From IMG/VR virus record IMGVR_UViG_3300035698_009910, positions 1 to 50,336 of that record: a DNA stretch of 50,336 nt, one strand, 5' to 3'. A program made the position numbers and the translations under genes. Positions 1 to 50,336 of this stretch are shown piece by piece (positions within the stretch are counted from its first letter, which is position 1; every line of letters begins with the position of its first letter). Origin of the DNA: a virus. Under the pieces are notes generated by a model that searched no databases, had not been told where the DNA came from, and saw only the letters and a list, made by a program, of their open reading frames with translations.

Positions 1-1
1 A

Positions 2-3000
2 AAGAAAAATAGTAATAAACGCATTACTCCTAATGATATAAAAAAATTAAAAACTGCTATTAAAAGTATAGAAACTGAAATAGCAAATATTAAAAAAGAA
101 ATTGTTGAAGCTACTGAAAACTCTATAAAAACAGAGCCTGTAATACTTTCAGAAGAAGAAAGTAAAAATAAAAAGATAGAAGTTGTTAAAGAAAGACTTA
201 ATGATAGATATAAAGATAAAGAAAGACTTAAAATAGATGAGTTAAATAAATTAAGTGACGAATTAGGATTAGAAAGTGTAACTATTGAAGAGTTAGCTGA
301 ATTATATTATTCAGATGATAATGCACAAACTGTAATAAATGATTTTTTTGAAAGAAAAAGAGAAAATGCAAAAGCTAGAAAAGCATCTAAAGATGAAACT
401 AGTCCTAATAAACAAACAGTAAATGCTGAAACAAGTGATGTACAACCTACTGATCCTAATACAAATGATGAAAATGGTCATATAATAATAACTCATGATA
501 AAGAGTTTAATGAAGATGCTGATAAACCTAAGCTAAAATCAATAAAGAACCCAGGTGACCATAAATTTTTTGATGAAGATCATCGTACTGGTAATGAAGT
601 ACTTAATGATAAAAATTATGAGTTAGAAGGTGAGTATGTTTATTATGAGTTAGACATGCAAAATAATTATAACCAAAGTTTTGCTCACGAAGGACAACAT
701 ATTATAGAAGCAGTATATTATAAAGATGGTAACCCAGAAAATAAAACAAAAGAAAATAGAGTTATTTTAGGTAAGGTAAGAGGTAATCACAAGTTACAAA
801 ATACACCACATCTTAAGTCATTGCGTACAATGATAATGAGAGATTATAAAGCTGCTGGATCACCAGAAGGTATATTTGCTTCTAATTATAAGAATAAGAT
901 TAAGCAAAAGATGGGTGGTGTTATTCATACTATAAATCAAGATAGTAACCCAATTAATGTATTAGATAACGAAGGTGGTGAAAAACTTGTATTTGGTGTT
1001 GCTGTTGAAGAAGGTGTTGGTAATGTTACTTTAAAAGTACCTAATGCTGCAAATTTTGGTGATGTTTATACAGAAATAATGCTTGATCCTAGATACCAAT
1101 TAAGTAATGGTAATGCTTTTCTTATTGTATTTAATAATAAAGGACAAGCTGTACCTATTCATTTAAATACAGGAAAGTTTAAAGATGCTGAACAAAGTGT
1201 TAAAGATGAGGTTAATGAGCTTATTGATAGTCTTACTGAAAGTAATGTTAAAGAAGTAAGTAATAAAATAAGTAATCATGTATATACTAATATAACTTCT
1301 TATAATAAAGCTACTGGAAAAGTTACTATACAAACAAAAGTTTATGATAAAGATACAGATAGCTATAATAATGTAGGAAAATCTATTTCTTTAGAAGAAT
1401 ATAGAAATAAATTAGATAACTCTACACGACAAATAGATGTTACAAAAATTAATAAAGGTACTTACAATGAAGATATTTCAAATAATGGTGTAGTAACAAC
1501 TGATGTAAATCCGATTACACACTTTCATTCTGGTGGTATTGAAGTATCTCCACTTATAGAAGAAGTTAGTTCTAAGCAATCTAGTACTGAAACTAAACCA
1601 AACAATCAATCAGGACTTGATAAAATTAATGAAGCTGAACAGGAAGAGTTATCTGAAAATTCTAATATAGTTTTAGGAAAAGCTGTATCCAATGCTTCTT
1701 CCGAAGGTACTTTTAAAAGTCAAACTGCTGAAAAAATTAGAGAAATTGCTGTAAAGTACTTATCTAGTATTTCTAAAAAAATAGAAGGTTATTTTAAAGG
1801 TGAAAAAATAGAAGGTATTAATTCTGCATCAGATCTAATTATGCTTTTTGGAGCAAATCCTATATTAAAATTTTTAGGTAATAATACAATAAACAGTATA
1901 AGAACTTTTTTAGAAAATAAAGAAAAGGGAATAGAAACAAGAACTATAGAAGAGGTTTTTCTTAACAAAAAAACTAATGAAGAAATAAAAGCCAAATACC
2001 AAGCAAAAAGAGATGCTTTAAATAATTCTACAAATACTGAATCTGAACTTGATAAAATAAAAACTTTACCTTTTAAAGAAAGAATACCTGCTCTTATTAA
2101 AATGGGCATAATATCTTCAACTACTACATATAATTTAGGTAAAAGGTTTCCTATTATTGTAAATATTGCGGGGGTAAAAGTAGCTTTTTACAGAAGTTCA
2201 GAAGGAACAGGCGGTAAAGAAAAAGGAAAGTGGACACCTATGTTTGGTTTTGGAGTTTCTAAAGGCAATTCTTGGTTAATAAAAGGAGATATAAACACTT
2301 TAAATAAAAATTATAATAGCGAAGCTATTAAAGAGTACGCAGATATTTTAAATAGTACTCTAAATTGGAATCACGAACTAGATAAAGGAACTGTAAAAAA
2401 TCATCCCTTTTTCAATGTATTAGAATTGGCAAAAAATGAACAAGCTTTTAATAAAGAGTTATATAATGTAGAAGACTTAGACATTGTTAATTATAAAAGT
2501 GATGTAAGTGGATATATCAATAATAAACTACAAGAAATAAATGCTAAGTACCAAGCTCAAAGAGATGCTTTGAAGTCTAAACCTTCTACTGAAAATACAT
2601 CAATTGAAACAGTTAATAAAGCTACTGGAAAAGTTACTATACAAACAAAAGTTTATGATAAAGATACAGATATTAGTTCTAAGCAATCTAGTACTGAAAC
2701 TAAACCAAACAATCAATCAGAACTTGATAAGATAAATGCCGATGAAAAAGAAGCGTTAGATATTGATAACAAGCTTGTTTATGAAACAGGTAAGGATAGA
2801 GAAGGTAAAAATTATAAAGGAGGATGGATACAGCATCAAGAAGAAACGATAGCCAAATACCAAGCTAAAAGAGATGCTTTAAAATCTAAAGATACTACTA
2901 CTGAAAATATATCTACAAACGAAAGTAGTGAATCTAAACCTTTAGTATCAAAAAAACCAGCCCCTGTTACTACAGCAGCTACTAAAGAAACATTGTCGCC

Positions 3001-6000
3001 TACTAGTTCTAAAGAAGATACATTAAAACAACTTGATGAGATTAAAAAGAATAAAGACAATATTCAATTAGAAAATAATGATCCCAATGCTGATTTTTAT
3101 GTTAACAAAATTACAGGTCAAAAATACCGTCGTGTAACTAGTACTTTTAAAAATAAACCAAGTAAGGATGCTTTAACACCAGAAGGTGTACTTAAAACAT
3201 CAGCTAAAATTGGTACAGCATTAGATAGAATTACTCGTGACTTTTTTGATGGTAAATTAGAATCACATGATGTTTATAAAACACATGAGTCATATGAAGA
3301 GTATAGTGATTTTATAAAAGAACTTATCAAACTGTCGGTAAATTTTAGTAACAAAGGAGAAACTGTTGTAACTGATGAGATACTTCTTTACAATGATGAA
3401 TTAGGTATAGCAGGTACTGTAGATCTACTTACTGTAGATAATGATGGTAATGTACGTATATATGATCTTAAGGCTAAACGTAGTGGTTTAGCTAATGTAG
3501 ATAAGACATACAAAAATGGTAAAGTAGTACCAAAGGGTACAGACGGTATTTTAACAGGTAGAGAAGAATGGCAACAACAATTGTCTATATATCGTATACT
3601 GTTAAATAATACACATGGTATACTAGCTGTTGATACAGTCATATTACCTATACAAATAACTAAATTTGATAAGAAGAAAACTAAGGAACAAAACAGTGTA
3701 ACTAGAACGTCTAAGTTTATACATGAGCAACCTATTACAATGTTAGATAAGGTTGAAAATCTTAAGTTTGGTATAGGTACTATTAAATTAGCTTTAGATA
3801 CTAACTCAGAAGGTGGTGAAGATACTGGTAAAGATGACGATTATTTAGATGATCTTTCTCCATCAGATGAATCATTTGTAGATCCTGCTTTTTCTAAAGA
3901 GTATTTAGAAGATAAAAAATGGAATAAGAAAAAAGAGTTAGATAAACTTTCTAAAATATTACCTAAAGATATAGCAGTTAAAGTAACAGATGATATAGAA
4001 CAAATATTTGGTGTTGATGCATGGGGTGTTTATTTTAATGCAATGATTTATTTACATTCTGATAATAAACAAGGAGTTGCTTATCACGAAGCTTTTCACG
4101 CTATATATAGAAGTGTGCTTTCTCCAACACAAAGAGAAGCTTTAATGGAAGAAGCTAAAGTTAAATATGCTGCACCATTATATAGTGAATTAAATGATTA
4201 TAAAGAATGGTATGGTGATAATGCATTATCTGTATGGTATGAAGAACAAATGGCTGATGGTTATGCTGAGTACTCTGTTAACCAAGATGCTGAAGCATTA
4301 GGTATTAAAGGTAAGATTAAAGAATTTTTTGAAAAAATTGCAATGTGGTTTGGTCTTATAAAAGATGGTCATAAATCTAAGATTAATGATTTATTTTATA
4401 AAATAGAAACTGGTGGATTTAAGCATCACCAATTATATAGAAAAACATCATTTACTAAACCAGCGTTTGCTTTAAAAAATATGACAGCTACTGATAAAGC
4501 AGAAGCCATTGAACATTTTAAATTTATATTTACTGATATATTAACTTCAATACGTGAAAAACAAGGATACAAAGATAATGTATCTGATGTAGATGTTATA
4601 AATAAAGAAGGTGGTATACATCCATTTATGCAACATGTCTTTACTAAGATGATGCGTAATAGAGTTAGTGCAGCAGAAACTGCTCCTCGTATAGCTGAGG
4701 ATTATAAAAACATAGCACGTAATTGGGTGTCAGGTAAACCAATTAAAGTAAAACCTAGAGTTAAGCTAGAAACTATTAGTGGTGAGTTTGTATTTGATTA
4801 TACACCTGGTCAACTTTACTATGATGCATTAAAGTCTTTAAAAGATTTTGGTATTGTTATAAAAGCTGAGAAAGTAGAAGAAGCTATAGCAGCTAAAAGT
4901 AAAGACTTTGAAAAAGTAGTTTCTAGAGTAGAAGATGAAGAAATAACAAATTATCAATCTTGGGAAATTAGTGCTAATCAAGTTTCTTCTAAGGAAAGAT
5001 TATCTCCTAAAATTAAAAGAAAATTTGCTAACATACCTAAAACAAATTTTGAAGGTGTTCCAAAAACAGATAAATTTGGTTACCCTGTATTTGAAGATTT
5101 TAATGTTGTATATAGATATTTAGAACAAAATATATCTGATATATACAATCCTATAACAATGATGAATAAATTATATTCATTACGTAATAGTAAACCTTAT
5201 ATTAATACTATAATTAATTTAATTGAAGGAGATCAACAATTAAAATCTGAAGTGTATACTTCTATTGTGGCTAAACAATTTAATCATTATTTATACATAA
5301 GACAAGACAAAAATGGAACTAAATTATTTGGTTCTAATAGATTAGGTATTCGTAATGTTATTATAAATGACCTTAAAAATGCATTTGAATATAGTAAATT
5401 AACAAAAGAAGGAAAAGTAGATAAAGTTGTAGCTAAACAATTTCAAGATAAATTTAATTTATTAGCTACTGAATTTAATAAAAGAGAAAATTATGATAAA
5501 ATAAAAGATGAAAATGGTACTTCTACTTTTGTATTCAATGAAAAACTTGTTACAAAAATGTATGATTTATTAAACGAATATTCTATAGATGTTAAATTAG
5601 ATCAATTAAAAGGTTTATCTAAGCTTGGTACAGTTAAGTTTAAAGATTTCTTAGGTTTAACACAAAACACTAAAGGTGTTAAATCGTTAATTGCTTTGTT
5701 AGTAGCTGGTAAAAATCCTTTATCAACTGTTGATTTAGAATCAACAGAAGGCTCTACTTTAGAAAGTATAGCTAAATCGTTAGTACCTGTAAGTCAAAAC
5801 TTATTTGAATCATCATTTATAAATGTAGGTGGTAAGTCTACTTATGCACATAATCCTTCTAACTTTTTACATAAAAAAATATATGAATTTCTTGATCCTA
5901 AAATACGTCAATCTTATTTAGATACTGCTTTTTATAAAAAATCTTTTTTACTTAAAGAATTAGGTAATGACATAGAGGTTGCTGAAAATTTTATGGCTGG

Positions 6001-9000
6001 TATATTAGATGGTTATAGAGCACTAGGTAAAAATAAAGGTGTTGCTTATGATGAAATGAATAAAGAGCAATTAGAAACAACTGTTATAAATGCTTATCAT
6101 AATAATGGTAATAGAAAATTTGCTTATTACAGATTTCCTGTATTATCTGATTCTCCACAATTACCATTAATTAAATTTAAAAAATACAGCTCAGATGAAG
6201 TAATAGACAATATGTATACTACTGTACTTCAGGAAGTAGCTAGTATGGCTGCTATTAAAAATAGTAAAACTGTTTCTAATATTAAGAATGTAAAGGAAAG
6301 AATGAACAAGTTTTATTTAGTACCTTTTATGGATGATTATAAAGGTAAAATTACAGATGTAGCAGAAACTAAAGCTTTTATTAAAGCAGAAATGAAAAAA
6401 GGCTTTGAATTAGAATTAAAAAGATTAGTTAAATTAGGTATTGTTGAAACAAGTTCAATAACTAAACTTAGTGGTGATAAAAAAATTATATATAAAAATA
6501 CAGAAAAAGAGTTATTACCAACTACTGCTGCTAAACAAGGAGATTTAAAACCTTTATTAGCGGAATACTATTACAATAGTAAAATGATGAATACACAGAT
6601 GATATCTTTATTTTCTGGTGATTTAAAGTTTTATAAAAATAGTGCAGACTGGCAAAAACGTAATAAACAAGTATGGTCACCTAAACAATATTTAGATACA
6701 TCAGTTACTAATAAAACTTATGCAACTATATATTTAAAAGATAAATTTAAACCATCAGAAAAAGAATTTACTGATTTTGTAAGTAAAACATTAACGGATA
6801 AAGGTTTTCCTAAAGCTTATATAAATTCTGTAGTTGCTTTATATAACGGTAATAAATCTAATAATGAAACAGATGCTCAAGCATATATTACGTTAGAAAG
6901 ATATAAAGAAATATGGGAAGGTCTTGGTAGATGGACAAATAAACATGAGCAAGCATATAATAAAGCTAAAGTAGGTAAACCATTAAATCAAAATGAGCAT
7001 GGATTATTTAGTATTATTAAACCTTTTCAATTTACACATACTACTGTTGATGGTATAATAGTACCTGTACAAAATAAAAACTCTGAGTTTGTTTTATTAC
7101 CTGAGTTTATTAATATGGATAAAACAGGTAAACTTAAAGAGATACATGATACATTACAAAATATTCAACGTGAAAAAGGTATAACAGCATCTGCACAATT
7201 TGAATCTGCTGTTAAAGTTGGTTTATATGGTCAATCAGATAATGCAGGAGATGCTACTGTTCATGAATTAAGTAATTCAGATTTTGGGCTTCAAGTTGAA
7301 ACACCATCTCATTATTTAGATTTTGATGTAAGGTTTGGTACACAGATACGTAAACTTATGTTAGCTGATACAAATCCAAATGAAATATTTAATGTTAAAA
7401 ATATACCAGAAATTAGTGAAATTTTTGGTAAAGAAGAAGTTAGTTTTGCTGAATTAGCTAATAAGTATCAAGAAATAATAGGTGTTAATTTAAAAGAGGG
7501 TGCTAATGAAGCACAACTTATAACTAAAGATAATACTAGAATATCAGATTACCTTACAGAAGCTGCTGAAGATAGAGATTTAGGTCAAAACTTAGTAGAT
7601 GCTATACAATTAAATTCTGATGGTAATTTTACACTTGATTTATCTCATCCTTTACATTCTAAACGTAATGAGCAATTACTTAATGCTTTATATAAAAATA
7701 AAGTAACTAAGCAAAAAATATCAGGTGGTCAGTTTATTAATGTATCTTCATTAGGTTTTTCAGATGATTTAAAAATTATTACTAAAGGTGATGATTTTTT
7801 ACATATGGAAGCTTATATGCCTTGGTGGTCAAAAGAAAAGTTTGAAGGTATATTAGATGATGATGGGTATGTAGATGTAAATAAGATAACAGATAAGCGT
7901 GTATTAGACGTTTTAATACATCGTATCCCAACAGAGGATAAATATTCTATATTTAAACTTAAGATTAAAGGATTCACTCCTCCTGGTTCTGGTGGAGCTG
8001 TTATATTACCTCGTGAAGCTACTACCATAGCAGGTCTAGATTTTGATGTAGATAAGATGTTTGGTATGATGTTTGCTTTAAAAAATGTAGATGGTCAACC
8101 AACAGTAGTTAATCCCTCTATTGATACAGAGGGAGGTAGAGATAATATGTTACTTTCTATTATGTTAGGCATATTAAGTCATTCTGCAACATCTTCTAGT
8201 ACATTCCAACCTGGTGGATTTGATAACTTAAAAAACACATCACTTAATGTTAGAATGTATAGAGTTGGTTTAGAACCAACTAATTATATAGGTGAAACAT
8301 TAAAAGATACAATTGAAATTAAAGAAGAAGCATTAAATTCTATTGATATGGATTTAACAGAACCTTCTGTACAAACAGAATTGTTTACTAGAAACATGAC
8401 TGGTAAAAATCTTATTGGTATATTTGCAAATCATAACGTTAACCATGCAATGGCACAGTTTACTGATTTAAGTGTAGTAGAAGGATTAGCTCCTATATTT
8501 GATGGTAAAAAAGCAACAGCTTTGAATAGTATTATTGCACAAAATGGTTATAATAATACATCTAGAGCAGGAGCATCTAAACTTGCGGCTGTTGTAGATA
8601 ATGCAAAAGATCCTATTGCTGATTTTCTTAACATTAATACATTTACTGCTGATACAGTAGCTTTATTAGGTAGATTAGGTCATGATCCAGAAACATATTT
8701 ACTATGGACAACTCAACCAGTACTTGTTGAATTAACAGAAGAGATATTTTCTACTGGTGCTGCTTTTGGTGAAGAAGATAATGTACTTAATAGACGTATA
8801 GCTAAAAAGATAAATCAAATAAAAAGTATTCTTAATCAAGATTTTAAACCTTCTTTACAACCTTATACTAAAGAAAGTTTAATTAAAATGCATAAAACTA
8901 ATTTTTTATACCAAAAAGATAAAGATGTATTATCTCAAAAACAGTTAATTGAAAAATACTCTACTTTCTTTTTAGAACAATTAGATGTATTGTACTCATT

Positions 9001-10858
9001 TAAAAATAACAAATCAGTTGCAGACGATTTAGCTAAATTAGTTAGAGGCACTAGACCAGATGCGGTTGGTGCTGGACCAACAATGTCTCAAAATGAAACA
9101 GCTATTCGTAATAAAGAATCATTAGATAGTATTAATAAACTTGTAAATCATGAAGATTTTTATACTGGTGATAATTTATCATTAATAAATGACTTTTATA
9201 AATATGGTATTCAACAAGCTAATGATGACTTATCTAGATTATTTCCTTGGAACAATGCTCAGTTTATGCATATTAAAGATAGAATAGAAGGTAATAAAAT
9301 TAAAGGTAATTTATCAGTAGATGAAATAGAATTTGTTAATTACAGTATTTATTCGTATATTGCAAGTTCTAAAGAATATTTAACAGAATCAAATAAAAAT
9401 ATAGATTTATTGACTAAATTTCATACTAGATTATCAGATTTTAAAAACAATAATCCTAATAATAGATATGTTGAAACATTTTTAAATAGATTTCAAATAG
9501 TACCTTATAATAAAGATAAAGGATTTAAGCAAATTAGATTTTATAACACTGGTATGAGTGCTATTGAAAAACAAAATCTTACTTCTATATGGGAACAAAT
9601 GTTTAATGATAAAAATCCTGAGATTAAAAAAATAGCTCATGATTTAGCTAAATATTCTTTTATGAGTTCTGCTTTTACATTTACACCATACGGTTTTAAT
9701 AATATGCTACCTGTTTCTTATTATACTTCTCTCATGGATGAAAACGGTGAAATGTTTAACGATTGGTTTAGAGATAAAGTTAATAATACAGAATTAGCTA
9801 CAATGGACCCAGAGTTTTATGAAAACTTTTATACCCAGTTTATACAAAATAACTTTACACAACAGAATTTTGTTAAAACTATTAATATATATAAGACTAA
9901 TAAAAATGTAGATTCTCTTATTTTTGGTAAAGGTGTTGGTGTTGTTACAATAGGTAAGAAAAACAAAAAAACTTGGGTAAATAACGATGGTAATATGCCT
10001 AAATTTATTAGACATAAAGGAGAAGTTAAAGATATATTATTTACTTTAACATCTAGTAATGATAAAGGTGAATATATATATAGTCAAGCTAAGACTTTAG
10101 GTATGACTGGTTTACTTTTAGAATATTCTCCAGAACGTTATAGTCTACAATCACTTAATAGTGATAATAAAATAGGTGTAGATTACAATGAACAATCTTG
10201 GTATGAAGCTAACTTAGCTGATGAGGTTTCAGTAGCTGATGTAGTTCAAGATGAAACAACAATTATAAATGACAAATCTAATTTATTAAATAAAAATATT
10301 TCTTATTATACTGGTGATATAAAACCAGATAAAAATACTGTATTTGTATTTGGTAGTAATCCAGAAGGAAGACATGGTAAAGGAGCAGCTAAAATAGCTA
10401 AAGATAGTTTTGGTGCAAAATATGGACAAGGAGAAGGGTTACAAGGAAACGCTTATGCTTTACCTACTAAAGATTTAAGAATTAAAAAAAATAAAGGATT
10501 TAAATCTATATCTCCAGAGCAAATAGTAGAAAACATACAAAAAATGTATGATTCAGCTATTAACAATCCTGGAAAAACATTTAAAGTAGCGTATAGAAAC
10601 ACTACTCAATTAAGTTTAAATGGTTATACTGGATTAGAAATGATAGATTTATTCAATGAAGCTGGAAATATTCCGTCTAATGTAATGTTTAGTGAAGAAT
10701 GGATAAACACAGGTAAATTAACTAAAGAAAATAAACCAAATGAACAATTAGATTTATTTGATGATAACATAACAAAAGAAGATAAAGCTAAGTCTTTATT
10801 ATCTGGGTTAACTGATACTAGTAACGAAGAAGCTAAAAAGAAAAAAGATGAGTGTTAA
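2..10858 (+). CDS. Giant virion RNA polymerase polyprotein-like protein (5' end outside window)
   Basis: This is the largest gene, at least 3618 codons. The first ATG is at 656, but the frame has no stop from position 2 to 656, so the protein starts upstream of the window and 656 should not be taken as its start. Order of parts: a charged Lys/Glu/Asn-rich N-terminal stretch; a repeat-rich linker (about 1300-2890); a PD-(D/E)XK nuclease-like segment (about 3090-3720); an HEAFH zincin-like segment (4084-4098); a long region ending in the RNA polymerase barrel with DFDVD at 8039-8053; and a macro-like domain (about 10308-10800). In crAss-like phages a single-chain RNA polymerase of this type is packaged in the virion and injected to transcribe early genes; that role is inferred here. 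The stop is TAA, and the next gene overlaps it by 11 bases. Assignment as RNA polymerase is good; the other domain calls are moderate. Confidence 0.85.
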   Translation, partial: KKNSNKRITPNDIKKLKTAIKSIETEIANIKKEIVEATENSIKTEPVILSEEESKNKKIEVVKERLNDRYKDKERLKIDELNKLSDELGLESVTIEELAELYYSDDNAQTVINDFFERKRENAKARKASKDETSPNKQTVNAETSDVQPTDPNTNDENGHIIITHDKEFNEDADKPKLKSIKNPGDHKFFDEDHRTGNEVLNDKNYELEGEYVYYELDMQNNYNQSFAHEGQHIIEAVYYKDGNPENKTKENRVILGKVRGNHKLQNTPHLKSLRTMIMRDYKAAGSPEGIFASNYKNKIKQKMGGVIHTINQDSNPINVLDNEGGEKLVFGVAVEEGVGNVTLKVPNAANFGDVYTEIMLDPRYQLSNGNAFLIVFNNKGQAVPIHLNTGKFKDAEQSVKDEVNELIDSLTESNVKEVSNKISNHVYTNITSYNKATGKVTIQTKVYDKDTDSYNNVGKSISLEEYRNKLDNSTRQIDVTKINKGTYNEDISNNGVVTTDVNPITHFHSGGIEVSPLIEEVSSKQSSTETKPNNQSGLDKINEAEQEELSENSNIVLGKAVSNASSEGTFKSQTAEKIREIAVKYLSSISKKIEGYFKGEKIEGINSASDLIMLFGANPILKFLGNNTINSIRTFLENKEKGIETRTIEEVFLNKKTNEEIKAKYQAKRDALNNSTNTESELDKIKTLPFKERIPALIKMGIISSTTTYNLGKRFPIIVNIAGVKVAFYRSSEGTGGKEKGKWTPMFGFGVSKGNSWLIKGDINTLNKNYNSEAIKEYADILNSTLNWNHELDKGTVKNHPFFNVLELAKNEQAFNKELYNVEDLDIVNYKSDVSGYINNKLQEINAKYQAQRDALKSKPSTENTSIETVNKATGKVTIQTKVYDKDTDISSKQSSTETKPNNQSELDKINADEKEALDIDNKLVYETGKDREGKNYKGGWIQHQEETIAKYQAKRDALKSKDTTTENISTNESSESKPLVSKKPAPVTTAATKETLSPTSSKEDTLKQLDEIKKNKDNIQLENNDPNADFYVNKITGQKYRRVTSTFKNKPSKDALTPEGVLKTSAKIGTALDRITRDFFDGKLESHDVYKTHESYEEYSDFIKELIKLSVNFSNKGETVVTDEILLYNDELGIAGTVDLLTVDNDGNVRIYDLKAKRSGLANVDKTYKNGKVVPKGTDGILTGREEWQQQLSIYRILLNNTHGILAVDTVILPIQITKFDKKKTKEQNSVTRTSKFIHEQPITMLDKVENLKFGIGTIKLALDTNSEGGEDTGKDDDYLDDLSPSDESFVDPAFSKEYLEDKKWNKKKELDKLSKILPKDIAVKVTDDIEQIFGVDAWGVYFNAMIYLHSDNKQGVAYHEAFHAIYRSVLSPTQREALMEEAKVKYAAPLYSELNDYKEWYGDNALSVWYEEQMADGYAEYSVNQDAEALGIKGKIKEFFEKIAMWFGLIKDGHKSKINDLFYKIETGGFKHHQLYRKTSFTKPAFALKNMTATDKAEAIEHFKFIFTDILTSIREKQGYKDNVSDVDVINKEGGIHPFMQHVFTKMMRNRVSAAETAPRIAEDYKNIARNWVSGKPIKVKPRVKLETISGEFVFDYTPGQLYYDALKSLKDFGIVIKAEKVEEAIAAKSKDFEKVVSRVEDEEITNYQSWEISANQVSSKERLSPKIKRKFANIPKTNFEGVPKTDKFGYPVFEDFNVVYRYLEQNISDIYNPITMMNKLYSLRNSKPYINTIINLIEGDQQLKSEVYTSIVAKQFNHYLYIRQDKNGTKLFGSNRLGIRNVIINDLKNAFEYSKLTKEGKVDKVVAKQFQDKFNLLATEFNKRENYDKIKDENGTSTFVFNEKLVTKMYDLLNEYSIDVKLDQLKGLSKLGTVKFKDFLGLTQNTKGVKSLIALLVAGKNPLSTVDLESTEGSTLESIAKSLVPVSQNLFESSFINVGGKSTYAHNPSNFLHKKIYEFLDPKIRQSYLDTAFYKKSFLLKELGNDIEVAENFMAGILDGYRALGKNKGVAYDEMNKEQLETTVINAYHNNGNRKFAYYRFPVLSDSPQLPLIKFKKYSSDEVIDNMYTTVLQEVASMAAIKNSKTVSNIKNVKERMNKFYLVPFMDDYKGKITDVAETKAFIKAEMKKGFELELKRLVKLGIVETSSITKLSGDKKIIYKNTEKELLPTTAAKQGDLKPLLAEYYYNSKMMNTQMISLFSGDLKFYKNSADWQKRNKQVWSPKQYLDTSVTNKTYATIYLKDKFKPSEKEFTDFVSKTLTDKGFPKAYINSVVALYNGNKSNNETDAQAYITLERYKEIWEGLGRWTNKHEQAYNKAKVGKPLNQNEHGLFSIIKPFQFTHTTVDGIIVPVQNKNSEFVLLPEFINMDKTGKLKEIHDTLQNIQREKGITASAQFESAVKVGLYGQSDNAGDATVHELSNSDFGLQVETPSHYLDFDVRFGTQIRKLMLADTNPNEIFNVKNIPEISEIFGKEEVSFAELANKYQEIIGVNLKEGANEAQLITKDNTRISDYLTEAAEDRDLGQNLVDAIQLNSDGNFTLDLSHPLHSKRNEQLLNALYKNKVTKQKISGGQFINVSSLGFSDDLKIITKGDDFLHMEAYMPWWSKEKFEGILDDDGYVDVNKITDKRVLDVLIHRIPTEDKYSIFKLKIKGFTPPGSGGAVILPREATTIAGLDFDVDKMFGMMFALKNVDGQPTVVNPSIDTEGGRDNMLLSIMLGILSHSATSSSTFQPGGFDNLKNTSLNVRMYRVGLEPTNYIGETLKDTIEIKEEALNSIDMDLTEPSVQTELFTRNMTGKNLIGIFANHNVNHAMAQFTDLSVVEGLAPIFDGKKATALNSIIAQNGYNNTSRAGASKLAAVVDNAKDPIADFLNINTFTADTVALLGRLGHDPETYLLWTTQPVLVELTEEIFSTGAAFGEEDNVLNRRIAKKINQIKSILNQDFKPSLQPYTKESLIKMHKTNFLYQKDKDVLSQKQLIEKYSTFFLEQLDVLYSFKNNKSVADDLAKLVRGTRPDAVGAGPTMSQNETAIRNKESLDSINKLVNHEDFYTGDNLSLINDFYKYGIQQANDDLSRLFPWNNAQFMHIKDRIEGNKIKGNLSVDEIEFVNYSIYSYIASSKEYLTESNKNIDLLTKFHTRLSDFKNNNPNNRYVETFLNRFQIVPYNKDKGFKQIRFYNTGMSAIEKQNLTSIWEQMFNDKNPEIKKIAHDLAKYSFMSSAFTFTPYGFNNMLPVSYYTSLMDENGEMFNDWFRDKVNNTELATMDPEFYENFYTQFIQNNFTQQNFVKTINIYKTNKNVDSLIFGKGVGVVTIGKKNKKTWVNNDGNMPKFIRHKGEVKDILFTLTSSNDKGEYIYSQAKTLGMTGLLLEYSPERYSLQSLNSDNKIGVDYNEQSWYEANLADEVSVADVVQDETTIINDKSNLLNKNISYYTGDIKPDKNTVFVFGSNPEGRHGKGAAKIAKDSFGAKYGQGEGLQGNAYALPTKDLRIKKNKGFKSISPEQIVENIQKMYDSAINNPGKTFKVAYRNTTQLSLNGYTGLEMIDLFNEAGNIPSNVMFSEEWINTGKLTKENKPNEQLDLFDDNITKEDKAKSLLSGLTDTSNEEAKKKKDEC
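1303..1622 (+). repeat. First copy of a two-part duplicated linker segment
   Basis: Two blocks (1303-1360, 58 bases; 1566-1622, about 57 bases) recur later in the same gene at 2614-2671 and 2673-2729. The first pair is identical over 58 bases; the second differs at one base that I see. They encode a stretch beginning NKATGKVTIQTK and one beginning SSKQSSTETKPNNQS. Between the two blocks this copy has 205 bases that the second copy lacks. Confidence 0.9.
2614..2729 (+). repeat. Second, compacted copy of the duplicated linker segment
   Basis: This repeats 1303-1360 and 1566-1622 with the two blocks joined almost directly. The high nucleotide identity suggests a recent internal duplication followed by deletion, or recombination between related phages. 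A second repeat family, encoding KYQAKRDAL or a close variant, occurs three times nearby (about 1990-2020, 2545-2572 and 2853-2883). Confidence 0.9.
3090..3720 (+). other. PD-(D/E)XK nuclease-like domain within the giant protein
   Basis: The segment starts with a YRRVTS-type strand, has a helix with GTALDR, then GIAGTVDLL (about 3403-3430) followed by RIYDLKAKRSG (about 3455-3487). The pattern GxxD, then DxK after about 15-20 residues, followed by a helix with QLSIYR, is that of Cas4/RecB-like PD-(D/E)XK nucleases. Fusion to the polymerase suggests an ejected enzyme that acts on host or phage DNA, which is inference. Confidence 0.65.
3960..4400 (+). other. Zincin-like metallopeptidase domain within the giant protein
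   Basis: YHEAFHAIYR at 4081-4110 is an HExxH zinc motif. A downstream EEQMADGYAEY helix (about 4236-4270) could supply the third zinc ligand. The layout matches metallopeptidase-like domains seen in large polyvalent phage proteins. It could process the polyprotein or cleave a host target; neither is shown by the sequence. Confidence 0.6.
7300..8110 (+). other. RNA polymerase catalytic double-psi barrel
   Basis: HRIPTEDKYSI (about 7919-7953), then AVILPREATT, then AGLDFDVDKMFG (about 8030-8065) parallels the bacterial beta-prime order RAPTLHR ... NADFDGDQM. The three aspartates of DFDVD at 8039-8053 would hold the catalytic Mg2+. The variant DFDxD rather than DFDGD is known from the crAss-like phage phi14:2 polymerase, which is related to QDE-1 polymerases. 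All three aspartates are kept, so an active enzyme is expected. Confidence 0.85.
10305..10800 (+). other. Macro-like (ADP-ribose-binding-like) C-terminal domain
   Basis: The segment begins with SYYTGDI, then VFVFGSNPEGRHGKGAA and GQGEGLQGNAYALPTKD. The FVFGSN...GRHGxGAA signature with a following AYALPTK is shared by small phage and bacterial proteins with a macro-like fold. Its position as a C-terminal appendage of a virion RNA polymerase suggests a role in countering ADP-ribose-based signalling or modification, but this is inference. Confidence 0.5.
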
Positions 10859-13800
10859 ATGTCCAAATAAGAATACTACTGAATGGAGAATGTTAAAAGA
10901 AAACTTAGGTGAGCTAAATGCTTACAAAGTTTTTGTTTCTAATAATAACGAAGTTCCTGATTTAGGTACAATAAAACAAATTGTTGATAGTTATGAGAAT
11001 ATATTAAATTATAATCTTAAAATTGCTAAAAGTTTAGTAAAATTAACAAATGTGCGTAAAACAATACGTACAAATACTAAAGACAAACCTTATATTGAAA
11101 AAAATATAACTAAAACATTAATGCAAAATGGTGTGCCAGCAGATCAAATTAAATTAATGTTTGAATATATTAAAGAAAATAATATTACTGAAATTTCTAC
11201 TGAAGAATTAGCTATAGAGTTAATGTCTAAATTTGGATTTGTTATTGAAACTAATGTAACTAAAAAAAATATTATTGGTTCACAAAATGAGTATTTTGAT
11301 GAAAATGGTAATCAGATTACAGAAAAAGAAGCAAAAATATTTAAAACTGCTAATACTAATTATTATTCTAATCTTACAGTTCCAGGAGGTACTAACTATA
11401 CAGAAAATGAAATATCTACACCTGATATTACACCTAATATTAAAGGTCATGCAAAGTTTAGTACAGATAATGGTATAGGGTGGTTTAGAAGTGATGAACA
11501 AGCTAATGGGTTAACTGAAATGCCTTCAGATTTAATTAAAGAACTACAAGCTACAGGAGAATATAATGAAGCTACTGCTCAATATGCAACTAAAATACGT
11601 AGAATATTAGAACTACAATCTGATTTGTTTCAGAAACTTAGAGATAAGGTAAATGAAAACAATTTTCTACAACTACTAAACAAAAACAACAATTGGGTTA
11701 AATTCTTTATACAATCTATAGTACAAGATAGTATTAAAAAAGGTTATGAAAAAGTATTATTCCCTACAGGTGAAACTGCTGCTAAAATAGAAGGACATGA
11801 AACTATTGCTGATGAAATTATTAAATTAGATAAAAGAATATCAATAGTTAATAGTGCTTTAAATAAAATTAAAAATTCTACTATAGTAGAAAATACAAAA
11901 TATGAAGATATTGGTACAGATGCATTTGATAGTTTTAATATAGGAGAAGGAAAATTTAAGTATAATAACACTACTCCCACACTTTCAAATATAACAGGTA
12001 CTAAAGAACAACTAGAAAATAGATTAAAAAAAGAAAAATCCGAACAGGAAAAAGAAATTATTAGATTAAAAGCTAAAAAACAAGAATTAAAAACTCAAGG
12101 TTTAGAAAAACTTAAACCTGTTGAGGCTTTTTATACAAACACAGTAACTAATATTCTTAAAAAATTATATGATGTTAAGGTTATTACAGATGAACATGGT
12201 AATACTTGGAATGAAATAGATTTAACTAAAGTTAATAATAAAAATGAAATTCTATTTTCTCTTAATGATGGTAAAAAAGCTAAAGGGAAAAGTAAAAAAG
12301 TTGAAACACTAATAGAAAAACTTACTCCTTTTTTTGTTAAACATGGTATTAGTTTAAATGCTATTGATAATTTACAGAAAAAGTATGGTGTAGATGCTGT
12401 AGCAGCAGCTAACATGGTAACTAACACAATTGATTATTTAAATAATCAAAAAGGATTAGAAGCTATACCTGAGGAAATTGGTCACTTTGCTGTAGAAATA
12501 TTAGGAGTAGAACATCCATATGTTAAAAGAGCATTAGAGTTAGTTAAAGACCATCCTCGTTATCAAGAAGTTTATGATGAGTATTTTGCTATATACGATA
12601 ATGAATTAGATGTAAAAAAAGAAGTATTAGGTAAATTATTAGGTGAAAGTTTATTAGATAAAACTAATGACAAAAGTAATTTAAGTACAATGCTTAAAGC
12701 TATTTGGAATGCAATGAAAAAATTTGCAAATAAACTTGTTGGTAATAATTATCAATCAGAATTAGATTCTATTATAGATAGTATGTCAGACATGATATTT
12801 GATAATAGTATGGATGTTAATAATAATAAAACTGGTGTATTTTATAATAAAGCATCTAATTTAGGTAAAGATGTTAAGATATTAGAAAAAGCTTTGAGTG
12901 CATTATATAGTAGATTATCTAGACTTGAAAACCTTAAAGGTATAAGTTCTGAAGCTAGGGGTAAAAGTATTAAGAAAACAACATTTATTATTAAAAAAGC
13001 TATTGAAGATAATTCTATTGAATTAGGTTTAAAGTCTTTTATTACTGAGTTTAGTAAAGAAATAGGCGTATTATATAATGAAAAAAATACAGGTGCTCTT
13101 CAAAATAAACAAGTTGTTATGGATGGTACACGTACAACAAATGCTATTAACTTTATTAACAATTATGACAATTTAATTAGAAAAATGCTTGGTGTATTTG
13201 AATCACCATCATTTAATGAAAAATATATTAATGAATATAATACATTAAAAGAACTTAGTGCAACATTTGAAAAAATTAAAAGAATTATAAATGATATTGT
13301 AGAAGATAATGCAGAAGATATAATTAGAAATCAATCTAAGTCTGGTGATGTAGATGGTTTATTGGCACATATTCAACAAGATGTTAGTGGTTGGAGAGCA
13401 TTTGTAGGCTCACCAAGACATGCTGGTAATGAATTAATACGAATAGCTACAGATATTATAGACACAGCAAGAATACGTGTTAAAATGCATTCTAATCAAT
13501 ATGCTAGTCAATTAATGGAAGCACGTAAAAAGTTTAAAGAAGCTGGTCTTAAAGAGTTAGATCTTTTTGAAATGCATGATGGTAAATTAACTGGTAATAT
13601 TATATCAAAACATAACAAACATTTAGTTAACGAAAAAGTAAATGAAGTTAAAGAAGATTTAATGTTAGAATTTGGTATAGAAGATTATAATGATATTACT
13701 TATGAAACATTAGATAGAGAACAAAAAAAGATTTTTAAAAGAAAATGGAAACAATTTTTTGATGAGCATACACTTCCTAATGATGATTCAACACCTACTG

Positions 13801-15641
13801 ATAATTATTTAAATGATACATTTGCTAAGTTTGAAAAAAATGAAGCATTTTTAAATTATTATAATTTAATTATAGAACAAAGAAAAAGAGATTTTAAAAA
13901 AATTCCTAAAAGATACGACACACGTAATAATTTATATAAAGTTCCACAAATACGTAAAAACCTTATAGATGTTTATAAACGTAAAGGTGAAGGAGCAAAA
14001 GGTTTGTTTACAGATATCTTTAAAAAAGTAGAAGATGATACAGAATTTGGACAAGTTATAACAGATTCAGATGGTAATGAGATTAGACTTATTCCAGTAC
14101 ATTATTTTAATCCTGTAGAAACTAATGATTTATCTACAGATATAGCTTCTATGTCTATAGCGTTTACTGAAATGGCAGAAAATTATCGTCAAATGAGTTT
14201 AGCTTCTGGTGATGTTAATATGCTTCGTGAAACTGTTAAAACACAACAATTTCAAACAAGAGGTGGTAGACGTTCTCGTGAAGGTGCTTCTTCTAATACA
14301 CTTAAAACTATAGATAATGTATTAGATGGTATTGTTTATGGTATTAGTAGTGAAAAAATAATTATAAATGGTTATGATGTAACAAAAGCTATATCTAGTT
14401 TTAATTCTTATATACGTAAAACAAACTTAGGACTTAGTCCGTTTACAGCTTTATCTGGTTATGGTAAATCATCTATTGATTCTAAAACAGAAGATATAGA
14501 AGGTGTTTATAGTACACAAAAATCTAAATTGTTTGCAGAAGCTGAATATCTTAAAAATGCACCACAAGCATTGTTGCAAGTTAATAAAGGTTATCAAACA
14601 AATAAAATGCAATTAGCATTTGAAACATTAGATTTGTTTGGTAATGCTATTCGTAGATATAGAAATCTTAATGCTAATAGATTTGAACGTTTTGTATTAA
14701 GTGATGATTTTTGGTATTCTCCTTATATGATAGTTGACCATAGAGTAAAAGGTAAATTAGCTATATCTGTAATGGATAATTTTAGATATGTTGATGGTAA
14801 ATGGATGTTTAAATATGAATTTAAACAAGCAGGTTTACAAGGTGATTGGTCTACTTATCCTACTTATTATAATAGTATGAATGTTAACAAAAATACTATT
14901 GTACATGATAGTATTGTAACTGAAGAAACTAAAATAAAAATGTATAAAACTATATCACATTTATCAGATAAAATAGATGGTAAAATTGGTGATATGGATA
15001 GAAGTGCTGCTCATAGAAATGGATTAGCTCAAATTATATTAACCCACCGTGGTTGGTTAGTTTCAGGTATTGATGCTCGTGGTAAATCTAAAGGTATTAA
15101 TTATTCTACAGGTATAGAAGAAGAAGGTTATTATCGTACTGTTGCTAAATTAGTTCAACGAATGAGTACACACATGTACGATAAAATTAAAAAACAAGAA
15201 GTTAATTTAGATAAAATGACTTCTTTAGAAAAAAGAGCATTAGCACGTACTGTTGCTGATCTTGGTTTTTTAACTTTATTATGGGGATTATCTTCATTAT
15301 TATATGCTCATTGGGCAGATGATGATGATTACACTAAAGATTTTATAGTATATATATTACACCGTGTTCAATTAGAGCAAATTGCTTTTCTTAACCCTAC
15401 TGAAGCACTTAATCTTATTAAGAGTCCTGTAGCAGCAACTAATCAAATGAATTACTTTAGTACTGTTATAGGAAGTTTAATGCCTTGGTCAGAATCTAAA
15501 GAAGTTAGTAGAGGTGTTTATAAAGGATATAGTACTAGAGAAAGAGCGTTAATAAAACTTATACCTGGTCTTAGACAAGTTTGGGCAGTACAAGACCCAG
15601 AAGCTAAAACCAATTATTTGAGAGCATCTTTTTTCAATTAA
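10848..15641 (+). CDS. Giant virion-associated protein, 1597 aa
   Basis: The ATG sits inside the end of the RNA polymerase gene (11-base overlap), implying coupled translation. The protein is Lys/Asn-rich and mostly helical, with coiled-coil-like Lys/Glu stretches near residues 380-430. Around residue 540 it reads IPEEIGHFAVEILG, resembling a zincin helix whose first histidine is lost (EEIGH), so it may be a dead peptidase domain. Near residues 1465-1485 a hydrophobic stretch (LGFLTLLWGLSSLLYAHWA) could cross a membrane, and the tail is aromatic and basic. Position next to the polymerase matches the giant proteins thought to be ejected into the host with it in crAss-like phages. I recognise no catalytic domain with certainty. 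The gene ends just before the convergence terminator. Confidence 0.8.
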   Translation: MSVKCPNKNTTEWRMLKENLGELNAYKVFVSNNNEVPDLGTIKQIVDSYENILNYNLKIAKSLVKLTNVRKTIRTNTKDKPYIEKNITKTLMQNGVPADQIKLMFEYIKENNITEISTEELAIELMSKFGFVIETNVTKKNIIGSQNEYFDENGNQITEKEAKIFKTANTNYYSNLTVPGGTNYTENEISTPDITPNIKGHAKFSTDNGIGWFRSDEQANGLTEMPSDLIKELQATGEYNEATAQYATKIRRILELQSDLFQKLRDKVNENNFLQLLNKNNNWVKFFIQSIVQDSIKKGYEKVLFPTGETAAKIEGHETIADEIIKLDKRISIVNSALNKIKNSTIVENTKYEDIGTDAFDSFNIGEGKFKYNNTTPTLSNITGTKEQLENRLKKEKSEQEKEIIRLKAKKQELKTQGLEKLKPVEAFYTNTVTNILKKLYDVKVITDEHGNTWNEIDLTKVNNKNEILFSLNDGKKAKGKSKKVETLIEKLTPFFVKHGISLNAIDNLQKKYGVDAVAAANMVTNTIDYLNNQKGLEAIPEEIGHFAVEILGVEHPYVKRALELVKDHPRYQEVYDEYFAIYDNELDVKKEVLGKLLGESLLDKTNDKSNLSTMLKAIWNAMKKFANKLVGNNYQSELDSIIDSMSDMIFDNSMDVNNNKTGVFYNKASNLGKDVKILEKALSALYSRLSRLENLKGISSEARGKSIKKTTFIIKKAIEDNSIELGLKSFITEFSKEIGVLYNEKNTGALQNKQVVMDGTRTTNAINFINNYDNLIRKMLGVFESPSFNEKYINEYNTLKELSATFEKIKRIINDIVEDNAEDIIRNQSKSGDVDGLLAHIQQDVSGWRAFVGSPRHAGNELIRIATDIIDTARIRVKMHSNQYASQLMEARKKFKEAGLKELDLFEMHDGKLTGNIISKHNKHLVNEKVNEVKEDLMLEFGIEDYNDITYETLDREQKKIFKRKWKQFFDEHTLPNDDSTPTDNYLNDTFAKFEKNEAFLNYYNLIIEQRKRDFKKIPKRYDTRNNLYKVPQIRKNLIDVYKRKGEGAKGLFTDIFKKVEDDTEFGQVITDSDGNEIRLIPVHYFNPVETNDLSTDIASMSIAFTEMAENYRQMSLASGDVNMLRETVKTQQFQTRGGRRSREGASSNTLKTIDNVLDGIVYGISSEKIIINGYDVTKAISSFNSYIRKTNLGLSPFTALSGYGKSSIDSKTEDIEGVYSTQKSKLFAEAEYLKNAPQALLQVNKGYQTNKMQLAFETLDLFGNAIRRYRNLNANRFERFVLSDDFWYSPYMIVDHRVKGKLAISVMDNFRYVDGKWMFKYEFKQAGLQGDWSTYPTYYNSMNVNKNTIVHDSIVTEETKIKMYKTISHLSDKIDGKIGDMDRSAAHRNGLAQIILTHRGWLVSGIDARGKSKGINYSTGIEEEGYYRTVAKLVQRMSTHMYDKIKKQEVNLDKMTSLEKRALARTVADLGFLTLLWGLSSLLYAHWADDDDYTKDFIVYILHRVQLEQIAFLNPTEALNLIKSPVAATNQMNYFSTVIGSLMPWSESKEVSRGVYKGYSTRERALIKLIPGLRQVWAVQDPEAKTNYLRASFFN

Positions 15642-15655
15642 TAATAGTAACCTGA

Positions 15656-15697
15656 AATTTTTTAGGGAAGCCCGTGTGGAGACTTCCCTAAAAAATT
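15656..15697. terminator. Bidirectional terminator between convergent gene blocks
   Basis: A perfect 15-base inverted repeat (15656-15670 and 15683-15697, 12-base loop) has a GGGAAG/CTTCCC core flanked by runs of T and A. It can therefore end transcription from either strand. It lies between the last plus-strand gene and the last gene of the minus-strand block. Confidence 0.9.
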
Positions 15698-15711
15698 AAT
15701 ATACGTGGTTG

Positions 15712-15936
15712 TTAAATTGGTAATATATAATCTCTTTGATTATTTAAAATTTTGCATAAACCTATTGCTACTCCCAATGGGTTTTTTACATTTCTTTCTA
15801 TTTTAAAAGTTGAGCGTATAGAGCCGTTCTTCTCTATACCAACAAAGTAAGTATCATCTTGCTTTGTATACCCAAACTTTTGATTCACTCTTTCTGACAT
15901 ACTTTTTATTTTTACATAAACATACCTTTTCTCCAA
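15712..15936 (-). CDS. Small hypothetical protein, 74 aa
   Basis: Last gene of the minus-strand block before the convergence terminator, overlapping the end of thyX by 25 bases. The protein is basic, with alternating short strands (YVYVKIKS, DTYFVGIEKNGSI). I do not recognise a family. The tight overlap suggests it is co-translated with ThyX. Confidence 0.6.
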   Translation of the reverse strand: MEKRYVYVKIKSMSERVNQKFGYTKQDDTYFVGIEKNGSIRSTFKIERNVKNPLGVAIGLCKILNNQRDYILPI

Positions 15937-16598
15937 TCTATAGTAGCCATGATTTCAGGTATTTCTTTTTCTAATTCTTCTCCAATTCTAGTAGCTATAT
16001 CTTGCACTTCTTTTTGTGCATGAGCATCACATCTTACATTTAAAAAACCTAAAAGATCTCTAAGTGTAGCTGTTATATGAATTGTAGTTTTTGTACATAA
16101 AGGTAATATATCTCTAGCACATTCTTTTGCTACACCATTTCTTATTAATTCGTTATATAATTCTTCAGTGTCTTTTAATAATTGTGTAATAGCTCTTTTT
16201 GCAGATGGTGGTATACTGTTTGTTATTTGACCATCATTTTTTTGATATAATAATGGATTAAATGTATCAGTACTACTTTGTCTATTTGTAGGATGCTCTT
16301 GTCTGATATCTATTTTTTCAAAACCTAATGGTTCTGAATAACGTAATGACCATTCTTGTCCATTTAAACTACGATGTCTAAATATTTGAGCAGATATACT
16401 ACGTCTAGTTTCTATTTTAAAACCAAACGAAACATGTTGCAAAGGACTCCAATGGCGATTATCCATTAAATATTTTACAAGCTTTCCATTATCTTCTTTA
16501 ATTGTTCCGTGTCTTGCTATTGCTGCAATAATTTGATTATTGTTTAATTCACTATAATCATTTACACCAATAGTTTTACTTATTAAATTTACTTTCAT
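15912..16598 (-). CDS. thyX: Flavin-dependent thymidylate synthase ThyX
   Basis: ThyX makes dTMP from dUMP using methylenetetrahydrofolate, FAD and NADPH. The 228-aa length is typical. The protein shows the ThyX signature RHRSLNGQEWSLRY near residue 74 (family pattern RHRxxSxNExSxRY, here with Gly-Gln replacing Asn-Glu). It also has MDNRHWSPLQHVSF near the N-terminus and CTKTTIHITATLRDLLGFLNVRCDAHAQ towards the C-terminus, where substrate and flavin residues lie. The gene starts right after an unknown gene and feeds dTTP to the phage's own replication. Its pairing with a ribonucleotide reductase and a MazG-like protein argues for a self-sufficient dNTP supply. Confidence 0.95.
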   Translation of the reverse strand: MKVNLISKTIGVNDYSELNNNQIIAAIARHGTIKEDNGKLVKYLMDNRHWSPLQHVSFGFKIETRRSISAQIFRHRSLNGQEWSLRYSEPLGFEKIDIRQEHPTNRQSSTDTFNPLLYQKNDGQITNSIPPSAKRAITQLLKDTEELYNELIRNGVAKECARDILPLCTKTTIHITATLRDLLGFLNVRCDAHAQKEVQDIATRIGEELEKEIPEIMATIDWRKGMFM

Positions 16599-17069
16599 TT
16601 AACGAAGTATTGGATCATTTTGTATTATATATCTATCCATTATTGCATCAATTCTATTATTTTTTATTTTTTTATTTTGTGTATAATTTAATAAAATAGA
16701 ATGTTTTTCATTATCTAAATTTTTAATTTTATCAGAATTAAGAAGTTTTGAAACTTCATCTTTAGTAAATTTTAATAAAGGTTTATTATTTATTGTAGTA
16801 ATTTCATAAATGTGTATATCTAAATAATTAGATACTGTATTTCTCCAATTATAAAATGATCTAAAAAAACTATTAGATAAAGATATATTTAATTCTTTAC
16901 ATTTTAATTTAATATTTTTAACACTTTTATCACAATTAGGTAGTTCGTTTATTAAATCAATTAATAAAGTATTATTACTTTTTAATAATACTTTTAAAAG
17001 AGCATTACCTAAAACAAAATGATTTAGTTCTATATTTTCAATTAAGAATTCTTTTTCTACTTTGTCCAT
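16599..17069 (-). CDS. Hypothetical protein, 156 aa
   Basis: Lies between the MazG-like gene and thyX, abutting both. Largely helical, Asn/Lys/Leu-rich, with one central segment FFRSFYNWRNTVSNYLDIHIYE. No signal peptide, membrane span or metal motif is visible and I do not recognise the family. The position suggests a nucleotide-metabolism or replication operon member of unknown role. Confidence 0.7.
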   Translation of the reverse strand: MDKVEKEFLIENIELNHFVLGNALLKVLLKSNNTLLIDLINELPNCDKSVKNIKLKCKELNISLSNSFFRSFYNWRNTVSNYLDIHIYEITTINNKPLLKFTKDEVSKLLNSDKIKNLDNEKHSILLNYTQNKKIKNNRIDAIMDRYIIQNDPILR

Positions 17070-17071
17070 AA

Positions 17072-17395
17072 TTATCTATTATCACCATCTCCCATTATGG
17101 TATTATTTCTTCTACGTCTTTTTAACTTATCAATATTCATTTGTGCTACGGTATCTAAAGTATATCCTAATTCTTTAACAGTTGATGCTAAATACCAGAG
17201 TACATCTCCAGCTTCTTTAGACATTTCTAATTTTAATTCGTTTGTTAATTCTTTATCTCCACGTAGTACTTTTTTATATTTATTAGCTAACTCACCAGCT
17301 TCTCCAACTAACCCTAATATACAATATGATAATGGGTCTTTATTATCGTAAACTGCTGTTTTTGTTGCTTCTTTTTGATATTCATCTATATTCAT
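17072..17395 (-). CDS. MazG-like nucleoside triphosphate pyrophosphohydrolase
   Basis: A 107-aa all-helical protein of the MazG/dUTPase-2 type, which hydrolyses (d)NTPs to monophosphates and PPi. Visible hallmarks are EYQKEATKTA near the N-terminus, LGLVGEAGELANKYKKVLRG (an ExxE helix) and KEAGDVLWYLAST (ExxD), the usual two Mg2+-binding helices. In phages such proteins sanitise dNTP pools or lower alarmone levels. The substrate cannot be told from sequence. It is encoded beside ThyX, and I see no separate dUTPase in this window. Confidence 0.85.
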   Translation of the reverse strand: MNIDEYQKEATKTAVYDNKDPLSYCILGLVGEAGELANKYKKVLRGDKELTNELKLEMSKEAGDVLWYLASTVKELGYTLDTVAQMNIDKLKRRRRNNTIMGDGDNR

Positions 17396-17406
17396 AATTA
17401 TATATT

Positions 17407-17520
17407 TTACCAGTAAAGAAATATTAAATCATCTTTACTGCGTTTTTCTTCTCTTTTTTTTTTAATAGCTAAATCTTTTTGTTTAGCTTCAACTTTTTCT
17501 TTGTTGTATGGTTTTTTCAT
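17407..17520 (-). CDS. Small basic protein, 37 aa
   Basis: A short ORF starting MKKPYNKEKVEAK and ending in DDLIFLYW, overlapping the end of the cupin-like gene by 32 bases and filling the gap before the MazG-like gene. It is a highly charged Lys/Glu helix. Support is only its position and the tight overlap, so it may not be translated. Confidence 0.4.
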   Translation of the reverse strand: MKKPYNKEKVEAKQKDLAIKKKREEKRSKDDLIFLYW

Positions 17521-17929
17521 TATTTTTCACTTTATTTATTTTTTTTCTACCCCATCCATACGTAACCCATGTTTTAGTATTTTCAAAATACTCTTTCCAT
17601 GTATCTGACCATTTACCAAATATTACCATTGTCCATGTATTTGGGGCAGCTTCTAATATTCTATGACAATAATTTCTTGGTAAAAATCTAGGAATAAACC
17701 TTTTTTTAATCGTTTTTTTAGTTATAATATTATTATCAAAAACTTCTTCTACATAACTACCATTTAATGTAATAGCTATACTATTAAAAGCATGTGTATG
17801 AAATCTATTTTGGTCAATAGTCTTCCAATTATAAAACCAAATACCACCTAATTTTTTCCATTCAAAAAAAGTATATTGTATAATATGACCTTTTCCTAAC
17901 TCTATTCTTTTTTTTTGTAAAAATTTCAT
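17489..17929 (-). CDS. Cupin-like protein
   Basis: About 146 aa. I place the start at the ATG at 17929 because the longer frame reaching 18013 would run through a terminator hairpin and overlap the ribonucleotide reductase. The sequence FHTHAFNSIAITLNGSYVEE, then RNYCHRI and NTWTMVIFGKWSDTW, is the pattern of a cupin fold with a HxH metal-binding pair and a later histidine. Phage and bacterial relatives are poorly characterised; the reaction, if any, is unknown. The C-terminus is Lys-rich. Confidence 0.7.
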   Translation of the reverse strand: MKFLQKKRIELGKGHIIQYTFFEWKKLGGIWFYNWKTIDQNRFHTHAFNSIAITLNGSYVEEVFDNNIITKKTIKKRFIPRFLPRNYCHRILEAAPNTWTMVIFGKWSDTWKEYFENTKTWVTYGWGRKKINKVKNNEKTIQQRKS

Positions 17930-17941
17930 TTTATATGTATT

Positions 17942-17972
17942 AAAAAGGGGGTTCTGTAAAACCCCCTTTTTA
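17942..17972. terminator. Terminator after the ribonucleotide reductase gene
   Basis: Hairpin with a GGGGGTT/AACCCCC stem bordered by A and T runs on both sides, so it can act in both directions. It lies 16 bases past the stop of the ribonucleotide reductase and before the chosen start of the cupin-like gene. Confidence 0.85.
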
Positions 17973-17987
17973 TTTGAATTACACTTT

Positions 17988-20189
17988 TTAAATCTCACAA
18001 GCCCCACCTGCACATGCTATAGATCCCATTGTATCTATATCTGTATATGTAGGTGAAACAGCTACCTCTTTCCAATTTATCTCTTTCATTTCTCTGTTTA
18101 TTTCTGACCAACGTTTATAGTTATGTACATCTTTTAAACAATAGGTCATTTTTTTTAAATCATCATTAAAGTAATTAGTAGCAAATTTTTTTGCTCTTCT
18201 AATCCAATCTTTTTTGAGAGCGTTTTGAGCGTTCTCTTCTGATATATCTAAACCAAAACCTAATACGGTATCACATGCTTGCCATAAATTAGCAAATACA
18301 TGTAAACCATCAACTATTAAACCTGATGCAAATAATGATGCATCTCCGTACATTTTAGCTATCTCCTTTGGTGTATAAACAGCTACAAATGGTGCTTGGT
18401 TATAATCTCTATCACCTGTTGCAGATAATAAACTTATTCCAGCAAACCATTTTCTATTATTATATATATATTCTTCTACCTCATCCCAATTATCAACATT
18501 AATTGTATTAGATACATTATGTCTGATATATGGTTTTACACAAAGTTCTTGATTAGTACCATATTCAACCCAATTTTGTTGGGTAAGTTTAACTAGTTCT
18601 AATTGTTTAACTCCTAATGTTCCTTCTTTAAATAAAGAACCTTCTGGTGCTTCTGTAGGGAAACTAAATACCCAATCGGTATTATTAGCTGACCAAACAG
18701 AATTTTCTACACATTTAGGATTTGTTTTGGTAAAGAATTTTCCTTCGTCTTCTTCTTTGTTAACTTGCACATTTCTAAAATATCTTTTATAATGATGTGC
18801 ATGTATTCCTGATGCTGTATTAAGTATAACAGAAGAATTACCTTCTGGTTTAACACATGTAGTACGAGCTGCTTGATTAATACCAATAAGCTCTGATACT
18901 TCTTTATTAATCTTTTTGATTAACTCAGCACCTTTTTTTTGTAATTTAGGATTAAATAATAAGTCTGGATTTTGCATCCAACCTGTTATTGAACATCCTA
19001 ATAATGCTTCTCTATCAAATATTTGTTTACTTTCCTTACCAACATATTTAAAGTCAGTATAAGAAGCTTGAAAAGTACCCATAATGGCAGAAGCTTTACA
19101 AGCTAAAAGAAAATCTTCTTCTGTCTTGATTTTCCCACCATTTGTAGTTGTAAGGTTACAACCTTGCCAACCTGATACACCATCCTCTGTTTGAGGATAC
19201 ATACCAATTTCTACACAAGGGTTGTATAGAATATCTTCATCTTCTGACCATACAAAACCAGGTTCTCCCCAATTTTTAACAGACTCCATGATATTTGCAA
19301 ATTCTTCTCTACTTGTTTTATTTTTAATTAATAAAACAGAATTATTACTTCTTGCTCTTTGTGGATTTTTAATATACCAATCTCCAGTTTTTGCATTAAG
19401 CATGTCCTCATCATCTTTAGAGAACAAACATATAGTAGCAGAACGTCTAACACCTCCACTAAGGACAGCATCTGACAAATGCATAACAACATCATAAGCT
19501 ACAATTGATCTAAACTTACCATCAAATAAATCAGAATTAATTTCTTTATCTAATAATTCTTGTATTTTAATTAATGATGTTCTTAAACCGTCTGGGCCTG
19601 GTGCTTTAAAACCACCAGAAATCATAGAGCCTTTTGCTCTAATTTTACTAAAATCAAAATCTATTCTATATCCTTTGTATTCTTCAAACTCAGATTTATC
19701 TAAGTAAGAAGCCAATAGTATTCCGATACTATCTGACCAGCCTTCAATACTATCTGGAATAACAAACGTTTTAACGCCATTATTTCTATTTTTTATTAAT
19801 TTAGGTAATTTATTTATGTGTTTATTTTGTACACTAAATCCTACACCACATCCTGATAAAAGCCAATACATACATTCTTGAAAGAATTTTGGTCTATCAC
19901 AATAACTAGTAAGACAATTGTACATTTTTGAATTGTGTTTTAAAATAGGAGCACCTCCAAACTGTAAAGATCTTTGTGAGCCTAATATTAATTTTTCTTT
20001 ATATGCTTTTTTTGCTACATTAAAGTATTCATAAAATATTTTTTTATCTGTTACTTGATTTATTAATTTATCGTAATGCATTTGCATTACTCTATTTACA
20101 GATTCTTCCCAAGTTTCTTTACGACCTAGTTCATCTATATATTTTGAATATGAGGATTGAAATTTATATTTAGCTAATATTTCTGACAT
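17988..20189 (-). CDS. nrdJ: Class II (adenosylcobalamin-dependent) ribonucleotide reductase
   Basis: The 733-aa length fits the monomeric ribonucleoside-triphosphate reductase type known from Lactobacillus leichmannii (739 aa), which reduces NTPs to dNTPs with a B12-derived radical. Visible features: MYNC followed by SGCGVGFSVQ near residue 105; NPCVEIG at about residue 322, with a second cysteine in GWQGCNLTT; and CVKPEGNSSVILNTASG. The C-terminus ends CAGGACEI, matching the mobile C-x4-C redox pair of this family. No second subunit gene is needed and none is seen. It would make dNTP supply depend on B12 from the host. It is followed by its own terminator and preceded closely by an unknown gene. 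Confidence 0.9.
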   Translation of the reverse strand: MSEILAKYKFQSSYSKYIDELGRKETWEESVNRVMQMHYDKLINQVTDKKIFYEYFNVAKKAYKEKLILGSQRSLQFGGAPILKHNSKMYNCLTSYCDRPKFFQECMYWLLSGCGVGFSVQNKHINKLPKLIKNRNNGVKTFVIPDSIEGWSDSIGILLASYLDKSEFEEYKGYRIDFDFSKIRAKGSMISGGFKAPGPDGLRTSLIKIQELLDKEINSDLFDGKFRSIVAYDVVMHLSDAVLSGGVRRSATICLFSKDDEDMLNAKTGDWYIKNPQRARSNNSVLLIKNKTSREEFANIMESVKNWGEPGFVWSEDEDILYNPCVEIGMYPQTEDGVSGWQGCNLTTTNGGKIKTEEDFLLACKASAIMGTFQASYTDFKYVGKESKQIFDREALLGCSITGWMQNPDLLFNPKLQKKGAELIKKINKEVSELIGINQAARTTCVKPEGNSSVILNTASGIHAHHYKRYFRNVQVNKEEDEGKFFTKTNPKCVENSVWSANNTDWVFSFPTEAPEGSLFKEGTLGVKQLELVKLTQQNWVEYGTNQELCVKPYIRHNVSNTINVDNWDEVEEYIYNNRKWFAGISLLSATGDRDYNQAPFVAVYTPKEIAKMYGDASLFASGLIVDGLHVFANLWQACDTVLGFGLDISEENAQNALKKDWIRRAKKFATNYFNDDLKKMTYCLKDVHNYKRWSEINREMKEINWKEVAVSPTYTDIDTMGSIACAGGACEI

Positions 20190-20198
20190 TTGATTTAT

Positions 20199-20744
20199 TT
20201 AAAGATTAATATCACTTAACTTAAATATATCTTTGCTACCAGGTATTGAGCTAATCTCTTGTTCTCTAGAAATAACAACATCAAGTTGTTTTTCCCATTG
20301 TTCATAAAGTTTTTCGTCCTTATACAAAACTCTTTTTACATGTATAATTGATTCATCGGTTACACCACTGTCTTTATGAAAATTTAATATATGTCTTTTG
20401 TATTCATCATCCATTTGAGAAAATTTACCACTTATAAAAAGATGATAATTTTTTTTATACCCTTCTGGAAGATTGTAAACATACATTTTATAATCATCTA
20501 CAACATCGTAAACACTATCATATAAATGTAATTTTATTAACCATTCATGTAATTTGTCAGACCATTCTTTGTCCATTCTAAATAATAAATGAACTTTGTT
20601 TTTAATATCTGGTCTGTCAATATCTTTAAAAAAGACACCTGAACAGTTTTTAAATCTTGAGACTTTGTCTCCTAATAACGGTAAAAGATAAGTAAAGCAT
20701 TTATTGTTCCTCAACTCTAAAGTTTCATTACTTTTCTTAACCAT
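20199..20744 (-). CDS. Hypothetical protein, 181 aa
   Basis: Located between the exonuclease gene and nrdJ with gaps of only a few bases, so almost certainly in the same operon. Soluble, mixed helix and strand, with no cysteine pair or nucleotide-binding loop. The segment KVHLLFRMDKEWSDKLHEWL is distinctive, but I do not recognise it. The context suggests a replication or dNTP-related accessory role. Confidence 0.7.
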   Translation of the reverse strand: MVKKSNETLELRNNKCFTYLLPLLGDKVSRFKNCSGVFFKDIDRPDIKNKVHLLFRMDKEWSDKLHEWLIKLHLYDSVYDVVDDYKMYVYNLPEGYKKNYHLFISGKFSQMDDEYKRHILNFHKDSGVTDESIIHVKRVLYKDEKLYEQWEKQLDVVISREQEISSIPGSKDIFKLSDINL

Positions 20745-20747
20745 AAT

Positions 20748-21485
20748 TTATTCTATTTCTTGAAATACTATTCCTTCAGGTATGTATTTAATTTCTCTCA
20801 TTGTATCATCCCAATTTTTTAAAATATAAACCATTGTGAATGTTTCAAAGTATCTATTTACACCTTCATGTATTCCATATTTATCTATATATTTATCTAG
20901 TATTATTTCATAATACTTTTCATTTTTAATTTCATTAAACCATTTTAAGACTGTTTTTTCACCAACACCTTCTATTCCTTTTATACCATCGGTGGAATCA
21001 CCCATCCCCAGTTGTAAGAATAAAAATTCATTAGCTTCTTTTTCTGTCGTTGTGATAAATTCTCTACTTCTATAATTAAAATGTCTACCAGTTGTCTGTT
21101 TTAACACATCTTTATCTGGTGAACATACTATAGTATTTTCTTTTGTTTCATACTTAAGAATAGAAACTAAATCATCAGCTTCTAAATCTTTACATACATA
21201 ACAATTAAAATTTTGTTTCATCCACTCTTTCATCCCATAAAATACGGGAGGTAGAGTTTTATTACTTCTAGAGAACTTATAGTCTGGGCTTGATTTTTTG
21301 TCTTTATATCTAAAACATTTACCTTCAGTAAGAAATAAACAATAAGATGTAGCTTTAGTAAAACTAAATATTTCATTTATTCTATTTGATATTTCATTAC
21401 AGCATTCTTCAAACGTTTGGTCTGGATTTGCTAGTTTAGGTAATGAGAGATATAAAATACTATCAGCATCTATAAGTGCTATCAT
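20748..21485 (-). CDS. 5'-3' exonuclease / flap endonuclease-like RNase H
   Basis: A 245-aa protein of the T4 RNase H / T5 D15 / Pol I exonuclease family, which removes RNA primers and 5' flaps. Acidic metal-binding motifs are in place: LIDADSIL at the N-terminus, DLEADDLVSIL in the middle, and VCSPDKD. A helix-hairpin-helix-like loop follows, DSTDGIKGIEGVGEKTVL. The order matches family members. It would serve lagging-strand maturation together with the primase and polymerase encoded nearby. Confidence 0.9.
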   Translation of the reverse strand: MIALIDADSILYLSLPKLANPDQTFEECCNEISNRINEIFSFTKATSYCLFLTEGKCFRYKDKKSSPDYKFSRSNKTLPPVFYGMKEWMKQNFNCYVCKDLEADDLVSILKYETKENTIVCSPDKDVLKQTTGRHFNYRSREFITTTEKEANEFLFLQLGMGDSTDGIKGIEGVGEKTVLKWFNEIKNEKYYEIILDKYIDKYGIHEGVNRYFETFTMVYILKNWDDTMREIKYIPEGIVFQEIE

Positions 21486-21558
21486 ATGTTTTTATAAAAA
21501 GATAGCAAACATAGTAAAAATATATTTACTATCCAAATTTAATTTATAATTGTTTTTG

Positions 21559-21906
21559 TTATTTTAATAAATTATAATACGTTTCTTTTGACATGTAAAC
21601 GTATTCTCCTTTTGGCATAAATTTTATACCACTCTTTTCTACATGTTTATGTAAAATAACTAAAGGTTTACTTTCTCTACCTCGATCTAATAATTCTCGA
21701 ATCTGTTTAGAAGTAAATCCTTTACTTACTTTACATTGTATGTCATGGGGCATGTTACCATCTGTGTCGATGACATCAATCCCAAGATTATCTAAATTGC
21801 GTGACTCACTACGAGTTGTAACTGCTGTAAGAAAACCATGTTCCTTAAATTCATTTACTATTTGTCTTTCATAGTTATGCCCTGCTGTTCTATTTCTATT
21901 TGCCAT
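21559..21906 (-). CDS. Resolvase-like PD-(D/E)XK nuclease
   Basis: A 115-aa protein with the layout of archaeal Hjc-type Holliday-junction resolvases and related small nucleases. NYERQIVNEFKEHGF carries the first acidic residue, DNLGIDVID the second, and DIQCKVSK the strand with Q-x-K. Expected role: cutting branched DNA during recombination or packaging. It overlaps the upstream phosphoesterase by 11 bases. A restriction-type endonuclease is an alternative reading. Confidence 0.7.
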   Translation of the reverse strand: MANRNRTAGHNYERQIVNEFKEHGFLTAVTTRSESRNLDNLGIDVIDTDGNMPHDIQCKVSKGFTSKQIRELLDRGRESKPLVILHKHVEKSGIKFMPKGEYVYMSKETYYNLLK

Positions 21907-22432
21907 CTAACAATTCTTTTATTGTTTTAGGTTTGTAATCTAAAGCTTCAGCATCTACATTATGATATAATAAACCATCTTTAGATTTTATTGTTTTTTT
22001 ACAATCCCAATAATCAACATTTACTTCACTATACTGTACAGGTTGTGTATGAACATGTGCATGTATATTACCTTTAGTAAAAGTTAATTCTTGTGGATGT
22101 AAAGGTGCATGAGTTATCCAGAATCCTTTATAATGTAACATACCTGCAACAGTTTCTACATAATTTAAAAGTTCTGGTATATGTTTACCCATATCATGAT
22201 TACCAAGTATTACTTTTTTTCTACCATTTAATCTATCTAATAAATAATAATGTTCTGATGTTTCCATAGTTATATCACCTAGTATATATACTAAATCTTT
22301 TTTATTAACAACAGAATTATATTGTTTAATTAAATATTCATGGTATTCATTTATATCGTCAAATCCTCTAAGGTCTTTAACTAAACTAGAATGTCCTAAG
22401 TGTAAACATCCTATAAATTTTACGTTTGACAT
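21896..22432 (-). CDS. Calcineurin-like metallophosphoesterase
   Basis: A 178-aa protein with the family motifs in order: GCLHLGHSS (a variant of DxH, with Cys-Leu-His), ILGDIT (GDxx), LGNHDMGKH (GNHD), WITHAPLHP and NIHAHVHT (GHxH variant). It should hydrolyse phosphodiesters or phosphomonoesters; small phage members are often grouped with YfcE-like or 2',3'-cyclic phosphodiesterases. The stop is TAG, one sign that TAG is a true stop here. It sits in the replication operon. Confidence 0.85.
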   Translation of the reverse strand: MSNVKFIGCLHLGHSSLVKDLRGFDDINEYHEYLIKQYNSVVNKKDLVYILGDITMETSEHYYLLDRLNGRKKVILGNHDMGKHIPELLNYVETVAGMLHYKGFWITHAPLHPQELTFTKGNIHAHVHTQPVQYSEVNVDYWDCKKTIKSKDGLLYHNVDAEALDYKPKTIKELLDGK

Positions 22433-22433
22433 A

Positions 22434-23126
22434 TTACCATATTATAGTTTCTCCGTTTGTTTTTTTTAAAATTTCATTTACTTTTTTAAAATGTCCACAA
22501 TTTAAAAATCCTTTATGAAAATCTAAATCAGATGGATAAGATGCTTCTAATACATGACAAGTATGATGAATATGTTTTTTATATTTTTTAACTCTTTCAC
22601 CCCATAATAAAAATATTAAACCTGGTTTATATGCAGATAAACTTATTATTATTTGTTCTGTAAATGATTCCCAATCTTTAACATAATAATCTGGGTGATT
22701 TTGTTTAGATGTAAGAGATGTGTTTAACATTAATACACCTTGTTCAGCCCAACTTTCTAAAGAAACATCTTTAGTGTTACTTTCATTTATTATATTTCTT
22801 AATGTATTAGGTATTTTTCCTACATTTTTAGGTACACCAAAAGATAAACCTGTTGCATAAGGGTAATACTGTTCTCCTATTTTATGATGAACATCAGCAT
22901 ATGGACTTTGTCCAAGTATCACTACTTTAACATCAGCCCAAGGTGTTAATCTAAAAGGTTTTAATACATTTTTAGCTTCTGGAAAAACATTAAATTGTTT
23001 TCTGTCAGTTTGTATTTTTTTCATTAATTTTCTATACTCTTCTGTATTAAGTATATCATTTAATCTAAAACACCATTGATTTTGTTCTCCAAGATTTTTT
23101 TGTAATCTTTCAAATAATTTAGTCAT
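22434..23126 (-). CDS. Uracil-DNA glycosylase family protein with altered active site
   Basis: A 230-aa family-1 UNG homologue. Alignable features are VVILGQSPYADVHH (normally GQDPYH) near residue 70, ATGLSFGVP, GVLMLNTSLTS, FLLWGERVKKYKKH, and EASYPSDLDFHKGF with CGHF (normally HPSPLSxxRGF), ending NGETIIW as in bacterial UNG. The catalytic Asp is Ser and the HPSP His is Tyr, so the usual chemistry may be lost or altered. An Asp three residues after the PY might compensate. It may bind uracil DNA or, like vaccinia D4, serve as a polymerase factor; that is inference. It overlaps the primase gene by 8 bases. Confidence 0.85.
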   Translation of the reverse strand: MTKLFERLQKNLGEQNQWCFRLNDILNTEEYRKLMKKIQTDRKQFNVFPEAKNVLKPFRLTPWADVKVVILGQSPYADVHHKIGEQYYPYATGLSFGVPKNVGKIPNTLRNIINESNTKDVSLESWAEQGVLMLNTSLTSKQNHPDYYVKDWESFTEQIIISLSAYKPGLIFLLWGERVKKYKKHIHHTCHVLEASYPSDLDFHKGFLNCGHFKKVNEILKKTNGETIIW

Positions 23127-24213
23127 CTATATATTTGCTTAAAAGTATTTTAGTTTTTTTATCACCATAATAAAATTGATATTCTGAAATATCTTTATGT
23201 ATTTCAGAAGGTGTTAAAAATAAATCAAATTCTGGATGTTTTTCTAACAATTTATTAGCTGCAGTTCTACCAGCTAAATCATTATCAAAATTAATAACTA
23301 TTTTTTTAAATCTTTTTTTTAAATCTCTAATATACATACTTGGTATATTAGTAGCTTCTCCCATTGGAGCAGTTGCTACAATTCCTTGTGTGTGTAAAGT
23401 TATAATATCTTTATAACTTGAAGTTATAAATACAACTTCACCTTTTTTTGGTAATTTTTGATAACCTAACATAGGTGAACCTTCAGCATTAGTTCTAAAT
23501 TTATCTGATTTACGTGCAGCTTCTGGTCTGTATATTTGATAAAATACTGTACCATCTTTTTTAAGTTCATTATTTTCTTCTATATATTTAACAATAGGAT
23601 AAGCAAATATTAAACCGTGTTCTTCAAAATTCCATATTTTTTGTTTTTTTTCTAAACCAAACCAAAACTTATGTACTTGACTAACACAAAAATGAGATAA
23701 ATCTTTTCTTTCTATACCAAACATTTGAAAAAATTCAGAACCTTTATGAGTTATTTGATTATAACTCATATGTTTAAATACTTTTGTTTCAGGAAACATT
23801 TGTTTACGTATTACTTGAAGTGGTTTAACATTTGAAGCTGCTTTTACTCTTATATTTTTACCAAAACTAGTTGGTGCTAAATTTAAATTTAACATACCAT
23901 CAATTTCTTTTAATACTTCTTTAAAGTTAATTGGATTATTATCTAAGTTTAAACATAATCTAACAAAATTGAAACAATCACCATTGAATTCTGGGAAACT
24001 AGGGTCAAAAAAAAGAGGAATGCTTCTTTTATTATAATAAATTCTACAAGAAGCATTATTATCAGTTCTTAGTGGGTTTTTAATATTAGTATTTATTGCA
24101 AATCTACCACCATATGTATGCATAAATATTTGAAATATTTCTTCTTCTGTTGTTTTTGTTAAAATCAACTCTTTTGTTAAAATCATTTGATTTATACTTT
24201 TTACTAATACCAT
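23119..24213 (-). CDS. DnaG-type DNA primase
   Basis: A 364-aa primase that makes RNA primers for lagging-strand synthesis. The N-terminal part (TYGGRFAINTNIKNPLRTD, CRIYY, DCFNFVRLCL) resembles the primase zinc-domain region of Bacteroidetes phages. The C-terminal Toprim domain shows GEVVFITSSYKDIITLH, then KIVINFDNDLAGRTAANKLL with the DxD Mg2+ pair. The first gene after a terminator, it overlaps the UNG homologue. The zinc ligands are not all obvious, so metal binding is uncertain. Confidence 0.85.
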   Translation of the reverse strand: MVLVKSINQMILTKELILTKTTEEEIFQIFMHTYGGRFAINTNIKNPLRTDNNASCRIYYNKRSIPLFFDPSFPEFNGDCFNFVRLCLNLDNNPINFKEVLKEIDGMLNLNLAPTSFGKNIRVKAASNVKPLQVIRKQMFPETKVFKHMSYNQITHKGSEFFQMFGIERKDLSHFCVSQVHKFWFGLEKKQKIWNFEEHGLIFAYPIVKYIEENNELKKDGTVFYQIYRPEAARKSDKFRTNAEGSPMLGYQKLPKKGEVVFITSSYKDIITLHTQGIVATAPMGEATNIPSMYIRDLKKRFKKIVINFDNDLAGRTAANKLLEKHPEFDLFLTPSEIHKDISEYQFYYGDKKTKILLSKYIDD

Positions 24214-24224
24214 TTTTAAATATT

Positions 24225-24251
24225 AAAAAAGGGGGAACTTACGCTCCCCCT
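24225..24251 (-). terminator. Terminator after the SSB-like gene
   Basis: A GGGGGA...TCCCCC hairpin (24231-24250), followed in the minus direction by six T's. It separates the SSB-like gene from the primase gene, so primase needs readthrough or its own promoter. Confidence 0.85.
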
Positions 24252-24274
24252 AATTAAATTATGTTTATAAATTA

Positions 24275-25066
24275 TTAGAACAAGTCTTCATCATCTTCTT
24301 CTAAAATATCCGCATTTGAATATTCATTAGTTGTTGTTTCTGGTGCAGTTTGTTCTACATAAAGTTTTAATTCTAAGCTATTAGAATAGTCAGACTTAAA
24401 TTCTCCGTATTCATCGTCTAGGTTTTTTTCAAAACCTTTTACGCTAGCAATATGACCACGATTAACATACTTAGTGTAAACACTTTGATATTGACCTTCT
24501 CGCACACCTAATAAAACATTTACTGTTTTACCAATTTTAAGCATAATTTCTTTTAATTCTGAAACATCTCCTTTAGCAATAAGGTTTTCAAAATTAGAAA
24601 GTTCTAAATCAACTGATTCTCCTGTTTGAGCATTAGTCCATTTAACTAAAAAGTCGTACAAATCAACTTCTCCAGATTTAGCTTGTCGAGCTGTTGTTAT
24701 ATCAAACCATGACATTTTTTCGTTTTCTGCTAAATCTTCAAGTGATGTAGACCATGTTGATTGTACTTTACGATTAATAAATTGATTATTACCAGCCGCA
24801 GATACTCTTGCTTCGTTTTCTAACCATATTGGAAAACTAGTAATTATACCATTTTCTTCATTTTGAAGAAAGAAATCTAAACGTACTTTAGTATTGCCAT
24901 TATTATTTTCAGTAACGTAAGTTGGCTCTGATACGTTATCTGTATTATATATTTTAGAAAGTTCTTCAACTGTTGGATTAATTGCAATAACATTCATGTT
25001 AGCAACACCTGTAAAAAGTTGTTTACCTTTTGATTCTGATTCTGTGTGATTTTTTAAAAAACTCAT
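24275..25066 (-). CDS. Single-stranded DNA-binding-like protein with acidic tail
   Basis: A 263-aa, strand-rich protein ending in ADILEEDDEDLF. Such an acidic, aromatic-ended tail is typical of phage SSBs (T7 gp2.5, T4 gp32), where it contacts replication partners. The middle contains DFFLQNEENGIITSFPIWLENEA and KTVNVLLGVREGQYQSVYTKYV, compatible with an OB-like fold. Adjacency to the Sak4-like ATPase and helicase supports a replication/recombination role. The SSB assignment is inferred from tail and context, not a firm family match. Confidence 0.65.
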   Translation of the reverse strand: MSFLKNHTESESKGKQLFTGVANMNVIAINPTVEELSKIYNTDNVSEPTYVTENNNGNTKVRLDFFLQNEENGIITSFPIWLENEARVSAAGNNQFINRKVQSTWSTSLEDLAENEKMSWFDITTARQAKSGEVDLYDFLVKWTNAQTGESVDLELSNFENLIAKGDVSELKEIMLKIGKTVNVLLGVREGQYQSVYTKYVNRGHIASVKGFEKNLDDEYGEFKSDYSNSLELKLYVEQTAPETTTNEYSNADILEEDDEDLF

Positions 25067-25073
25067 ATATATT

Positions 25074-25811
25074 TTATTTTTCTATAAAGATTTGATTCCA
25101 ATTTACTAATATTTCTTCTTTCTCATTTTTTTCTGAGATTTTTATTTTTTTTCCTGATAAATGTCTAGATCTATTTCCAGCTATCATTCTTTCTGATGGC
25201 TCAAAATCTATAAATCTATCATCTTTATCTGCATACATATAACCAATAGCATCAACTTTACCTGCTGTTAATCCAGCTATTTTTCCAGTTAAGTCTACTG
25301 ATTTTTCACTATGCTCTTCACCAGCTTTTTCTACTAATTTGTCTTTAATGTGACCAATTAATATAGTAGTGCCACAATATTTAGTAAACGCATTAATTGC
25401 TTTGAAAAAAGCTTCTCTTAAGTACAAATAACCTGCACCATTAGGAAGTTTTTTCACATCTTCGCCTTTCCAATTTTTACCCATTGGTTCAGCCATGTAT
25501 AATTGTTTAGCAAATGGTAACACGATATCTTCTAACGCTGTTACTGTATCTAATACAATATATTTGTAAGGGTTTTCACCTGTTTTATCTTTTACACTTT
25601 TTAGTGCTTTCATCAATTCTGTTAATTCTTGAAAGTTTGTTATTTTTACTTTCACTGCATCAACATAATCGCTACCTTCTTCAAAGTCTACTATTAAACA
25701 ATTATCTAATTTACTTATAATAGTTGTTTTACCACATTTAGGTAATCCAAATATTAATAATTGTTTAGGATCTAATCGACTTGCTTTTATAATTTTTGTT
25801 GGTAATTCCAT
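25074..25811 (-). CDS. Sak4-like RecA-fold ATPase
   Basis: A 245-aa ATPase with Walker A GLPKCGKTT near residue 25 and Walker B YIVLDTV near residue 105. Other features are NCLIVDFEEGSDYV near the loop and a LIGHIKDK strand. This is the layout of phage Sak4 proteins, short RecA/Rad51-core ATPases that help SSB-assisted strand annealing. The SSB-like gene lies 7 bases downstream, the same pairing seen for Sak4 in other phages. Confidence 0.8.
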   Translation of the reverse strand: MELPTKIIKASRLDPKQLLIFGLPKCGKTTIISKLDNCLIVDFEEGSDYVDAVKVKITNFQELTELMKALKSVKDKTGENPYKYIVLDTVTALEDIVLPFAKQLYMAEPMGKNWKGEDVKKLPNGAGYLYLREAFFKAINAFTKYCGTTILIGHIKDKLVEKAGEEHSEKSVDLTGKIAGLTAGKVDAIGYMYADKDDRFIDFEPSERMIAGNRSRHLSGKKIKISEKNEKEEILVNWNQIFIEK

Positions 25812-25858
25812 TTGTCTAATATTCTAAAAATTAATAATTAATCTTTAGTTCCTCAATA

Positions 25859-26065
25859 CTAGTCTTTACGTAATTCAACAATTGCTCGTTTTAGATAATT
25901 TGCTTGGTCTAAACATTCCTCGTAGGCATGTTGTAGCCAATCTTTTAAATCTAAATCTGTTCTGTCCAGTGTTACGCCATACTTTTTTATCCCTACTTGC
26001 GAACGATCAAGTAAATCTTTTCTGACTTCATTGACTATGTTATCCTCTAAGAAATTGTTTGGCAT
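25859..26065 (-). CDS. Small MazG-like helical protein, 68 aa
   Basis: A short acidic helical protein with RSQVGIKKYGVTLDRTDL and DWLQHAYEECLDQANYLKRAI. This matches a small phage protein type with an EExxD-containing helix like one half of the MazG fold. It may be a pyrophosphohydrolase half-domain that works as an oligomer, or only a structural relative. It overlaps the helicase gene by 26 bases in another frame. Confidence 0.65.
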   Translation of the reverse strand: MPNNFLEDNIVNEVRKDLLDRSQVGIKKYGVTLDRTDLDLKDWLQHAYEECLDQANYLKRAIVELRKD

Positions 26066-27125
26066 ATTTTCCTTCTTTTAGTTGTTTATAATTAATTTCT
26101 TCTGAATTAGGTAATTCAACCATCATTCCATTTTCACCAAAAAATTGATATCCAATTCTAAAGTCATCTATACCGTAAGAGTTTTTAATAACTTTTAATC
26201 CTCTAAAACGGTTATATCCTTTATCATTTACAAATTCTTTAATTTCATACCCACCATATGTAAAACATTGTAGTTTATAAGGATTCATAAGTCCAATTAC
26301 TACGTCTGCATTTTCATATAAATCAGCACTACCTTTAAAATCTTTTGGTTGTATATCTAAATCAGTATTAACACCTCTATAAGTGCCTTCTATTTCTCTA
26401 TTTAATTGAGAAATATCAATCACAGCATAACCAAACTTATCTCTTAGTTCACCCATATATTGTGAGTGTAAATCTAATATTTGTTTATCGTTTAGTTTAC
26501 CGTTTCCATCTTTTTCAGTTGTTATTTTACCTACGTGATCTGTTACATGTATGAATATTTCATCAGTATCGTGTTGCAAGTATTTTTTATTATAATCATC
26601 AACTTGTATTAATTTACCTTTACTCATTGCAAACTCAGAAGCAAAATGTTTTATCTTAGTAGGGTGAGCAGAACCATCAATAATAATTATATGTTTTTCC
26701 ATTTCTTCAAAAAATGGTTCATAATCTTTTATAATTTTTATTTCTTTTTCTGATAACGATCTAAGTTTATTTGGCCATCCCATAATGGTTGGAACATCTA
26801 TTAAAATACCATGATCTACTAACATTAAGTATGCAGTCCATTTAGCTATTTTAAGCGATTTACTTCTTTCCATTGAACGGTATATCCAAAATGGTTTTAT
26901 ATTAGTTTTATCACGGTGTTTAAGCCACCATCGATAAGGTTCTAATACAAACATTGTATCTACAATTGCTGTTTTACCTGAACCAGGTAATCCACCAAAA
27001 AGATAATACATGTTTTTACCAAACATAATGTTTGAACCAAGTTTACCTTGTCTTAAAGGTAACCACAATTGTCCCCCATTGATACCTTTTTGCACCTCTT
27101 TTATAAAGTGTGCAAAACTTGACAT
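26040..27125 (-). CDS. Replicative DnaB-like helicase / RecA-fold ATPase
   Basis: A 361-aa ATPase with Walker A LFGGLPGSGKTAIVD near residue 48. The later HIIIIDGSAHP, VTDHVGKITTE and YAVIDISQLNREIEG resemble DnaB Walker B and sensor strands, and ENADVVIGLMNP is a typical DnaB motif 4-like segment. It is shorter than bacterial DnaB (about 470 aa), lacking a long N-terminal primase-binding domain. It would unwind the fork ahead of PolB. It abuts the upstream accessory gene by one base. Confidence 0.8.
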   Translation of the reverse strand: MSSFAHFIKEVQKGINGGQLWLPLRQGKLGSNIMFGKNMYYLFGGLPGSGKTAIVDTMFVLEPYRWWLKHRDKTNIKPFWIYRSMERSKSLKIAKWTAYLMLVDHGILIDVPTIMGWPNKLRSLSEKEIKIIKDYEPFFEEMEKHIIIIDGSAHPTKIKHFASEFAMSKGKLIQVDDYNKKYLQHDTDEIFIHVTDHVGKITTEKDGNGKLNDKQILDLHSQYMGELRDKFGYAVIDISQLNREIEGTYRGVNTDLDIQPKDFKGSADLYENADVVIGLMNPYKLQCFTYGGYEIKEFVNDKGYNRFRGLKVIKNSYGIDDFRIGYQFFGENGMMVELPNSEEINYKQLKEGKYAKQFLRG

Positions 27126-27640
27126 TATAAATCTATTGTATTAGTTGTATTAACATTATTGTCATTATTTATTATTGATTGACATTCTTGTTCTAAAACA
27201 GAACCTTCATTGTCATATATAAATTTAGCATTTTTTTTAATAAATGTCCAATTATTATTTTCTCTATCTTTTAAATAATTTTGAGTGGCTTTAAATATAA
27301 TATCTAAATCATAGTTAGGAAAGTCATTAGTAAATTTTGCCATTCTCAAACGAGATTGCATACTATTACCAGAAACTCTATATCCCCCAGGCATATTTTG
27401 AGTAGGCCAAAGAGCTAACCATTTATTAAACCATTCAGTAAAATTTTGTTTATTAAAAAGAGTAAGGGCTTTAGATGTTAGTTCTTCATCTTTAATTAAA
27501 CCTTTCTCTTGCAAAGATACTAAATCTTTTTCTATATCCCAAAATAAATCACTAGTTTTTTTGTTTTTTATTAAGTTTAATATTATAAACTGGTTTGGGG
27601 TTATATTTATTTGTTTTAGTTTCTTTATTTCTATTTTCAC
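27125..27640 (-). CDS. Putative helicase-associated replication protein, 171 aa
   Basis: The N-terminus NITPNQFIILNLIKNKK looks like the first helix pair of a winged helix. The middle (WFNKWLALWPTQNMPGGYRVSG) and NNWTFIKKNAKFIYD resemble small phage proteins encoded beside DnaB-type helicases. Its stop overlaps the helicase start by one base, which favours translational coupling. A helicase-loader role is inference from position. Confidence 0.6.
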   Translation of the reverse strand: MKIEIKKLKQINITPNQFIILNLIKNKKTSDLFWDIEKDLVSLQEKGLIKDEELTSKALTLFNKQNFTEWFNKWLALWPTQNMPGGYRVSGNSMQSRLRMAKFTNDFPNYDLDIIFKATQNYLKDRENNNWTFIKKNAKFIYDNEGSVLEQECQSIINNDNNVNTTNTIDL

Positions 27641-27743
27641 ATTTGCATTTTTTTATTATATTTTTACTATAAATTTCTCCAGAATCTCCACATGTAACAC
27701 ATACATCTTTAATTCCATGTTCTTCTAATAATAAATCGTACAT
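27552..27743 (-). CDS. Small zinc-knuckle-like protein, 63 aa
   Basis: The protein has VCVTCGDSGE followed by KKCKCENR, that is CxxC then CxC, enough for one zinc site, with a basic C-terminal tail. It overlaps the preceding gene by 19 bases and the following one by 89 bases in a different frame, which is unusually long. Either it is real and densely packed, or the downstream gene starts later. Confidence 0.5.
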   Translation of the reverse strand: MYDLLLEEHGIKDVCVTCGDSGEIYSKNIIKKCKCENRNKETKTNKYNPKPVYNIKLNKKQKN

Positions 27744-27940
27744 ATTTTTGGTATTATATTTGAAAAGTATAAAGATATAATGTAATCAGTAACATGATAA
27801 TTGTGAAAACTATAAAATTGATCTTTTATATCTGTTATATCAGTAGAACAATAATATTGACCAAATCCTAATGCTTCACAATATTCTATTTCTTTTATTA
27901 CATCACATAAATCTGTATACTCTGCTCTTAAGTTATTCAT
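27725..27940 (-). CDS. Small hypothetical protein, 71 aa
   Basis: Lies between the SF2 helicase and the zinc-knuckle gene with short overlaps on both sides. Tyr/Ile-rich, acidic at the N-terminus (TDLCDVIKEIEYCEALGFGQYYCSTD). No known family recognised; position implies the replication operon. Confidence 0.5.
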   Translation of the reverse strand: MNNLRAEYTDLCDVIKEIEYCEALGFGQYYCSTDITDIKDQFYSFHNYHVTDYIISLYFSNIIPKICTIYY

Positions 27941-29117
27941 TTTTTAATTTTTCTAAACAATCTTCAACGTTAGTACATGTTATAAAATTAACATCTTCTT
28001 TATTAAACATTTTATTAAACCATACTTCTTCTTGTGTATTTTTAGTTACAAAAACAAAAAGATTACCTATTTTTTCACCGTTTTTACGTAAACGTCCTGA
28101 CCTTTGTATAAAATCTTTAGTTTTACTATAATAACTCATTAAAATTACGTTATCTAATTGATTTAAATTAATACCTTGTGTTAACTTTTTAAATGATCCT
28201 ATTAAATCAATTTTGTTTTCTTCAAAATCTAATTTAATTTTATTATTAATTGTATTAGTATTTCTAGAACTTACAACATTTTCAGTTATTTCAAGTAAAG
28301 AATCAATAGAATTAGCAAATAAAAGTGTTTTATCATCTAAACCTTTTATTAACTTTTTAACTTCTTTAATTTTAGATGGAAGTTTGTATAATATATCAGA
28401 TCTTTTTTTACTAGATTGTTTAATTACATGATCTTTAATACCATCGTCTTCTAAAAAAGCACCATTAAATTTATTATTCCAGAATTCGTAATTTTTAAAT
28501 TCTGTTGTATAAAAAGGTTTACTTACATTACCAGCTTTCATAATTTTCATTACTTTATCTAAATGATGTTCTATTATGTAGACTTTTAATTTTCTAGCAA
28601 CTCCGTCATTTTGAGCTTCTTTTAATGTATAATTATAACATACTGGTGCAATAGAGTCTAAGTAATAACCTTTAGTAATTCCATTACCATATAATGTATC
28701 TCTATCTACTGTAGCAGATAAACCAATTATATTAGTAAAACAATTATTTTCATAAAATTGAAAGTAAGAAGGTGTTAAACTATCATGTATTTCATCAGCA
28801 ATTACTAAATCATATACATTATATTTAAGTTTGTATGCAGATTGATATGTTTTATAAATTATTTTATAATCATTAAAAATATTAATATTATAAATTACAT
28901 TATATAATTGTATTTGTTTAATTATATCAATTTGTCTATCTATTACTTCGTATAAAAATATAATTGTTGAACCTTTTTTCATGCTACTTAAAGCATGGAG
29001 AGCTACAAATGTTTTACCAGAACCAGTAGCCATTTCTACAGTTCCTTTTCCATCCGCATTTTTCCACGCCTTAAAAGCATTTAAACATATTGTTTCTTTT
29101 TTTTTATCTATTTCCAT
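27933..29117 (-). CDS. SF2 DNA/RNA helicase
   Basis: A 394-aa superfamily 2 helicase. Motif I is ATGSGKTFVAL near residue 32, motif II is VIADEIHDSL (DEIH box) near residue 108, and motif III is GLSATVDRD. Motifs V/VI appear as LTQGINLNQLDNVILMS and FIQRSGRLRKNG. The shape fits the UvrB/RecG/type III-restriction-like branch of phage helicases, such as T4 UvsW. Possible roles are branch migration, origin melting or RNA unwinding. It overlaps the next gene's start by one base. Confidence 0.9.
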   Translation of the reverse strand: MEIDKKKETICLNAFKAWKNADGKGTVEMATGSGKTFVALHALSSMKKGSTIIFLYEVIDRQIDIIKQIQLYNVIYNINIFNDYKIIYKTYQSAYKLKYNVYDLVIADEIHDSLTPSYFQFYENNCFTNIIGLSATVDRDTLYGNGITKGYYLDSIAPVCYNYTLKEAQNDGVARKLKVYIIEHHLDKVMKIMKAGNVSKPFYTTEFKNYEFWNNKFNGAFLEDDGIKDHVIKQSSKKRSDILYKLPSKIKEVKKLIKGLDDKTLLFANSIDSLLEITENVVSSRNTNTINNKIKLDFEENKIDLIGSFKKLTQGINLNQLDNVILMSYYSKTKDFIQRSGRLRKNGEKIGNLFVFVTKNTQEEVWFNKMFNKEDVNFITCTNVEDCLEKLKNE

Positions 29118-29866
29118 TAGTCCATTGCATAATCAAATTTAGATTGATGACTCCTTTTTTCCATGCGTTTAGTATAAGCTTTTTCTCTATCAAATGTATT
29201 CATATAACCAATTTTTGGAAAATTAGTTCCATGTTTAGGACAGTTATCTCCTAAAAAACTAGTATTAGAAAAATACAAACCTGACAATTTATCATGAACC
29301 CAATCACCTAACATAGTAATAGGTGTATTTAAACCTGTTTTAGATTTTGGATGCATTATTGCTATTCTAGACCCAGTAATTAATGGGTTTATCATTAACA
29401 TTTTTTCTTTTTTTTGCAAATAACTTAGTATTGTTAACATATTAGGGTCATCTAAATTATCTTTAACAAAAAGATAAGTGTCTGAAAAAACTTTATTTGT
29501 ACCATATTTATGAATTGTACCATTGTGTGACATAACACCTTTTTTTACATAACCTTCTTCAGTTACTATTTCATCATGTATATTTGAACACACATAAGGG
29601 TGACAATTCTCAATATTTCTAGCACCAGCAGAAACTTTTCTAAGATGAATCATTATTTCATCTTTTTTATTTGGTTTGTGTGATTTAATAGCATTAATAA
29701 AAGATTTTAAATCCATATAACCTTTTGAAATGTATATATCTTTATTTGGTTTTTTGATAGAAAATCCAAATCCATCTCTATTTCTCAATGAATAAGATCT
29801 AGAAATGCTTTTATACAATTCATTTGTTATTTCTATTCCCTTTTTTTTAATTATAATTAAACACAT
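29117..29866 (-). CDS. Class II glutamine amidotransferase-like protein (249 aa)
   Basis: The protein begins MCLIII, giving an N-terminal cysteine nucleophile after Met removal, the hallmark of class II (Ntn) glutaminases. YSLRNRDGFGFS, IHLRKVSAGAR and MSHNGTIHKYG match the substrate-binding strands of GlmS/PurF-type domains. It would release ammonia from glutamine or hydrolyse a gamma-glutamyl-type amide. No synthase domain follows, so a partner must use the product. This is the last gene of the amidoligase cluster, abutting the SF2 helicase. Confidence 0.8.
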   Translation of the reverse strand: MCLIIIKKKGIEITNELYKSISRSYSLRNRDGFGFSIKKPNKDIYISKGYMDLKSFINAIKSHKPNKKDEIMIHLRKVSAGARNIENCHPYVCSNIHDEIVTEEGYVKKGVMSHNGTIHKYGTNKVFSDTYLFVKDNLDDPNMLTILSYLQKKEKMLMINPLITGSRIAIMHPKSKTGLNTPITMLGDWVHDKLSGLYFSNTSFLGDNCPKHGTNFPKIGYMNTFDREKAYTKRMEKRSHQSKFDYAMD

Positions 29867-29870
29867 AAGT

Positions 29871-31439
29871 TTAGCTTTTGATTATTTCTCTAGTTTTAGT
29901 TGCATTATGTTCAACATTTTCACTATATTCTAATTTTTCATTAGCAATACCTATTTTTCCAGTAAATCTTTTTTTTCTTTCATCAAAATATGATGTAAGT
30001 TTTTCATTATCTACTTTAGATTTACTAAAACCAAAATTTAAAATATCATTAATAGTGATTTTTTCATTTTCTAATATTGATTTACTATTATTTTCTACAA
30101 AATAAGTAAATGCCATACAAAATAATGTCCAATTTTTAATTTTACTAAAATTCATACTAGCACTATGAGGTCTAAATTCAAGAGTTAATGGTACACCTTT
30201 ATCAGGTTTACTATTATCAATATGTGCATTTCTAGTGTTAAAATTACAAGGTATTAAATTAAACCATTTGTAACGATAAAGATGTTCTAATGCTACACCA
30301 TTACTATATCTATCTGTATATCTACCTCCTGGATGTGGTGTAAATTTATTTATTTTTTTACCAAGTTCACGTCCTTTAACATGATTAGCATTAGCCATGT
30401 CTTTGTATAACTCTTCATAAGCAATAGAAACACCATATTTTTCACCGTGTTCATCAATGTATTTTTTAAAATCCCATTTTTTAAGACCACTAGTGTAATC
30501 ATTGTTTCTTCTAGATGGTGGAAATATTTGATATATTTCTTTTTCAATTTTAAGAGCCAACATATAACTAAATATTGTAAACTTTTCATTAAAATTTGCA
30601 CCACCAATATGAACATGTATACCACATTTGTTACTAATGTTACAATAAGAATTAATAGCTTTAACAGAACGATAAAGATTAGCTAAACCAGCATCGCCTT
30701 TTAATACACCTGTTACATATTCACCACCATAAACATTATTATCTTCATCTCTTAACGATCCATCATGTACAGCATCTAAATTTAAATGAGCATTACGATA
30801 TATAAAATCTGGTATTTTTCCACTACAAGTTTCTATTTCTACACCAAAAGTATATTTCATACCACCAGTTCCTATAGTAGAACCTGTCATTACACCGTAA
30901 TTAATCGCTTCTTTTTTACTATTAAATTGATCGCTATTAGAACGAGAATTTTTAAATTTTTTATATTGTATTTTGTTTGTTGTTTTTTTAACAACATCTT
31001 TTTTTGGAACTAAAGAATTATGTTCACAAGAAATAAAAAATCCTTTTTTATTTGCTAATTCCATTGTTTCAAATAAAATATAATTAGATTCATTTTTTCC
31101 TTGTAATAGGCAATTATATTCTTTTTCACCTATTTCATCCATTATATTTTCTCTATCACCAAATTCTTTTACTGTACCGTTTTTAAAATATACTTTAATC
31201 ATGTCATCTTTATGATAATAATTATTATTAATTTTTATGCAATCTTCTTTTATAAATAAAATATATTCATAAGAATAATTTTTATTTAATTTTTTTACAA
31301 CTAAAGGGGGGTTATTTTTTCTTGAATCATAAAAAATACCGTCAATACTTATTGCTAAGTATGACGGTATTTTTCTATTTAAAGAGTCAATTACATAATC
31401 TTCTTTTTTTTTAGTTCTTATGTTTGCCCAATTTGTCAA
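29871..31439 (-). CDS. Amidoligase-family protein with extra N-terminal domain
   Basis: A 522-aa protein. From about residue 195 it shows the glutamine-synthetase-like amidoligase pattern: YTFGVEIETCSG, AVHDGSLRDEDNN, GGEYVTGV, NKCGIHVHIGG and PLTLEFRPHSASM. These Glu, His and Arg positions would bind Mg-ATP and a carboxylate, forming an amide bond. The first 190 residues are a separate strand-rich region of unknown function followed by a Ser/Asn/Lys linker. It lies between two class II amidotransferases with tiny gaps, implying a shared pathway. The substrate is unknown. Confidence 0.8.
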   Translation of the reverse strand: MTNWANIRTKKKEDYVIDSLNRKIPSYLAISIDGIFYDSRKNNPPLVVKKLNKNYSYEYILFIKEDCIKINNNYYHKDDMIKVYFKNGTVKEFGDRENIMDEIGEKEYNCLLQGKNESNYILFETMELANKKGFFISCEHNSLVPKKDVVKKTTNKIQYKKFKNSRSNSDQFNSKKEAINYGVMTGSTIGTGGMKYTFGVEIETCSGKIPDFIYRNAHLNLDAVHDGSLRDEDNNVYGGEYVTGVLKGDAGLANLYRSVKAINSYCNISNKCGIHVHIGGANFNEKFTIFSYMLALKIEKEIYQIFPPSRRNNDYTSGLKKWDFKKYIDEHGEKYGVSIAYEELYKDMANANHVKGRELGKKINKFTPHPGGRYTDRYSNGVALEHLYRYKWFNLIPCNFNTRNAHIDNSKPDKGVPLTLEFRPHSASMNFSKIKNWTLFCMAFTYFVENNSKSILENEKITINDILNFGFSKSKVDNEKLTSYFDERKKRFTGKIGIANEKLEYSENVEHNATKTREIIKS

Positions 31440-31440
31440 T

Positions 31441-32790
31441 TTATTCTTCTTTTATATCCACATTAATTAATTCTTGAAATTCTGCAATTTCTGAAGATAA
31501 TTCTACTATTTCATTTTTTATATCATGTACACCAGAGGCATTAACATAATCAGCAATATTACTTACTTTAAGACTCATTGATTTAATGATTTTACTTAAT
31601 TCTTTATATCCTAATTGAATAAAAAAGTCATCTTCATCTTCATCATCTTCTTCGTCGTCATTTAAGTAATCAAAAGGGGTTATGTCATTTTGCTCAATTT
31701 CTAACAAACCCTCGCGCTTTTTTGCAACAAAGTCCCAAAAATCTTCCCCTAAATCATTATCCATATATACTAATCTTTTTAAGACAGTACCAGATTTAAA
31801 TTTTCTAGAGTATGTAAAAACACTTAATGTTTCATTATATTCACAAACTGAACTAATATATTCATCTTTTGCATGTTTTGTTCTTACAATTAAATCTTCT
31901 TCACCTGTTGCATATTTATATAACATACCTTTTTCATTTTTCATAAAAACAGAAGAAATAGGTTTTTCTTTTGTTAAAATATGATATTTAAAATGAGATT
32001 TTGAAATATTTAAATATTCCAACATGTCTTTAGACATTTCAGCACAATTTTTATATCCACTAAGTTTAGCAACACTATTTACATTATTAATTATTTTTGG
32101 TGAATTTACAATTAAATCTTCAGAAATAATTTTACCATCAACTATTTGATAATGTTTATTTATTGTAAAAGCTTTAATATCTTTACACATAATCATATCT
32201 AATGGAAATTTTTCTGATGAAATATACATATCATCATCAACATAACCATAATGTAAAGGTCTATCATTATTTTTCCAAATATGTAATATATCTTCTTTAT
32301 CACGATTATCTCTCCAAATTAAAGCTGCTGCTCCATCAAAATCTTTAAGTACTTTAAAATCATTTAAAACATTAAAATAATGAAAGAAAAGTTTAGAATC
32401 CATTGTTACTACTTTATCATTGAAAGATAATTCTGGATTTTTTTCATTATATTCTTTTAATAAACGTTTATGATTTTTTAATGTACCATTATGAGCACCT
32501 ACTACATTATCAAACATAAATGGATGAGCATTATCTAATGTTTTTTCACCAACTGTAGCAGCTCGTGTATGACCAATAAATAATTTATCTGGTTTAGGAT
32601 TAAATCTAGGTAGCATTGTTTCACTAACCTTTCCTATTTCTTTAAATAATCTATTTTTAAATTCAAAATTTTTATTTTCAGAATAATAACCTGACGAATG
32701 TATACCTCTTGTTTCATTTGCAAAAAACAAAAGACGTATAAGGTGCACATTGTAATTGTTTTTACCTGAAAATCCTAATAATCCACACAT
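31441..32790 (-). CDS. Class II glutamine amidotransferase-like protein (449 aa)
   Basis: Starts MCGLLGFSGK, the exact N-terminal Cys-Gly-x-x-G of GlmS/PurF/AsnB-type glutaminases. GIHSSGYYS, FIGHTRAATVGEKTLDNAHPF and VVGAHNGTLKNHK complete the glutaminase domain (about residues 1-230). The C-terminal half (about 230-449) is not a recognisable sugar isomerase, phosphoribosyl transferase or synthetase; it ends in an acidic stretch (DDEEDDEDEDD) and a helical tail. It is probably the ammonia source, or an amide hydrolase, of the cluster. Confidence 0.85.
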   Translation of the reverse strand: MCGLLGFSGKNNYNVHLIRLLFFANETRGIHSSGYYSENKNFEFKNRLFKEIGKVSETMLPRFNPKPDKLFIGHTRAATVGEKTLDNAHPFMFDNVVGAHNGTLKNHKRLLKEYNEKNPELSFNDKVVTMDSKLFFHYFNVLNDFKVLKDFDGAAALIWRDNRDKEDILHIWKNNDRPLHYGYVDDDMYISSEKFPLDMIMCKDIKAFTINKHYQIVDGKIISEDLIVNSPKIINNVNSVAKLSGYKNCAEMSKDMLEYLNISKSHFKYHILTKEKPISSVFMKNEKGMLYKYATGEEDLIVRTKHAKDEYISSVCEYNETLSVFTYSRKFKSGTVLKRLVYMDNDLGEDFWDFVAKKREGLLEIEQNDITPFDYLNDDEEDDEDEDDFFIQLGYKELSKIIKSMSLKVSNIADYVNASGVHDIKNEIVELSSEIAEFQELINVDIKEE

Positions 32791-32793
32791 ATT

Positions 32794-33180
32794 TTAATTT
32801 TTTTTTGTTATTGGGTTACAATAGTCCCCATTATAAATAATTGAATTACCTTCATCATCATTAAAATAAAGTGCAGCTTTTTCTTTATTGCCGTCATCTA
32901 ATGTAATATCAATAATTTCTCTTTTATACCAAGAACCATTATGGTTATTAGGATCATATCCTTCTAACATATCAAGTCTTTTTAATTGTTGATCTGTTAC
33001 TTCATATACTTCACCAACCACTTGAGAAGTACTTTTAGATTTAGATACATAAGGAAGACCTCCTGCTGTTAAATGATATTTATTAGTTGTTTTTCCTTTA
33101 CCTATAAAGACAGTGTCTTCTAAAAGACGATTGTTACCTCGTCCTTTACGTAAAGTTCCATATACAAATACTTTAGGCAT
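32794..33180 (-). CDS. Gamma-glutamylcyclotransferase-like protein
   Basis: A 128-aa protein with the AIG2/GGCT signature VFVYGTLRKGRGNN at the N-terminus, GLPYVSKSKST, VVGEVYEVTDQQLKRLDMLEGYD (carrying the catalytic-type Glu) and WYKREII. Family members release 5-oxoproline from gamma-glutamyl amines or peptides. In this cluster it may trim or cap gamma-glutamyl linked products made by the ligases. Four bases separate it from the preceding GATase gene, and it overlaps the ATP-grasp gene by 8. Confidence 0.85.
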   Translation of the reverse strand: MPKVFVYGTLRKGRGNNRLLEDTVFIGKGKTTNKYHLTAGGLPYVSKSKSTSQVVGEVYEVTDQQLKRLDMLEGYDPNNHNGSWYKREIIDITLDDGNKEKAALYFNDDEGNSIIYNGDYCNPITKKN

Positions 33181-34030
33181 ATTCTTTAATAAGTTTTGGT
33201 AGCATATCAGCGTAAGCTTTTGCTACATAAGTTTCTAATTGATTTGTTTCTTTATCACCAAAACTTGGTGCAGAATTAATTTCTATAATTTTAAAATCTG
33301 GATTGTTTCTAACATTACCTTCTTTGTCTTTACTTGATTGTACACGTACATCACAAGCTCCAAAATCTAATCCTACTGAATGCATTGCTTTAACACATTC
33401 ATTAACAATAATATCCCAATTTTTTGGTTTATCAAAGTTTTCATTAGATTCTAAATACCAAACACAGTTAGTATCATTTTTAAACCATTTTTTATCATCT
33501 GGTGTATCTGATTTAATCATTTTTCTACATGTATAAAAACATCCATTTTTATTAACATGTATACGATATTCTCGAATACCACTGAAATATTCTTCATAAA
33601 GATAATTCTTACCTTTACCACTTTTTAAAAAAGCTTGAAGCTCATCAACAATATTAAATTTAATCATACCTCTACCTCTTGAACCATAAACAATTTTACC
33701 AATAATAGGGAATGATAGTTCCTCTAAATTTTTTGGTAATGTTGTCCACCATTTACATGTATTTATTTTAGCTTTATCAAAACAAGATTTCATCTTAATT
33801 TTATTGCTAGAATTTTTGATAGCTTCAACTTTATTTAACTCAACATGTATTTTCTTAACTCTTTTTTTATTATAAGTTTCTGTATCTGTTTCACTACCAA
33901 AACGAATAACTGTTCTAAATTTAAATAAAGGTAATGCTTTATATTTACTTCTTAATACTTTGTGAGAAGGGTGTCTACTAAGTATGAGTGGTCTAAATAA
34001 AGAAATAACTTTAACTGGTTTTCTTTTCAT
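33173..34030 (-). CDS. ATP-grasp ligase (RimK-like)
   Basis: A 285-aa protein with ATP-grasp landmarks. KSCFDKAKINTCKWW holds the first lysine region and FPIIGKIVYGSRGRGM the second lysine plus glycine-rich loop. YLYEEYFSGIREYRIHV is the adenine edge, VGLDFGACDVRV a metal-side Asp, and FKIIEINSAPSFG the ExN metal motif. ATP-grasp enzymes activate a carboxylate as acyl-phosphate and join it to an amine, as in RimK. The start may lie a little inside, since the first residues are basic. It probably adds amino acids to a peptide or protein within this cluster. Confidence 0.85.
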   Translation of the reverse strand: MKRKPVKVISLFRPLILSRHPSHKVLRSKYKALPLFKFRTVIRFGSETDTETYNKKRVKKIHVELNKVEAIKNSSNKIKMKSCFDKAKINTCKWWTTLPKNLEELSFPIIGKIVYGSRGRGMIKFNIVDELQAFLKSGKGKNYLYEEYFSGIREYRIHVNKNGCFYTCRKMIKSDTPDDKKWFKNDTNCVWYLESNENFDKPKNWDIIVNECVKAMHSVGLDFGACDVRVQSSKDKEGNVRNNPDFKIIEINSAPSFGDKETNQLETYVAKAYADMLPKLIKEYA

Positions 34031-34853
34031 GTAATCTAAAATTTTTTATATTAGATGTATAATTTTTACTACCGTCTGTTACAACAATAAGCATTGATCC
34101 AGAATTTTTAATAGTTGTTACTGTTTTATATACGTTACCATATATTAAACCTGTTCCTTTATCATACCTAATCATTTTAACATTGTCGTTTTTTTTAAAC
34201 AATTTTTTAGCTATAATAATTTCATATATTTCATCAAATGGTATTGTGTATACTGAATTATGACCTTCATCTGTAATGTATATAGAATCTTCATCATTTA
34301 TTAATTTGCCATTAAAAAATTGAAGACTTCCAGATTTGTCAATATATTTAAAAATACCATTACGTTTTTGTTCAAATAATAAAAAATTAAAATCAGAATC
34401 TATTTTTAATTTTTTAATTTTTACTTTATTATTATATAATTCTGTATTTATAAGACCAACTGGTACTGTTTCTGGTATATTATCATTAAAGTATTTTCCA
34501 TTACGATACCATTGATTATGAAAATGATAAATATTACTATTTCTATCTATATGTGCATATCTAATATCAATAGCATTTAAAGATGGAAAATATACTTCAT
34601 TATAATTAATATATTCATGTGAATTAATAAATAATATATTTTGTTTCACATCAATTTTTTCTATAGTAATAATATCTCCAGCACTTAAATTTCTATGAAG
34701 TGCTTCTTTTATACTTCTTACTTTAATAGCTTTATGTAATCTTAATGTTTCACCATTTTTATACTGATCTAATGTTTTTATGCCTTTTAATTTTAAAAAA
34801 GATAAAAATAAATCATTTCTTGTTTTATTATTAGTCTCGTTGTACTTTAACAT
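34011..34853 (-). CDS. Hypothetical protein in the amidoligase cluster
   Basis: I place the start at the ATG at 34853, which gives a 23-base overlap with the upstream ligase gene. An earlier ATG at 34967 would overlap it by more than 130 bases. The protein is about 280 aa and strand-rich. The C-terminal part (NDNVKMIRYDKGTGLIYGNVYKT, IVVTDGSKNYTSNIKNFRL) resembles a small SH3-like barrel. The middle has a HIDRNSNIYHFHNQWYRNG segment. I do not recognise a family; its place between two ligases suggests a carrier, scaffold or substrate. Confidence 0.6.
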   Translation of the reverse strand: MLKYNETNNKTRNDLFLSFLKLKGIKTLDQYKNGETLRLHKAIKVRSIKEALHRNLSAGDIITIEKIDVKQNILFINSHEYINYNEVYFPSLNAIDIRYAHIDRNSNIYHFHNQWYRNGKYFNDNIPETVPVGLINTELYNNKVKIKKLKIDSDFNFLLFEQKRNGIFKYIDKSGSLQFFNGKLINDEDSIYITDEGHNSVYTIPFDEIYEIIIAKKLFKKNDNVKMIRYDKGTGLIYGNVYKTVTTIKNSGSMLIVVTDGSKNYTSNIKNFRLHEKKTS

Positions 34854-35640
34854 ATTGTTGAATATATTTAATGTTGTGTTCTTTAGAAATATCCATTGCC
34901 ATTTTTTTATTATTTGTATCAATAGCAGTACGAATCGAATCTGAGAATTCTTTAATTTTATTTTCATTATTTACAAAATCTATCGCAAGCATTGTTTGAT
35001 TAAAAGCCCATTCCATTAATTCTTCAGATTTAAGCCAAAAATTACTTAATGTTCTGTATTCTAAACCATAATCTGTAATTCTAAATCTACCAGATTTTCC
35101 ATAAACATTTTTACGATCTTCATCTTCATCCATAATTACAGCAGGTACACCTAAAAACAAATCCATTGCTTTAACTATACATTCTGTAATTTCAACTGTT
35201 GGATTATCATAACTAATATGAATATGTCCACCAGCATAACGAGTATTTTTTTCTGGTTTAATTTCAGGATATTCACATTCTAACCAAACATTAAAATCAA
35301 CAGAACATCCAAATTCTTTAGCTTGATCTGTACTTAATTGCTCATCTGTAAATTTAATAGAAGGAACAATTGCAATATCATAATTAACTCTATTTTTAAT
35401 AGTAGCTAAACAATAAGCAATTTCTCTTTTTAATCTACCAACATCTCTTACTGGTGGAATATTAAATTCTACCATTACATTATCTTCTTGTAATGAATGT
35501 CCTTCTTCACTAATTGGAATAGGTTCTTCTTTAGTTCCACCAATTAAACCTTCTGATGATACAGCTTTACCTTCTTTATCTATTAAAAATACCTCAGGGT
35601 CTGCACCAAATGCATTAAATTCTACTATTTTTTTAGACAT
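34831..35640 (-). CDS. Phage-type COOH-NH2 ligase (amidoligase superfamily)
   Basis: A 269-aa protein with FGADPEVFLIDKEGK near the N-terminus, VMVEFNIPP, RYAGGHIHISYD and DYGLEYRTLSNFWL. This is the signature of the phiEco32-like COOH-NH2 ligase type 2 branch of the amidoligase superfamily. The Glu of GADPE, the HIH pair and the ExR are the expected metal- and ATP-binding positions. It would form an amide between a carboxyl and an amine using ATP. It is of a different subfamily from the ligase at 29871, so the cluster has two distinct amidoligases. Confidence 0.85.
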   Translation of the reverse strand: MSKKIVEFNAFGADPEVFLIDKEGKAVSSEGLIGGTKEEPIPISEEGHSLQEDNVMVEFNIPPVRDVGRLKREIAYCLATIKNRVNYDIAIVPSIKFTDEQLSTDQAKEFGCSVDFNVWLECEYPEIKPEKNTRYAGGHIHISYDNPTVEITECIVKAMDLFLGVPAVIMDEDEDRKNVYGKSGRFRITDYGLEYRTLSNFWLKSEELMEWAFNQTMLAIDFVNNENKIKEFSDSIRTAIDTNNKKMAMDISKEHNIKYIQQYVKVQRD

Positions 35641-35674
35641 ATTATTTTATATTTGATTTTTTAATAAAAAATTA

Positions 35675-36379
35675 TTAGGCAACAACATTATATTTAGTTT
35701 TCATTAATGTGATTTTGATAATATCTATAAGTTTATTTCTTGTAACATCACTACATGTTGCATATTCAGGATGTCCTTGAATAGCTAAACAATTAGTTTT
35801 TTTGTAATAAACAATTTCTGGTTCTCTAATTACATTATTTTTATCAGCATATGCTATTAAACCAGATTTAACATCAGCAAGATCTGTCATATATTTAATA
35901 GACAAAGGTTTTTCAGCCCATGCGTGTAAAACATAATCAACATCTTCAATTAAATCGAAAAATGGATTCATCATTTGATGATGTGTACTTGTCATATCAA
36001 AAACAGAATCATCATTAAATTTAATATTATGATTCCCACCATGACCAGTAACATCTTGAATAAGTCTACCACCATTCATTACAGTTAAAAATTGAGAACC
36101 TCTACAAATACCCATCATTGGTATTTTATTTTCTCTTGCAAATAAATATGCATCAATATCTACTTTATCAGCATTATTGTCTGGCATATTAGTTGCTGGA
36201 ATTTTTTCTTCACCATAAAGACTTGGGTTTACATCTACACCGCCTTTAAATATAACTAAATCAACTTTATTATCTAATTCTTTTGATATTGTAAAATCTT
36301 TAGCCATCCATCTAATTAATGAACCTGCTTCATGTGTGTATGCTCTTGGGCAATATACATTTATTTTTTTATCCAACAT
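35675..36379 (-). CDS. Class I glutamine amidotransferase / gamma-glutamyl hydrolase-like (peptidase C26 type)
   Basis: A 234-aa protein with FKGGVDVNPSLYGE, MMGICRGSQFLTVMNGG (nucleophilic Cys), STHHQMM and IQGHPEY (catalytic His and Glu). This triad and the VDVNPSLYGE loop are typical of PuuD-like gamma-glutamyl-gamma-aminobutyrate hydrolases and related class I amidotransferases. In phiEco32-like phages a comparable gene accompanies the COOH-NH2 ligase. It probably hydrolyses gamma-glutamyl or other amide bonds. First gene of the cluster; overlaps the upstream unknown gene by 19 bases. Confidence 0.85.
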   Translation of the reverse strand: MLDKKINVYCPRAYTHEAGSLIRWMAKDFTISKELDNKVDLVIFKGGVDVNPSLYGEEKIPATNMPDNNADKVDIDAYLFARENKIPMMGICRGSQFLTVMNGGRLIQDVTGHGGNHNIKFNDDSVFDMTSTHHQMMNPFFDLIEDVDYVLHAWAEKPLSIKYMTDLADVKSGLIAYADKNNVIREPEIVYYKKTNCLAIQGHPEYATCSDVTRNKLIDIIKITLMKTKYNVVA

Positions 36380-36966
36380 AATAATTTTTTTAATGTTTTT
36401 AAATTTTTAGAATCTAAAGCATTTGATATTTTGATAGAAATATCATTATCTACTTTAGTATTAAAAATTGTTTGTAATTTTTTATATTTTATTAATCTTA
36501 ATTTATAAGATTTTAATTTTACTTTTGGTATTATACTATATTTATTATAATCTTTTTTATTACTATAATGAGCTAAAATAAATCTTTCCCACACAGTTAA
36601 CTGTAAATCACTTTGATTTAACCATATCATATTAGTAATAATAGTTTTTCTATTTAAACTAATATAATTAGCTAAAAATGTAGTTAAATAATAACTTAAA
36701 TCATTATGGTCTTTTTTATAAATTAAAATAGATAATCCATCATATTCACAAATAAAACCTAAATCATTTAATGTTTTTACCCATTCTTCAGTTACTTTAC
36801 CTGTATCTCCAGTTATTTCAATAACACTATCATTATCTGATATTTTGACATAATCATGAATAGTTTTATTTAAAAAATCTTTTGTTGTTTTTTCATTATA
36901 ATAAATACATTCTTTTATTATTTTTAATTTTTTATAATCAGATAAAGATATTAATGTTTCAATCAT
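36361..36966 (-). CDS. Hypothetical protein, 201 aa
   Basis: Basic, Ile/Lys/Tyr/Asn-rich protein between the class I amidotransferase and another unknown gene, overlapping both. Contains VIEITGDTGKVTEEWVKTLNDLGFICEYDGLSILIYKK, a beta-alpha-beta-like stretch, and a WERFILAHYS segment. It ends in NALDSKNLKTLKKLLCWIKK. I see no known family; it may belong with the neighbouring short Lys-rich proteins. Confidence 0.6.
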   Translation of the reverse strand: MIETLISLSDYKKLKIIKECIYYNEKTTKDFLNKTIHDYVKISDNDSVIEITGDTGKVTEEWVKTLNDLGFICEYDGLSILIYKKDHNDLSYYLTTFLANYISLNRKTIITNMIWLNQSDLQLTVWERFILAHYSNKKDYNKYSIIPKVKLKSYKLRLIKYKKLQTIFNTKVDNDISIKISNALDSKNLKTLKKLLCWIKK

Positions 36967-37552
36967 CTTTTATTAATTGATAAGCTTTGTCCCATTTTCT
37001 ATTACTTACTAAAAAACTAAATTCTTTTGCATTGTCTAATGATTTAGATAATGTATATGTTCGACAAATAGTATTTTTTTTAATAGTTGTTGAAAAAATA
37101 GTGTTTTTTATTTTTTTAATACAATTTACTTTTATATAATGAATATCATCAAAATGATTTCTAGAAAAATTAAAATAATTTTTTAATTTACCATTATGAA
37201 TATTATAACTATAAGCAAAATATAAACAAATATATGGTTTAATATCTGTTTTTTTTCTTATTTGTCTATATGTATTAATTATATTTCTATGTACATAATA
37301 CAATCTTATTAATTTAAATATCCAATAATAATGTTTTCTATTTAAACAAGTAATTACATTATTATCAATAGTTGCTCCAAAATCTTTAATAAAACTTGTT
37401 ATTATTGTTTTTTCTTTTTTAGGTATACTTCTTAATTGAATAGTGAACGGTGTAGTTGAAAGATTTCCTTTTCTCATAAAATTATCACCACAATAAAAAT
37501 ATTTTTCTAAACTATATTCTTTATTAAGAGCATTTATTATTCTTTTTCCCAT
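36959..37552 (-). CDS. Hypothetical protein with CGDNFMRK motif, 197 aa
   Basis: The first gene after the PolB terminator. Near residue 20 it carries YCGDNFMRKGN. The same octapeptide CGDNFMRK, encoded by an identical 24-base stretch (37471-37494), occurs in the gene at 41650-42402 inside the PolB intron. The rest is basic and aromatic (HYYWIFKLIRLYYVHRNIIN). No known domain recognised. It may be a paralogue of the intron gene; function unknown. Confidence 0.6.
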   Translation of the reverse strand: MGKRIINALNKEYSLEKYFYCGDNFMRKGNLSTTPFTIQLRSIPKKEKTIITSFIKDFGATIDNNVITCLNRKHYYWIFKLIRLYYVHRNIINTYRQIRKKTDIKPYICLYFAYSYNIHNGKLKNYFNFSRNHFDDIHYIKVNCIKKIKNTIFSTTIKKNTICRTYTLSKSLDNAKEFSFLVSNRKWDKAYQLIKDD

Positions 37553-37560
37553 TTTTTAAA

Positions 37561-37590
37561 AATAAAAGAGGGAGCTATTAACTCCCTCTT
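37561..37590 (-). terminator. Terminator after DNA polymerase B
   Basis: A nine-base stem (37566-37574 with 37582-37590) with a GAGGGAG/CTCCCTC core and a T-rich tail in the minus direction. It follows the PolB stop at 37592 directly and precedes the next gene. Confidence 0.9.
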
Positions 37591-37591
37591 A

Positions 37592-38566
37592 TTAAAATAA
37601 ACTTAGTTGTTTGTTTTTAATACTATTAATGATTTTCCAGCATTCTTTAATATAATATTGTTTATTAACAAACTTTAAATAATTTTTAGTTTCATCGAAG
37701 TCATTAATTATTATAACTCCATATCCAGCTTCTATTGCATTTAAACGTCCATCTTCATGGTGTTTATAGAATCCATTACCATTTTTGCATATAATATATC
37801 TATTAGTTTTTTGAAGCTTGTTAACACCCTTTACAGTGTGTTCTTCTGCTGTCCAACCTTTAGTTACACTAAATGCTTTCATGTAGTCCCAAATATCTCC
37901 ATTGTTGATTGTATCTTCAATAGGTATATTTTTTATAAAATAATTAAATATTGCTTTACGTACAATTTTCATTGATTGATCTTTATGCCAATCTCTGTCT
38001 ATTTCAAACGCACCTTTACACTTAGTGTCTCCATTAGTATATTCAGCAATATAATTATTTACATCTCTTATTACCATTGTAGAATACTCAGCGTATTCTA
38101 ATTCTAATTTAGTTAATTTTTCCCATGATTTACATATTTTCATAAGTTTATCATAGTACTTTTTTTCTATTTTAACGGTAATACCATCTGTATTAACTTG
38201 TAACATAGTTAAGTTAGGAATTAAATCCACAACTTTTTCTGATAACATAGTTAATAATAATTGACCATTAATAGTTATATCCATTGTAAATTTAGGATCA
38301 TATACAAAACTGTATTCATCATTTGATTTACCATAGACACCATTTAATGCAATTTTAATACCATAATTTTCAGGTGTACCTTTTGCATAGTTTTGTCGTT
38401 CTTTATAAAGATCTTCATAAACTTTACAAAATGTAAGTCCTAAATGTTTTGGATAAAATTGATTTACAATAGCTAGATTTGGATAATATGATTTAACATC
38501 AATATCTATTATTATTTCTGTTTCGGAGTTTTTGTAAACTCCAGGTTTTATACAACCGTGGATACC
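37592..38566 (-). CDS. DNA polymerase B, 3' exon (polymerase palm and thumb)
   Basis: The reading frame continues upstream of the first ATG (38284) to 38566 and carries family-B motifs: DIDVKSYYPNLAI (motif A, about 38480-38520), KIALNGVYGKS (motif B) and LQVNTDGITVK (motif C, NTDG). The piece therefore begins GIHGCIKPGVYKNSETE, not at the ATG, directly after a TAG. It lacks any exonuclease motif; these lie in the other piece (42417-43415), whose end FKYDFGTG joins naturally to GIHGC. The last residues KNKQLSLF look like a sliding-clamp-binding peptide. It needs intron splicing to yield a complete polymerase. Confidence 0.9.
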   Translation of the reverse strand, partial: GIHGCIKPGVYKNSETEIIIDIDVKSYYPNLAIVNQFYPKHLGLTFCKVYEDLYKERQNYAKGTPENYGIKIALNGVYGKSNDEYSFVYDPKFTMDITINGQLLLTMLSEKVVDLIPNLTMLQVNTDGITVKIEKKYYDKLMKICKSWEKLTKLELEYAEYSTMVIRDVNNYIAEYTNGDTKCKGAFEIDRDWHKDQSMKIVRKAIFNYFIKNIPIEDTINNGDIWDYMKAFSVTKGWTAEEHTVKGVNKLQKTNRYIICKNGNGFYKHHEDGRLNAIEAGYGVIIINDFDETKNYLKFVNKQYYIKECWKIINSIKNKQLSLF

Positions 38567-38572
38567 CTACCA

Positions 38573-39130
38573 CTACTTGTTACCAAGTCCTAATTTTTCA
38601 TCTGTAAAAGTGTATTCTAATAAATATTGTTTATCAGTATTACCATAATGTGCTCTGTTAATATAACAATCTGTTTCTTCAAAACCAGCTTTAATAAAAC
38701 TATCATATGATTTTTTATATCCTTTACCTAATGTAGTAATTAATTTACCAGGATGAAGTGATTTATTAAATAATTCAATTGGTTTAGGATAAAGTTTTGA
38801 GTCTATTTTATGATGTAATATAGAAAGTTTAATATTATCAATTATGTGTAATAATATTTTTAATAAATCATTATCATTATTACAATTGTAATTATATAAA
38901 ATAGAAACACCACACCCAGAAGGCATATCGCTAATATAACATTCAGCATGGTTTAAACTAAATTGACCATATAAAAAATAAGTACCAAATCCTCTATTAG
39001 CATATTTATCTGCTTCTTTAAAAATAGGTATTTTTTTAATTTCTTTTTTTTTAATTATATTAGATATAATTTTGTTATGAAAATTAGCTTTTCTTTTTCT
39101 ATGATATTTAAAATTATTTATTACTTGCAT
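38573..39130 (-). CDS. Intron-borne hypothetical protein, 185 aa
   Basis: Lies between the intron core and the 3' polymerase exon; its TAG stop is only six bases from the predicted 3' splice site and in the same frame as the exon. Sequence landmarks are NRGFGTYFLYGQFSLNHAEC, MPSGCGVSILYNY and a C-terminal GYKKSYDSFIKAGFEE. The last segment recalls the end of small acetyltransferase-like domains, but the match is weak. Function unknown. Confidence 0.55.
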   Translation of the reverse strand: MQVINNFKYHRKRKANFHNKIISNIIKKKEIKKIPIFKEADKYANRGFGTYFLYGQFSLNHAECYISDMPSGCGVSILYNYNCNNDNDLLKILLHIIDNIKLSILHHKIDSKLYPKPIELFNKSLHPGKLITTLGKGYKKSYDSFIKAGFEETDCYINRAHYGNTDKQYLLEYTFTDEKLGLGNK

Positions 39131-39156
39131 ATTTTTTTACAAATTAAAAATTAGTT

Positions 39157-40210
39157 GTAGTCTGGACTATCTCATCAACCTTCATCTTCATCAGAATGTT
39201 TTGGAGTTCCCCATTTCATTCCTATTGTGTGACTAGGTTGCTCGTTAAAGTTAAAACCTACCTTGTATTTCATTGAATTTATCATATATGGTTCTAAAAT
39301 TAAAACTAATTTTTTAGTTTCTTTTACATTAAAAGTAAGAAAATAAGATTGTTTCCTATTTTTTCTTTTTGTAACTCTTAATGTTGGAGAAATATTCCAA
39401 ACTTGTTTAAAATACTTAATTATTATATCGTGTTCTTTTTTATTAAAAGAATTTGTATGTAATGACATATAAGCACTTTTACCACGTTTAGTATATGATC
39501 CATCATCCATAAACCATATTGCTAATGACTCTTTGTTTAAATAATTTAACCATTTTCTTTTAACAGCTTTATTATTTTTAGGATATAATACTAATCTAAG
39601 TTGATTAAATAAATTAGGGTCTTTACAATCTATTGTAAAACTTTCACCATAATTATTTGTAGTATCATATAATCTTGATACATTAAATCCTAATTCAATA
39701 AGTCTTTTTTGTTTATGTATAATGTAATCAGTTTGTTTTTTAGAATGTCTAGTACTTAATAAACTATTGGCTTTTTTTAGCCTAGTTTTAGAAATATAAC
39801 TATCTCCTAATACCATTCCTATGATAAAACTTATTTGATTTTTATCATATTTTCCCATATATTTTTTACTCATATTTTTATTCTTTATAATGCTCTACAA
39901 AGATAAACAAAATATTTGTAATATCCAAATCTCACATTCAGTTTTTTTTAGTCTCTACACCGTTTTGTAAAATCATTTTAATTTCATATAATGCATTTAA
40001 AGCAGTTTGATTACCTTTTTCATAATTATTTGAAATTTCTTTAATTTTATCAATTGACGGCACGGGATTGTCTTTTTCAATTTTTTGTTGTTTCATTTTT
40101 ATTAAATTAAGAGTTTCCCCGTCAGCATATATACTATTATTTTTCACGTATATATACCCCTTACGGATTCCGAGTTATTCAATGTATGTTACCATACAAG
40201 GGGGCAGTAT
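39157..40210 (-). ncRNA. Group I intron catalytic core (P, Q, R, S elements)
   Basis: In the minus direction the order is: a structured P2-like region (about 40150-40208, with a TGTATG-GTAA-CATACA hairpin and CCCCTT/AAGGGG stem), element P GACGGGGAAACTC (40111-40123), element Q AATCCCGTGCCGTC (40056-40069), element R GTGTAGAGACTAAA (39947-39960), the endonuclease gene, and element S GAGATAGTCCAGACTAC (39157-39173). R GACTA pairs with S TAGTC (P7), and P ACGGG pairs with Q CCCGT (P4). The endonuclease therefore sits in the P8 loop, a usual place. Confidence 0.8.
39175..39873 (-). CDS. LAGLIDADG homing endonuclease
   Basis: A 232-aa protein with two LAGLIDADG-type helices, FIIGMVLGDSYISK near residue 17 and LAIWFMDDGSYTK near residue 112, each ending in an acidic catalytic residue. 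It is a single-chain, two-repeat enzyme of the LAGLIDADG_2 kind. It would cut intronless polymerase genes and drive intron spread. It is encoded between the R and S elements of the group I core, and its TGA stop touches the S element. Confidence 0.9.
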   Translation of the reverse strand: MSKKYMGKYDKNQISFIIGMVLGDSYISKTRLKKANSLLSTRHSKKQTDYIIHKQKRLIELGFNVSRLYDTTNNYGESFTIDCKDPNLFNQLRLVLYPKNNKAVKRKWLNYLNKESLAIWFMDDGSYTKRGKSAYMSLHTNSFNKKEHDIIIKYFKQVWNISPTLRVTKRKNRKQSYFLTFNVKETKKLVLILEPYMINSMKYKVGFNFNEQPSHTIGMKWGTPKHSDEDEG

Positions 40211-40734
40211 TATTCTTTAAAGAAATCTTGTACTGAAGTTATCTTATTAACTTCAAAATCTTTAGTTGTTTTAATTAAATTTTTTGAAATAGAAAAATTA
40301 TGATTACTTTCATATTTTATTTCTATCATTTCTTTACTTACAATATCAAAATATCTTTTTAATTTATTTCTATATACTGATTTTTTTGTAAATAAAGGAA
40401 TAAAATAATTTTCTACATTTTCTTTAAACATAGTATTTTTTTCCCACAACATTCTAACTAAAGTACAAACTAATAAATTTTTTTTAGTACACTCATATGC
40501 AATAAATGAATAAGTATCTTTTTCAATATCTACTCTTTTGATATTTAACATTTTAGTAATATACTCTAAATATTTTTCAGTATATTTAATAGTAGGTTTA
40601 CATTTTGTGTTAAATATAGTAATTTTATCATTTTTTTTAGTATTAATTTCTAATGAGCTAAAACAATTAGTTTGTTTTATTTCTATATCATTAACTGCGT
40701 ATTTTACTTTACAACCTTGATAATCTTCTCTCAT
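40210..40734 (-). CDS. Intron-borne hypothetical protein, 174 aa
   Basis: Ends just upstream of the group I intron core; its stop codon is followed within four bases by GCCCCC, a candidate internal guide sequence. The protein is Lys/Asn-rich, with TKCKPTIKYTEKYLEYITKML and VCTLVRMLWEKNTMF. No family recognised. It shares base composition with other short basic genes around PolB. Confidence 0.55.
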   Translation of the reverse strand: MREDYQGCKVKYAVNDIEIKQTNCFSSLEINTKKNDKITIFNTKCKPTIKYTEKYLEYITKMLNIKRVDIEKDTYSFIAYECTKKNLLVCTLVRMLWEKNTMFKENVENYFIPLFTKKSVYRNKLKRYFDIVSKEMIEIKYESNHNFSISKNLIKTTKDFEVNKITSVQDFFKE

Positions 40735-40743
40735 AATTATTTA

Positions 40744-41064
40744 TTATATACCTATCGCCATAGAATAAGCATCTTCTTCTTGTTTACATGAATCACATAT
40801 GACATAACCAGGCATTGCTTCATATACACCACATGTGTTACAACAATCTATATCCATAGTCATTGAATTATGAACACGAACATTATTTGTTTTTTTAACA
40901 TTAGTATAACTAGACTGACTGTTATACATTGTAACACGCATAACAGTCAGTTTTTTTTCTAGAAAACCTATTTTGTGGGAATATTTTACTGGTTTAGTTT
41001 TAAATTTTGTAACAAATGATTCAAGAATGTTTATTTCTTTTCTTAATTTGTCTTTAATTTTCAA
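40744..41064 (-). CDS. Intron-borne zinc-ribbon protein, 106 aa
   Basis: The C-terminal part reads CCNTCGVYEAMPGYVICDSCKQEE, two CxxC pairs 15 residues apart, a compact zinc ribbon. The N-terminal half is a basic helix (RKEINILESFVTKFK). A 12-base perfect hairpin with a T-run, oriented for the plus strand, lies inside the gene at 40914-40958. It overlaps the upstream gene by four bases. DNA or RNA binding is a guess from the zinc ribbon. Confidence 0.6.
   Translation of the reverse strand: MKIKDKLRKEINILESFVTKFKTKPVKYSHKIGFLEKKLTVMRVTMYNSQSSYTNVKKTNNVRVHNSMTMDIDCCNTCGVYEAMPGYVICDSCKQEEDAYSMAIGI
40914..40958 (+). terminator. Plus-strand terminator-like hairpin inside a minus-strand gene
   Basis: ACTGACTGTTAT (40914-40925) and ATAACAGTCAGT (40940-40951) pair perfectly around a 14-base loop and are followed on the plus strand by eight T's. 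This is a textbook intrinsic terminator for antisense transcription. No plus-strand gene ends here. Confidence 0.6.
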
Positions 41065-41648
41065 TTACAATCAATTACCCACAAAGTAATATCTAATCCA
41101 GAACTAGGATTATTTCTACTTAATATTACATCTGTAAAATTACTCATCGTTGAAGCAATAAATGGATAATTATCATTATTTTCTGAATTTGTGCTAATTA
41201 ATCTATAAGCTGAAGGAAATTCAATATTAGCAGAACTTAAAACAAGACGTATAATTTCATTAGCTATTACTTGACGCATATCACCTCTATCTGGTACATT
41301 TTCTACAATATTTTCAAACAAAACATTAATGTTTGAAATTTGTTGAATACCACAAGATATTTCAGTACTTTCTTCAGCAAGGTTGTCATCAAAAGAAATC
41401 TCTTCTCCATCAATAGTCATTAAAATTACTCCTTCTTCATTCATACCAAAAGATAAACTTTCCAATACATCAGCCGTTGTACTTTCAACTATTTTTGGTA
41501 CAGGTTCTTCAAACAAACTAGTACCATAAGATTGTGTTTTACCATTATCATTAATAATAGTATTTCTATTATCTATGGATTTTAATATTTCATACTCTTT
41601 ATTTTTTGTTAAAGAATATGTTTTTGGATTTATACAAATAACTTTCAT
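41061..41648 (-). CDS. Intron-borne hypothetical protein with SH3-like N-terminus, 195 aa
   Basis: The N-terminus KVICINPKTYSLTKNKEYEILKS is the start of a small SH3-like barrel common in phage proteins. The remainder is acidic and mixed (GEEISFDDNLAEESTEISCG) and ends GLDITLWVIDCN. The function is unknown. Two bases separate it from the upstream gene. Confidence 0.6.
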   Translation of the reverse strand: MKVICINPKTYSLTKNKEYEILKSIDNRNTIINDNGKTQSYGTSLFEEPVPKIVESTTADVLESLSFGMNEEGVILMTIDGEEISFDDNLAEESTEISCGIQQISNINVLFENIVENVPDRGDMRQVIANEIIRLVLSSANIEFPSAYRLISTNSENNDNYPFIASTMSNFTDVILSRNNPSSGLDITLWVIDCN

Positions 41649-41649
41649 A

Positions 41650-42402
41650 TTATTTTTTTAATTTTATACGTTTAGTAATAAGTCTTTTTTTATTAGGATC
41701 AACAATGTGAGATGCTTTTACAAAATAATTTTCATTTAAAACTTTTTTAAATAAAATACTTTTTTTATCATTTAAATAATATACTAATTTATTATTATTA
41801 TCAACTTCTTCACTTGTTTTAGGATGAATAGGTGTAATAAACATATGTATATTAGGAGAAAATGATCTTTTATCATCTGTTTGTTTTAAACTTATATAAG
41901 ATTCATAACCATTACCAATACTTCTACGTTTATCTTTAAATTCTTTTTCTGTTATATTAAAAAATAATATTCTTCTTTTTTTATTAGTAGATTCTTCAAA
42001 ATCAGATTCTAAAAATCCACCACCAAAAGTATATTTTCTATATACTTTTTTATACATTATTAAAAATGTACAATATAATAAAGACCAAGTTTTTTTATTT
42101 TCTTTTAATTCATAAATTTTATCTACAGTTGGGGTATCATCCCAAATATCTCTAAAAAATCTAAAAAAAGAAATATAAAAACCTTTACTTTTGAAATCAA
42201 TTTTAGTTATATTATTGTTAACAATATTAACTTTTCCTTCAAATAATTCTTCAGTTATTTTTATTAAATTTGAAGTTAATGTTGTTGGGATAGTAATAAA
42301 AAATATTTTTGTTTCACTTTTTACATATTTTCTCATAAAATTATCACCACAATTAGTTTTAATTAAATCAAATTCATTATTTACATCATTTTTTATAATC
42401 AT
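41650..42402 (-). CDS. Intron-borne hypothetical protein with CGDNFMRK motif, 250 aa
   Basis: The ATG overlaps the TGA that closes the 5' polymerase exon frame (ATGA), so it could be translated by coupling from unspliced RNA. NCGDNFMRKYV near residue 17 is shared with the gene at 36959-37552, including a 24-base identical run (42330-42353). The rest is basic with SKGFYISFFRFFRDIWDD and HMFITPIHPKTSEEV. No family recognised. Confidence 0.6.
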   Translation of the reverse strand: MIIKNDVNNEFDLIKTNCGDNFMRKYVKSETKIFFITIPTTLTSNLIKITEELFEGKVNIVNNNITKIDFKSKGFYISFFRFFRDIWDDTPTVDKIYELKENKKTWSLLYCTFLIMYKKVYRKYTFGGGFLESDFEESTNKKRRILFFNITEKEFKDKRRSIGNGYESYISLKQTDDKRSFSPNIHMFITPIHPKTSEEVDNNNKLVYYLNDKKSILFKKVLNENYFVKASHIVDPNKKRLITKRIKLKK

Positions 42403-43415
42403 ATTATATTAAGTTTACCCGTTCCAAAGTCGTATTTAAAACCTTTGTAAATTACACTATCTTTAATAGCATTTTTTGTTTCAGAAATAATTGTATTTTT
42501 TAGTTTATTTAATAGAGTAGTAAACTCTACATTTTTATATTTAACATAAGGAAGAATACAATTAGCAAAATTAATATTATCTCTACGTGTTCTTAATTTC
42601 TTAAGATCATATAAATTCATATTTAATTCTTTTGCCATTGATGAAGCAAATATATCTTCTCCCATACCAGCATCTGGCTTATTAATAACATTTATATTAT
42701 ATACTTTACCTATATTTTTACGTAAATCAATTATTTTTTTTGATTTTAAATAAAATTCATAAGTTGAGTCTACATCATTTTTGTTATATAATAGGATATC
42801 TTCTATTTGTTCTTCTTTAATAAAAGTTGTATAATGTAATGGGAGATCTTGAACCTTTTTCCATTTCATTGCTACTTGTAATTTTTTTAAAGATGTTATT
42901 CTTGCTTTGTTATTAAAATGCCAAATTCTAAATAAGTCAACTTGCTTTATTAGAACATATTTGTTTCTAATAGCTGGAAATAATTCACTTATTATTCTTT
43001 GTGATTCTTTGTACAGTTCCTCAACTGAACAATTTTTGTTTGTTAATAAAAAATGTAATAATGGATAATCATAATTAATATTATTAAATCCTATTAAAAC
43101 ATTACATGATTCTAAAAATTTGATATATTCTTTTACATCATTTCTAGCTTTATGTATAACAAACGTTTTATATTCACCTGTATGTATGTTATAAAACATA
43201 CCAGAGTGAAAATTAGGGAATTGTTCTAAATCATATACCCATATACTTTTAAAATTCTGCTTCTTCTCCAAAATCAACAGGTGCTTCTTGTTCTTCAGGA
43301 AATGCTCCTCCGACTTCAAAGATGTTTTCTCTTTCAAAAAGTCTATGTTTTTTTGCATCTTTTTCTCTTGATGCATTTGTATATATGTTATAGATTGATT
43401 CAAACACACACCCAT
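42399..43415 (-). CDS. DNA polymerase B, 5' exon (3'-5' exonuclease domain)
   Basis: Family-B proofreading motifs are present: VYDLEQFPNFHSG (Exo I, D and E), IGFNNINYDYPLL (Exo II) and YNKNDVDSTY (Exo III). The true exon probably ends at 42417 (FKYDFGTG); the last codons KLNII and TGA belong to the intron. The start is unclear. The 5' part of the frame to 43415 overlaps another gene, and its residues before IWVYDLE look like out-of-frame translation. A TTG at 43271 or the ATG at 43358 are alternatives. No polymerase motif A, B or C is here; they are in 37592-38566. Confidence 0.85.
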   Translation of the reverse strand: MGVCLNQSITYIQMHQEKKMQKNIDFLKEKTSLKSEEHFLKNKKHLLILEKKQNFKSIWVYDLEQFPNFHSGMFYNIHTGEYKTFVIHKARNDVKEYIKFLESCNVLIGFNNINYDYPLLHFLLTNKNCSVEELYKESQRIISELFPAIRNKYVLIKQVDLFRIWHFNNKARITSLKKLQVAMKWKKVQDLPLHYTTFIKEEQIEDILLYNKNDVDSTYEFYLKSKKIIDLRKNIGKVYNINVINKPDAGMGEDIFASSMAKELNMNLYDLKKLRTRRDNINFANCILPYVKYKNVEFTTLLNKLKNTIISETKNAIKDSVIYKGFKYDFGTGKLNII

Positions 43416-43533
43416 TAAAGCGGTGTTTATTAGTTAAATAAGAAATAACATCTTCAGATTTCTCTTTATGTTTTTTTTCTTTATCTAAAAAATGTTTTTG
43501 AATATGTTGTAAAGCTTTTATTTCTTCTTCCAT
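43249..43533 (-). CDS. Small charged hypothetical protein, 94 aa
   Basis: First gene after the tRNA-like sequence, immediately upstream of the polymerase. Highly charged: a Lys/Glu/His helix at the N-terminus and an acidic tail (FPEEQEAPVDFGEEAEF). It overlaps the extended PolB frame by up to 167 bases, or about 23 bases if PolB starts at TTG 43271. No family recognised; the acidic tail suggests a protein-binding role in the replisome. Confidence 0.6.
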   Translation of the reverse strand: MEEEIKALQHIQKHFLDKEKKHKEKSEDVISYLTNKHRFNGCVFESIYNIYTNASREKDAKKHRLFERENIFEVGGAFPEEQEAPVDFGEEAEF

Positions 43534-43549
43534 ATTTATTTTTAAATTA

Positions 43550-43617
43550 GGGGTATCGCCCAGATTTGAACTGGGAGCTTTAATCCAAAGATTAATGTTT
43601 TTACCTGTGATACAAAT
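43550..43617 (-). tRNA. tRNA-like sequence, degenerate or 3' half
   Basis: The 3' part is a clear T-arm (CCCAG-TTCAAAT-CTGGG) followed by CGATACC. A hairpin TTAATC-TTTG-GATTAA stands where the anticodon arm should be but has the wrong loop size, and no D-stem is visible. A nearby GTATC (about 43613) pairs with GATAC. Another better-matching strand, GGGTATC, lies about 330 bases upstream at 43883-43889. It may be a split or decayed tRNA; no anticodon is assigned. Confidence 0.4.
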
Positions 43618-44017
43618 AATTATTATTTTTATTTTTTGTTATATTTAATTATTACTTACTAAACTGTATTTTACTACATTATTAAGATTTAACTGATATC
43701 TATTTTTTATAATTAAGAATAATCTTAACAATAAAAACATTGTACAATTTCGAATCTTTAAAACATATTAACATAATTTACATCTTTCACGTATAATTAA
43801 TTATAAAAATTGCTTAGCGATACTATGTATGACACCACATCCTAAATAATTTAATAACAATTATATAAGTATTCCAAACTAAGATACCCATTTAATATCT
43901 AAAACTTAAATGATAGTTTAAGTTTTTTTCTTACTTTTTTAATTAAGGGTTCTCTACCCCAGATAGATGAGAATCTATCATAATAACCGTATTCTTTATT
44001 CATTTTGGTTTAATAAT
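43618..44017 (-). other. Non-coding stretch with structured elements
   Basis: About 400 bases with no convincing gene. It holds the GGGTATC strand at 43883-43889, the motif TATACGTGAAAG at about 43784-43795, and a hairpin GATAGAT-TCTC-ATCTATC (about 43962-43979) next to a GGGT/ACCC hairpin. These suggest a transcribed leader or processed RNA before the polymerase operon. No promoter can be named with confidence. Confidence 0.4.
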
Positions 44018-44045
44018 AAAAGGGGAAGATTTCTCCTCCCCTTTT
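44018..44045 (-). terminator. Terminator after the 44061-44372 gene
   Basis: An AAAAGGGGA/TCCCCTTTT stem around a 10-base loop with a T-run in the minus direction, 16 bases past the gene's stop. It closes the NAD-lipoprotein operon. Confidence 0.9.
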
Positions 44046-44060
44046 TATTTAACATAATTA

Positions 44061-44372
44061 CTATGCAGAAATTACTTCTGCTTTTTTTTGATACTCTTTG
44101 TTAAGATACATGTCAAAATTTTCACAAATTTCTTTTGCTTCTTTAACAAATTGTTTACCAAGTTCTTTTTCAACATTAACGTCAACAAAAGATTCTTTTT
44201 CCAAACGACCTTCTGCAATCAATCTACCTTTTTCTTTGTTAAATTGGTCTTTTTGACTACATCGAGATGCAGCCATAGATAAAACACCTTCTTCAACTTT
44301 CCCCATTACTGTAAAACGAGGTTGTCCTTTTTCAGGACGGCTTCTAAAAACTAAATACTTGTCTTTATACAT
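44061..44372 (-). CDS. Hypothetical protein, 103 aa
   Basis: Small soluble protein just before a strong terminator. FRSRPEKGQPRFTVMGKVEEGVLSM looks like a strand pair; the rest is a Lys/Glu helix. Codon usage is slightly less extreme in A+T than its neighbours, which may mark good expression. No known family recognised. Confidence 0.65.
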   Translation of the reverse strand: MYKDKYLVFRSRPEKGQPRFTVMGKVEEGVLSMAASRCSQKDQFNKEKGRLIAEGRLEKESFVDVNVEKELGKQFVKEAKEICENFDMYLNKEYQKKAEVISA

Positions 44373-44381
44373 GTTTGTTAT

Positions 44382-44687
44382 TTATTTACTTTTTTTGTAA
44401 TTATAAACGTATTCTTTACCACATATACATTCAATTAATGTATATGTACCTTCTATCATACCAAAAGAAGATTCTTCTCTAAATGTATGTGTTTTTGGTG
44501 CATAATTATCAGTCATTGGCACAGTACTGTACCAAAGTTCTTCTTTTTTCCAAGTAATATTTGTAACCATTTGATTACAAGGTACTTTTAATTCAGCATC
44601 TCCACCAAAACTTTTAGCTCTTTGATTCTTAGTGCAAGAAGTAAAAGCTAAAGGTATTAAAAATAGTATTAATAATAGTTTTTTCAT
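44382..44687 (-). CDS. Small lipoprotein, 101 aa
   Basis: The N-terminus KKLLLILFLIPLAFTSC is a lipoprotein signal with a lipobox (AFTSC), so the mature protein begins at Cys18 and is lipid-anchored in the host envelope. The remainder has CNQMVTNITWKKEELWY and ECICGKEYVYNY, with cysteines that could pair. Phage lipoproteins of this size often block superinfection by masking receptors or DNA entry; that role is inference. It lies downstream of the NAMPT-like gene. Confidence 0.75.
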   Translation of the reverse strand: MKKLLLILFLIPLAFTSCTKNQRAKSFGGDAELKVPCNQMVTNITWKKEELWYSTVPMTDNYAPKTHTFREESSFGMIEGTYTLIECICGKEYVYNYKKSK

Positions 44688-44721
44688 AATAATTTATTTA
44701 ACATTCATATTATTTACTTTC

Positions 44722-46287
44722 TCATGTTATTTTGTTTATATTATTTCTGATTTTATTTAATGAAATATTATTGTAAAAGTTACCATTTTCAAAGATAGTT
44801 TGTAAATATCCAGTATCTTCTAATTCCCAAGATTGTTGGTCAAATAATACTAATTTATTATTATTTTCTGGGTCATGTCCTACAGATAACAAACCTTTAG
44901 CTGATTTTTTAGTGCCATCATCAGTAATAGGGTCTTTAAAGATTTCTCTACCTACTGTTTTTAAATGTAACTCTGAAGAATCCTCAGCTGTTTCATCACA
45001 CTCTAACAATTCTATATAAGTAGCTTTCATTGCAAATCCAAAAGTATCTCTAGTGTTAAATTGATAAGTAAAACTACCAATACCTAACACTACATTAGTA
45101 GATGCAAAACCTTTAGCTTTTAATCTTTCAATTATCTGCACAGCTCTTTCATCATTAATAGAATCACCATAGATTGCTCCAATGTGAGGGTCTAATACTT
45201 TGTAACCTTGTGAGTTAATAGTACCACCAAATGTATCCCAAAGAAGTTCTATTACTCCTTTTTCTTCATTTGACCAATTACTTTTATGTTTACCTGCAAT
45301 ACCTGTTCTATAAGCATTTAAAACGTTTCCACAAATAATATCTACAGGGTCTCCACTATCAGGTCTAATTACTAATTTACCAGGTCTTGCAAGAATTTCT
45401 TCTTTTAATGCTGGTAATGTTTGAATAAGAACTTTCCATAAATCCCATGTATCAGATACAATAGACAATACTGGTGCATCTTTATAGATGTTTAGTAGAT
45501 TTCTAAAAGTACCAATTTCATCATCTTTAGTACCAGCACACATAACACTATGTTCTGTAGCAGGTACACCACTAATAACGTTTCTTACGGCATCATAATA
45601 TTTTCTAGCTCCATGTATAACAGGTAAACTGTCAGAGCCTAAGAATGATGTTGCATGACCTAATCCACTACTAATTGTAGCATCAACAGAGTCCATACCT
45701 CTCATAGAAAAGTCATGACCTTGATAATCTACAAACCACACATTATTTTTATCAGTTTCTAAAGCTCCTTTAGTAAGAATCTTTTTGAAATTGTGAGCTA
45801 ATGTAGCTGATGTCATAGGTTTCCATAATAGATTAGAAATCAATGTTTCTAAGAAATTAGTTAACCAAAAGAACTCAGGCATTGTATTTACTATAGTAAG
45901 TACAGGTACTCCCATTGGTACAGATGTACCTTCTGATAATGCTTTTACTTTAATAGGTAAATAACCTAAATCCCATAATGCTTCAATATGACTTACATTA
46001 TAATCAGAACCAAGATATAAAGAATATTCTTCTTTAATTTCTTGACATACTTTAATCTTAACTCCTGGAGTTATATTTCTTAAATCTGTAATAAAAAAAT
46101 ATTTATCAAACATTTCTTTAATTTGTCTCATTACCATTTGTTGTCCAAATGATATTACATTTTCTACATTTTTAGGTGCATATTTATTACTTCTTGGAGT
46201 AAAGTTACTGTATACTAAAGTTGTTCCTTTAGGATATTGCTTGTGATGGTCTACTTTATAGCCATCTGTTGCTAAGAATGGGTTCAT
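44722..46287 (-). CDS. Nicotinamide phosphoribosyltransferase-like enzyme (NAMPT/NadV family)
   Basis: A 521-aa protein of the NAMPT family. Signatures are DGYKVDHHKQYPKGTT with YSNFTPRS at the N-terminus, FVDYQGHDFSMRGMDS, SGLGHATSFLGSDS and GTKDDEIGTFRNLL. The C-terminal half has LVIRPDSGDPVDI, YGDSINDERA and GIGSFTYQFNTRDTFGFAMK. NAMPT joins nicotinamide to PRPP to give NMN. In phages a related enzyme (Namat) instead joins nicotinamide to ADP-ribose pyrophosphate, giving NAD directly; sequence reading alone does not separate the two. It lies one base from the PRPP-synthetase-like gene, so both act together. Confidence 0.9.
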   Translation of the reverse strand: MNPFLATDGYKVDHHKQYPKGTTLVYSNFTPRSNKYAPKNVENVISFGQQMVMRQIKEMFDKYFFITDLRNITPGVKIKVCQEIKEEYSLYLGSDYNVSHIEALWDLGYLPIKVKALSEGTSVPMGVPVLTIVNTMPEFFWLTNFLETLISNLLWKPMTSATLAHNFKKILTKGALETDKNNVWFVDYQGHDFSMRGMDSVDATISSGLGHATSFLGSDSLPVIHGARKYYDAVRNVISGVPATEHSVMCAGTKDDEIGTFRNLLNIYKDAPVLSIVSDTWDLWKVLIQTLPALKEEILARPGKLVIRPDSGDPVDIICGNVLNAYRTGIAGKHKSNWSNEEKGVIELLWDTFGGTINSQGYKVLDPHIGAIYGDSINDERAVQIIERLKAKGFASTNVVLGIGSFTYQFNTRDTFGFAMKATYIELLECDETAEDSSELHLKTVGREIFKDPITDDGTKKSAKGLLSVGHDPENNNKLVLFDQQSWELEDTGYLQTIFENGNFYNNISLNKIRNNINKIT

Positions 46288-46288
46288 A

Positions 46289-47131
46289 TTAAAATTGTTT
46301 AATTATTTCTAAATTTCCAGGTTGATCTCCTATACTAATATCATCATACATGTGATAATATTCATCAAATTTACTGTTAGTAGTAAATACTTTATCAAAG
46401 TAATTAGTTACTGGATCTACACCTAAATTTTGCACAGTCATATGACTAACAGCTAAGTATAATTTACCACAGTTACGTTCTTTGAGTAATTTAGCTAAAC
46501 CTTTAAAAGTACCACCATAAACAGATATATCATCTACAATAAGAATGTCTTTACCTAAAAAATCTTTTTTACCAATTTTTTGAATTATATTAGATTTTTT
46601 ACCGTAATAACTTCTACTTTTACTACACGAATGAACTTCTCCTTGCCAATCTAATTGATCGCATAATTTCATTAAAGGTTTAAAACCACCTGCATCTGAA
46701 GACATTAAGATAGTATTTTTAGAATTTAATCTAGGCATTTTATTTACATAATCATAATGTCCTAATTTATATAATACTTTTGCTATAAACTCACTATTAT
46801 TAATAATTTCTACATTATCCATTAAAGCTTCTACAACTTCTGCATTATGAGGATGAAATATTTTAAAATTAGCATTCATTCCATTTAGAAACTTACATAC
46901 TAATTTTAAACCACTTGATTGGTCATCAGCAAATCTTCTGTCAGCTTGTGCATCAATAAGATTAGGTATAATAATTAAAGGTTTTAAATTATATTTATTA
47001 TTGTAAGCATCTACAAATTGATTCAAATGCCATAAATCTTCATAAGAATTTAATTTCCAAGTAATAATTTCTTCACCTGAATGTTCTGTAGTAACATAAC
47101 TACTTCCATCTGGATATTTATTTATTTTCAT
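46289..47131 (-). CDS. Ribose-phosphate pyrophosphokinase-like enzyme (Prs/Adps family)
   Basis: I place the start at the ATG at 47131, because a longer frame to 47176 would run into the tRNA. About 280 aa. ADRRFADDQSSGLKLVCKFL corresponds to the Prs catalytic flap region, HPHNAEVVE to a metal-binding loop, and DILIVDDISVYGGTFKGLA to the PRPP-binding motif. Prs makes PRPP from ribose-5-phosphate and ATP; phage relatives called Adps pyrophosphorylate ADP-ribose. It is encoded immediately upstream of the NAMPT-like gene, forming a two-step NAD-making unit. Confidence 0.88.
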   Translation of the reverse strand: MKINKYPDGSSYVTTEHSGEEIITWKLNSYEDLWHLNQFVDAYNNKYNLKPLIIIPNLIDAQADRRFADDQSSGLKLVCKFLNGMNANFKIFHPHNAEVVEALMDNVEIINNSEFIAKVLYKLGHYDYVNKMPRLNSKNTILMSSDAGGFKPLMKLCDQLDWQGEVHSCSKSRSYYGKKSNIIQKIGKKDFLGKDILIVDDISVYGGTFKGLAKLLKERNCGKLYLAVSHMTVQNLGVDPVTNYFDKVFTTNSKFDEYYHMYDDISIGDQPGNLEIIKQF

Positions 47132-47145
47132 TTTTATAATTTTAG

Positions 47146-47304
47146 CAGGACATAAAGGATTCGAACCTCCGACCATACATTATAACAGTGCTTTTTATAT
47201 TATCTTTCCACGTATAACTTATTAGCACAACATTATCTTCCATAAGTTGATAATGTATTGTTTTATTACATAATGTATTGCTCTAACCACTGAGCTAACG
47301 TCCT
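47146..47304 (-). tRNA. tRNA-Ile(UAU) split by an 87-base insertion in the anticodon loop
   Basis: The 5' half has acceptor AGGACGT (47298-47304) and a D-arm GCTC-AGTGGTTA-GAGC. The 3' half has a T-arm GGAGG-TTCGAAT-CCTTT and acceptor ATGTCCT. The anticodon stem ATACA (47274-47278) pairs with TGTAT (47175-47179) only if 47186-47272 is removed. The joined seven-base loop TTTATAA gives anticodon UAU. The insertion starts after U and ends in G, as in group I introns, but at 87 bases it is too short for one. It has no encoded CCA, and G follows the acceptor. Confidence 0.6.
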
Positions 47305-47712
47305 GTAGCTCCACTTCACACTTTAATAATAATATAGTTAAAAATTAATTTGTCGTTTCGCTCTGATTATAAACTTTAAGGTTTTGGAAACCTTGCAGCC
47401 TTTTTACATTTGTATAACCATCTTAAACATATGTTAACAAACGATGATCGTCGTAGTTATATTTACCAATATGTGATTGGGATACAACTAAACAATGCGG
47501 ACTTAGAAATGCACACACCCAATTTAAGATGTGAGTTACTTGTATTCAGGGATTCAGGATGCGAACTTGTTCGTTAACAGAGCTGAATTGTGATTAGTAC
47601 ACTCACTTGGTACATTGAAATCAACCTTTCATTATAGGTTTTCTAATTAATTTAAGTATCAACTATTTATTATCTCCATGTATTGAAGATTTACTTCTAA
47701 CCAATAGAAGTT
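47305..47712 (-). other. Non-coding region with nested inverted repeats
   Basis: About 400 bases without a gene. Paired elements: GTGAGT/ACTCAC (47531-47536 and 47601-47606) enclosing ATTCAG/CTGAAT (47552-47557 and 47583-47588), enclosing CGAAC/GTTCG (47562-47566 and 47569-47573); ATTGGG/CCCAAT (47476-47481 and 47518-47523); and AAGGTTT/AAACCTT (47378-47394). The base composition is richer in G and C than nearby genes. This suggests a structured RNA of unknown class. Confidence 0.5.
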
Positions 47713-48066
47713 CTACTTTGCGTGTAGAGGATTAACATCATCTTGCGGGACAATGCCAATAATTTTTTTTGTATTAAGACATAAAGTATTAAATCTATTT
47801 ATATCTTTTTTAAGATAAAAATAATATAATATTTCTACAGTACATCTTTCTAATTTTGTTCTAAATACTAATCTATTTAATACTAAATTATGTTTTAATT
47901 CAGATTCACATAATTTCCATATGTCTTTAGCTAATGGTTTAGGAGGAAAAAAGAAATTATTTAATCTAATAAATATTGATTGTAACATAAAAAATAATAC
48001 ATAACCAAAAAAACATATTATAATAGCAATTGCTATTCCCCCTGTTATATATTCTATAACTGTCAT
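47713..48066 (-). CDS. Membrane protein, 117 aa
   Basis: Residues 8-35 (GGIAIAIIICFFGYVLFFMLQS) form one long hydrophobic helix near the N-terminus, with a short outside start and a basic cytoplasmic remainder (FRTKLERCTVEILYYFYLKK). It is probably anchored in the host inner membrane. No family recognised. It begins a run of small genes upstream of the tRNA-Ile region. Confidence 0.6.
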   Translation of the reverse strand: MTVIEYITGGIAIAIIICFFGYVLFFMLQSIFIRLNNFFFPPKPLAKDIWKLCESELKHNLVLNRLVFRTKLERCTVEILYYFYLKKDINRFNTLCLNTKKIIGIVPQDDVNPLHAK

Positions 48067-48071
48067 AAATT

Positions 48072-48266
48072 TTATATTGGTAAAGTTACATCATTAAATA
48101 ATTTTTTCCATTTATTATGACCATAAATATTATCATAAGCAGTATTATTATCTTTTTTTTTAATATTTTTAATTTCTTTTAAGTATCTTCTTTTTTTTAT
48201 GTTACACTTAACAGAATTAACTTTAATAAGTAGTCTTTTTATTTTTATTATTTCTTTAGCTTTCAT
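48072..48266 (-). CDS. Small very basic protein, 64 aa
   Basis: Very Lys/Ile-rich (KIKRLLIKVNSVKCNIKKRRYLKE), with an Asn/Tyr-rich end and a WKKLFNDV segment. It overlaps the upstream gene by four bases (ATGA type). It probably binds nucleic acid by charge, but no family is recognised. Confidence 0.5.
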   Translation of the reverse strand: MKAKEIIKIKRLLIKVNSVKCNIKKRRYLKEIKNIKKKDNNTAYDNIYGHNKWKKLFNDVTLPI

Positions 48267-48640
48267 GTTATTAAGTCTTCATACGTTTTCTTAATATCAA
48301 CAACATCTTTCATGTGTTTTTGTAAAATAAATAGCTTTTTATGCATATTTGTTCTTTGCTCTATTTCAGATCTATTTATAACTTTTTTACACATTCTGTT
48401 AATTCTACTAAAATCTTTAATCATATAATCATCCATTGTAGTATATACAACGTCATTAACCATAGCTCCACAAAAAGGTTTATTACTGTCTAATCTTAAT
48501 AAAAGATACGGTAAACTTAATACTCTTCTTGGTTTTACATAGACTATAGATAAATAAAATTCACTTTGATTAGCTTTTTTAATTAAAGCTTTATTAAAAG
48601 TATGATTTTTTATATGTAATGTTGTTTCATATATTTTCAT
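48263..48640 (-). CDS. Hypothetical protein, 125 aa
   Basis: Four-base overlaps with both neighbours place it firmly in an operon. Starts with a strand KIYETTLHIKNHTF, then RVLSLPYLLLRLDSNKPFCGAMVND, and ends in a Lys-rich helix. No known domain. Confidence 0.6.
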   Translation of the reverse strand: MKIYETTLHIKNHTFNKALIKKANQSEFYLSIVYVKPRRVLSLPYLLLRLDSNKPFCGAMVNDVVYTTMDDYMIKDFSRINRMCKKVINRSEIEQRTNMHKKLFILQKHMKDVVDIKKTYEDLIT

Positions 48641-48819
48641 CGATTTATACTTTTACCTGTACTGTTAAAAATATTATTAAATTTACTTTTAATTTTATTT
48701 AATTGTTTATAACCGTTTCTACTTAAATGTGGTCTACTTAACAATTGATATAATTTTATATATTCATTATTATTTCTTATTTGTACAGGTTTATGTATTC
48801 TTTTCTTTTTTCTTGACAT
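48637..48819 (-). CDS. Small basic protein, 60 aa
   Basis: Begins MSRKKKRIHKPVQIR; the remaining KLYQLLSRPHLSRNGYKQLNKI is a basic helix. First gene downstream of the tRNA-Leu terminator and overlapping the next gene by four bases. Likely nucleic-acid or protein-binding by charge; unassigned. Confidence 0.5.
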   Translation of the reverse strand: MSRKKKRIHKPVQIRNNNEYIKLYQLLSRPHLSRNGYKQLNKIKSKFNNIFNSTGKSINR

Positions 48820-48830
48820 ATTAAATTTTT

Positions 48831-48862
48831 AAAAAAGGGGATACATAACATATCCCCTTTTT
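48831..48862. terminator. Terminator between tRNA-Leu and the next operon
   Basis: GGGGATA/TATCCCC stem around a seven-base loop with A and T runs on both sides, so it can act in both directions. In the minus direction it follows tRNA-Leu. Confidence 0.85.
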
Positions 48863-48906
48863 AAACTAACCATGAATGTCTACTAACAACATTCGTCTAA
48901 ATTAAG

Positions 48907-48992
48907 TACCGAAAGTGGGGGTCGAACCCACACAGCCATATTTAGCTACAGGATTTTAAGTCCTGCGTGTCTACCAGTTTCACCATCTCGGC
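48907..48992 (-). tRNA. tRNA-Leu(UAA)
   Basis: An 86-base class II tRNA. Acceptor GCCGAGA pairs with TTTCGGT (two G-U pairs). The anticodon arm is CAGGA-CTTAAAA-TCCTG with anticodon UAA. A long variable arm follows, and the T-arm is GTGGG-TTCGACC-CCCAC. CCA is not encoded. It reads TTA, one of the most used codons here. Confidence 0.93.
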
Positions 48993-49041
48993 ATGTAGTA
49001 CCAAATTACCCACGTTTGGGCTTAAATGGTACTTATTATGG

Positions 49042-49317
49042 TTATTGTTTTATTATTGGTATTATTAATAACAATGTTAATACAAGAGGCCATAATAAAA
49101 ACATTATAACAGTACCTATTATTGTAAATAATAGATGAGTTAAAAATAATCCTACAAAAGTTTTAGGATCTTTTTTAATAAATAGTTTATCAAACATTTT
49201 AGAATAGATAAAGTTTCTTACTCCACTACTATAAAAAGGACCAACCATTTGTAATAAGAACCATACTGCAGCACAGATACAAGATCCTATTGTATAAATA
49301 AGTGTTAATGTAGCCAT
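49042..49317 (-). CDS. Small membrane protein, 91 aa
   Basis: Two hydrophobic stretches: near residues 3-28 (LTLIYTIGSCICAAVWFLLQMVG) and near 53-88 (FVGLFLTHLLFTIIGTVIMF followed by a second leucine-rich helix). Consistent with two or three membrane helices. It could be holin-like or a superinfection protein, but no specific motif supports either. It overlaps the upstream gene by 13 bases. Confidence 0.6.
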   Translation of the reverse strand: MATLTLIYTIGSCICAAVWFLLQMVGPFYSSGVRNFIYSKMFDKLFIKKDPKTFVGLFLTHLLFTIIGTVIMFLLWPLVLTLLLIIPIIKQ

Positions 49318-49523
49318 ATATTTTTAATTATATATTTTTTTCCTTCTTTTTCTTCTATATCACATGTTAAAACTTCAATAACAGAAGAATCATCATGTGC
49401 TATAGATAATATTTCAACGACAGCATTAGCTAAATCGTTAGGTACATCTTCTTGATCTGGTAATTCAACATTTCTACCAATCCATTCTGATTGTTTAACA
49501 ATCACTTCCTTAATATTTTCCAT
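49305..49523 (-). CDS. Small acidic hypothetical protein, 72 aa
   Basis: Acidic, compact protein (ELPDQEDVPNDLANAVVEILSIA; VLTCDIEEKEGKKYIIKNIW) in a run of small genes. No family recognised. Overlaps the membrane-protein gene at its end. Confidence 0.55.
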   Translation of the reverse strand: MENIKEVIVKQSEWIGRNVELPDQEDVPNDLANAVVEILSIAHDDSSVIEVLTCDIEEKEGKKYIIKNIWLH

Positions 49524-49525
49524 AA

Positions 49526-49945
49526 TTAATTCATTTTAATAGGTGTTAAATTATTAAGTTCTGCTGTAGATTTAGCAAACTCTATTGCTTCTGCATTATT
49601 ATTAAAATATCTTAACAAAGAATTATCAAAAGTATTAATAGCAACACGAGCACAATGAAATACTTCATTGTTTATTAATACTAATTTATCATCTTTTAAG
49701 TCATTTATATCAATTGTTTTAAACTCATCACTATACATTTTACCATAACCAAAATATTTAACATAATCTTTTTCAGCTACTTTAGGTAAAAGTACATTAA
49801 ATTTATAATCATACCATTTTTTTTTATTAGTGTTTAAAACACTAACTATGCTACCTTTTTCAATAAATTCATAATTTTCATTTTCTTTTAATAAAGTAAG
49901 TTCAACTGACTTTATAGTATCTTTTTTTAAATATAGTTTATCCAT
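49526..49945 (-). CDS. Hypothetical protein, 139 aa
   Basis: Strand-rich N-terminal half (KSVELTLLKENENYEFIEKGSI) and a C-terminal helix FNNNAEAIEFAKSTAELN. No known domain. Eight-base overlap with the preceding zinc-ribbon gene. Confidence 0.6.
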   Translation of the reverse strand: MDKLYLKKDTIKSVELTLLKENENYEFIEKGSIVSVLNTNKKKWYDYKFNVLLPKVAEKDYVKYFGYGKMYSDEFKTIDINDLKDDKLVLINNEVFHCARVAINTFDNSLLRYFNNNAEAIEFAKSTAELNNLTPIKMN

Positions 49946-50222
49946 GTTTTTCGTTTAAATCATTAAGCCATTTTTTATCCTTTGGCCCTCGCCCTTCGTA
50001 AGTGCTGAAGTTTTTCCAGAACATCAACGAATGCTTATGGCGCAAGGCTCGTAATATTATTTTGTCGTAGTCTACAATCGTGCAACCTGAATCCGCTCCA
50101 CAGTGGCAACAAATACCGCTTGCGTACATTAACTCGTCTTTTCCTAAAATAGTACTTTTTAAAGGTGTCTGACAACTTGAGCAGACATTAACGGTATACC
50201 ATCCTGAATATTTTACTTTCAT
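49938..50222 (-). CDS. Zinc-ribbon protein, 94 aa
   Basis: Two CxxC pairs (VCSSCQTP near residue 13 and CCHCGADSGC near residue 38) form a zinc ribbon. The C-terminal half ends in KFWKNFSTYEGRG-like and KKWLNDLNEKHG segments with FSTYEGRGPKDKKW. Codon usage is clearly richer in G and C than the rest of the window. DNA or protein binding is likely; the exact role is unknown. Confidence 0.65.
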   Translation of the reverse strand: MKVKYSGWYTVNVCSSCQTPLKSTILGKDELMYASGICCHCGADSGCTIVDYDKIILRALRHKHSLMFWKNFSTYEGRGPKDKKWLNDLNEKHG

Positions 50223-50232
50223 CTGTTTCGTT

Positions 50233-50310
50233 TTAGGTAAGTGAAAGGATTACAAAGCCGTTTTTGAGCCCGTACTTTTCAGCGTCTTCTATATTAAATG
50301 AATGGTTCAT
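50233..50310 (-). CDS. Very small ORF at the window edge, 25 aa
   Basis: Starts MNHSFNIEDAEKYGLKNG and ends at TAA just before the zinc-ribbon gene. An in-frame stop lies upstream, so it is not the tail of a longer gene. It shares the less AT-rich composition of its neighbour. Support is weak. Confidence 0.3.
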   Translation of the reverse strand: MNHSFNIEDAEKYGLKNGFVILSLT

Positions 50311-50336
50311 AGTTGATCCCGTTCTTTAAGGTACTT

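Follow-up and report, generated by a model that had tools for sequence, protein, structure and literature searches.

The window analysed here is a whole IMG/VR viral record of 50,336 bp (IMGVR_UViG_3300035698_009910), classed as linear, a kind of record that is often a fragment. Its first open reading frame raises the question of why a phage RNA polymerase (RNAP) shares one polypeptide with a nuclease, a zincin and a macro-like domain, and of what the last of these might contribute. A first-pass annotation had claimed a single frame of more than 3600 codons, a length borne out by translation, which gave 3618 stop-free codons open at the first base of the contig (Table 1). The 5′ end is missing at the contig edge and the true start lies beyond the contig. 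All four segments named in that annotation (the nuclease-like segment, HEAFH, DFDVD and FVFGSN...GRHGKGAA) were found and are backed by homologues, so that they are not chance motifs.

Table 1 Features of the window discussed in the text.
Feature	Position	Strand	Evidence
Fused gp47-like and gp50-like virion RNAP polypeptide	2..10858	+	ORF, translation; BLAST to crAss001 gp47 and gp50
PD-(D/E)XK nuclease domain (RecB/AddB/MGME1-type), residues 1036-1265	3107..3796	+	Alignments, PDDEXK_1, model
Zincin-like metallopeptidase domain, residues 1310-1440	3929..4321	+	HEAFH 4085-4099, EExxAD about 4241-4258
crAss-like virion RNAP (gp50/phi14:2 RNAP homologue), residues about 1640-3290	4919..9871	+	BLAST, profile; DFDVD 8039-8053
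Macro-fold domain (A1S_2505/phrog_2072 family), residues 3416-3585	10247..10756	+	NF049995, phrog_2072, AF2, Foldseek, VIA
gp49-like RNAP-associated virion cargo protein, 1597 aa	10848..15641	+	BLAST to crAss001 gp49, E 3e-29
Namat/Nampt-like enzyme	44722..46287	-	phrog_448 1e-172; GSFTYQFNTRD 45046-45078
PRPP-synthetase-like, candidate Adps, adjoining the Namat-like gene	46289..47176	-	phrog_619 3.9e-34

The fused polymerase polypeptide

Whole-protein searches of the fused frame against Pfam, PHROG and PDB missed the RNAP, the nuclease and the zincin alike, and relatives and profiles were therefore needed for their detection. The RNAP region matched crAss001 gp50 (BLAST, E 8e-70) and gave tblastn matches in 110 phage records, including other Crassvirales RNAPs, while a profile of its core aligned with the phi14:2 RNAP (PDB 6VR4) over ~770 positions (E 2.8e-65), in agreement with the proposed identity as a crAss-like virion RNAP. 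The DFDVD motif (residues 2680-2684) aligns with the DFD[IV]D of relatives and conforms to the DxDxD pattern. In cr116_1 (L015, 17097-27962) the RNAP is split close to DFDxD and another ORF lies between its two pieces, an arrangement suggestive of an intron or intein. The gene for the gp49-like protein overlaps the fused frame by 11 nt.

The nuclease motifs comprise GTVD from residue 1138, D-L-K at residues 1155-1157 and a QxxxY region at residues 1191-1198; in an alignment of nine diverse relatives D1141, D1155, K1157 and Q1193 were invariant, and Pfam PDDEXK_1 was recognized in seven of the nine. The nuclease model was modest (pLDDT 64, pTM 0.66) and matched AddAB (Foldseek E 7.8e-5; VIA Z 10.2, rmsd 3.4, 148 aligned) and MGME1 (VIA Z 10.1, rmsd 4.2, 162 aligned). 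Motifs and predicted core fold together place this domain in the PD-(D/E)XK superfamily, as had been anticipated from the letters. Of the nuclease and zincin pair only the nuclease was modelled, because combined alignments mis-split rows, and the nuclease profile was too divergent for scanning contigs. The zincin assignment follows from HEAFH (residues 1362-1366) and EExxAD (residues 1414-1419), with HExxH and EExxA[DE] kept across nine relatives, a combination of zinc-binding motif and downstream acidic ligand that identifies a putative zincin-like metallopeptidase. A second HExxH, HEGQH (residues 229-233, window 686-700), occurs in the N-terminal part of the protein, and the linker region contains an exact 59-nt repeat (1303-1361 and 2614-2672), a 91-nt repeat with 88% identity (1561-1651 and 2668-2758) and three copies of KYQAKRDAL (1980-2899).

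The nuclease and zincin segments matched crAss001 gp47 (E 1e-12 and E 2e-6, respectively), in which both lie at the C-terminus, and the window protein is thus a gp47 homologue fused to a gp50 homologue. RNAP, nuclease, zincin and gp49 partner are all homologous to those of crAss001 and phi14:2 and belong to the same gene block, but in crAss001 gp47 and gp50 are encoded by separate genes on opposite strands and have no macrodomain, whereas the window joins them in one polypeptide with a macrodomain at its C-terminus (PMC10172136). Zincin and RNAP also share one ORF in L003 and in L004-L007, and 38 of the 82 RNAP ORFs in a sample of loci picked by RNAP alone (described below) contained a zincin. 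Because L003 and L018 show zincin-RNAP continuity within single ORFs, the concern that the frame might be an assembly artefact could be dismissed. Nuclease and zincin are the cargo module that gp47 usually provides in these phages, here in fused form, and hence known biology; the earlier view of all the extra domains as special effectors does not hold for these two. We know of no payload domains in the fused virion RNAP of P23-45. That enzyme is likewise joined to another virion function (PMC10770324), although its partner, the tail tape measure, differs from those found here.

The C-terminal domain and its partner domains

The last domain of the protein matched NCBIfam A1S_2505_Nterm (NF049995, 8e-28) and phrog_2072 (4.5e-31). 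It therefore belongs to the same family as the A1S_2505/phrog_2072 phage proteins, which are mostly stand-alone proteins of ~150 aa, common in other phages (N4-like, Vibrio and jumbo phages), whereas here the domain lies within a virion RNAP. An AlphaFold2 model built on 69 sequences (pLDDT 90.9, pTM 0.83) retrieved with Foldseek top matches that were nearly all macrodomains or designs on a macro scaffold (probability 1.0, best E 1.4e-3). VIA superpositions on TTHA0132 (Z 11.0, rmsd 2.9, 129 aligned), the alphavirus CHIKV nsP3 macrodomain (Z 10.5, rmsd 3.0, 131 aligned), TARG1 (4j5s; Z 10.4, rmsd 3.0, 124 aligned) and DarG (5m3e; Z 9.4, rmsd 3.3, 127 aligned; 5m3i was also matched) were consistent with this result. 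Pfam Macro (PF01661) gave no match to the domain at E up to 10, in contrast to these four proteins, and the assignment is accordingly structural: the domain is predicted to have a macro fold and is called macro-like, not a member of the family by sequence. It contains the loop FGSNPEGRHGKGAA (residues 3450-3463); a glycine-rich ADP-ribose loop is common to the domain and the four proteins, and its VFGSN was invariant. Per-domain structure prediction, which had been suggested as a check, thus recovered both the nuclease and the macro folds, the latter agreeing with the macro-like character first proposed. In L050 (9221-10423) the stand-alone A1S_2505 domain is joined to an N-terminal region that matches the MjaI restriction endonuclease family at a score close to the cut-off (1.7e-4).

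Other domains of ADP-ribose-related families adjoin the macrodomain in related RNAP proteins, lending independent support to the earlier idea of a function against ADP-ribose-based defence. NADAR (PF08719) was found above cut-off directly after the macrodomain in the RNAP ORFs L091 (1.1e-16) and L047 (3.6e-16). DprA-like phrog_768, which we take to belong to the SLOG superfamily, was detected in the RNAP ORFs L058 (2e-47), L049 (2.7e-9) and L048 (2e-5), and a DprA/SLOG-like profile, seeded partly from L072 and L074 themselves, added L083. The stand-alone proteins L053, L041 and L043 join a macrodomain to apparently the same DprA-like domain (phrog_768 being tested for L053 alone). Macro, NADAR and SLOG have been described by Iyer and colleagues as ADP-ribose-processing or -sensing families in viruses, typically stand-alone in phages (PMC9503650). 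In L067 the region downstream of the macrodomain (10442-10894) has a visual likeness to NADAR; NADAR calls made by eye in L067, L072 and L074 were dropped, there being no Pfam match and, for L067, a weak phrog_1017 match (0.0042).

The LPTKD motif of the window domain includes Lys3490. The lysine was present at this position in 58 of the 69 family members, among them most of the RNAP-fused ones, and was replaced by Thr or Ile in nine stand-alone members and by Val in the RNAP-fused L056 and L058. The catalytic lysines of DarG and TARG1 are K80 and K84, respectively (PMC9411070), and Lys3490 may be their counterpart, judging from the motif and the order of secondary structure elements: PTK follows the same strand as in DarG and LPTKD resembles the DarG motif NFPTKxHWR. 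A DarG profile derived from a motif scan scored 20.7 on the first loop, whereas shuffles reached no more than 19.2 once a run of 135.8, presumed to be a parsing fault, was set aside, and gave no score above shuffles on the second half, the side of the lysine.

These likenesses bear on the suggestion that the macrodomain acts on nucleic acid, stripping off ADP-ribose that DarT-like or mRNA-modifying toxins have attached to the injected DNA or the earliest transcripts and so making the template readable, a narrower form of the explanation favoured below. The attachment to the polymerase that is first to read the incoming DNA, the structural matches to DarG and TARG1, the LPTKD motif and the NADAR domains of L047 and L091, a family of guanine-ADP-ribose erasers (PMC11125620), would all suit such an activity. 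Other macrodomain classes nevertheless score equally or higher in structural comparison, the equivalence of the lysine is tentative, and the lysine is replaced in the eleven members named above; we consider this specific activity unlikely, if worth keeping in mind.

Presence and position of the macrodomain among related polymerases

In the RNAP of cr112_1 (NC_055881, Kehishuvirus), residues 215-2562 are 97.3% and residues 1-60 are 100% identical to crAss001 gp50, and a clean in-frame macrodomain insert of ~150 aa is present at residue 61, where crAss001 has few residues. A third state of this site was found in contig L023, whose RNAP is 96% identical to that of crAss001 over residues 64-2412 and has an insert of ~280 aa with the macrodomain nested in a phrog_9995 domain (9608-10663), a domain that is uninterrupted in L033. 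In the Kolpuevirus 'frurule' (host B. cellulosilyticus WH2) the macrodomain occupies positions 1887-2035 of the RNAP, a site empty in cr106_1 (77% identical), DAC15 (75%) and others. The macrodomain precedes the RNAP in cr116_1, follows it in cr50_1 (Suoliviridae) and is on the C-terminal tail in the window. Flank alignments further revealed that the site used in L059 and L062 is empty in L060, L016 and L025, which have the macrodomain elsewhere, and that L028 and L032 have another site in common. A search of viral contigs with a single macrodomain sequence was unsuccessful, whereas a five-member profile succeeded; its best 80 matches contained 37 unique ORFs, environmental or reference, combining RNAP and macrodomain, with the latter starting anywhere between 2272 residues ahead of DFDxD and 1553 residues beyond it. 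As the profile used for the search had been built from RNAP-fused domains, the RNAP-fused share among these best 80 matches is biased.

Covalent linkage to the RNAP in all Crassvirales matches seen (cr112_1, 'frurule', cr116_1 and cr50_1) and in these 37 ORFs is what might be expected if the domain regulated the polymerase or formed part of its structure, for example as a sensor of NAD/ADP-ribose or of RNA ends that tunes virion transcription, and were not a counter-defence payload. The domain is, however, lacking from the otherwise 97% identical RNAP of crAss001, and the many unrelated positions and the frequent stand-alone versions also argue against it, making a regulatory or structural role improbable in our judgement.

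The macrodomains are more alike than the polymerases that carry them, with a median identity over 545 pairs of 55.4% against 26.5% for the RNAP core, and the two identities are weakly correlated (Spearman 0.17, Pearson 0.30); the window and L018, for example, have 75% identical macrodomains and 35% identical RNAP cores. RNAP-fused and stand-alone sequences clustered in the macrodomain tree, yet with at least ten changes of label, at least five of which are forced by well-supported branches. The protein could in principle be an ordinary crAss-like RNAP polyprotein whose extra domains are long-standing and slowly evolving and have no special meaning, as is compatible with the conservation of the nuclease, zincin and RNAP as gp47/gp50 modules across Steigviridae and with the PDDEXK domains previously noted in large transcription proteins by Yutin et al. 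2021 (PMC7886860). This account fits the nuclease and zincin but not the macrodomain, the presence and position of which vary between near-identical polymerases, and for which the crAss001/cr112_1 pair already contradicts it; for the protein as a whole we find it quite improbable. Because slow evolution covers the gap in identity and not the empty or different sites, exchange is the better explanation, and the comparisons indicate that the macrodomain is an exchangeable module that related phages have gained at various permissive positions within one RNAP type.

A fair estimate of prevalence was obtained from 80 viral-contig loci picked by RNAP alone, in which two macrodomains, four SLOG-like domains (two of them confirmed by phrog_768) and one NADAR domain were detected, all within RNAP ORFs. 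About 9% of the sample thus has one of these domains, and no macrodomain was found outside RNAP ORFs within the 80 loci. Sporadic occurrence of this type is the pattern expected of an accessory, defence-linked module.

Possible function of the macrodomain and NAD-related genes of the window

We regard it as probable, with some reserve, that the protein is an injected polyvalent virion RNAP with a gp47 module that carries an exchangeable macrodomain payload, the payload probably serving counter-defence. Mass spectrometry detected gp47, gp49 and gp50 in crAss001 virions, and their ejection before the DNA has been proposed (PMC10172136). By homology to these cargo proteins, the fused protein would probably travel inside the capsid, leave through the tail before the DNA does and refold in the host, where the RNAP, as a homologue of 6VR4, would transcribe the early genes and the macrodomain would arrive at the same moment. 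Because of its fold, glycine-rich loop, mostly conserved lysine and partner domains, the macrodomain would most likely bind or hydrolyse ADP-ribose adducts or ADP-ribose-derived signals of host defences. The polyvalent proteins described in phages and conjugative elements (Iyer et al. 2017, PMC5512222) are similarly large multidomain polypeptides that enter the cell together with the DNA and have zincin-like peptidases, mixed biochemical activities and shuffled architectures; the window ORF, whose injection is predicted by homology, also combines several biochemically unrelated domains. Unlike in those proteins, a crAss-like virion RNAP forms the backbone here, and what varies is a payload of ADP-ribose-family domains inserted at several sites.

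An inactive macrodomain might instead be merely a sponge for ADP-ribose or cyclic ADP-ribose. Some phage proteins are known to sequester cADPR signals (PMC13232231, PMC12043709), and macrodomains can bind without hydrolase activity (PMC9503650). The conservation of the lysine in most RNAP-fused members argues against this, however, and the few copies expected per virion (crAss001 has about 6 of each RNAP protein; PMC10172136) would be too few for a stoichiometric sponge, a role to which we give little credence.

A search of openly accessible literature found no paper linking crAss-like phages with macrodomains. Whereas polyvalent injected proteins are known as a kind, we found no earlier description of roaming ADP-ribose modules that use a virion RNAP as their chassis. 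The majority of known phage counter-defences are produced only once infection has begun, which can be too late. If the payload reading is correct, a payload on the first-entering enzyme would be present from time zero. We more tentatively advance that crAss-like virion RNAPs are a general docking chassis for exchangeable macro, NADAR and DprA/SLOG-like modules that move between phages and sites and act in counter-defence at genome entry, before gene expression. The payload reading would give the widespread phrog_2072/A1S_2505 family a possible role and would extend to DNA phages a layout of RNA viruses, in which macrodomain and polymerase share one polyprotein. It is directly testable with crAss001 and cr112_1, a natural pair with the same polymerase without and with the domain, and with the cultured Bacteroides phage 'frurule'.

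The earlier counter-ADP-ribose idea gains further support from a Namat/Adps-like gene pair encoded in the window. Adps and Namat form NARP1, which rebuilds NAD+ from ADP-ribose. The signature GSX-phi-X-phi-X-phi-TRD tells Namat from Nampt (PMC12774641); the motif of the window enzyme fits it and a PRPP-synthetase-like gene is adjacent, suggesting that the phage probably encodes NARP1. ADP-ribose freed by the RyDEP glycosidase is reported to feed NARP1 (PMC13232231) and, by a suggestive analogy, a macrodomain freeing ADP-ribose would do the same. A general association of NAD-reconstitution genes with macro-bearing RNAPs was not supported, as phrog_448 (Nampt/Namat) was not enriched in macro-bearing phages (4/38 with the macrodomain vs 2/11 without).

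Elsewhere in the window, the minus strand after the gp49-like gene encodes RNR, an exonuclease, a primase, Sak4 and a DNA polymerase/exonuclease. An amidoligase-like gene beside a glutamine-amidotransferase-like gene (29871-32790, minus strand) possibly belongs to a small-molecule or surface modification pathway, and a single tRNA-Leu (taa) gene is located at 48906-48992 on the same strand.

Follow-up and report, generated by a model that had tools for sequence, protein, structure and literature searches.

What a crAss-like phage does with a compact run of genes for amide-bond chemistry is the question raised by a locus in the 50,336-nucleotide viral record analysed here (the window, meaning that whole stretch). 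Eight genes, all on the minus strand like the two flanking genes located below, occupy positions 29117-36379, and neighbours overlap or lie at most 34 bases apart, the one exception being due to the probably overcalled start of a gene of unknown function. Seven of the eight encode amide-bond enzymes with their catalytic residues kept. The layout given in a preliminary description made from the sequence alone is thus confirmed, apart from that start.

The locus and its surroundings

The phage is, on sequence grounds, of the gut-type, crAss-like kind, as had been proposed: when a 1952-aa piece of a giant ORF is compared with the RNA polymerases of crAss phages (cr112_1, crAss001), identity is 28-31% and up to 83% of the piece is covered, and a second giant ORF matches RNAP-subunit genes. 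The 50-kb record is possibly a fragment. The cassette is placed inside a replication block that also holds RNR and ThyX. A helicase gene (ResIII/DEAD-like; 27933..29117) overlaps the last cassette gene by 1 base and probably belongs to the replication block and not to the amide-bond pathway. At the other end, upstream, an uncharacterised ORF (36361..36966), a doubtful member of the cassette, lies near the class I amidotransferase gene, as it also does in the nearest contigs. A PADLOC search for known anti-phage defence genes gave no match at E 0.01.

The eighth gene (34011..34853) encodes a protein of about 280 aa with homologues confined to the nearest contigs. Its start is probably near 34853 and not at 34967, because the longer ORF intrudes by about 136 bases into the adjacent ligase gene. 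The predicted structure has a mean pLDDT of 44 and is confident in about the last 55 residues only; the C-terminal residues 220-277 are predicted to form a small beta-barrel.

The seven enzymes

The enzyme families named in the preliminary description are borne out by Pfam and PHROG matches and by family profiles, and catalytic or ligase motifs are kept in all seven proteins. Four of them, namely the COOH-NH2 ligase type 2, Amidoligase_2, the RimK-like ATP-grasp ligase and the large class II glutamine amidotransferase (GATase), are referred to below as the core quartet.

The phiEco32-like COOH-NH2 ligase type 2 (269 aa; 34831..35640) matches PF14395 (COOH-NH2_lig, E 1e-12) and phrog_3815 (E 2.2e-64), and the invariant E16, E58, H139-x-H141, R176 and E194-x-R196 are all present. 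Its family is nearly phage-only: 487 of the relatives come from viral contigs and just 12 from genome contigs. Amidoligase_2 (522 aa, TTG start; 29871..31439; PF12224, E 3.9e-11) is composed of a beta-rich N-terminal domain (about 15-145) and a catalytic domain (about 190-513). Its predicted structure (pLDDT 81) matches YbdK (Z 11-12), plant GCL (11.2), Dop (about 10-10.5) and also the PafA fold; the model has the glutamate-cysteine-ligase/glutamine-synthetase (GCS/GS) fold. Dop and PafA act on Pup and pupylated proteins. The ligase motifs of Amidoligase_2 are intact, and a scan of its alignment returned no stretch that was conserved enough. Unrelated folds of the two amidoligases, which would have counted against the preliminary description, did not emerge: a GCS/GS fold is predicted for Amidoligase_2 itself, whereas the fold of the COOH-NH2 ligase, for which searches of the PDB gave no sequence match, is taken from Pfam and earlier work. 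The profiles of the two families share only a short, weak match at the H-x-H motif (35.9%).

The third ligase (285 aa; 33173..34030) has no Pfam match, and is recognised by phrog_2599, "S6 glutaminyl transferase" (E 1.1e-30). Hits of its family profile include 7qyr, a glutamate ligase of the RimK type (E 1.3e-12), as well as cyanophycin synthase and D-Ala-D-Ala ligases. In the PDB the family is matched best by alpha-glutamate ligases of the RimK type, the S6-modifying RimK among them; RimK enzymes that glutamylate proteins are closer to it than wall ligases are. E154, R156, K170, D222, D227, E250 and N252 are retained.

Both class II GATases start with Met-Cys and keep the HNG motif and the Asp. 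The large one (449 aa; 31441..32790; GATase_6, E 2.4e-13) has C2, R76, N101, G102 and D131 intact. The small one (249 aa, GATase_4 type; 29117..29866), with C2, R76, N115, G116 and D129 intact, gives as a single sequence a weak GATase_4 match (E 0.0024), while its family profile aligns with that of the large GATase family (hhalign 96%, E 2.6e-9). A class II GATase domain that stands alone can act as a glutaminase or as a gamma-glutamyl hydrolase. In other phages, relatives of the small GATase adjoin Amidoligase_2 or sit near it, the rest of the set not being nearby: in OM43 phage MEP402 (gp06-gp07) and in a Christensenellales phage the related class II GATase is of 190-290 aa and, unlike in the window, neither ATP-grasp nor COOH-NH2 ligase is annotated among the displayed neighbours.

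The class I GATase/Peptidase C26 (234 aa; 35675..36379; Peptidase_C26, E 1e-19; GATase class I, E 2.4e-10) has C92, H203 and E205 intact, and its closest solved structures, Lin1909, SpuA-like and PuuD, are of the gamma-glutamyl-amine hydrolase type. The gamma-glutamyl(amine) cyclotransferase (GGCT; AIG2/YtfP-like, 128 aa; 32794..33180; GGACT, E 5.4e-24) keeps the YGTL motif and E73 and is closest to GGACT/YtfP. Pairings resembling those of the window occur in the EgtA/EgtC, GshA/Dug3 and Puu pathways, in which a GCS-fold ligase is associated with a gamma-glutamyl-cleaving hydrolase of class II or class I GATase fold, and which make or use known cellular metabolites. A biosynthetic partner of this kind was not seen in the window.

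Conservation of the cassette in other phages

With the COOH-NH2 ligase type 2 as anchor, all 64 viral loci contain the core quartet; with the ATP-grasp ligase as anchor, 44 of 46 do, so that relatives are syntenic and not scattered. Chance clustering is excluded, because the core is kept on one strand in 64/64 loci (median span 6.0 kb), and from this near-constant, one-stranded arrangement we conclude that the four enzymes act together. GGCT (51/64) and class I GATase (48/64) are frequent extras, whereas the second, small class II GATase is scarce (9/64). The named hosts in a sample of the rows all have a Gram-negative type of wall.

The module is also present in cultured crAss-like and other phages, such as Cellulophaga phage phi14:2, PA11 and Salmonella 7-11. 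In phi14:2 (Crassvirales, Steigviridae), g037-g041 encode GGCT, ATP-grasp, COOH-NH2 ligase, class II GATase and amidoligase contiguously, as in the window and among the same replication genes; unlike the window, the stretch examined contains neither a class I GATase nor a second class II GATase, and its class II GATase has an N-terminal membrane anchor.

Earlier papers have named this set a "peptidoglycan modification cassette" (PMC5498523; PMC11945000). The passages of these papers on the cassette cite Iyer et al. (2009) and Hardies et al. (2013) as its sources and list PSA-HP1, RIO-1, phiEco32, LUZ24, PA11 and tf as carriers. Kinship with the phiEco32 set had been correctly recognised in the preliminary description. 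Its suggestion of a richer, perhaps new system is rejected: the quartet is near-universal in relatives, occurs in cultured phages and has already been described (PMC5498523; PMC11945000), and GGCT and class I GATase are common extras. The window set is a slightly enlarged Crassvirales copy of a widespread phage amidoligase cassette, with which it shares the quartet, GGCT, often the class I GATase, the single strand and the early/replication region. Its gene content is set apart only by the small class II GATase adjoining Amidoligase_2 and by the unknown gene; its Amidoligase_2 is of the Crassvirales type, with the N-terminal beta domain. As a side observation, the podovirus cassette has an ORF between the two ligases, and, with the sequences viewed by eye, a gene fission is conceivable, in which case this ORF would correspond to the N-terminal domain of the crAss Amidoligase_2.

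Possible function and alternatives

In the literature we found no substrate, product or biochemical test for any cassette member; earlier authors propose a modification of the wall (PMC5498523; PMC11945000; PMC10580990). Our preferred, tentative reading, to which we give a probability of roughly 0.45, is that the cassette is an early, cytoplasmic pathway building and trimming glutamyl amides on host envelope peptides, likeliest the peptidoglycan precursor peptide. Early in infection, the three ATP-dependent ligases would attach glutamate-type or amine groups, via amide bonds, to carboxylates of host peptides; the class II GATases would handle ammonia or gamma-glutamyl groups, and the removal of gamma-glutamyl caps, or the recycling of side products, would fall to GGCT and the class I enzyme of PuuD/SpuA type. 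The substrate would most likely be the precursor peptide on the cytoplasmic side of the membrane, and the altered new wall could shift superinfection or the timing of lysis. On this reading the cassette would alter the host cell wall early in infection, the wall being proposed as target because of genomic context only.

A membrane-linked substrate would fit an N-terminal transmembrane-like segment predicted ahead of the catalytic Cys in about 46 of about 139 distinct relatives' class II GATases, the only core enzyme with a regular segment of this kind. As the charge is more positive after the segment than before it in 39 of the 46, the anchored GATase would be membrane-bound and turned towards the cytoplasm. 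The anchor is swappable, close relatives having a GATase with or without the leader. The envelope reading is further favoured by the near-obligate linkage of the quartet, the nearly phage-only ligase family, the kept active sites, the GCS/GS-fold model, the profile hits of the ATP-grasp ligase, the gamma-glutamylamine kinship of GGCT and the class I enzyme, the Gram-negative type of wall of the sampled hosts and the immediate expression of the PSA-HP1 copy (PMC7082346). Against it speak the lack of an anchor on the window's large class II GATase, the closeness of the ATP-grasp ligase to RimK, and the glutaminase or hydrolase roles open to class II GATase domains.

Another possibility, which we regard as rather doubtful, is that, early in infection, the RimK-like ligase and the two amidoligases tag a host protein (for example a ribosomal or transcription protein) with glutamate or a peptide, GATases and GGCT trimming these tags. 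The proximity of the ATP-grasp family to RimK-type alpha-glutamate ligases and the likeness of Amidoligase_2 to Dop and PafA point this way, and the immediate expression of the PSA-HP1 cassette suits host takeover (PMC7082346). Nevertheless, neither a target protein nor a gene for a tag peptide was seen in linkage with the set, a ribosome target would not lead one to expect the membrane anchor that about a third of the relatives' large GATases carry, and the presence of gamma-glutamylamine-type enzymes suggests that the substrates are small peptides.

It is unlikely that the product is a soluble gamma-glutamyl metabolite, protected and deprotected as in the butirosin or Puu pathways, or that glutamate and ammonia are salvaged for nucleotide synthesis. 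The likeness of the class I enzyme to SpuA/PuuD-type gamma-glutamyl-polyamine hydrolases and of GGCT to GGACT/YtfP would agree with this, as would the location with RNR and ThyX, but three linked ATP-using ligases would be costly, and the set can do without GGCT and the class I enzyme (present in 51/64 and 48/64), so that the hydrolases are not the purpose of the pathway.

We likewise give limited credence to a membrane-coupled peptide-conjugation pathway, in which the leader of about a third of relatives' large GATases would be removable and block the catalytic Cys, its cleavage therefore being needed for activity; the window lineage, with a soluble form and a second, small GATase, would be a distinct branch with its own product.

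That the enzymes furnish a modified base of the phage DNA with an amino-acid side chain is very improbable: in the genomes of PA11 and the crAss-like phages examined, the cassette does adjoin DNA replication genes or fall among them, but no base-anchoring enzyme was seen among the window ORFs tested, only ThyX and UDG, and HaeIII cuts the DNA of the cassette-bearing phage tf (PMC3517423). Hardly any weight is given to a peptide or amide cross-link put on capsid proteins, the capsid tag of the preliminary description: ATP-grasp, GATase and YtfP-like proteins do appear in the SU10 proteome table, which lists them, however, as early gene products (PMC4281155), no structural gene adjoins the cassette in the annotated relatives examined, and the idea is disfavoured because the PSA-HP1 cassette is expressed immediately on infection (PMC7082346).

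The window copy narrows the core to three ligases together with a single class II GATase, and it connects the cassette with a phage group that ranks among the most abundant. The membrane anchor of relatives offers a concrete, testable hint of a substrate at the membrane, and a quartet kept almost invariably across crAss-like and unrelated phages must be of value to them.

The cassette and its distribution

The eight ORFs at 29117–36379 are real. They share the minus strand, and neighbours overlap by, or stand apart by, no more than 34 bases if the gene at 34011–34853 is given its corrected start. This start is most likely near 34853, since a longer ORF would enter the COOH-NH2 ligase gene by about 136 bases. 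Pfam and PHROGs directly match the class I GATase/Peptidase C26 (35675–36379), the COOH-NH2 ligase type 2 (34831–35640), the GGCT (32794–33180), the large class II GATase (31441–32790) and the Amidoligase_2 (29871–31439), and the ATP-grasp enzyme (33173–34030) was identified via PHROGs and by its family profile against the PDB. The small second class II GATase (29117–29866), taken singly, gives a weak match (GATase_4, E 0.0024), but a profile of its family aligns with that of the large class II GATases (hhalign 96%, E 2.6e-9), and seven sequences show no variation at the catalytic positions.

All residues invariant in alignments of 7–26 sequences per family are retained in the window proteins: E16, E58, H139, H141, R176, E194 and R196 in the COOH-NH2 ligase; E154, R156, K170, D222, D227 and E250 in the ATP-grasp enzyme; E201, E203, E240, H275, H277, R389, E421 and R423 in Amidoligase_2; Cys2, Arg76, HNG and Asp in both class II GATases; C92, H203 and E205 in the class I GATase; YGTL and E73 in the GGCT. 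The catalytic Cys is gone from class I GATase homologues in or beside the cassette of two related loci (L013, 5904–6608; L028, 15261–16022), which are possibly pseudoenzymes, and this loss fits an optional status of the class I enzyme.

The same enzymes recur together in other viruses. ATP-grasp, class II GATase and Amidoligase_2 genes lie on the same strand in 64/64 distinct, best-scoring viral loci in which the COOH-NH2 ligase has 5 kb or more to either side, and all four core genes are found in 44 of the 46 best-scoring loci with 6.5 kb on either side of the ATP-grasp gene, each count being conditional on its own anchor gene. In the ligase-anchored loci the median cassette span is 6.0 kb, three gene orders are found (35, 19 and 10 loci), and GGCT (51/64), class I GATase (48/64) and a second class II GATase (9/64) are less constant. 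The COOH-NH2 ligase family is nearly limited to viruses, with 487 relatives in viral contigs vs 12 in genome contigs; most of the latter contain the other cassette genes too and could themselves belong to phages. Isolated phages encoding it include those of Pseudomonas, Escherichia, Vibrio, Aeromonas, Proteus, Salmonella, Alcaligenes, Leptolyngbya and others. We therefore do not retain the preliminary proposal of a new system: with a probability of about 97%, this is a crAss-like member, itself new, of an already known kind of cassette.

The window is a viral record of 50,336 bases. Its two giant plus-strand ORFs encode relatives of crAss RNA polymerase proteins, and the minus strand around the cassette encodes RNR, an exonuclease, a RusA-like resolvase, UDG, primase, Sak4, a DnaB-like helicase and DNA polymerase pieces; in Cellulophaga phage phi14:2 and cr108_1 the cassette lies amid the same replication genes. 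The DNA polymerase is in two distant pieces (37592–38284 and 42399–43415; PHROG positions about 14–332 and 428–654 of 663), separated by a LAGLIDADG endonuclease (39175–39873) and ORFs of no assigned family, and no Rfam intron family matched this stretch. A nicotinamide phosphoribosyltransferase adjoins a ribose-phosphate pyrophosphokinase at 44722–47176, forming an NAD-salvage pair; Salmonella phage 7-11 and Leptolyngbya phage Lbo-JY46 (annotated PncB and PrsA) have similar pairs a few kb or less from their cassettes. Between RNR and small ORFs, 17489–18013 matches the PHROG 'cysteine dioxygenase' (1.9e-37) and gave no Pfam match.

Amidoligase_2 and its partners

The Amidoligase_2 model (pLDDT 81, pTM 0.77) pairs a catalytic domain with a beta-rich domain at its N-terminus. 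The catalytic domain resembles carboxylate-amine ligases of the YbdK type (1tt4 with Z 12.0 and rmsd 4.0 over 237 aligned positions, 1r8g with Z 11.3), and also plant glutamate-cysteine ligase (Z 11.2) and Dop (Z 10.5), so that for this protein the amidoligase call stands and does not fall to an unrelated fold. Foldseek alone returned nothing under E 0.001 for this model, its top match being YbdK (1.9e-3); in a viral structure library the best matches were cr108_1, phi14:2 and other phage amidoligases. In six podovirus-type cassettes (L017, L019, L020, L029, L030, L031), an ORF of roughly 180–210 aa lies between the two ligases, and Amidoligase_2 is mostly shorter (about 285–350 aa; 567 aa in L030). 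This ORF could be the counterpart of the crAss-type N-terminal domain.

The nearest contigs (L002/L003, L004, L005) share with the window the order upstream ORF, class I GATase, COOH-NH2 ligase, 34011–34853 gene, ATP-grasp, GGCT, large GATase, Amidoligase_2, small GATase. Relatives of the small GATase lie beside or near Amidoligase_2 in OM43 phage MEP402 and a Christensenellales phage, where the rest of the cassette is absent from the neighbourhood shown; because of this, the window looks like a standard quartet plus a partner from a second, minimal pair. The 34011–34853 protein had no match in the phage collection, and its predicted structure is confident only for about the last 55 residues, a small beta-barrel.

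A transmembrane-like segment in related class II GATases

About 46 of some 139 distinct related class II GATases start with a hydrophobic segment of 20–30 residues, usually followed by basic residues and then the catalytic Cys, which no Met precedes, as in the large GATases of loci L007, L016, L018, L026 and about 40 more; phi14:2 ('MTIIEIILVALFIHTVGFFLTKKRRINNVIS-CGLFGW') is an example. The segment is probably translated, since its start codon lies within about 20 bases of the ligase stop where the ligase gene is just upstream. In 39/46, positive charge is higher on the flank that follows the segment than on the one that precedes it, which would place the enzyme on the cytoplasmic side of the membrane. 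Class II GATases require a free N-terminal Cys, so cleavage is expected to be necessary for the anchored form. In the tree this form is interspersed with the Met-Cys form (28 changes, of which well supported branches force at least 19), and close relatives differ in having the segment or lacking it (L065/L054, L066/L068); the window's own large GATase is of the Met-Cys form. No such segment is regularly present in the other core enzymes of the relatives. The anchor indirectly supports a substrate at the membrane, such as lipid-linked wall precursors.

Candidate products

According to published proposals, the cassette introduces unusual linkages into the peptides of peptidoglycan, for superinfection block or lysis preparation (PMC5498523; PMC11945000; PMC10580990). 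We favour such action on envelope peptides tentatively, at slightly less than even odds. Protein glutamylation is still a serious rival, because the cassette ATP-grasp enzyme is closest to RimK. Tagging of virions is disfavoured by the immediate expression of the cassette genes in PSA-HP1 (PMC7082346). Hypermodification of DNA is opposed by HaeIII cutting the DNA of cassette-bearing phage tf (PMC3517423) and by the window ORFs tested, among which no base-anchoring enzyme was seen. The set of enzymes is real and conserved, and the interest of the cassette lies in its product.

Follow-up and report, generated by a model that had tools for sequence, protein, structure and literature searches.

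A td-like group I intron with accessory-gene cargo in the DNA polymerase B gene of a crAss-like phage, inferred from sequence comparison

How can a phage obtain one DNA polymerase B (PolB) from a gene whose two halves are separated by an insert of 3,850 nt? The question is raised by a viral DNA of 50,336 nt (IMG/VR record IMGVR_UViG_3300035698_009910; the whole stretch is called the window), in which the PolB exons, the ORFs of the insert and the intron elements given below are all on the minus strand. We consider it very likely that PolB of this crAss-like phage is interrupted by a td-like self-splicing group I intron, which is also a vehicle of accessory genes. Splicing is inferred here from structure, covariation and exon conservation, and the mobility is inferred as well.

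The two halves of PolB

Both halves match phrog_1252, and the matches are consecutive. The 5' exon (42417..43415), the 3'-5' exonuclease half, covers profile positions 14-332 (E 6.9e-58), and the 3' exon (37592..38566), the polymerase half, covers positions 333-654 (E 1.5e-100); the coordinates given to them in a preliminary description of this DNA were right. The 5' splice site follows ACGGGT (42417|42416), and the 3' exon begins with GGTATC. Joining the two produces ...KGFKYDFGTG-GIHGCIKPG, the same reading as in intron-free relatives, and the spliced junction predicted for the window is ...GGAACGGGT-GGTATCCACGG, which is inferred, as splicing was not observed. That ...FKYDFGTG and GIHGCIKPG make up a continuous polymerase had been claimed before, with a comparison to intronless PolB proposed as a check. 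It turned out that the junction is contiguous in such relatives and is read through without a stop in all of the intron-free loci (47 of 47; 30 residues printed per locus, tblastn), in 34 of which the tblastn segments adjoin without a gap. Four records of the L001/L002 pair are left out of this count. Between the window and the related locus L001, dN/dS is 0.11/0.77 and 0.11/0.92 for the exons, and by this measure both are under similar purifying selection with strong constraint.

PolB could also have become two proteins, an exonuclease and a polymerase, with an ordinary operon between them. The unspliced 5' exon ORF stops five codons into the insert, where its stop overlaps the next start (ATGA), and an exonuclease-only protein is possible. 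However, the 3' half has no start codon before motif A: a TAG stands directly before it, and its first ATG (38284) lies past motifs A and B. Besides, the junction falls exactly where the relatives are contiguous, and the RNA core between the halves is conserved. We give this explanation almost no credit, and a split polymerase was rejected on the same three points. An intein was rejected too, as the insert has in-frame stops and no protein-splicing domain.

The true start codon of the 5' exon is uncertain, as an overlapping ORF (43249-43533) ends just upstream of the conserved part.

The ribozyme core

The insert is best described as a td-like group I intron, an assignment supported by covariation in 33 phage loci (the family), and its subgroup is probably IA2. 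T4 td and similar phage group I introns belong to IA2. The window intron shares with T4 td and td-like introns the ACGGGGAAA...GACAATCCCGTGC core, the guide just before the P2 hairpin and the GACTA/TAGTC type of P7, but differs from them in a P6 that starts with CCGTCA, an ORF through the core and several non-endonuclease genes.

The preliminary description had stated that the boundaries follow group I rules (U before the intron, G at its end) and that P, Q, R and S elements occur at 39157-40125, and both statements held. The internal guide (40202..40210) consists of ATACT, the P10 partner of the 3' exon GGTAT, followed by GCCC, the P1 partner of the exon GGGU. In this P1 (GGGU/GCCC) the U of the 5' splice site pairs with a guide G. 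The P2 region (40157..40201) contains the hairpin GTATG-GTAA-CATAC (40184-40197) and CCTT/AAGG. The next segment (40111..40128) has the 5' strands of P3 (ATGCT, 40124-40128) and P4 (ACGGG, 40118-40122) and the start of P5, with the P element at about 40111-40122. The Q element (40055..40072) includes the P4 3' strand CCCGT and the P6 5' strand GCCGT, while the R element (39949..39964) includes the P6 3' strand ACGGT and the P7 5' strand GACTA. Within 39164..39243 are the P3 3' strand AGCA (39239-39242), P8 (CAACCT at 39235-39240 with AGGTTG at 39176-39181) and the S element (about 39164-39181) with the P7 3' strand TAGTC (39165-39169). The last segment (38567..38588) contains the terminal hairpin ACTTG-GTAA-CAAGT (38575-38588) and the terminal G (38567). 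This hairpin has counterpart stems in L001 (CTTAG/CTAAG) and in L112 (CTATG/CATAG), a locus whose PolB carries this intron at the identical site.

P3, P4, P6, P7 and P8 are present in group I order (P3 is short and was paired by eye), and in the window no mismatch occurs in P4, P6, P7 or P8. Across the family, P7 is GACTA/TAGTC in 17 loci, GACTG/CAGTC in 10 and GGCCA/TGGTC in 2, and the remaining 2 (L122 and L133) have one mismatch. P7 pairs at 153 of 155 positions, a value reached by none of 5000 shuffles, and P8 at 159 of 162 (none of 2000 shuffles), being fully paired in 24 of 27 loci. Since P4 is invariant among the 33 loci and P6 varies on one side only, these two helices add no covariation.

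The guide of the window was placed by homology to introns with a short P1 (L112 and those in DnaB). Its P1 has no more than 4 bp and draws on a C run for which P2 is a competitor. For P10, cognate guides and exons form 3-6 bp in 12 introns, versus 1-2 bp after guides are exchanged between PolB and DnaB; the window guide forms 5 bp with its own exon and 1 bp with DnaB exons, next to the terminal G38567.

We also folded the cores, with a program unable to represent the P3-P7 pseudoknot. De novo, the compact core of L060, left uncut, folds into P4-P8 (0 of 200 shuffles as stable, z -3.98). The window core, with its loops shortened, folds into P4-P8 as well, but its margin over shuffles is only moderate (7 of 200 at least as stable); this and the absence of RNA data for the junction are among the points against the reading. 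The proposed search with Rfam Intron_gpI did not match the window or L001 at gathering and permissive thresholds, nor the three family loci tested. Of three ordinary td-like introns, the same model recovers L058 but not L056 or L062. As for a second group I core in the insert or its P1 loop, the window has one td-like core pattern and no Rfam match, and Rfam misses the known core too.

The missing Rfam match would fit a decayed intron that no longer splices, with PolB inactive in this phage, and so would the long sequences inserted into P1 and between R and P3', which could impair folding. The full pairing of P4, P6, P7 and P8, the strong constraint on both exons, and the fact that L001 and L112 keep the arrangement or the site all speak against decay, which we regard as very improbable.

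Cargo genes in the insert

The insert of 3.85 kb had been described with six ORFs; the size stands, and the ORFs are seven: four in the P1 loop, a 52-codon ORF in the core, a LAGLIDADG gene and a last one close to the 3' end. The four P1-loop ORFs are the non-endonuclease genes already placed between the 5' splice site and the core. This loop is 2,211 nt in the window and 1,655 in L001, while the td-like introns read by eye have a small P1 in contrast to these 2.2 kb.

The first cargo ORF (41650..42402, 250 aa) shares the ATGA of its start with the stop of the unspliced 5' exon ORF and is a distant paralogue of 36959-37552 outside the intron. The second (41061..41648, 195 aa) has homologues in 7 further introns of the family, some of them in a different loop, and its structure model is SH3-like and weakly GNAT-like (GNAT-like Foldseek matches are weak, best PDB E 3.2e-3). 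The third (40744..41064) has a Cys motif and encodes 106 aa if read from TTG and 65 aa if read from ATG, and its positional counterpart in L001 has 95 aa. The fourth (40210..40734, 174 aa) has homologues in the P5 loop of L103, L108, L122, L125 and L130, fused to the core ORF in L103. A further ORF of 185 aa (38573..39130), downstream of S and ahead of the 3' splice site, has a homologue in L001 and a related ORF in L104. Between the window and L001, core DNA is 89-100% identical in matched pieces, versus only 34-41% for the cargo proteins. No function was found for the tested cargo in PADLOC, Pfam or PHROGs. Weak matches of doubtful meaning, for example to FCH in the polymerase half and to Chitin_synth_1 and phrog_24882 in an L106 ORF, were set aside.

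Between R and P3' lies an ORF for a LAGLIDADG_2 homing endonuclease (39175..39873, E 8.6e-33) whose domain is complete (2-168 of the 168 profile positions). At its 3' end (NEQPSH...DEDEG) the ORF extends over P3 3', P8 and the start of S. This endonuclease sharing core strands, like the ORF through the core and the cargo as a family trait, had been missed in the preliminary description.

Relatives and the origin of the P1-loop cargo

The family comprises 33 phage loci. Phage phi14:2 is represented by both L118 and L127 and enters the counts once; L130 and L135, which share one loop, and the similar L060 and L091 were kept, and L131 and L134, missed by the initial Q patterns, are included in the final counts. 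We left out L128 and L129 (R without Q, apparently unrelated sequence), the duplicates L120, L126, L132 and L136, and L002-L006 and L009 as copies of L001 or the window. A PolB scan of the genome collection gave no relative, and its 13 exact Q matches were treated as chance (R within 500 nt in 0 of 13). A pattern from the window P2 matched only the L001/L002 contigs, and tblastn of two family proteins against phages gave no match.

Non-endonuclease cargo is common across the family, including the cultured phage phi14:2, where g025-g028 stand between g024 and g029 and g027 is the core ORF. The intron of L116 is a compact one of 1,157 nt. Judged by homology, related cargo is carried at differing intron positions and at differing sites in replication genes. 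The P1 region of L112 reads ACGGGT|AAACTAATCT|GCCCC, with a loop of 10 nt and the cargo further downstream, versus ACGGGT|AAACTT...[four ORFs]...AATACT|GCCCC in the window, and the ten DnaB introns of the family have P1 loops of 7-9 nt. The preliminary description had left a choice between an operon in the P1 loop and a second insertion, and the comparison favours P1-loop cargo, in an intron that has a short P1 in its relatives. Indeed, the short loops would suit nested elements, i.e. an ordinary group I intron with a separate, functionally unlinked mobile block in P1. But for two of the P1-loop ORFs (41061 and 40210 types) homologues occur within further introns of the family, some of them in a different loop, and these genes therefore travel with the intron family. 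No transposase was found among the Pfam and PHROGs matches either, though element ends and repeats were not searched systematically. We consider such nesting unlikely.

An IStron was rejected as an identity, with no IS605-type transposase among the Pfam or PHROGs matches of the insert ORFs.

An ORF through the ribozyme core

The core ORF (39938..40096, 52 aa, MKQQKIEKDNPVPSID...LQNGVETKKN) reads through the P4 3', P6 and P7 5' strands. Its frame is the same in all family loci (33 of 33) and open in 32, with a stop in L125, and the two other frames are open in 0 of 72. The P6 loops (9-180 nt, 19 clusters) are all multiples of three. As a control, 38 ordinary td-like introns fell into frame classes of 9/11/18, without such a preference. 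In 14 of the 22 loci with S located, the ORF ends at the TAG immediately upstream of S. In six pairs chosen by protein identity, pN of the P6 loop is below pS in five, L116/L121 being without excess of silent change. The L113 core, found via the protein profile, keeps P6 and P7 pairing with changed bases (read by eye). Were the core also a gene, its paired bases would select amino acids as well: an A-U or G-C pair in P7 would give Asn or Asp after GVET, and P8 would change Gln, Glu, Lys or Gly.

It remains possible, though rather doubtful, that the open frame is a by-product, in which coding-module loops happen to keep the frame without any protein being made. Neither Pfam nor PHROGs matched the core ORF proteins, their structure model is of low confidence, and L125 has its stop; yet the constant frame over 19 loop clusters, the recurrent TAG, the excess of pS and the controls are against it. 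We lean, without strong conviction, to the wider reading that the ribozyme core is also a gene (through P4, P6 and P7, often to the edge of S), that the loops are exchangeable slots for fast-evolving accessory genes, that the introns are mobile gene islands in replication genes in which core-ORF translation and splicing compete, and that the PolB version moved cargo into its P1 loop.

Proposed mechanism and comparison with known systems

In the intron that we propose, one internal guide (AUACU-GCCC) would bring GGGU, at the end of the 5' exon, up to GGUAU, at the start of the 3' exon, and exon joining by the intron RNA would restore PolB. The template for cargo translation may be the precursor or the excised intron. 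Genes in the P1 loop would be transcribed ahead of the core, therefore before splicing is possible. A ribosome translating the core ORF would unfold the ribozyme, which would set splicing against expression of this ORF on one molecule. The endonuclease probably spreads the intron with its cargo to intron-free polB alleles; cleavage and mobility are inferred, and homing-intron features are present (a complete endonuclease domain inside, 47 intron-free relatives at the site).

Group I introns with homing endonucleases occur in DNA polymerase genes of Bastillevirinae phages, with splicing shown, and the available part of that report gives a mean of 802 +/- 342 bases and mostly one internal CDS or none (PMC11878797), versus 3,850 nt and seven ORFs here. 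For crAss-like phages, PolB is among the genes with introns, detected primarily via endonuclease domains, and the accessible portion of that study has no mention of multi-gene cargo or a core-spanning ORF (PMC7886860), unlike the window. Excerpts of a review treat the ORFs of bacterial and phage group I introns as homing endonucleases, and describe IStrons, which resemble the window in joining a group I intron to a second genetic module (PMC3984707) and differ in that the insert ORFs have no transposase match. The giant mitochondrial ND5-717 intron of corals is also alike, with many unrelated genes in a peripheral segment, as far as the text at hand goes (PMC6545197).

A family carrying several other genes across replication-gene introns would make introns accessory-gene vehicles, and would explain some broken annotations of phage polymerases and helicases. 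With a catalytic core that doubles as an ORF, the conflict between ribosome and ribozyme would be open to direct test, for which phi14:2 is available in culture together with its host, Cellulophaga baltica #14. The DnaB intron of phi14:2 appears unannotated; its junction, predicted without observed splicing, runs from the end of g024 (...ANSKVG) to AAATCACAA before g029.

PolB is split by a group I intron

The record, a virus of 50,336 bases, probably derives from a crAss-like phage, because one of its products (1,597 aa) resembles, at 22-23% identity, RNA-polymerase subunits from phages of that group (best E 2e-43); further replication genes are also present. The two PolB parts (5' exon 42417-43415 and 3' exon 37592-38566, minus strand) align end to end on one profile, and the frame is continuous across their junction in all 47 intron-free relatives, 34 of them without a gap between the aligned segments. 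Compared with L001, another phage with the same arrangement, dN is 0.11 in both exons (dS 0.77 and 0.92), and from these equally low values we infer that both halves are in use. There is no possible start before motif A in the 3' half. The split of PolB by an intron, as claimed in the preliminary description, is thus supported by the single profile, the low dN and the comparison with intronless relatives which had been proposed as a check. Separately, four PolB relatives (L046, L049, L050 and L052) have gaps of about 0.4-1.1 kb elsewhere in the polymerase half, which are probably further introns or inteins.

Pattern searches collected 47 viral stretches with a td-like P/Q core and, in addition, 29 stretches in which Q is of the variant seen in the window; a separate R-element scan gave 38 matches. 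After duplicates and two Q-less matches were removed, 33 loci with both Q and R remained, including the window and L001. Both strands of P7 were found in 31 loci and are fully paired in 29, with three pair types. Paired changes in P7 occur between loci with homologous loops (window/L117, L104/L105, L107/L122, L102/L114 and L124/L131), and likewise between the window and L001. P8 covaries across the family, P4 is invariant in the 29 loci in which its two strands could be located, and the uncut core of L060 folds into P4-P8 with a z of -3.98. A further core in L113, found via the protein profile of the core ORF described below, has P6 GGCGC/GCGCT, not GCCGT/ACGGT, and the changed letters still pair (judged by eye). 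The paired P7 changes, P8 covariation and L060 fold bear out the group I identity of the PolB insert, whose splicing itself is inferred from sequence.

Some other features of these contigs were also observed. L113 carries two core ORFs with ribozyme cores (1232-1444 and 2703-3071), the first with diverged core letters and retained P6 pairing. In L060, the helicase gene upstream of the intron (9170-10161) is apparently frame-shifted too, across two overlapping ORFs; host genes other than PolB and DnaB (helicase motifs, others) were assigned by reading flanking ORFs. L116 contains a tmRNA gene in a phage contig (9765-10142; Rfam, 58.2 bits).

Cargo genes in the P1 loop

Among the DnaB introns, ten could be delimited at both ends, and in these 7-9 nt separate the exon GGT from GCCCC. 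L112 has the same intron at the window's PolB site (PolB 59-64% identical), with a length of 2,010 nt, a P1 loop of 10 nt and the first cargo gene after the guide. The distance between splice site and guide is 2,211 nt in the window and 1,655 nt in L001. In 12 introns, 3-6 bp can form between the 5' part of the guide and the intron's own 3' exon; the pairing falls to 1-2 bp when PolB and DnaB exons are swapped. Because the same guide stands near the splice site in the DnaB introns and L112 and 2,211 nt away in the window, and P10 pairing is exon-specific, we place the four window ORFs (41650-42402, 41061-41648, 40744-41064 and 40210-40734) inside the P1 loop, in agreement with the position between 5' splice site and core suggested earlier. 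Introns with both ends known range from 1,157 to 3,850 nt, the latter being that of the window.

Homologues of ORF 41061 are found in seven other introns and those of ORF 40210 in five, and the window endonuclease (39175-39873) shares 64% identity with an L103 endonuclease. The position of the 41061-type gene differs between introns: it is P1 in the window and L001, L112 has the gene behind the guide, and in L115, L117, L123, L134 and phi14:2 it follows S. The first P1-loop ORF (41650-42402) has a distant paralogue just downstream of PolB (36959-37552), so cargo-type genes exist outside the intron too. Relative to L001, the cargo proteins have dN of 0.55-0.68, five to six times that of PolB (dS 0.69-1.30), and therefore evolve fast. 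Family searches found no function for the cargo. The structure model of ORF 41061 (pLDDT 85.5) has the phi14:2 homologue as its best match, and only weak SH3-like and GNAT-like matches in PDB.

The third P1-loop ORF has the same kind of ending, GGT-AT(A/T)-TAA, in the window (40744-41064) and in L001 (4607-4894). If a 5' splice site followed this GGT, the Cys-rich protein of the ORF would be joined in frame to the polymerase half of PolB; alternative splicing producing such a fusion is a speculation.

While the structure, exons, guide, cargo and frame are established at the sequence level, the working of the intron is inferred: it would splice, the cargo would be translated from the precursor or the excised RNA, the P1-loop cargo may delay splicing, translation of the core ORF may compete with splicing, and the endonuclease would mobilise intron and cargo as a unit.

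An ORF threaded through the ribozyme core

The wider family and a core-threaded ORF are additions to the preliminary description. In the frame GAC AAT CCC GTG, the core reads DNPVPS...NGVET (core ORF of 52 aa in the window, 39938-40096). Q and R share this frame in all 33 loci, with no intervening stop in 32; L125 has a single stop, beyond which the frame is open again. P6 loops vary from 9 to 180 nt in 19 clusters, every length being a multiple of three, and the other two frames are open in 0 of 72 cases. As a control, 38 ordinary td-like introns fall into frame classes of 9, 11 and 18 (by an ad hoc R pattern); their loops are often short, which leaves half of them (19 of 38) without a stop in the GAC frame. 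The ORF stops with TAG directly before S in 14 of the 22 loci where S was located by pattern, and pN is lower than pS in five of six loop pairs, which were selected by protein identity.

In the window, the core ORF terminates after NGVETKKN and the endonuclease gene is inserted between R and P3'; its end, NEQPSH...DEDEG, resembles by eye the ORF tail of L108. The structure model of the core ORF is poor (65.7). Endonuclease ORFs overlapping an intron core are already known (PMC3984707). Searches of open-licence papers turned up no non-endonuclease ORF that runs through the core in a constant frame across an entire intron family.

A probable cultured example in phi14:2

A member of the family may also be present in Cellulophaga phage phi14:2, a cultured phage of Crassvirales (NC_021806). 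There g024, whose product ends in TANSKVG followed by a tail encoded by the intron, precedes g025-g028 and g029; the last of these carries the DnaB annotation but lacks the Walker A lysine. When GTGGGT is joined to AAATCA, the product reads ...ANSKVG-KSQITDQLF, and the stretch between g024 and g029 looks like a cargo intron of the window's family. This DnaB intron is absent from the annotation of the record, which does list PolB as two joined segments. In the region 4516-8241, DnaB is annotated from g029 only, and g024 is apparently its first exon.

Follow-up and report, generated by a model that had tools for sequence, protein, structure and literature searches.

A Prs-like and NAMPT-like gene pair in a crAss-like phage fragment

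Two adjacent minus-strand genes, coding for a Prs-like and a NAMPT-like protein, form the locus studied here; we name them adps and namat after the enzyme types assigned below (Table 1). A single base separates the adps stop codon from the namat start (TAA-T-ATG), and a preliminary description of a two-gene module with its members one base apart is thus borne out. The longest adps ORF begins at position 47176 and first crosses the 3' end of a tRNA-Ile gene. Because codons from that start would cross the tRNA, and because the Adps proteins of relatives start at a Met equivalent to the ATG at 47131, the latter is the likely start. The tRNA gene ends just upstream of this ATG and was found by ARAGORN with introns allowed (no match in 20 shuffles). 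At 87 nt, its insertion falls short of the size of a typical group I intron, and Rfam detected no known intron in it.

Table 1. Features of the adps-namat locus
Feature	Coordinates	Strand	Details
adps, Prs-like, Adps-type (ADP-ribose pyrophosphokinase) gene	46289..47131	-	280 aa; first gene of the pair
namat, NAMPT-like, Namat-type (nicotinamide ADP-ribose transferase) gene	44722..46287	-	521 aa; second gene of the pair
Namat selectivity-clamp helix motif GSFTYQFNTRD	45046..45078	-	residues 404-414; motif definition from PMC12774641
Namat selectivity-clamp loop S33-N34-K35-Y36	46180..46191	-	by alignment; rule from PMC12774641
Adps-type 5'-phosphate loop D200-D-I-S-V-Y-G-G-T-F209	46505..46534	-	by loop alignment
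tRNA-Ile(UAU) gene with 87-nt anticodon-loop insertion	47145..47304	-	neighbour, outside the pathway

The pair lies in an IMG/VR virus record of 50,336 bases, the window, which its gene matches identify as a fragment of a crAss-like phage: an ORF at 10848-15641 resembles the 'putative RNA-polymerase subunit' annotated in crAss001 and further crAss-like phages, with E values as low as 2e-43, and the pair itself matches crAss-like phages. Among annotated records, crAss-like phage cr111_1 is one of the closest to carry the NAMPT-like gene (49%), and matches to the Prs-like gene extend to Kolpuevirus 'frurule'. A near-identity DNA search brought up no phage record that was close; its sole match was 64 bases long, in Leptolyngbya phage Lbo-JY46. 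In that phage, amidotransferase and ATP-grasp genes lie directly downstream of a Prs-like gene; the window carries, at 29871-36379 on the minus strand, an amidoligase, a class-II glutamine amidotransferase, an ATP-grasp/ribosomal-S6-type ligase, a COOH-NH2 ligase and a second glutamine amidotransferase. Elsewhere, the DNA polymerase ORF (42399-43415, minus strand) matches only the N-terminal exonuclease half of its family (phrog_1252, 14-332 of 663) and a LAGLIDADG endonuclease is present at 39175-39873, so the polymerase gene may be split or interrupted. It had also been suggested that a macro-like domain on the RNA polymerase could be functionally related to the pair. That suggestion finds no support, as no macro domain was found in the giant ORF at 2-10858, scanned against Pfam at E values up to 10, or in a PF01661 search of the whole contig. 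A sub-threshold macro match (16.1 bits, cut-off 22; E 6.7e-4) occurs at 30563-30937 (L204) of relative G008, the record of pair-carrying locus L100.

General libraries placed both proteins far above chance. The NAMPT-like protein matched phrog_448 (E 1e-172) and NCBIfam NF006629 (499 bits, cut-off 405), and the Prs-like protein matched phrog_619 (E 1.3e-33) and, above cut-off, Pfam Pribosyltran. However, the Prs-like protein did not pass the Prs model TIGR01251, scoring 58.4 bits against a cut-off of 113, whereas true Prs from seven Bacteroidota genomes scored 346-363. In a PADLOC scan, it gave only weak phosphoribosyltransferase-fold look-alikes. The generic library names, nicotinamide/nicotinate phosphoribosyltransferase and ribose-phosphate pyrophosphokinase, leave two pathways unseparated: ordinary NAD salvage, and NAD+ reconstitution pathway 1 (NARP1), reportedly first described by Osterman et al. 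in Nature in 2024.

Substrate signatures of the two enzymes

Namat, which uses ADP-ribose pyrophosphate (ADPR-PP), is distinguished from the PRPP-dependent NAMPT and NadV by a clamp helix, GS-X-phi-X-phi-X-phi-TRD, with aromatic residues at positions 3 and 7, and by a clamp loop that stacks through an Arg or, if Lys or Tyr occupies its third position, through the residue after that one (PMC12774641). The helix of the window protein fits this consensus, and residue mapping aligns its two aromatics, F406 and F410, with the adenine-contacting F392 and Y396 of SPbetaL1 Namat. The same two positions are Q and R in H. ducreyi NadV (GAQTYQRNTRD) and A and K in mouse NAMPT (GGALLQKLTRD). In the aligned clamp loop the third residue is Lys, and by the rule Tyr36 is expected to be the adenine-stacking residue. 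The aligned adenine clamp consists of F406, F410, T412 and D414 together with K35-Y36. Position 7 is Phe rather than Tyr, and the hydrogen bond of that Tyr to adenine is absent.

The catalytic core is likewise retained. All NMN-contacting residues of SPbetaL1 Namat are kept in the window Namat (D8, Y10, F193, S194, R196, D219, A243, R308, D310, G374, D375, G404, S405, R413 and D414), the phospho-acceptor His is kept as H246, and R308, D219 and F193 are the equivalents of Arg306, Asp215 and Phe189. The best PDB sequence match was SPbetaL1 Namat itself (9W5X/9W5W, 458 bits), whereas H. ducreyi NadV (9KE8) scored 386 bits and mammalian NAMPT no more than 218 bits; the pNAD1-borne H. ducreyi NadV is identical in sequence to 9KE8, which bears the PDB title HdNadV. 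An AlphaFold model of the window Namat (pLDDT 87) gave the same ranking, its top structural matches being Namat chains, then HdNadV and mammalian NAMPT. In a Namat/NAMPT tree, the window protein belongs to a supported group of viral proteins that has a chromosomal lineage of Bacteroidota as its sister, and it groups with Namat homologues apart from mouse NAMPT and the NadV proteins of BcepSaruman, K491 and C. metallidurans (support 100). However, the neighbour of SPbetaL1 Namat in this tree is HdNadV, which uses PRPP, and tree position is therefore insufficient to fix the substrate; the case is decided by the clamp residues.

For Adps, we found no published rule separating the enzyme from Prs, and the basis of its selectivity has been called obscure (PMC12774641). 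Our alignment set the window protein against 37 genuine Prs, from E. coli and from Bacteroidota, and some 130 Prs-like genes located near Namat genes. All 37 Prs carry the 5'-phosphate loop DD..DT[AG]GT[LI], with its Thr and with Leu or Ile after the last Thr. The Adps-like proteins near Namat (131 scanned) are without the loop Thr and have Phe after the last Thr. The window loop, DDISVYGGTF, is of this Adps type and does not match the Prs signature; the loop of the validated SPbetaL1 Adps is DDLSSFGGTF, and the aligned loops of wV8 (DDICDGGRTF) and L033 (DDLSIGGGTF) are consistent with the other Adps-like proteins. Such a difference would make sense if the 5'-phosphate belongs to the diphosphate of ADP-ribose.

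Phylogenetic analysis gave the same picture. Prs stood alone on one side of a branch with 100/100 support, with the window protein on the Adps side, and forcing the window protein together with Prs cost 59.9 log-likelihood units and was rejected (p-AU 8e-6). The comparison with known Adps/Namat and Prs/NadV that had been proposed as a check thus takes Adps off the Prs branch and groups Namat with Namat homologues. The AlphaFold model of the window Adps (pLDDT 90.9) has a PRPP-synthetase-like fold (E 1e-14), and the protein is without the C-terminal Prs tail.

Seven residues of the window Adps, D64, H95, D146, K171, R173, D200 and D201, are invariant. The ATP site departs from the norm across the subfamily to which the protein belongs: it reads DAQADRR where Prs has ARQDRR, with Arg and Gln lost and the Arg of RQ.D replaced by Gln, whereas the validated SPbetaL1 Adps keeps the Arg (SRMDRS). 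The window protein has YPDGS in place of the F.DGE of Prs, a change of Glu to Ser (Ser or Thr across the subfamily), and the subfamily has HPHN where others have D[PL]H[SA]. These residue patterns suggest that the ATP site of the subfamily could be different or impaired, which is the main uncertainty of our assignment. Changes of all three kinds are common to relatives of the window Adps, and comparison with the proteins of L100, L101, L102 and L022 gave dN of 0.24-0.28 and dS of about 0.63-0.78, indicative of purifying selection. The window adps is not a decaying copy.

Relatives in phages and in Bacteroidota chromosomes

Pairing of adps with namat is conserved in related phages, and both genes evolve under purifying selection. 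Of the 83 viral loci retrieved around a Namat-like gene, 64 also contain an Adps-like gene, and only 5/83 have both flanks longer than 5.5 kb and no Adps-like gene. Of 50,697 phage records, 1,916 gave NAMPT-like matches, so the module in itself is a common one. Searches for an NMNAT (CTP_transf_like, PF01467), which were positive in 14/14 control genomes, found none in the window contig, in three crAss-like relatives from IMG/VR or in cr111_1 and frurule, whose records are complete. This absence fits direct NAD+ synthesis, bearing in mind that the window is a genome fragment and that the host has an NMNAT of its own.

We also considered the best 80 bacterial genome loci (L109-L188), all Bacteroidota by their record titles. 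The Namat clamp motif is present in every one of them, and in 59 an Adps-like gene lies no more than about 6 kb away, a pairing mostly of the Adps type and not with Prs. The preliminary description had taken clear clustering with host-derived salvage enzymes, together with no activity on ADP-ribose, as grounds for excluding the defence version. The nearest bacterial relatives of the window pair are indeed chromosomal Bacteroidota genes, but this clustering does not exclude NARP1, because the host enzymes are themselves NARP1-type. Two chromosomal lineages can be told apart: one has the clamp loop RSNKYAP and Adps downstream and is the sister of the viral clade in the Namat/NAMPT tree, and the other has the loop RKSRI and Adps upstream.

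NrtR is a repressor of NAD genes that responds to ADP-ribose. In 51 of these 80 loci, an NrtR-like gene combining Nudix and winged-helix parts was found nearby. Since a putative ADP-ribose sensor adjoins the bacterial homologues, this linkage lends support to ADP-ribose being the substrate and to a metabolic role in bacteria. It also suggests that recycling of ADP-ribose to NAD+ may be an ordinary bacterial pathway and the source from which phages drew. Bacterial NARP1 has previously been described as limited and of unknown role (PMC12774641).

A nucleoside 2-deoxyribosyltransferase-like gene was a frequent neighbour of Namat, at 51 viral loci (for example L024:9375-9851, L040:9457-9936 and L074:5235-5726) and 23 bacterial loci (for example L110:5560-5991, PF15891); none was found in the window. 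By analogy with RyDEP elsewhere, its product could supply the pathway by acting on compounds that resemble ADP-ribose. PF02026, sought as a RyDEP-like RyR partner, gave no match, nor did it in the controls.

A putative NAD+ reconstitution module, its alternatives and its known counterparts

Taken together, the clamp, the Adps loop, the trees and the absence of NMNAT favour the first of the two options, Adps/Namat or Prs/NadV, that the preliminary description had left side by side. We put the probability that the pair is a NARP1 module, with substrate and product as predicted from residue signatures, at roughly 85%. Adps would transfer pyrophosphate from ATP onto ADP-ribose, yielding ADP-ribose pyrophosphate, and Namat would join the latter with nicotinamide to form NAD+ directly. 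The defence NADases of the TIR, SIR2 and SEFIR types leave ADP-ribose and nicotinamide, which would be the inputs of the pair. The NARP1 pairs of SPbetaL1 and P. foliorum protect against NAD-depleting defences (PMC12774641), and Adps and Namat of DyoEdafos make NAD+ in vitro (PMC13232231). By analogy with these tested homologues, a counter-defence role is likely: the crAss-like phage would restore NAD+ while infecting a host, which we infer to be of Bacteroidota type, that shuts down by NAD depletion.

Ordinary salvage, in which a true PRPP synthetase and a PRPP-dependent NadV/NAMPT would make NMN for conversion to NAD+ by the host NMNAT (NadV-Prs, NARP2-like), is what the generic annotation of both proteins implies. 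It draws some support from the position of the PRPP enzyme H. ducreyi NadV within the broader Namat-containing clade, and from the in vitro ability of Namat enzymes to use PRPP too, with some of that activity kept (PMC12774641). Against it stand the clamp aromatics of the window Namat, the missing Prs loop Thr, a TIGR01251 score of about half the cut-off, the rejected grouping of the window Adps with Prs and the relatives without NMNAT; we regard it as very improbable. Slightly better odds, still poor ones, go to the idea that the activity of the Adps subfamily has been lost or changed (another pyrophosphate donor or acceptor), with the pair acting on another ADP-ribose-like compound. The replacement of Arg by Gln and of Glu by Ser or Thr at the ATP site, and HPHN for D[PL]H[SA], all of them subfamily-wide, point that way, whereas the seven invariant residues and the Adps loop are kept, the sequences are under purifying selection and the subfamily is still paired with a clamp-bearing Namat. 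One form of this idea, to which we give an equally small chance, is a subfamily with a shifted substrate, be it a different pyrophosphate donor or an ADP-ribose-derived defence product such as an opened cyclic ADP-ribose isomer. If true, the crAss-like module would represent a mechanistically distinct branch of NAD+ reconstitution.

The more serious alternative concerns the role of the pair. A host-derived ADP-ribose recycling route may keep NAD+ high during replication, with no specific anti-NADase role, and would take in ADP-ribose released by the phage's own or by host enzymes. Chromosomal Bacteroidota homologues are widespread and often NrtR-linked, which suggests housekeeping control of NAD, and no further counter-defence gene was recognised next to the pair. 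However, the NARP1 pairs tested to date counter NAD-depleting defences (PMC12774641) and the DyoEdafos enzymes yield NAD+ in vitro (PMC13232231), and we consider a purely metabolic acquisition unlikely, if clearly less so than the preceding alternatives. The metabolic and counter-defence roles are not mutually exclusive.

The NARP1 assignment would place NAD+ reconstitution in crAss-like phages, a dominant phage group of Bacteroidota, where such genes have so far been annotated only as nucleotide-salvage enzymes or hypothetical proteins. In cr111_1 and frurule, for instance, the pair is annotated only as putative nicotinate phosphoribosyltransferase and ribose-phosphate pyrophosphokinase, or as hypothetical. 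It also offers a simple sequence rule for telling Adps from Prs, namely that the 5'-phosphate loop of Adps lacks the Prs Thr and that Phe follows its last Thr, which complements the published Namat clamp rule and could serve to re-annotate many 'ribose-phosphate pyrophosphokinase' genes.

Most likely, then, the system is of a kind already known: a recently described phage counter-defence pathway, here with a divergent copy of Adps. It shares with NARP1 of Bacillus phage SPbetaL1 (OQ921341; 9W5W/9W5X) the adps-namat order, the Namat core and clamp helix signature, the Adps-type 5'-phosphate loop and the NAMPT and PRPP-synthetase folds. It differs in that the window Adps is only about 27% and the Namat 52% identical, Adps has other residues in place of the ATP-site Arg and Glu, the clamp loop takes the Lys-Tyr form (as in Bas63) and not that with Arg, and the carrier is a crAss-like phage. 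The Crassvirales phages cr111_1 (MT774387) and 'frurule' (OQ198718) also carry the pair, with the clamp helix present, but belong to other Adps and Namat lineages (about 23-28% and 51-52% identical, respectively), and in cr111_1 Adps lies downstream of Namat. The IMG/VR contigs of L100, L101 and L102 (99-103 kb) and L022 (96 kb) have Namat and the same Adps subfamily (65-68% identical); those of L102 and L022 also have RNA-polymerase-subunit matches to the window. Unlike in the window, HNH- or LAGLIDADG-like endonuclease ORFs or other small ORFs lie between their two genes; by eye, HNH homing endonuclease look-alikes occupy L101:3579-4130 and L102:6892-7422. H. ducreyi NadV (pNAD1; 9KE8) and mouse NAMPT (2GVL) have the nicotinamide phosphoribosyltransferase fold and catalytic core in common with the window Namat, but are PRPP users with non-aromatic clamp positions 3 and 7. 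Finally, the NARP1-like genes on Bacteroidota chromosomes (among them those of Maribacter, Polaribacter and Tenacibaculum) share the Namat clamp signature and the Adps-type loop, and differ in being NrtR-linked, in some cases in lying beside a nucleoside deoxyribosyltransferase-like gene and, in the RSNKYAP lineage, in having Adps downstream.
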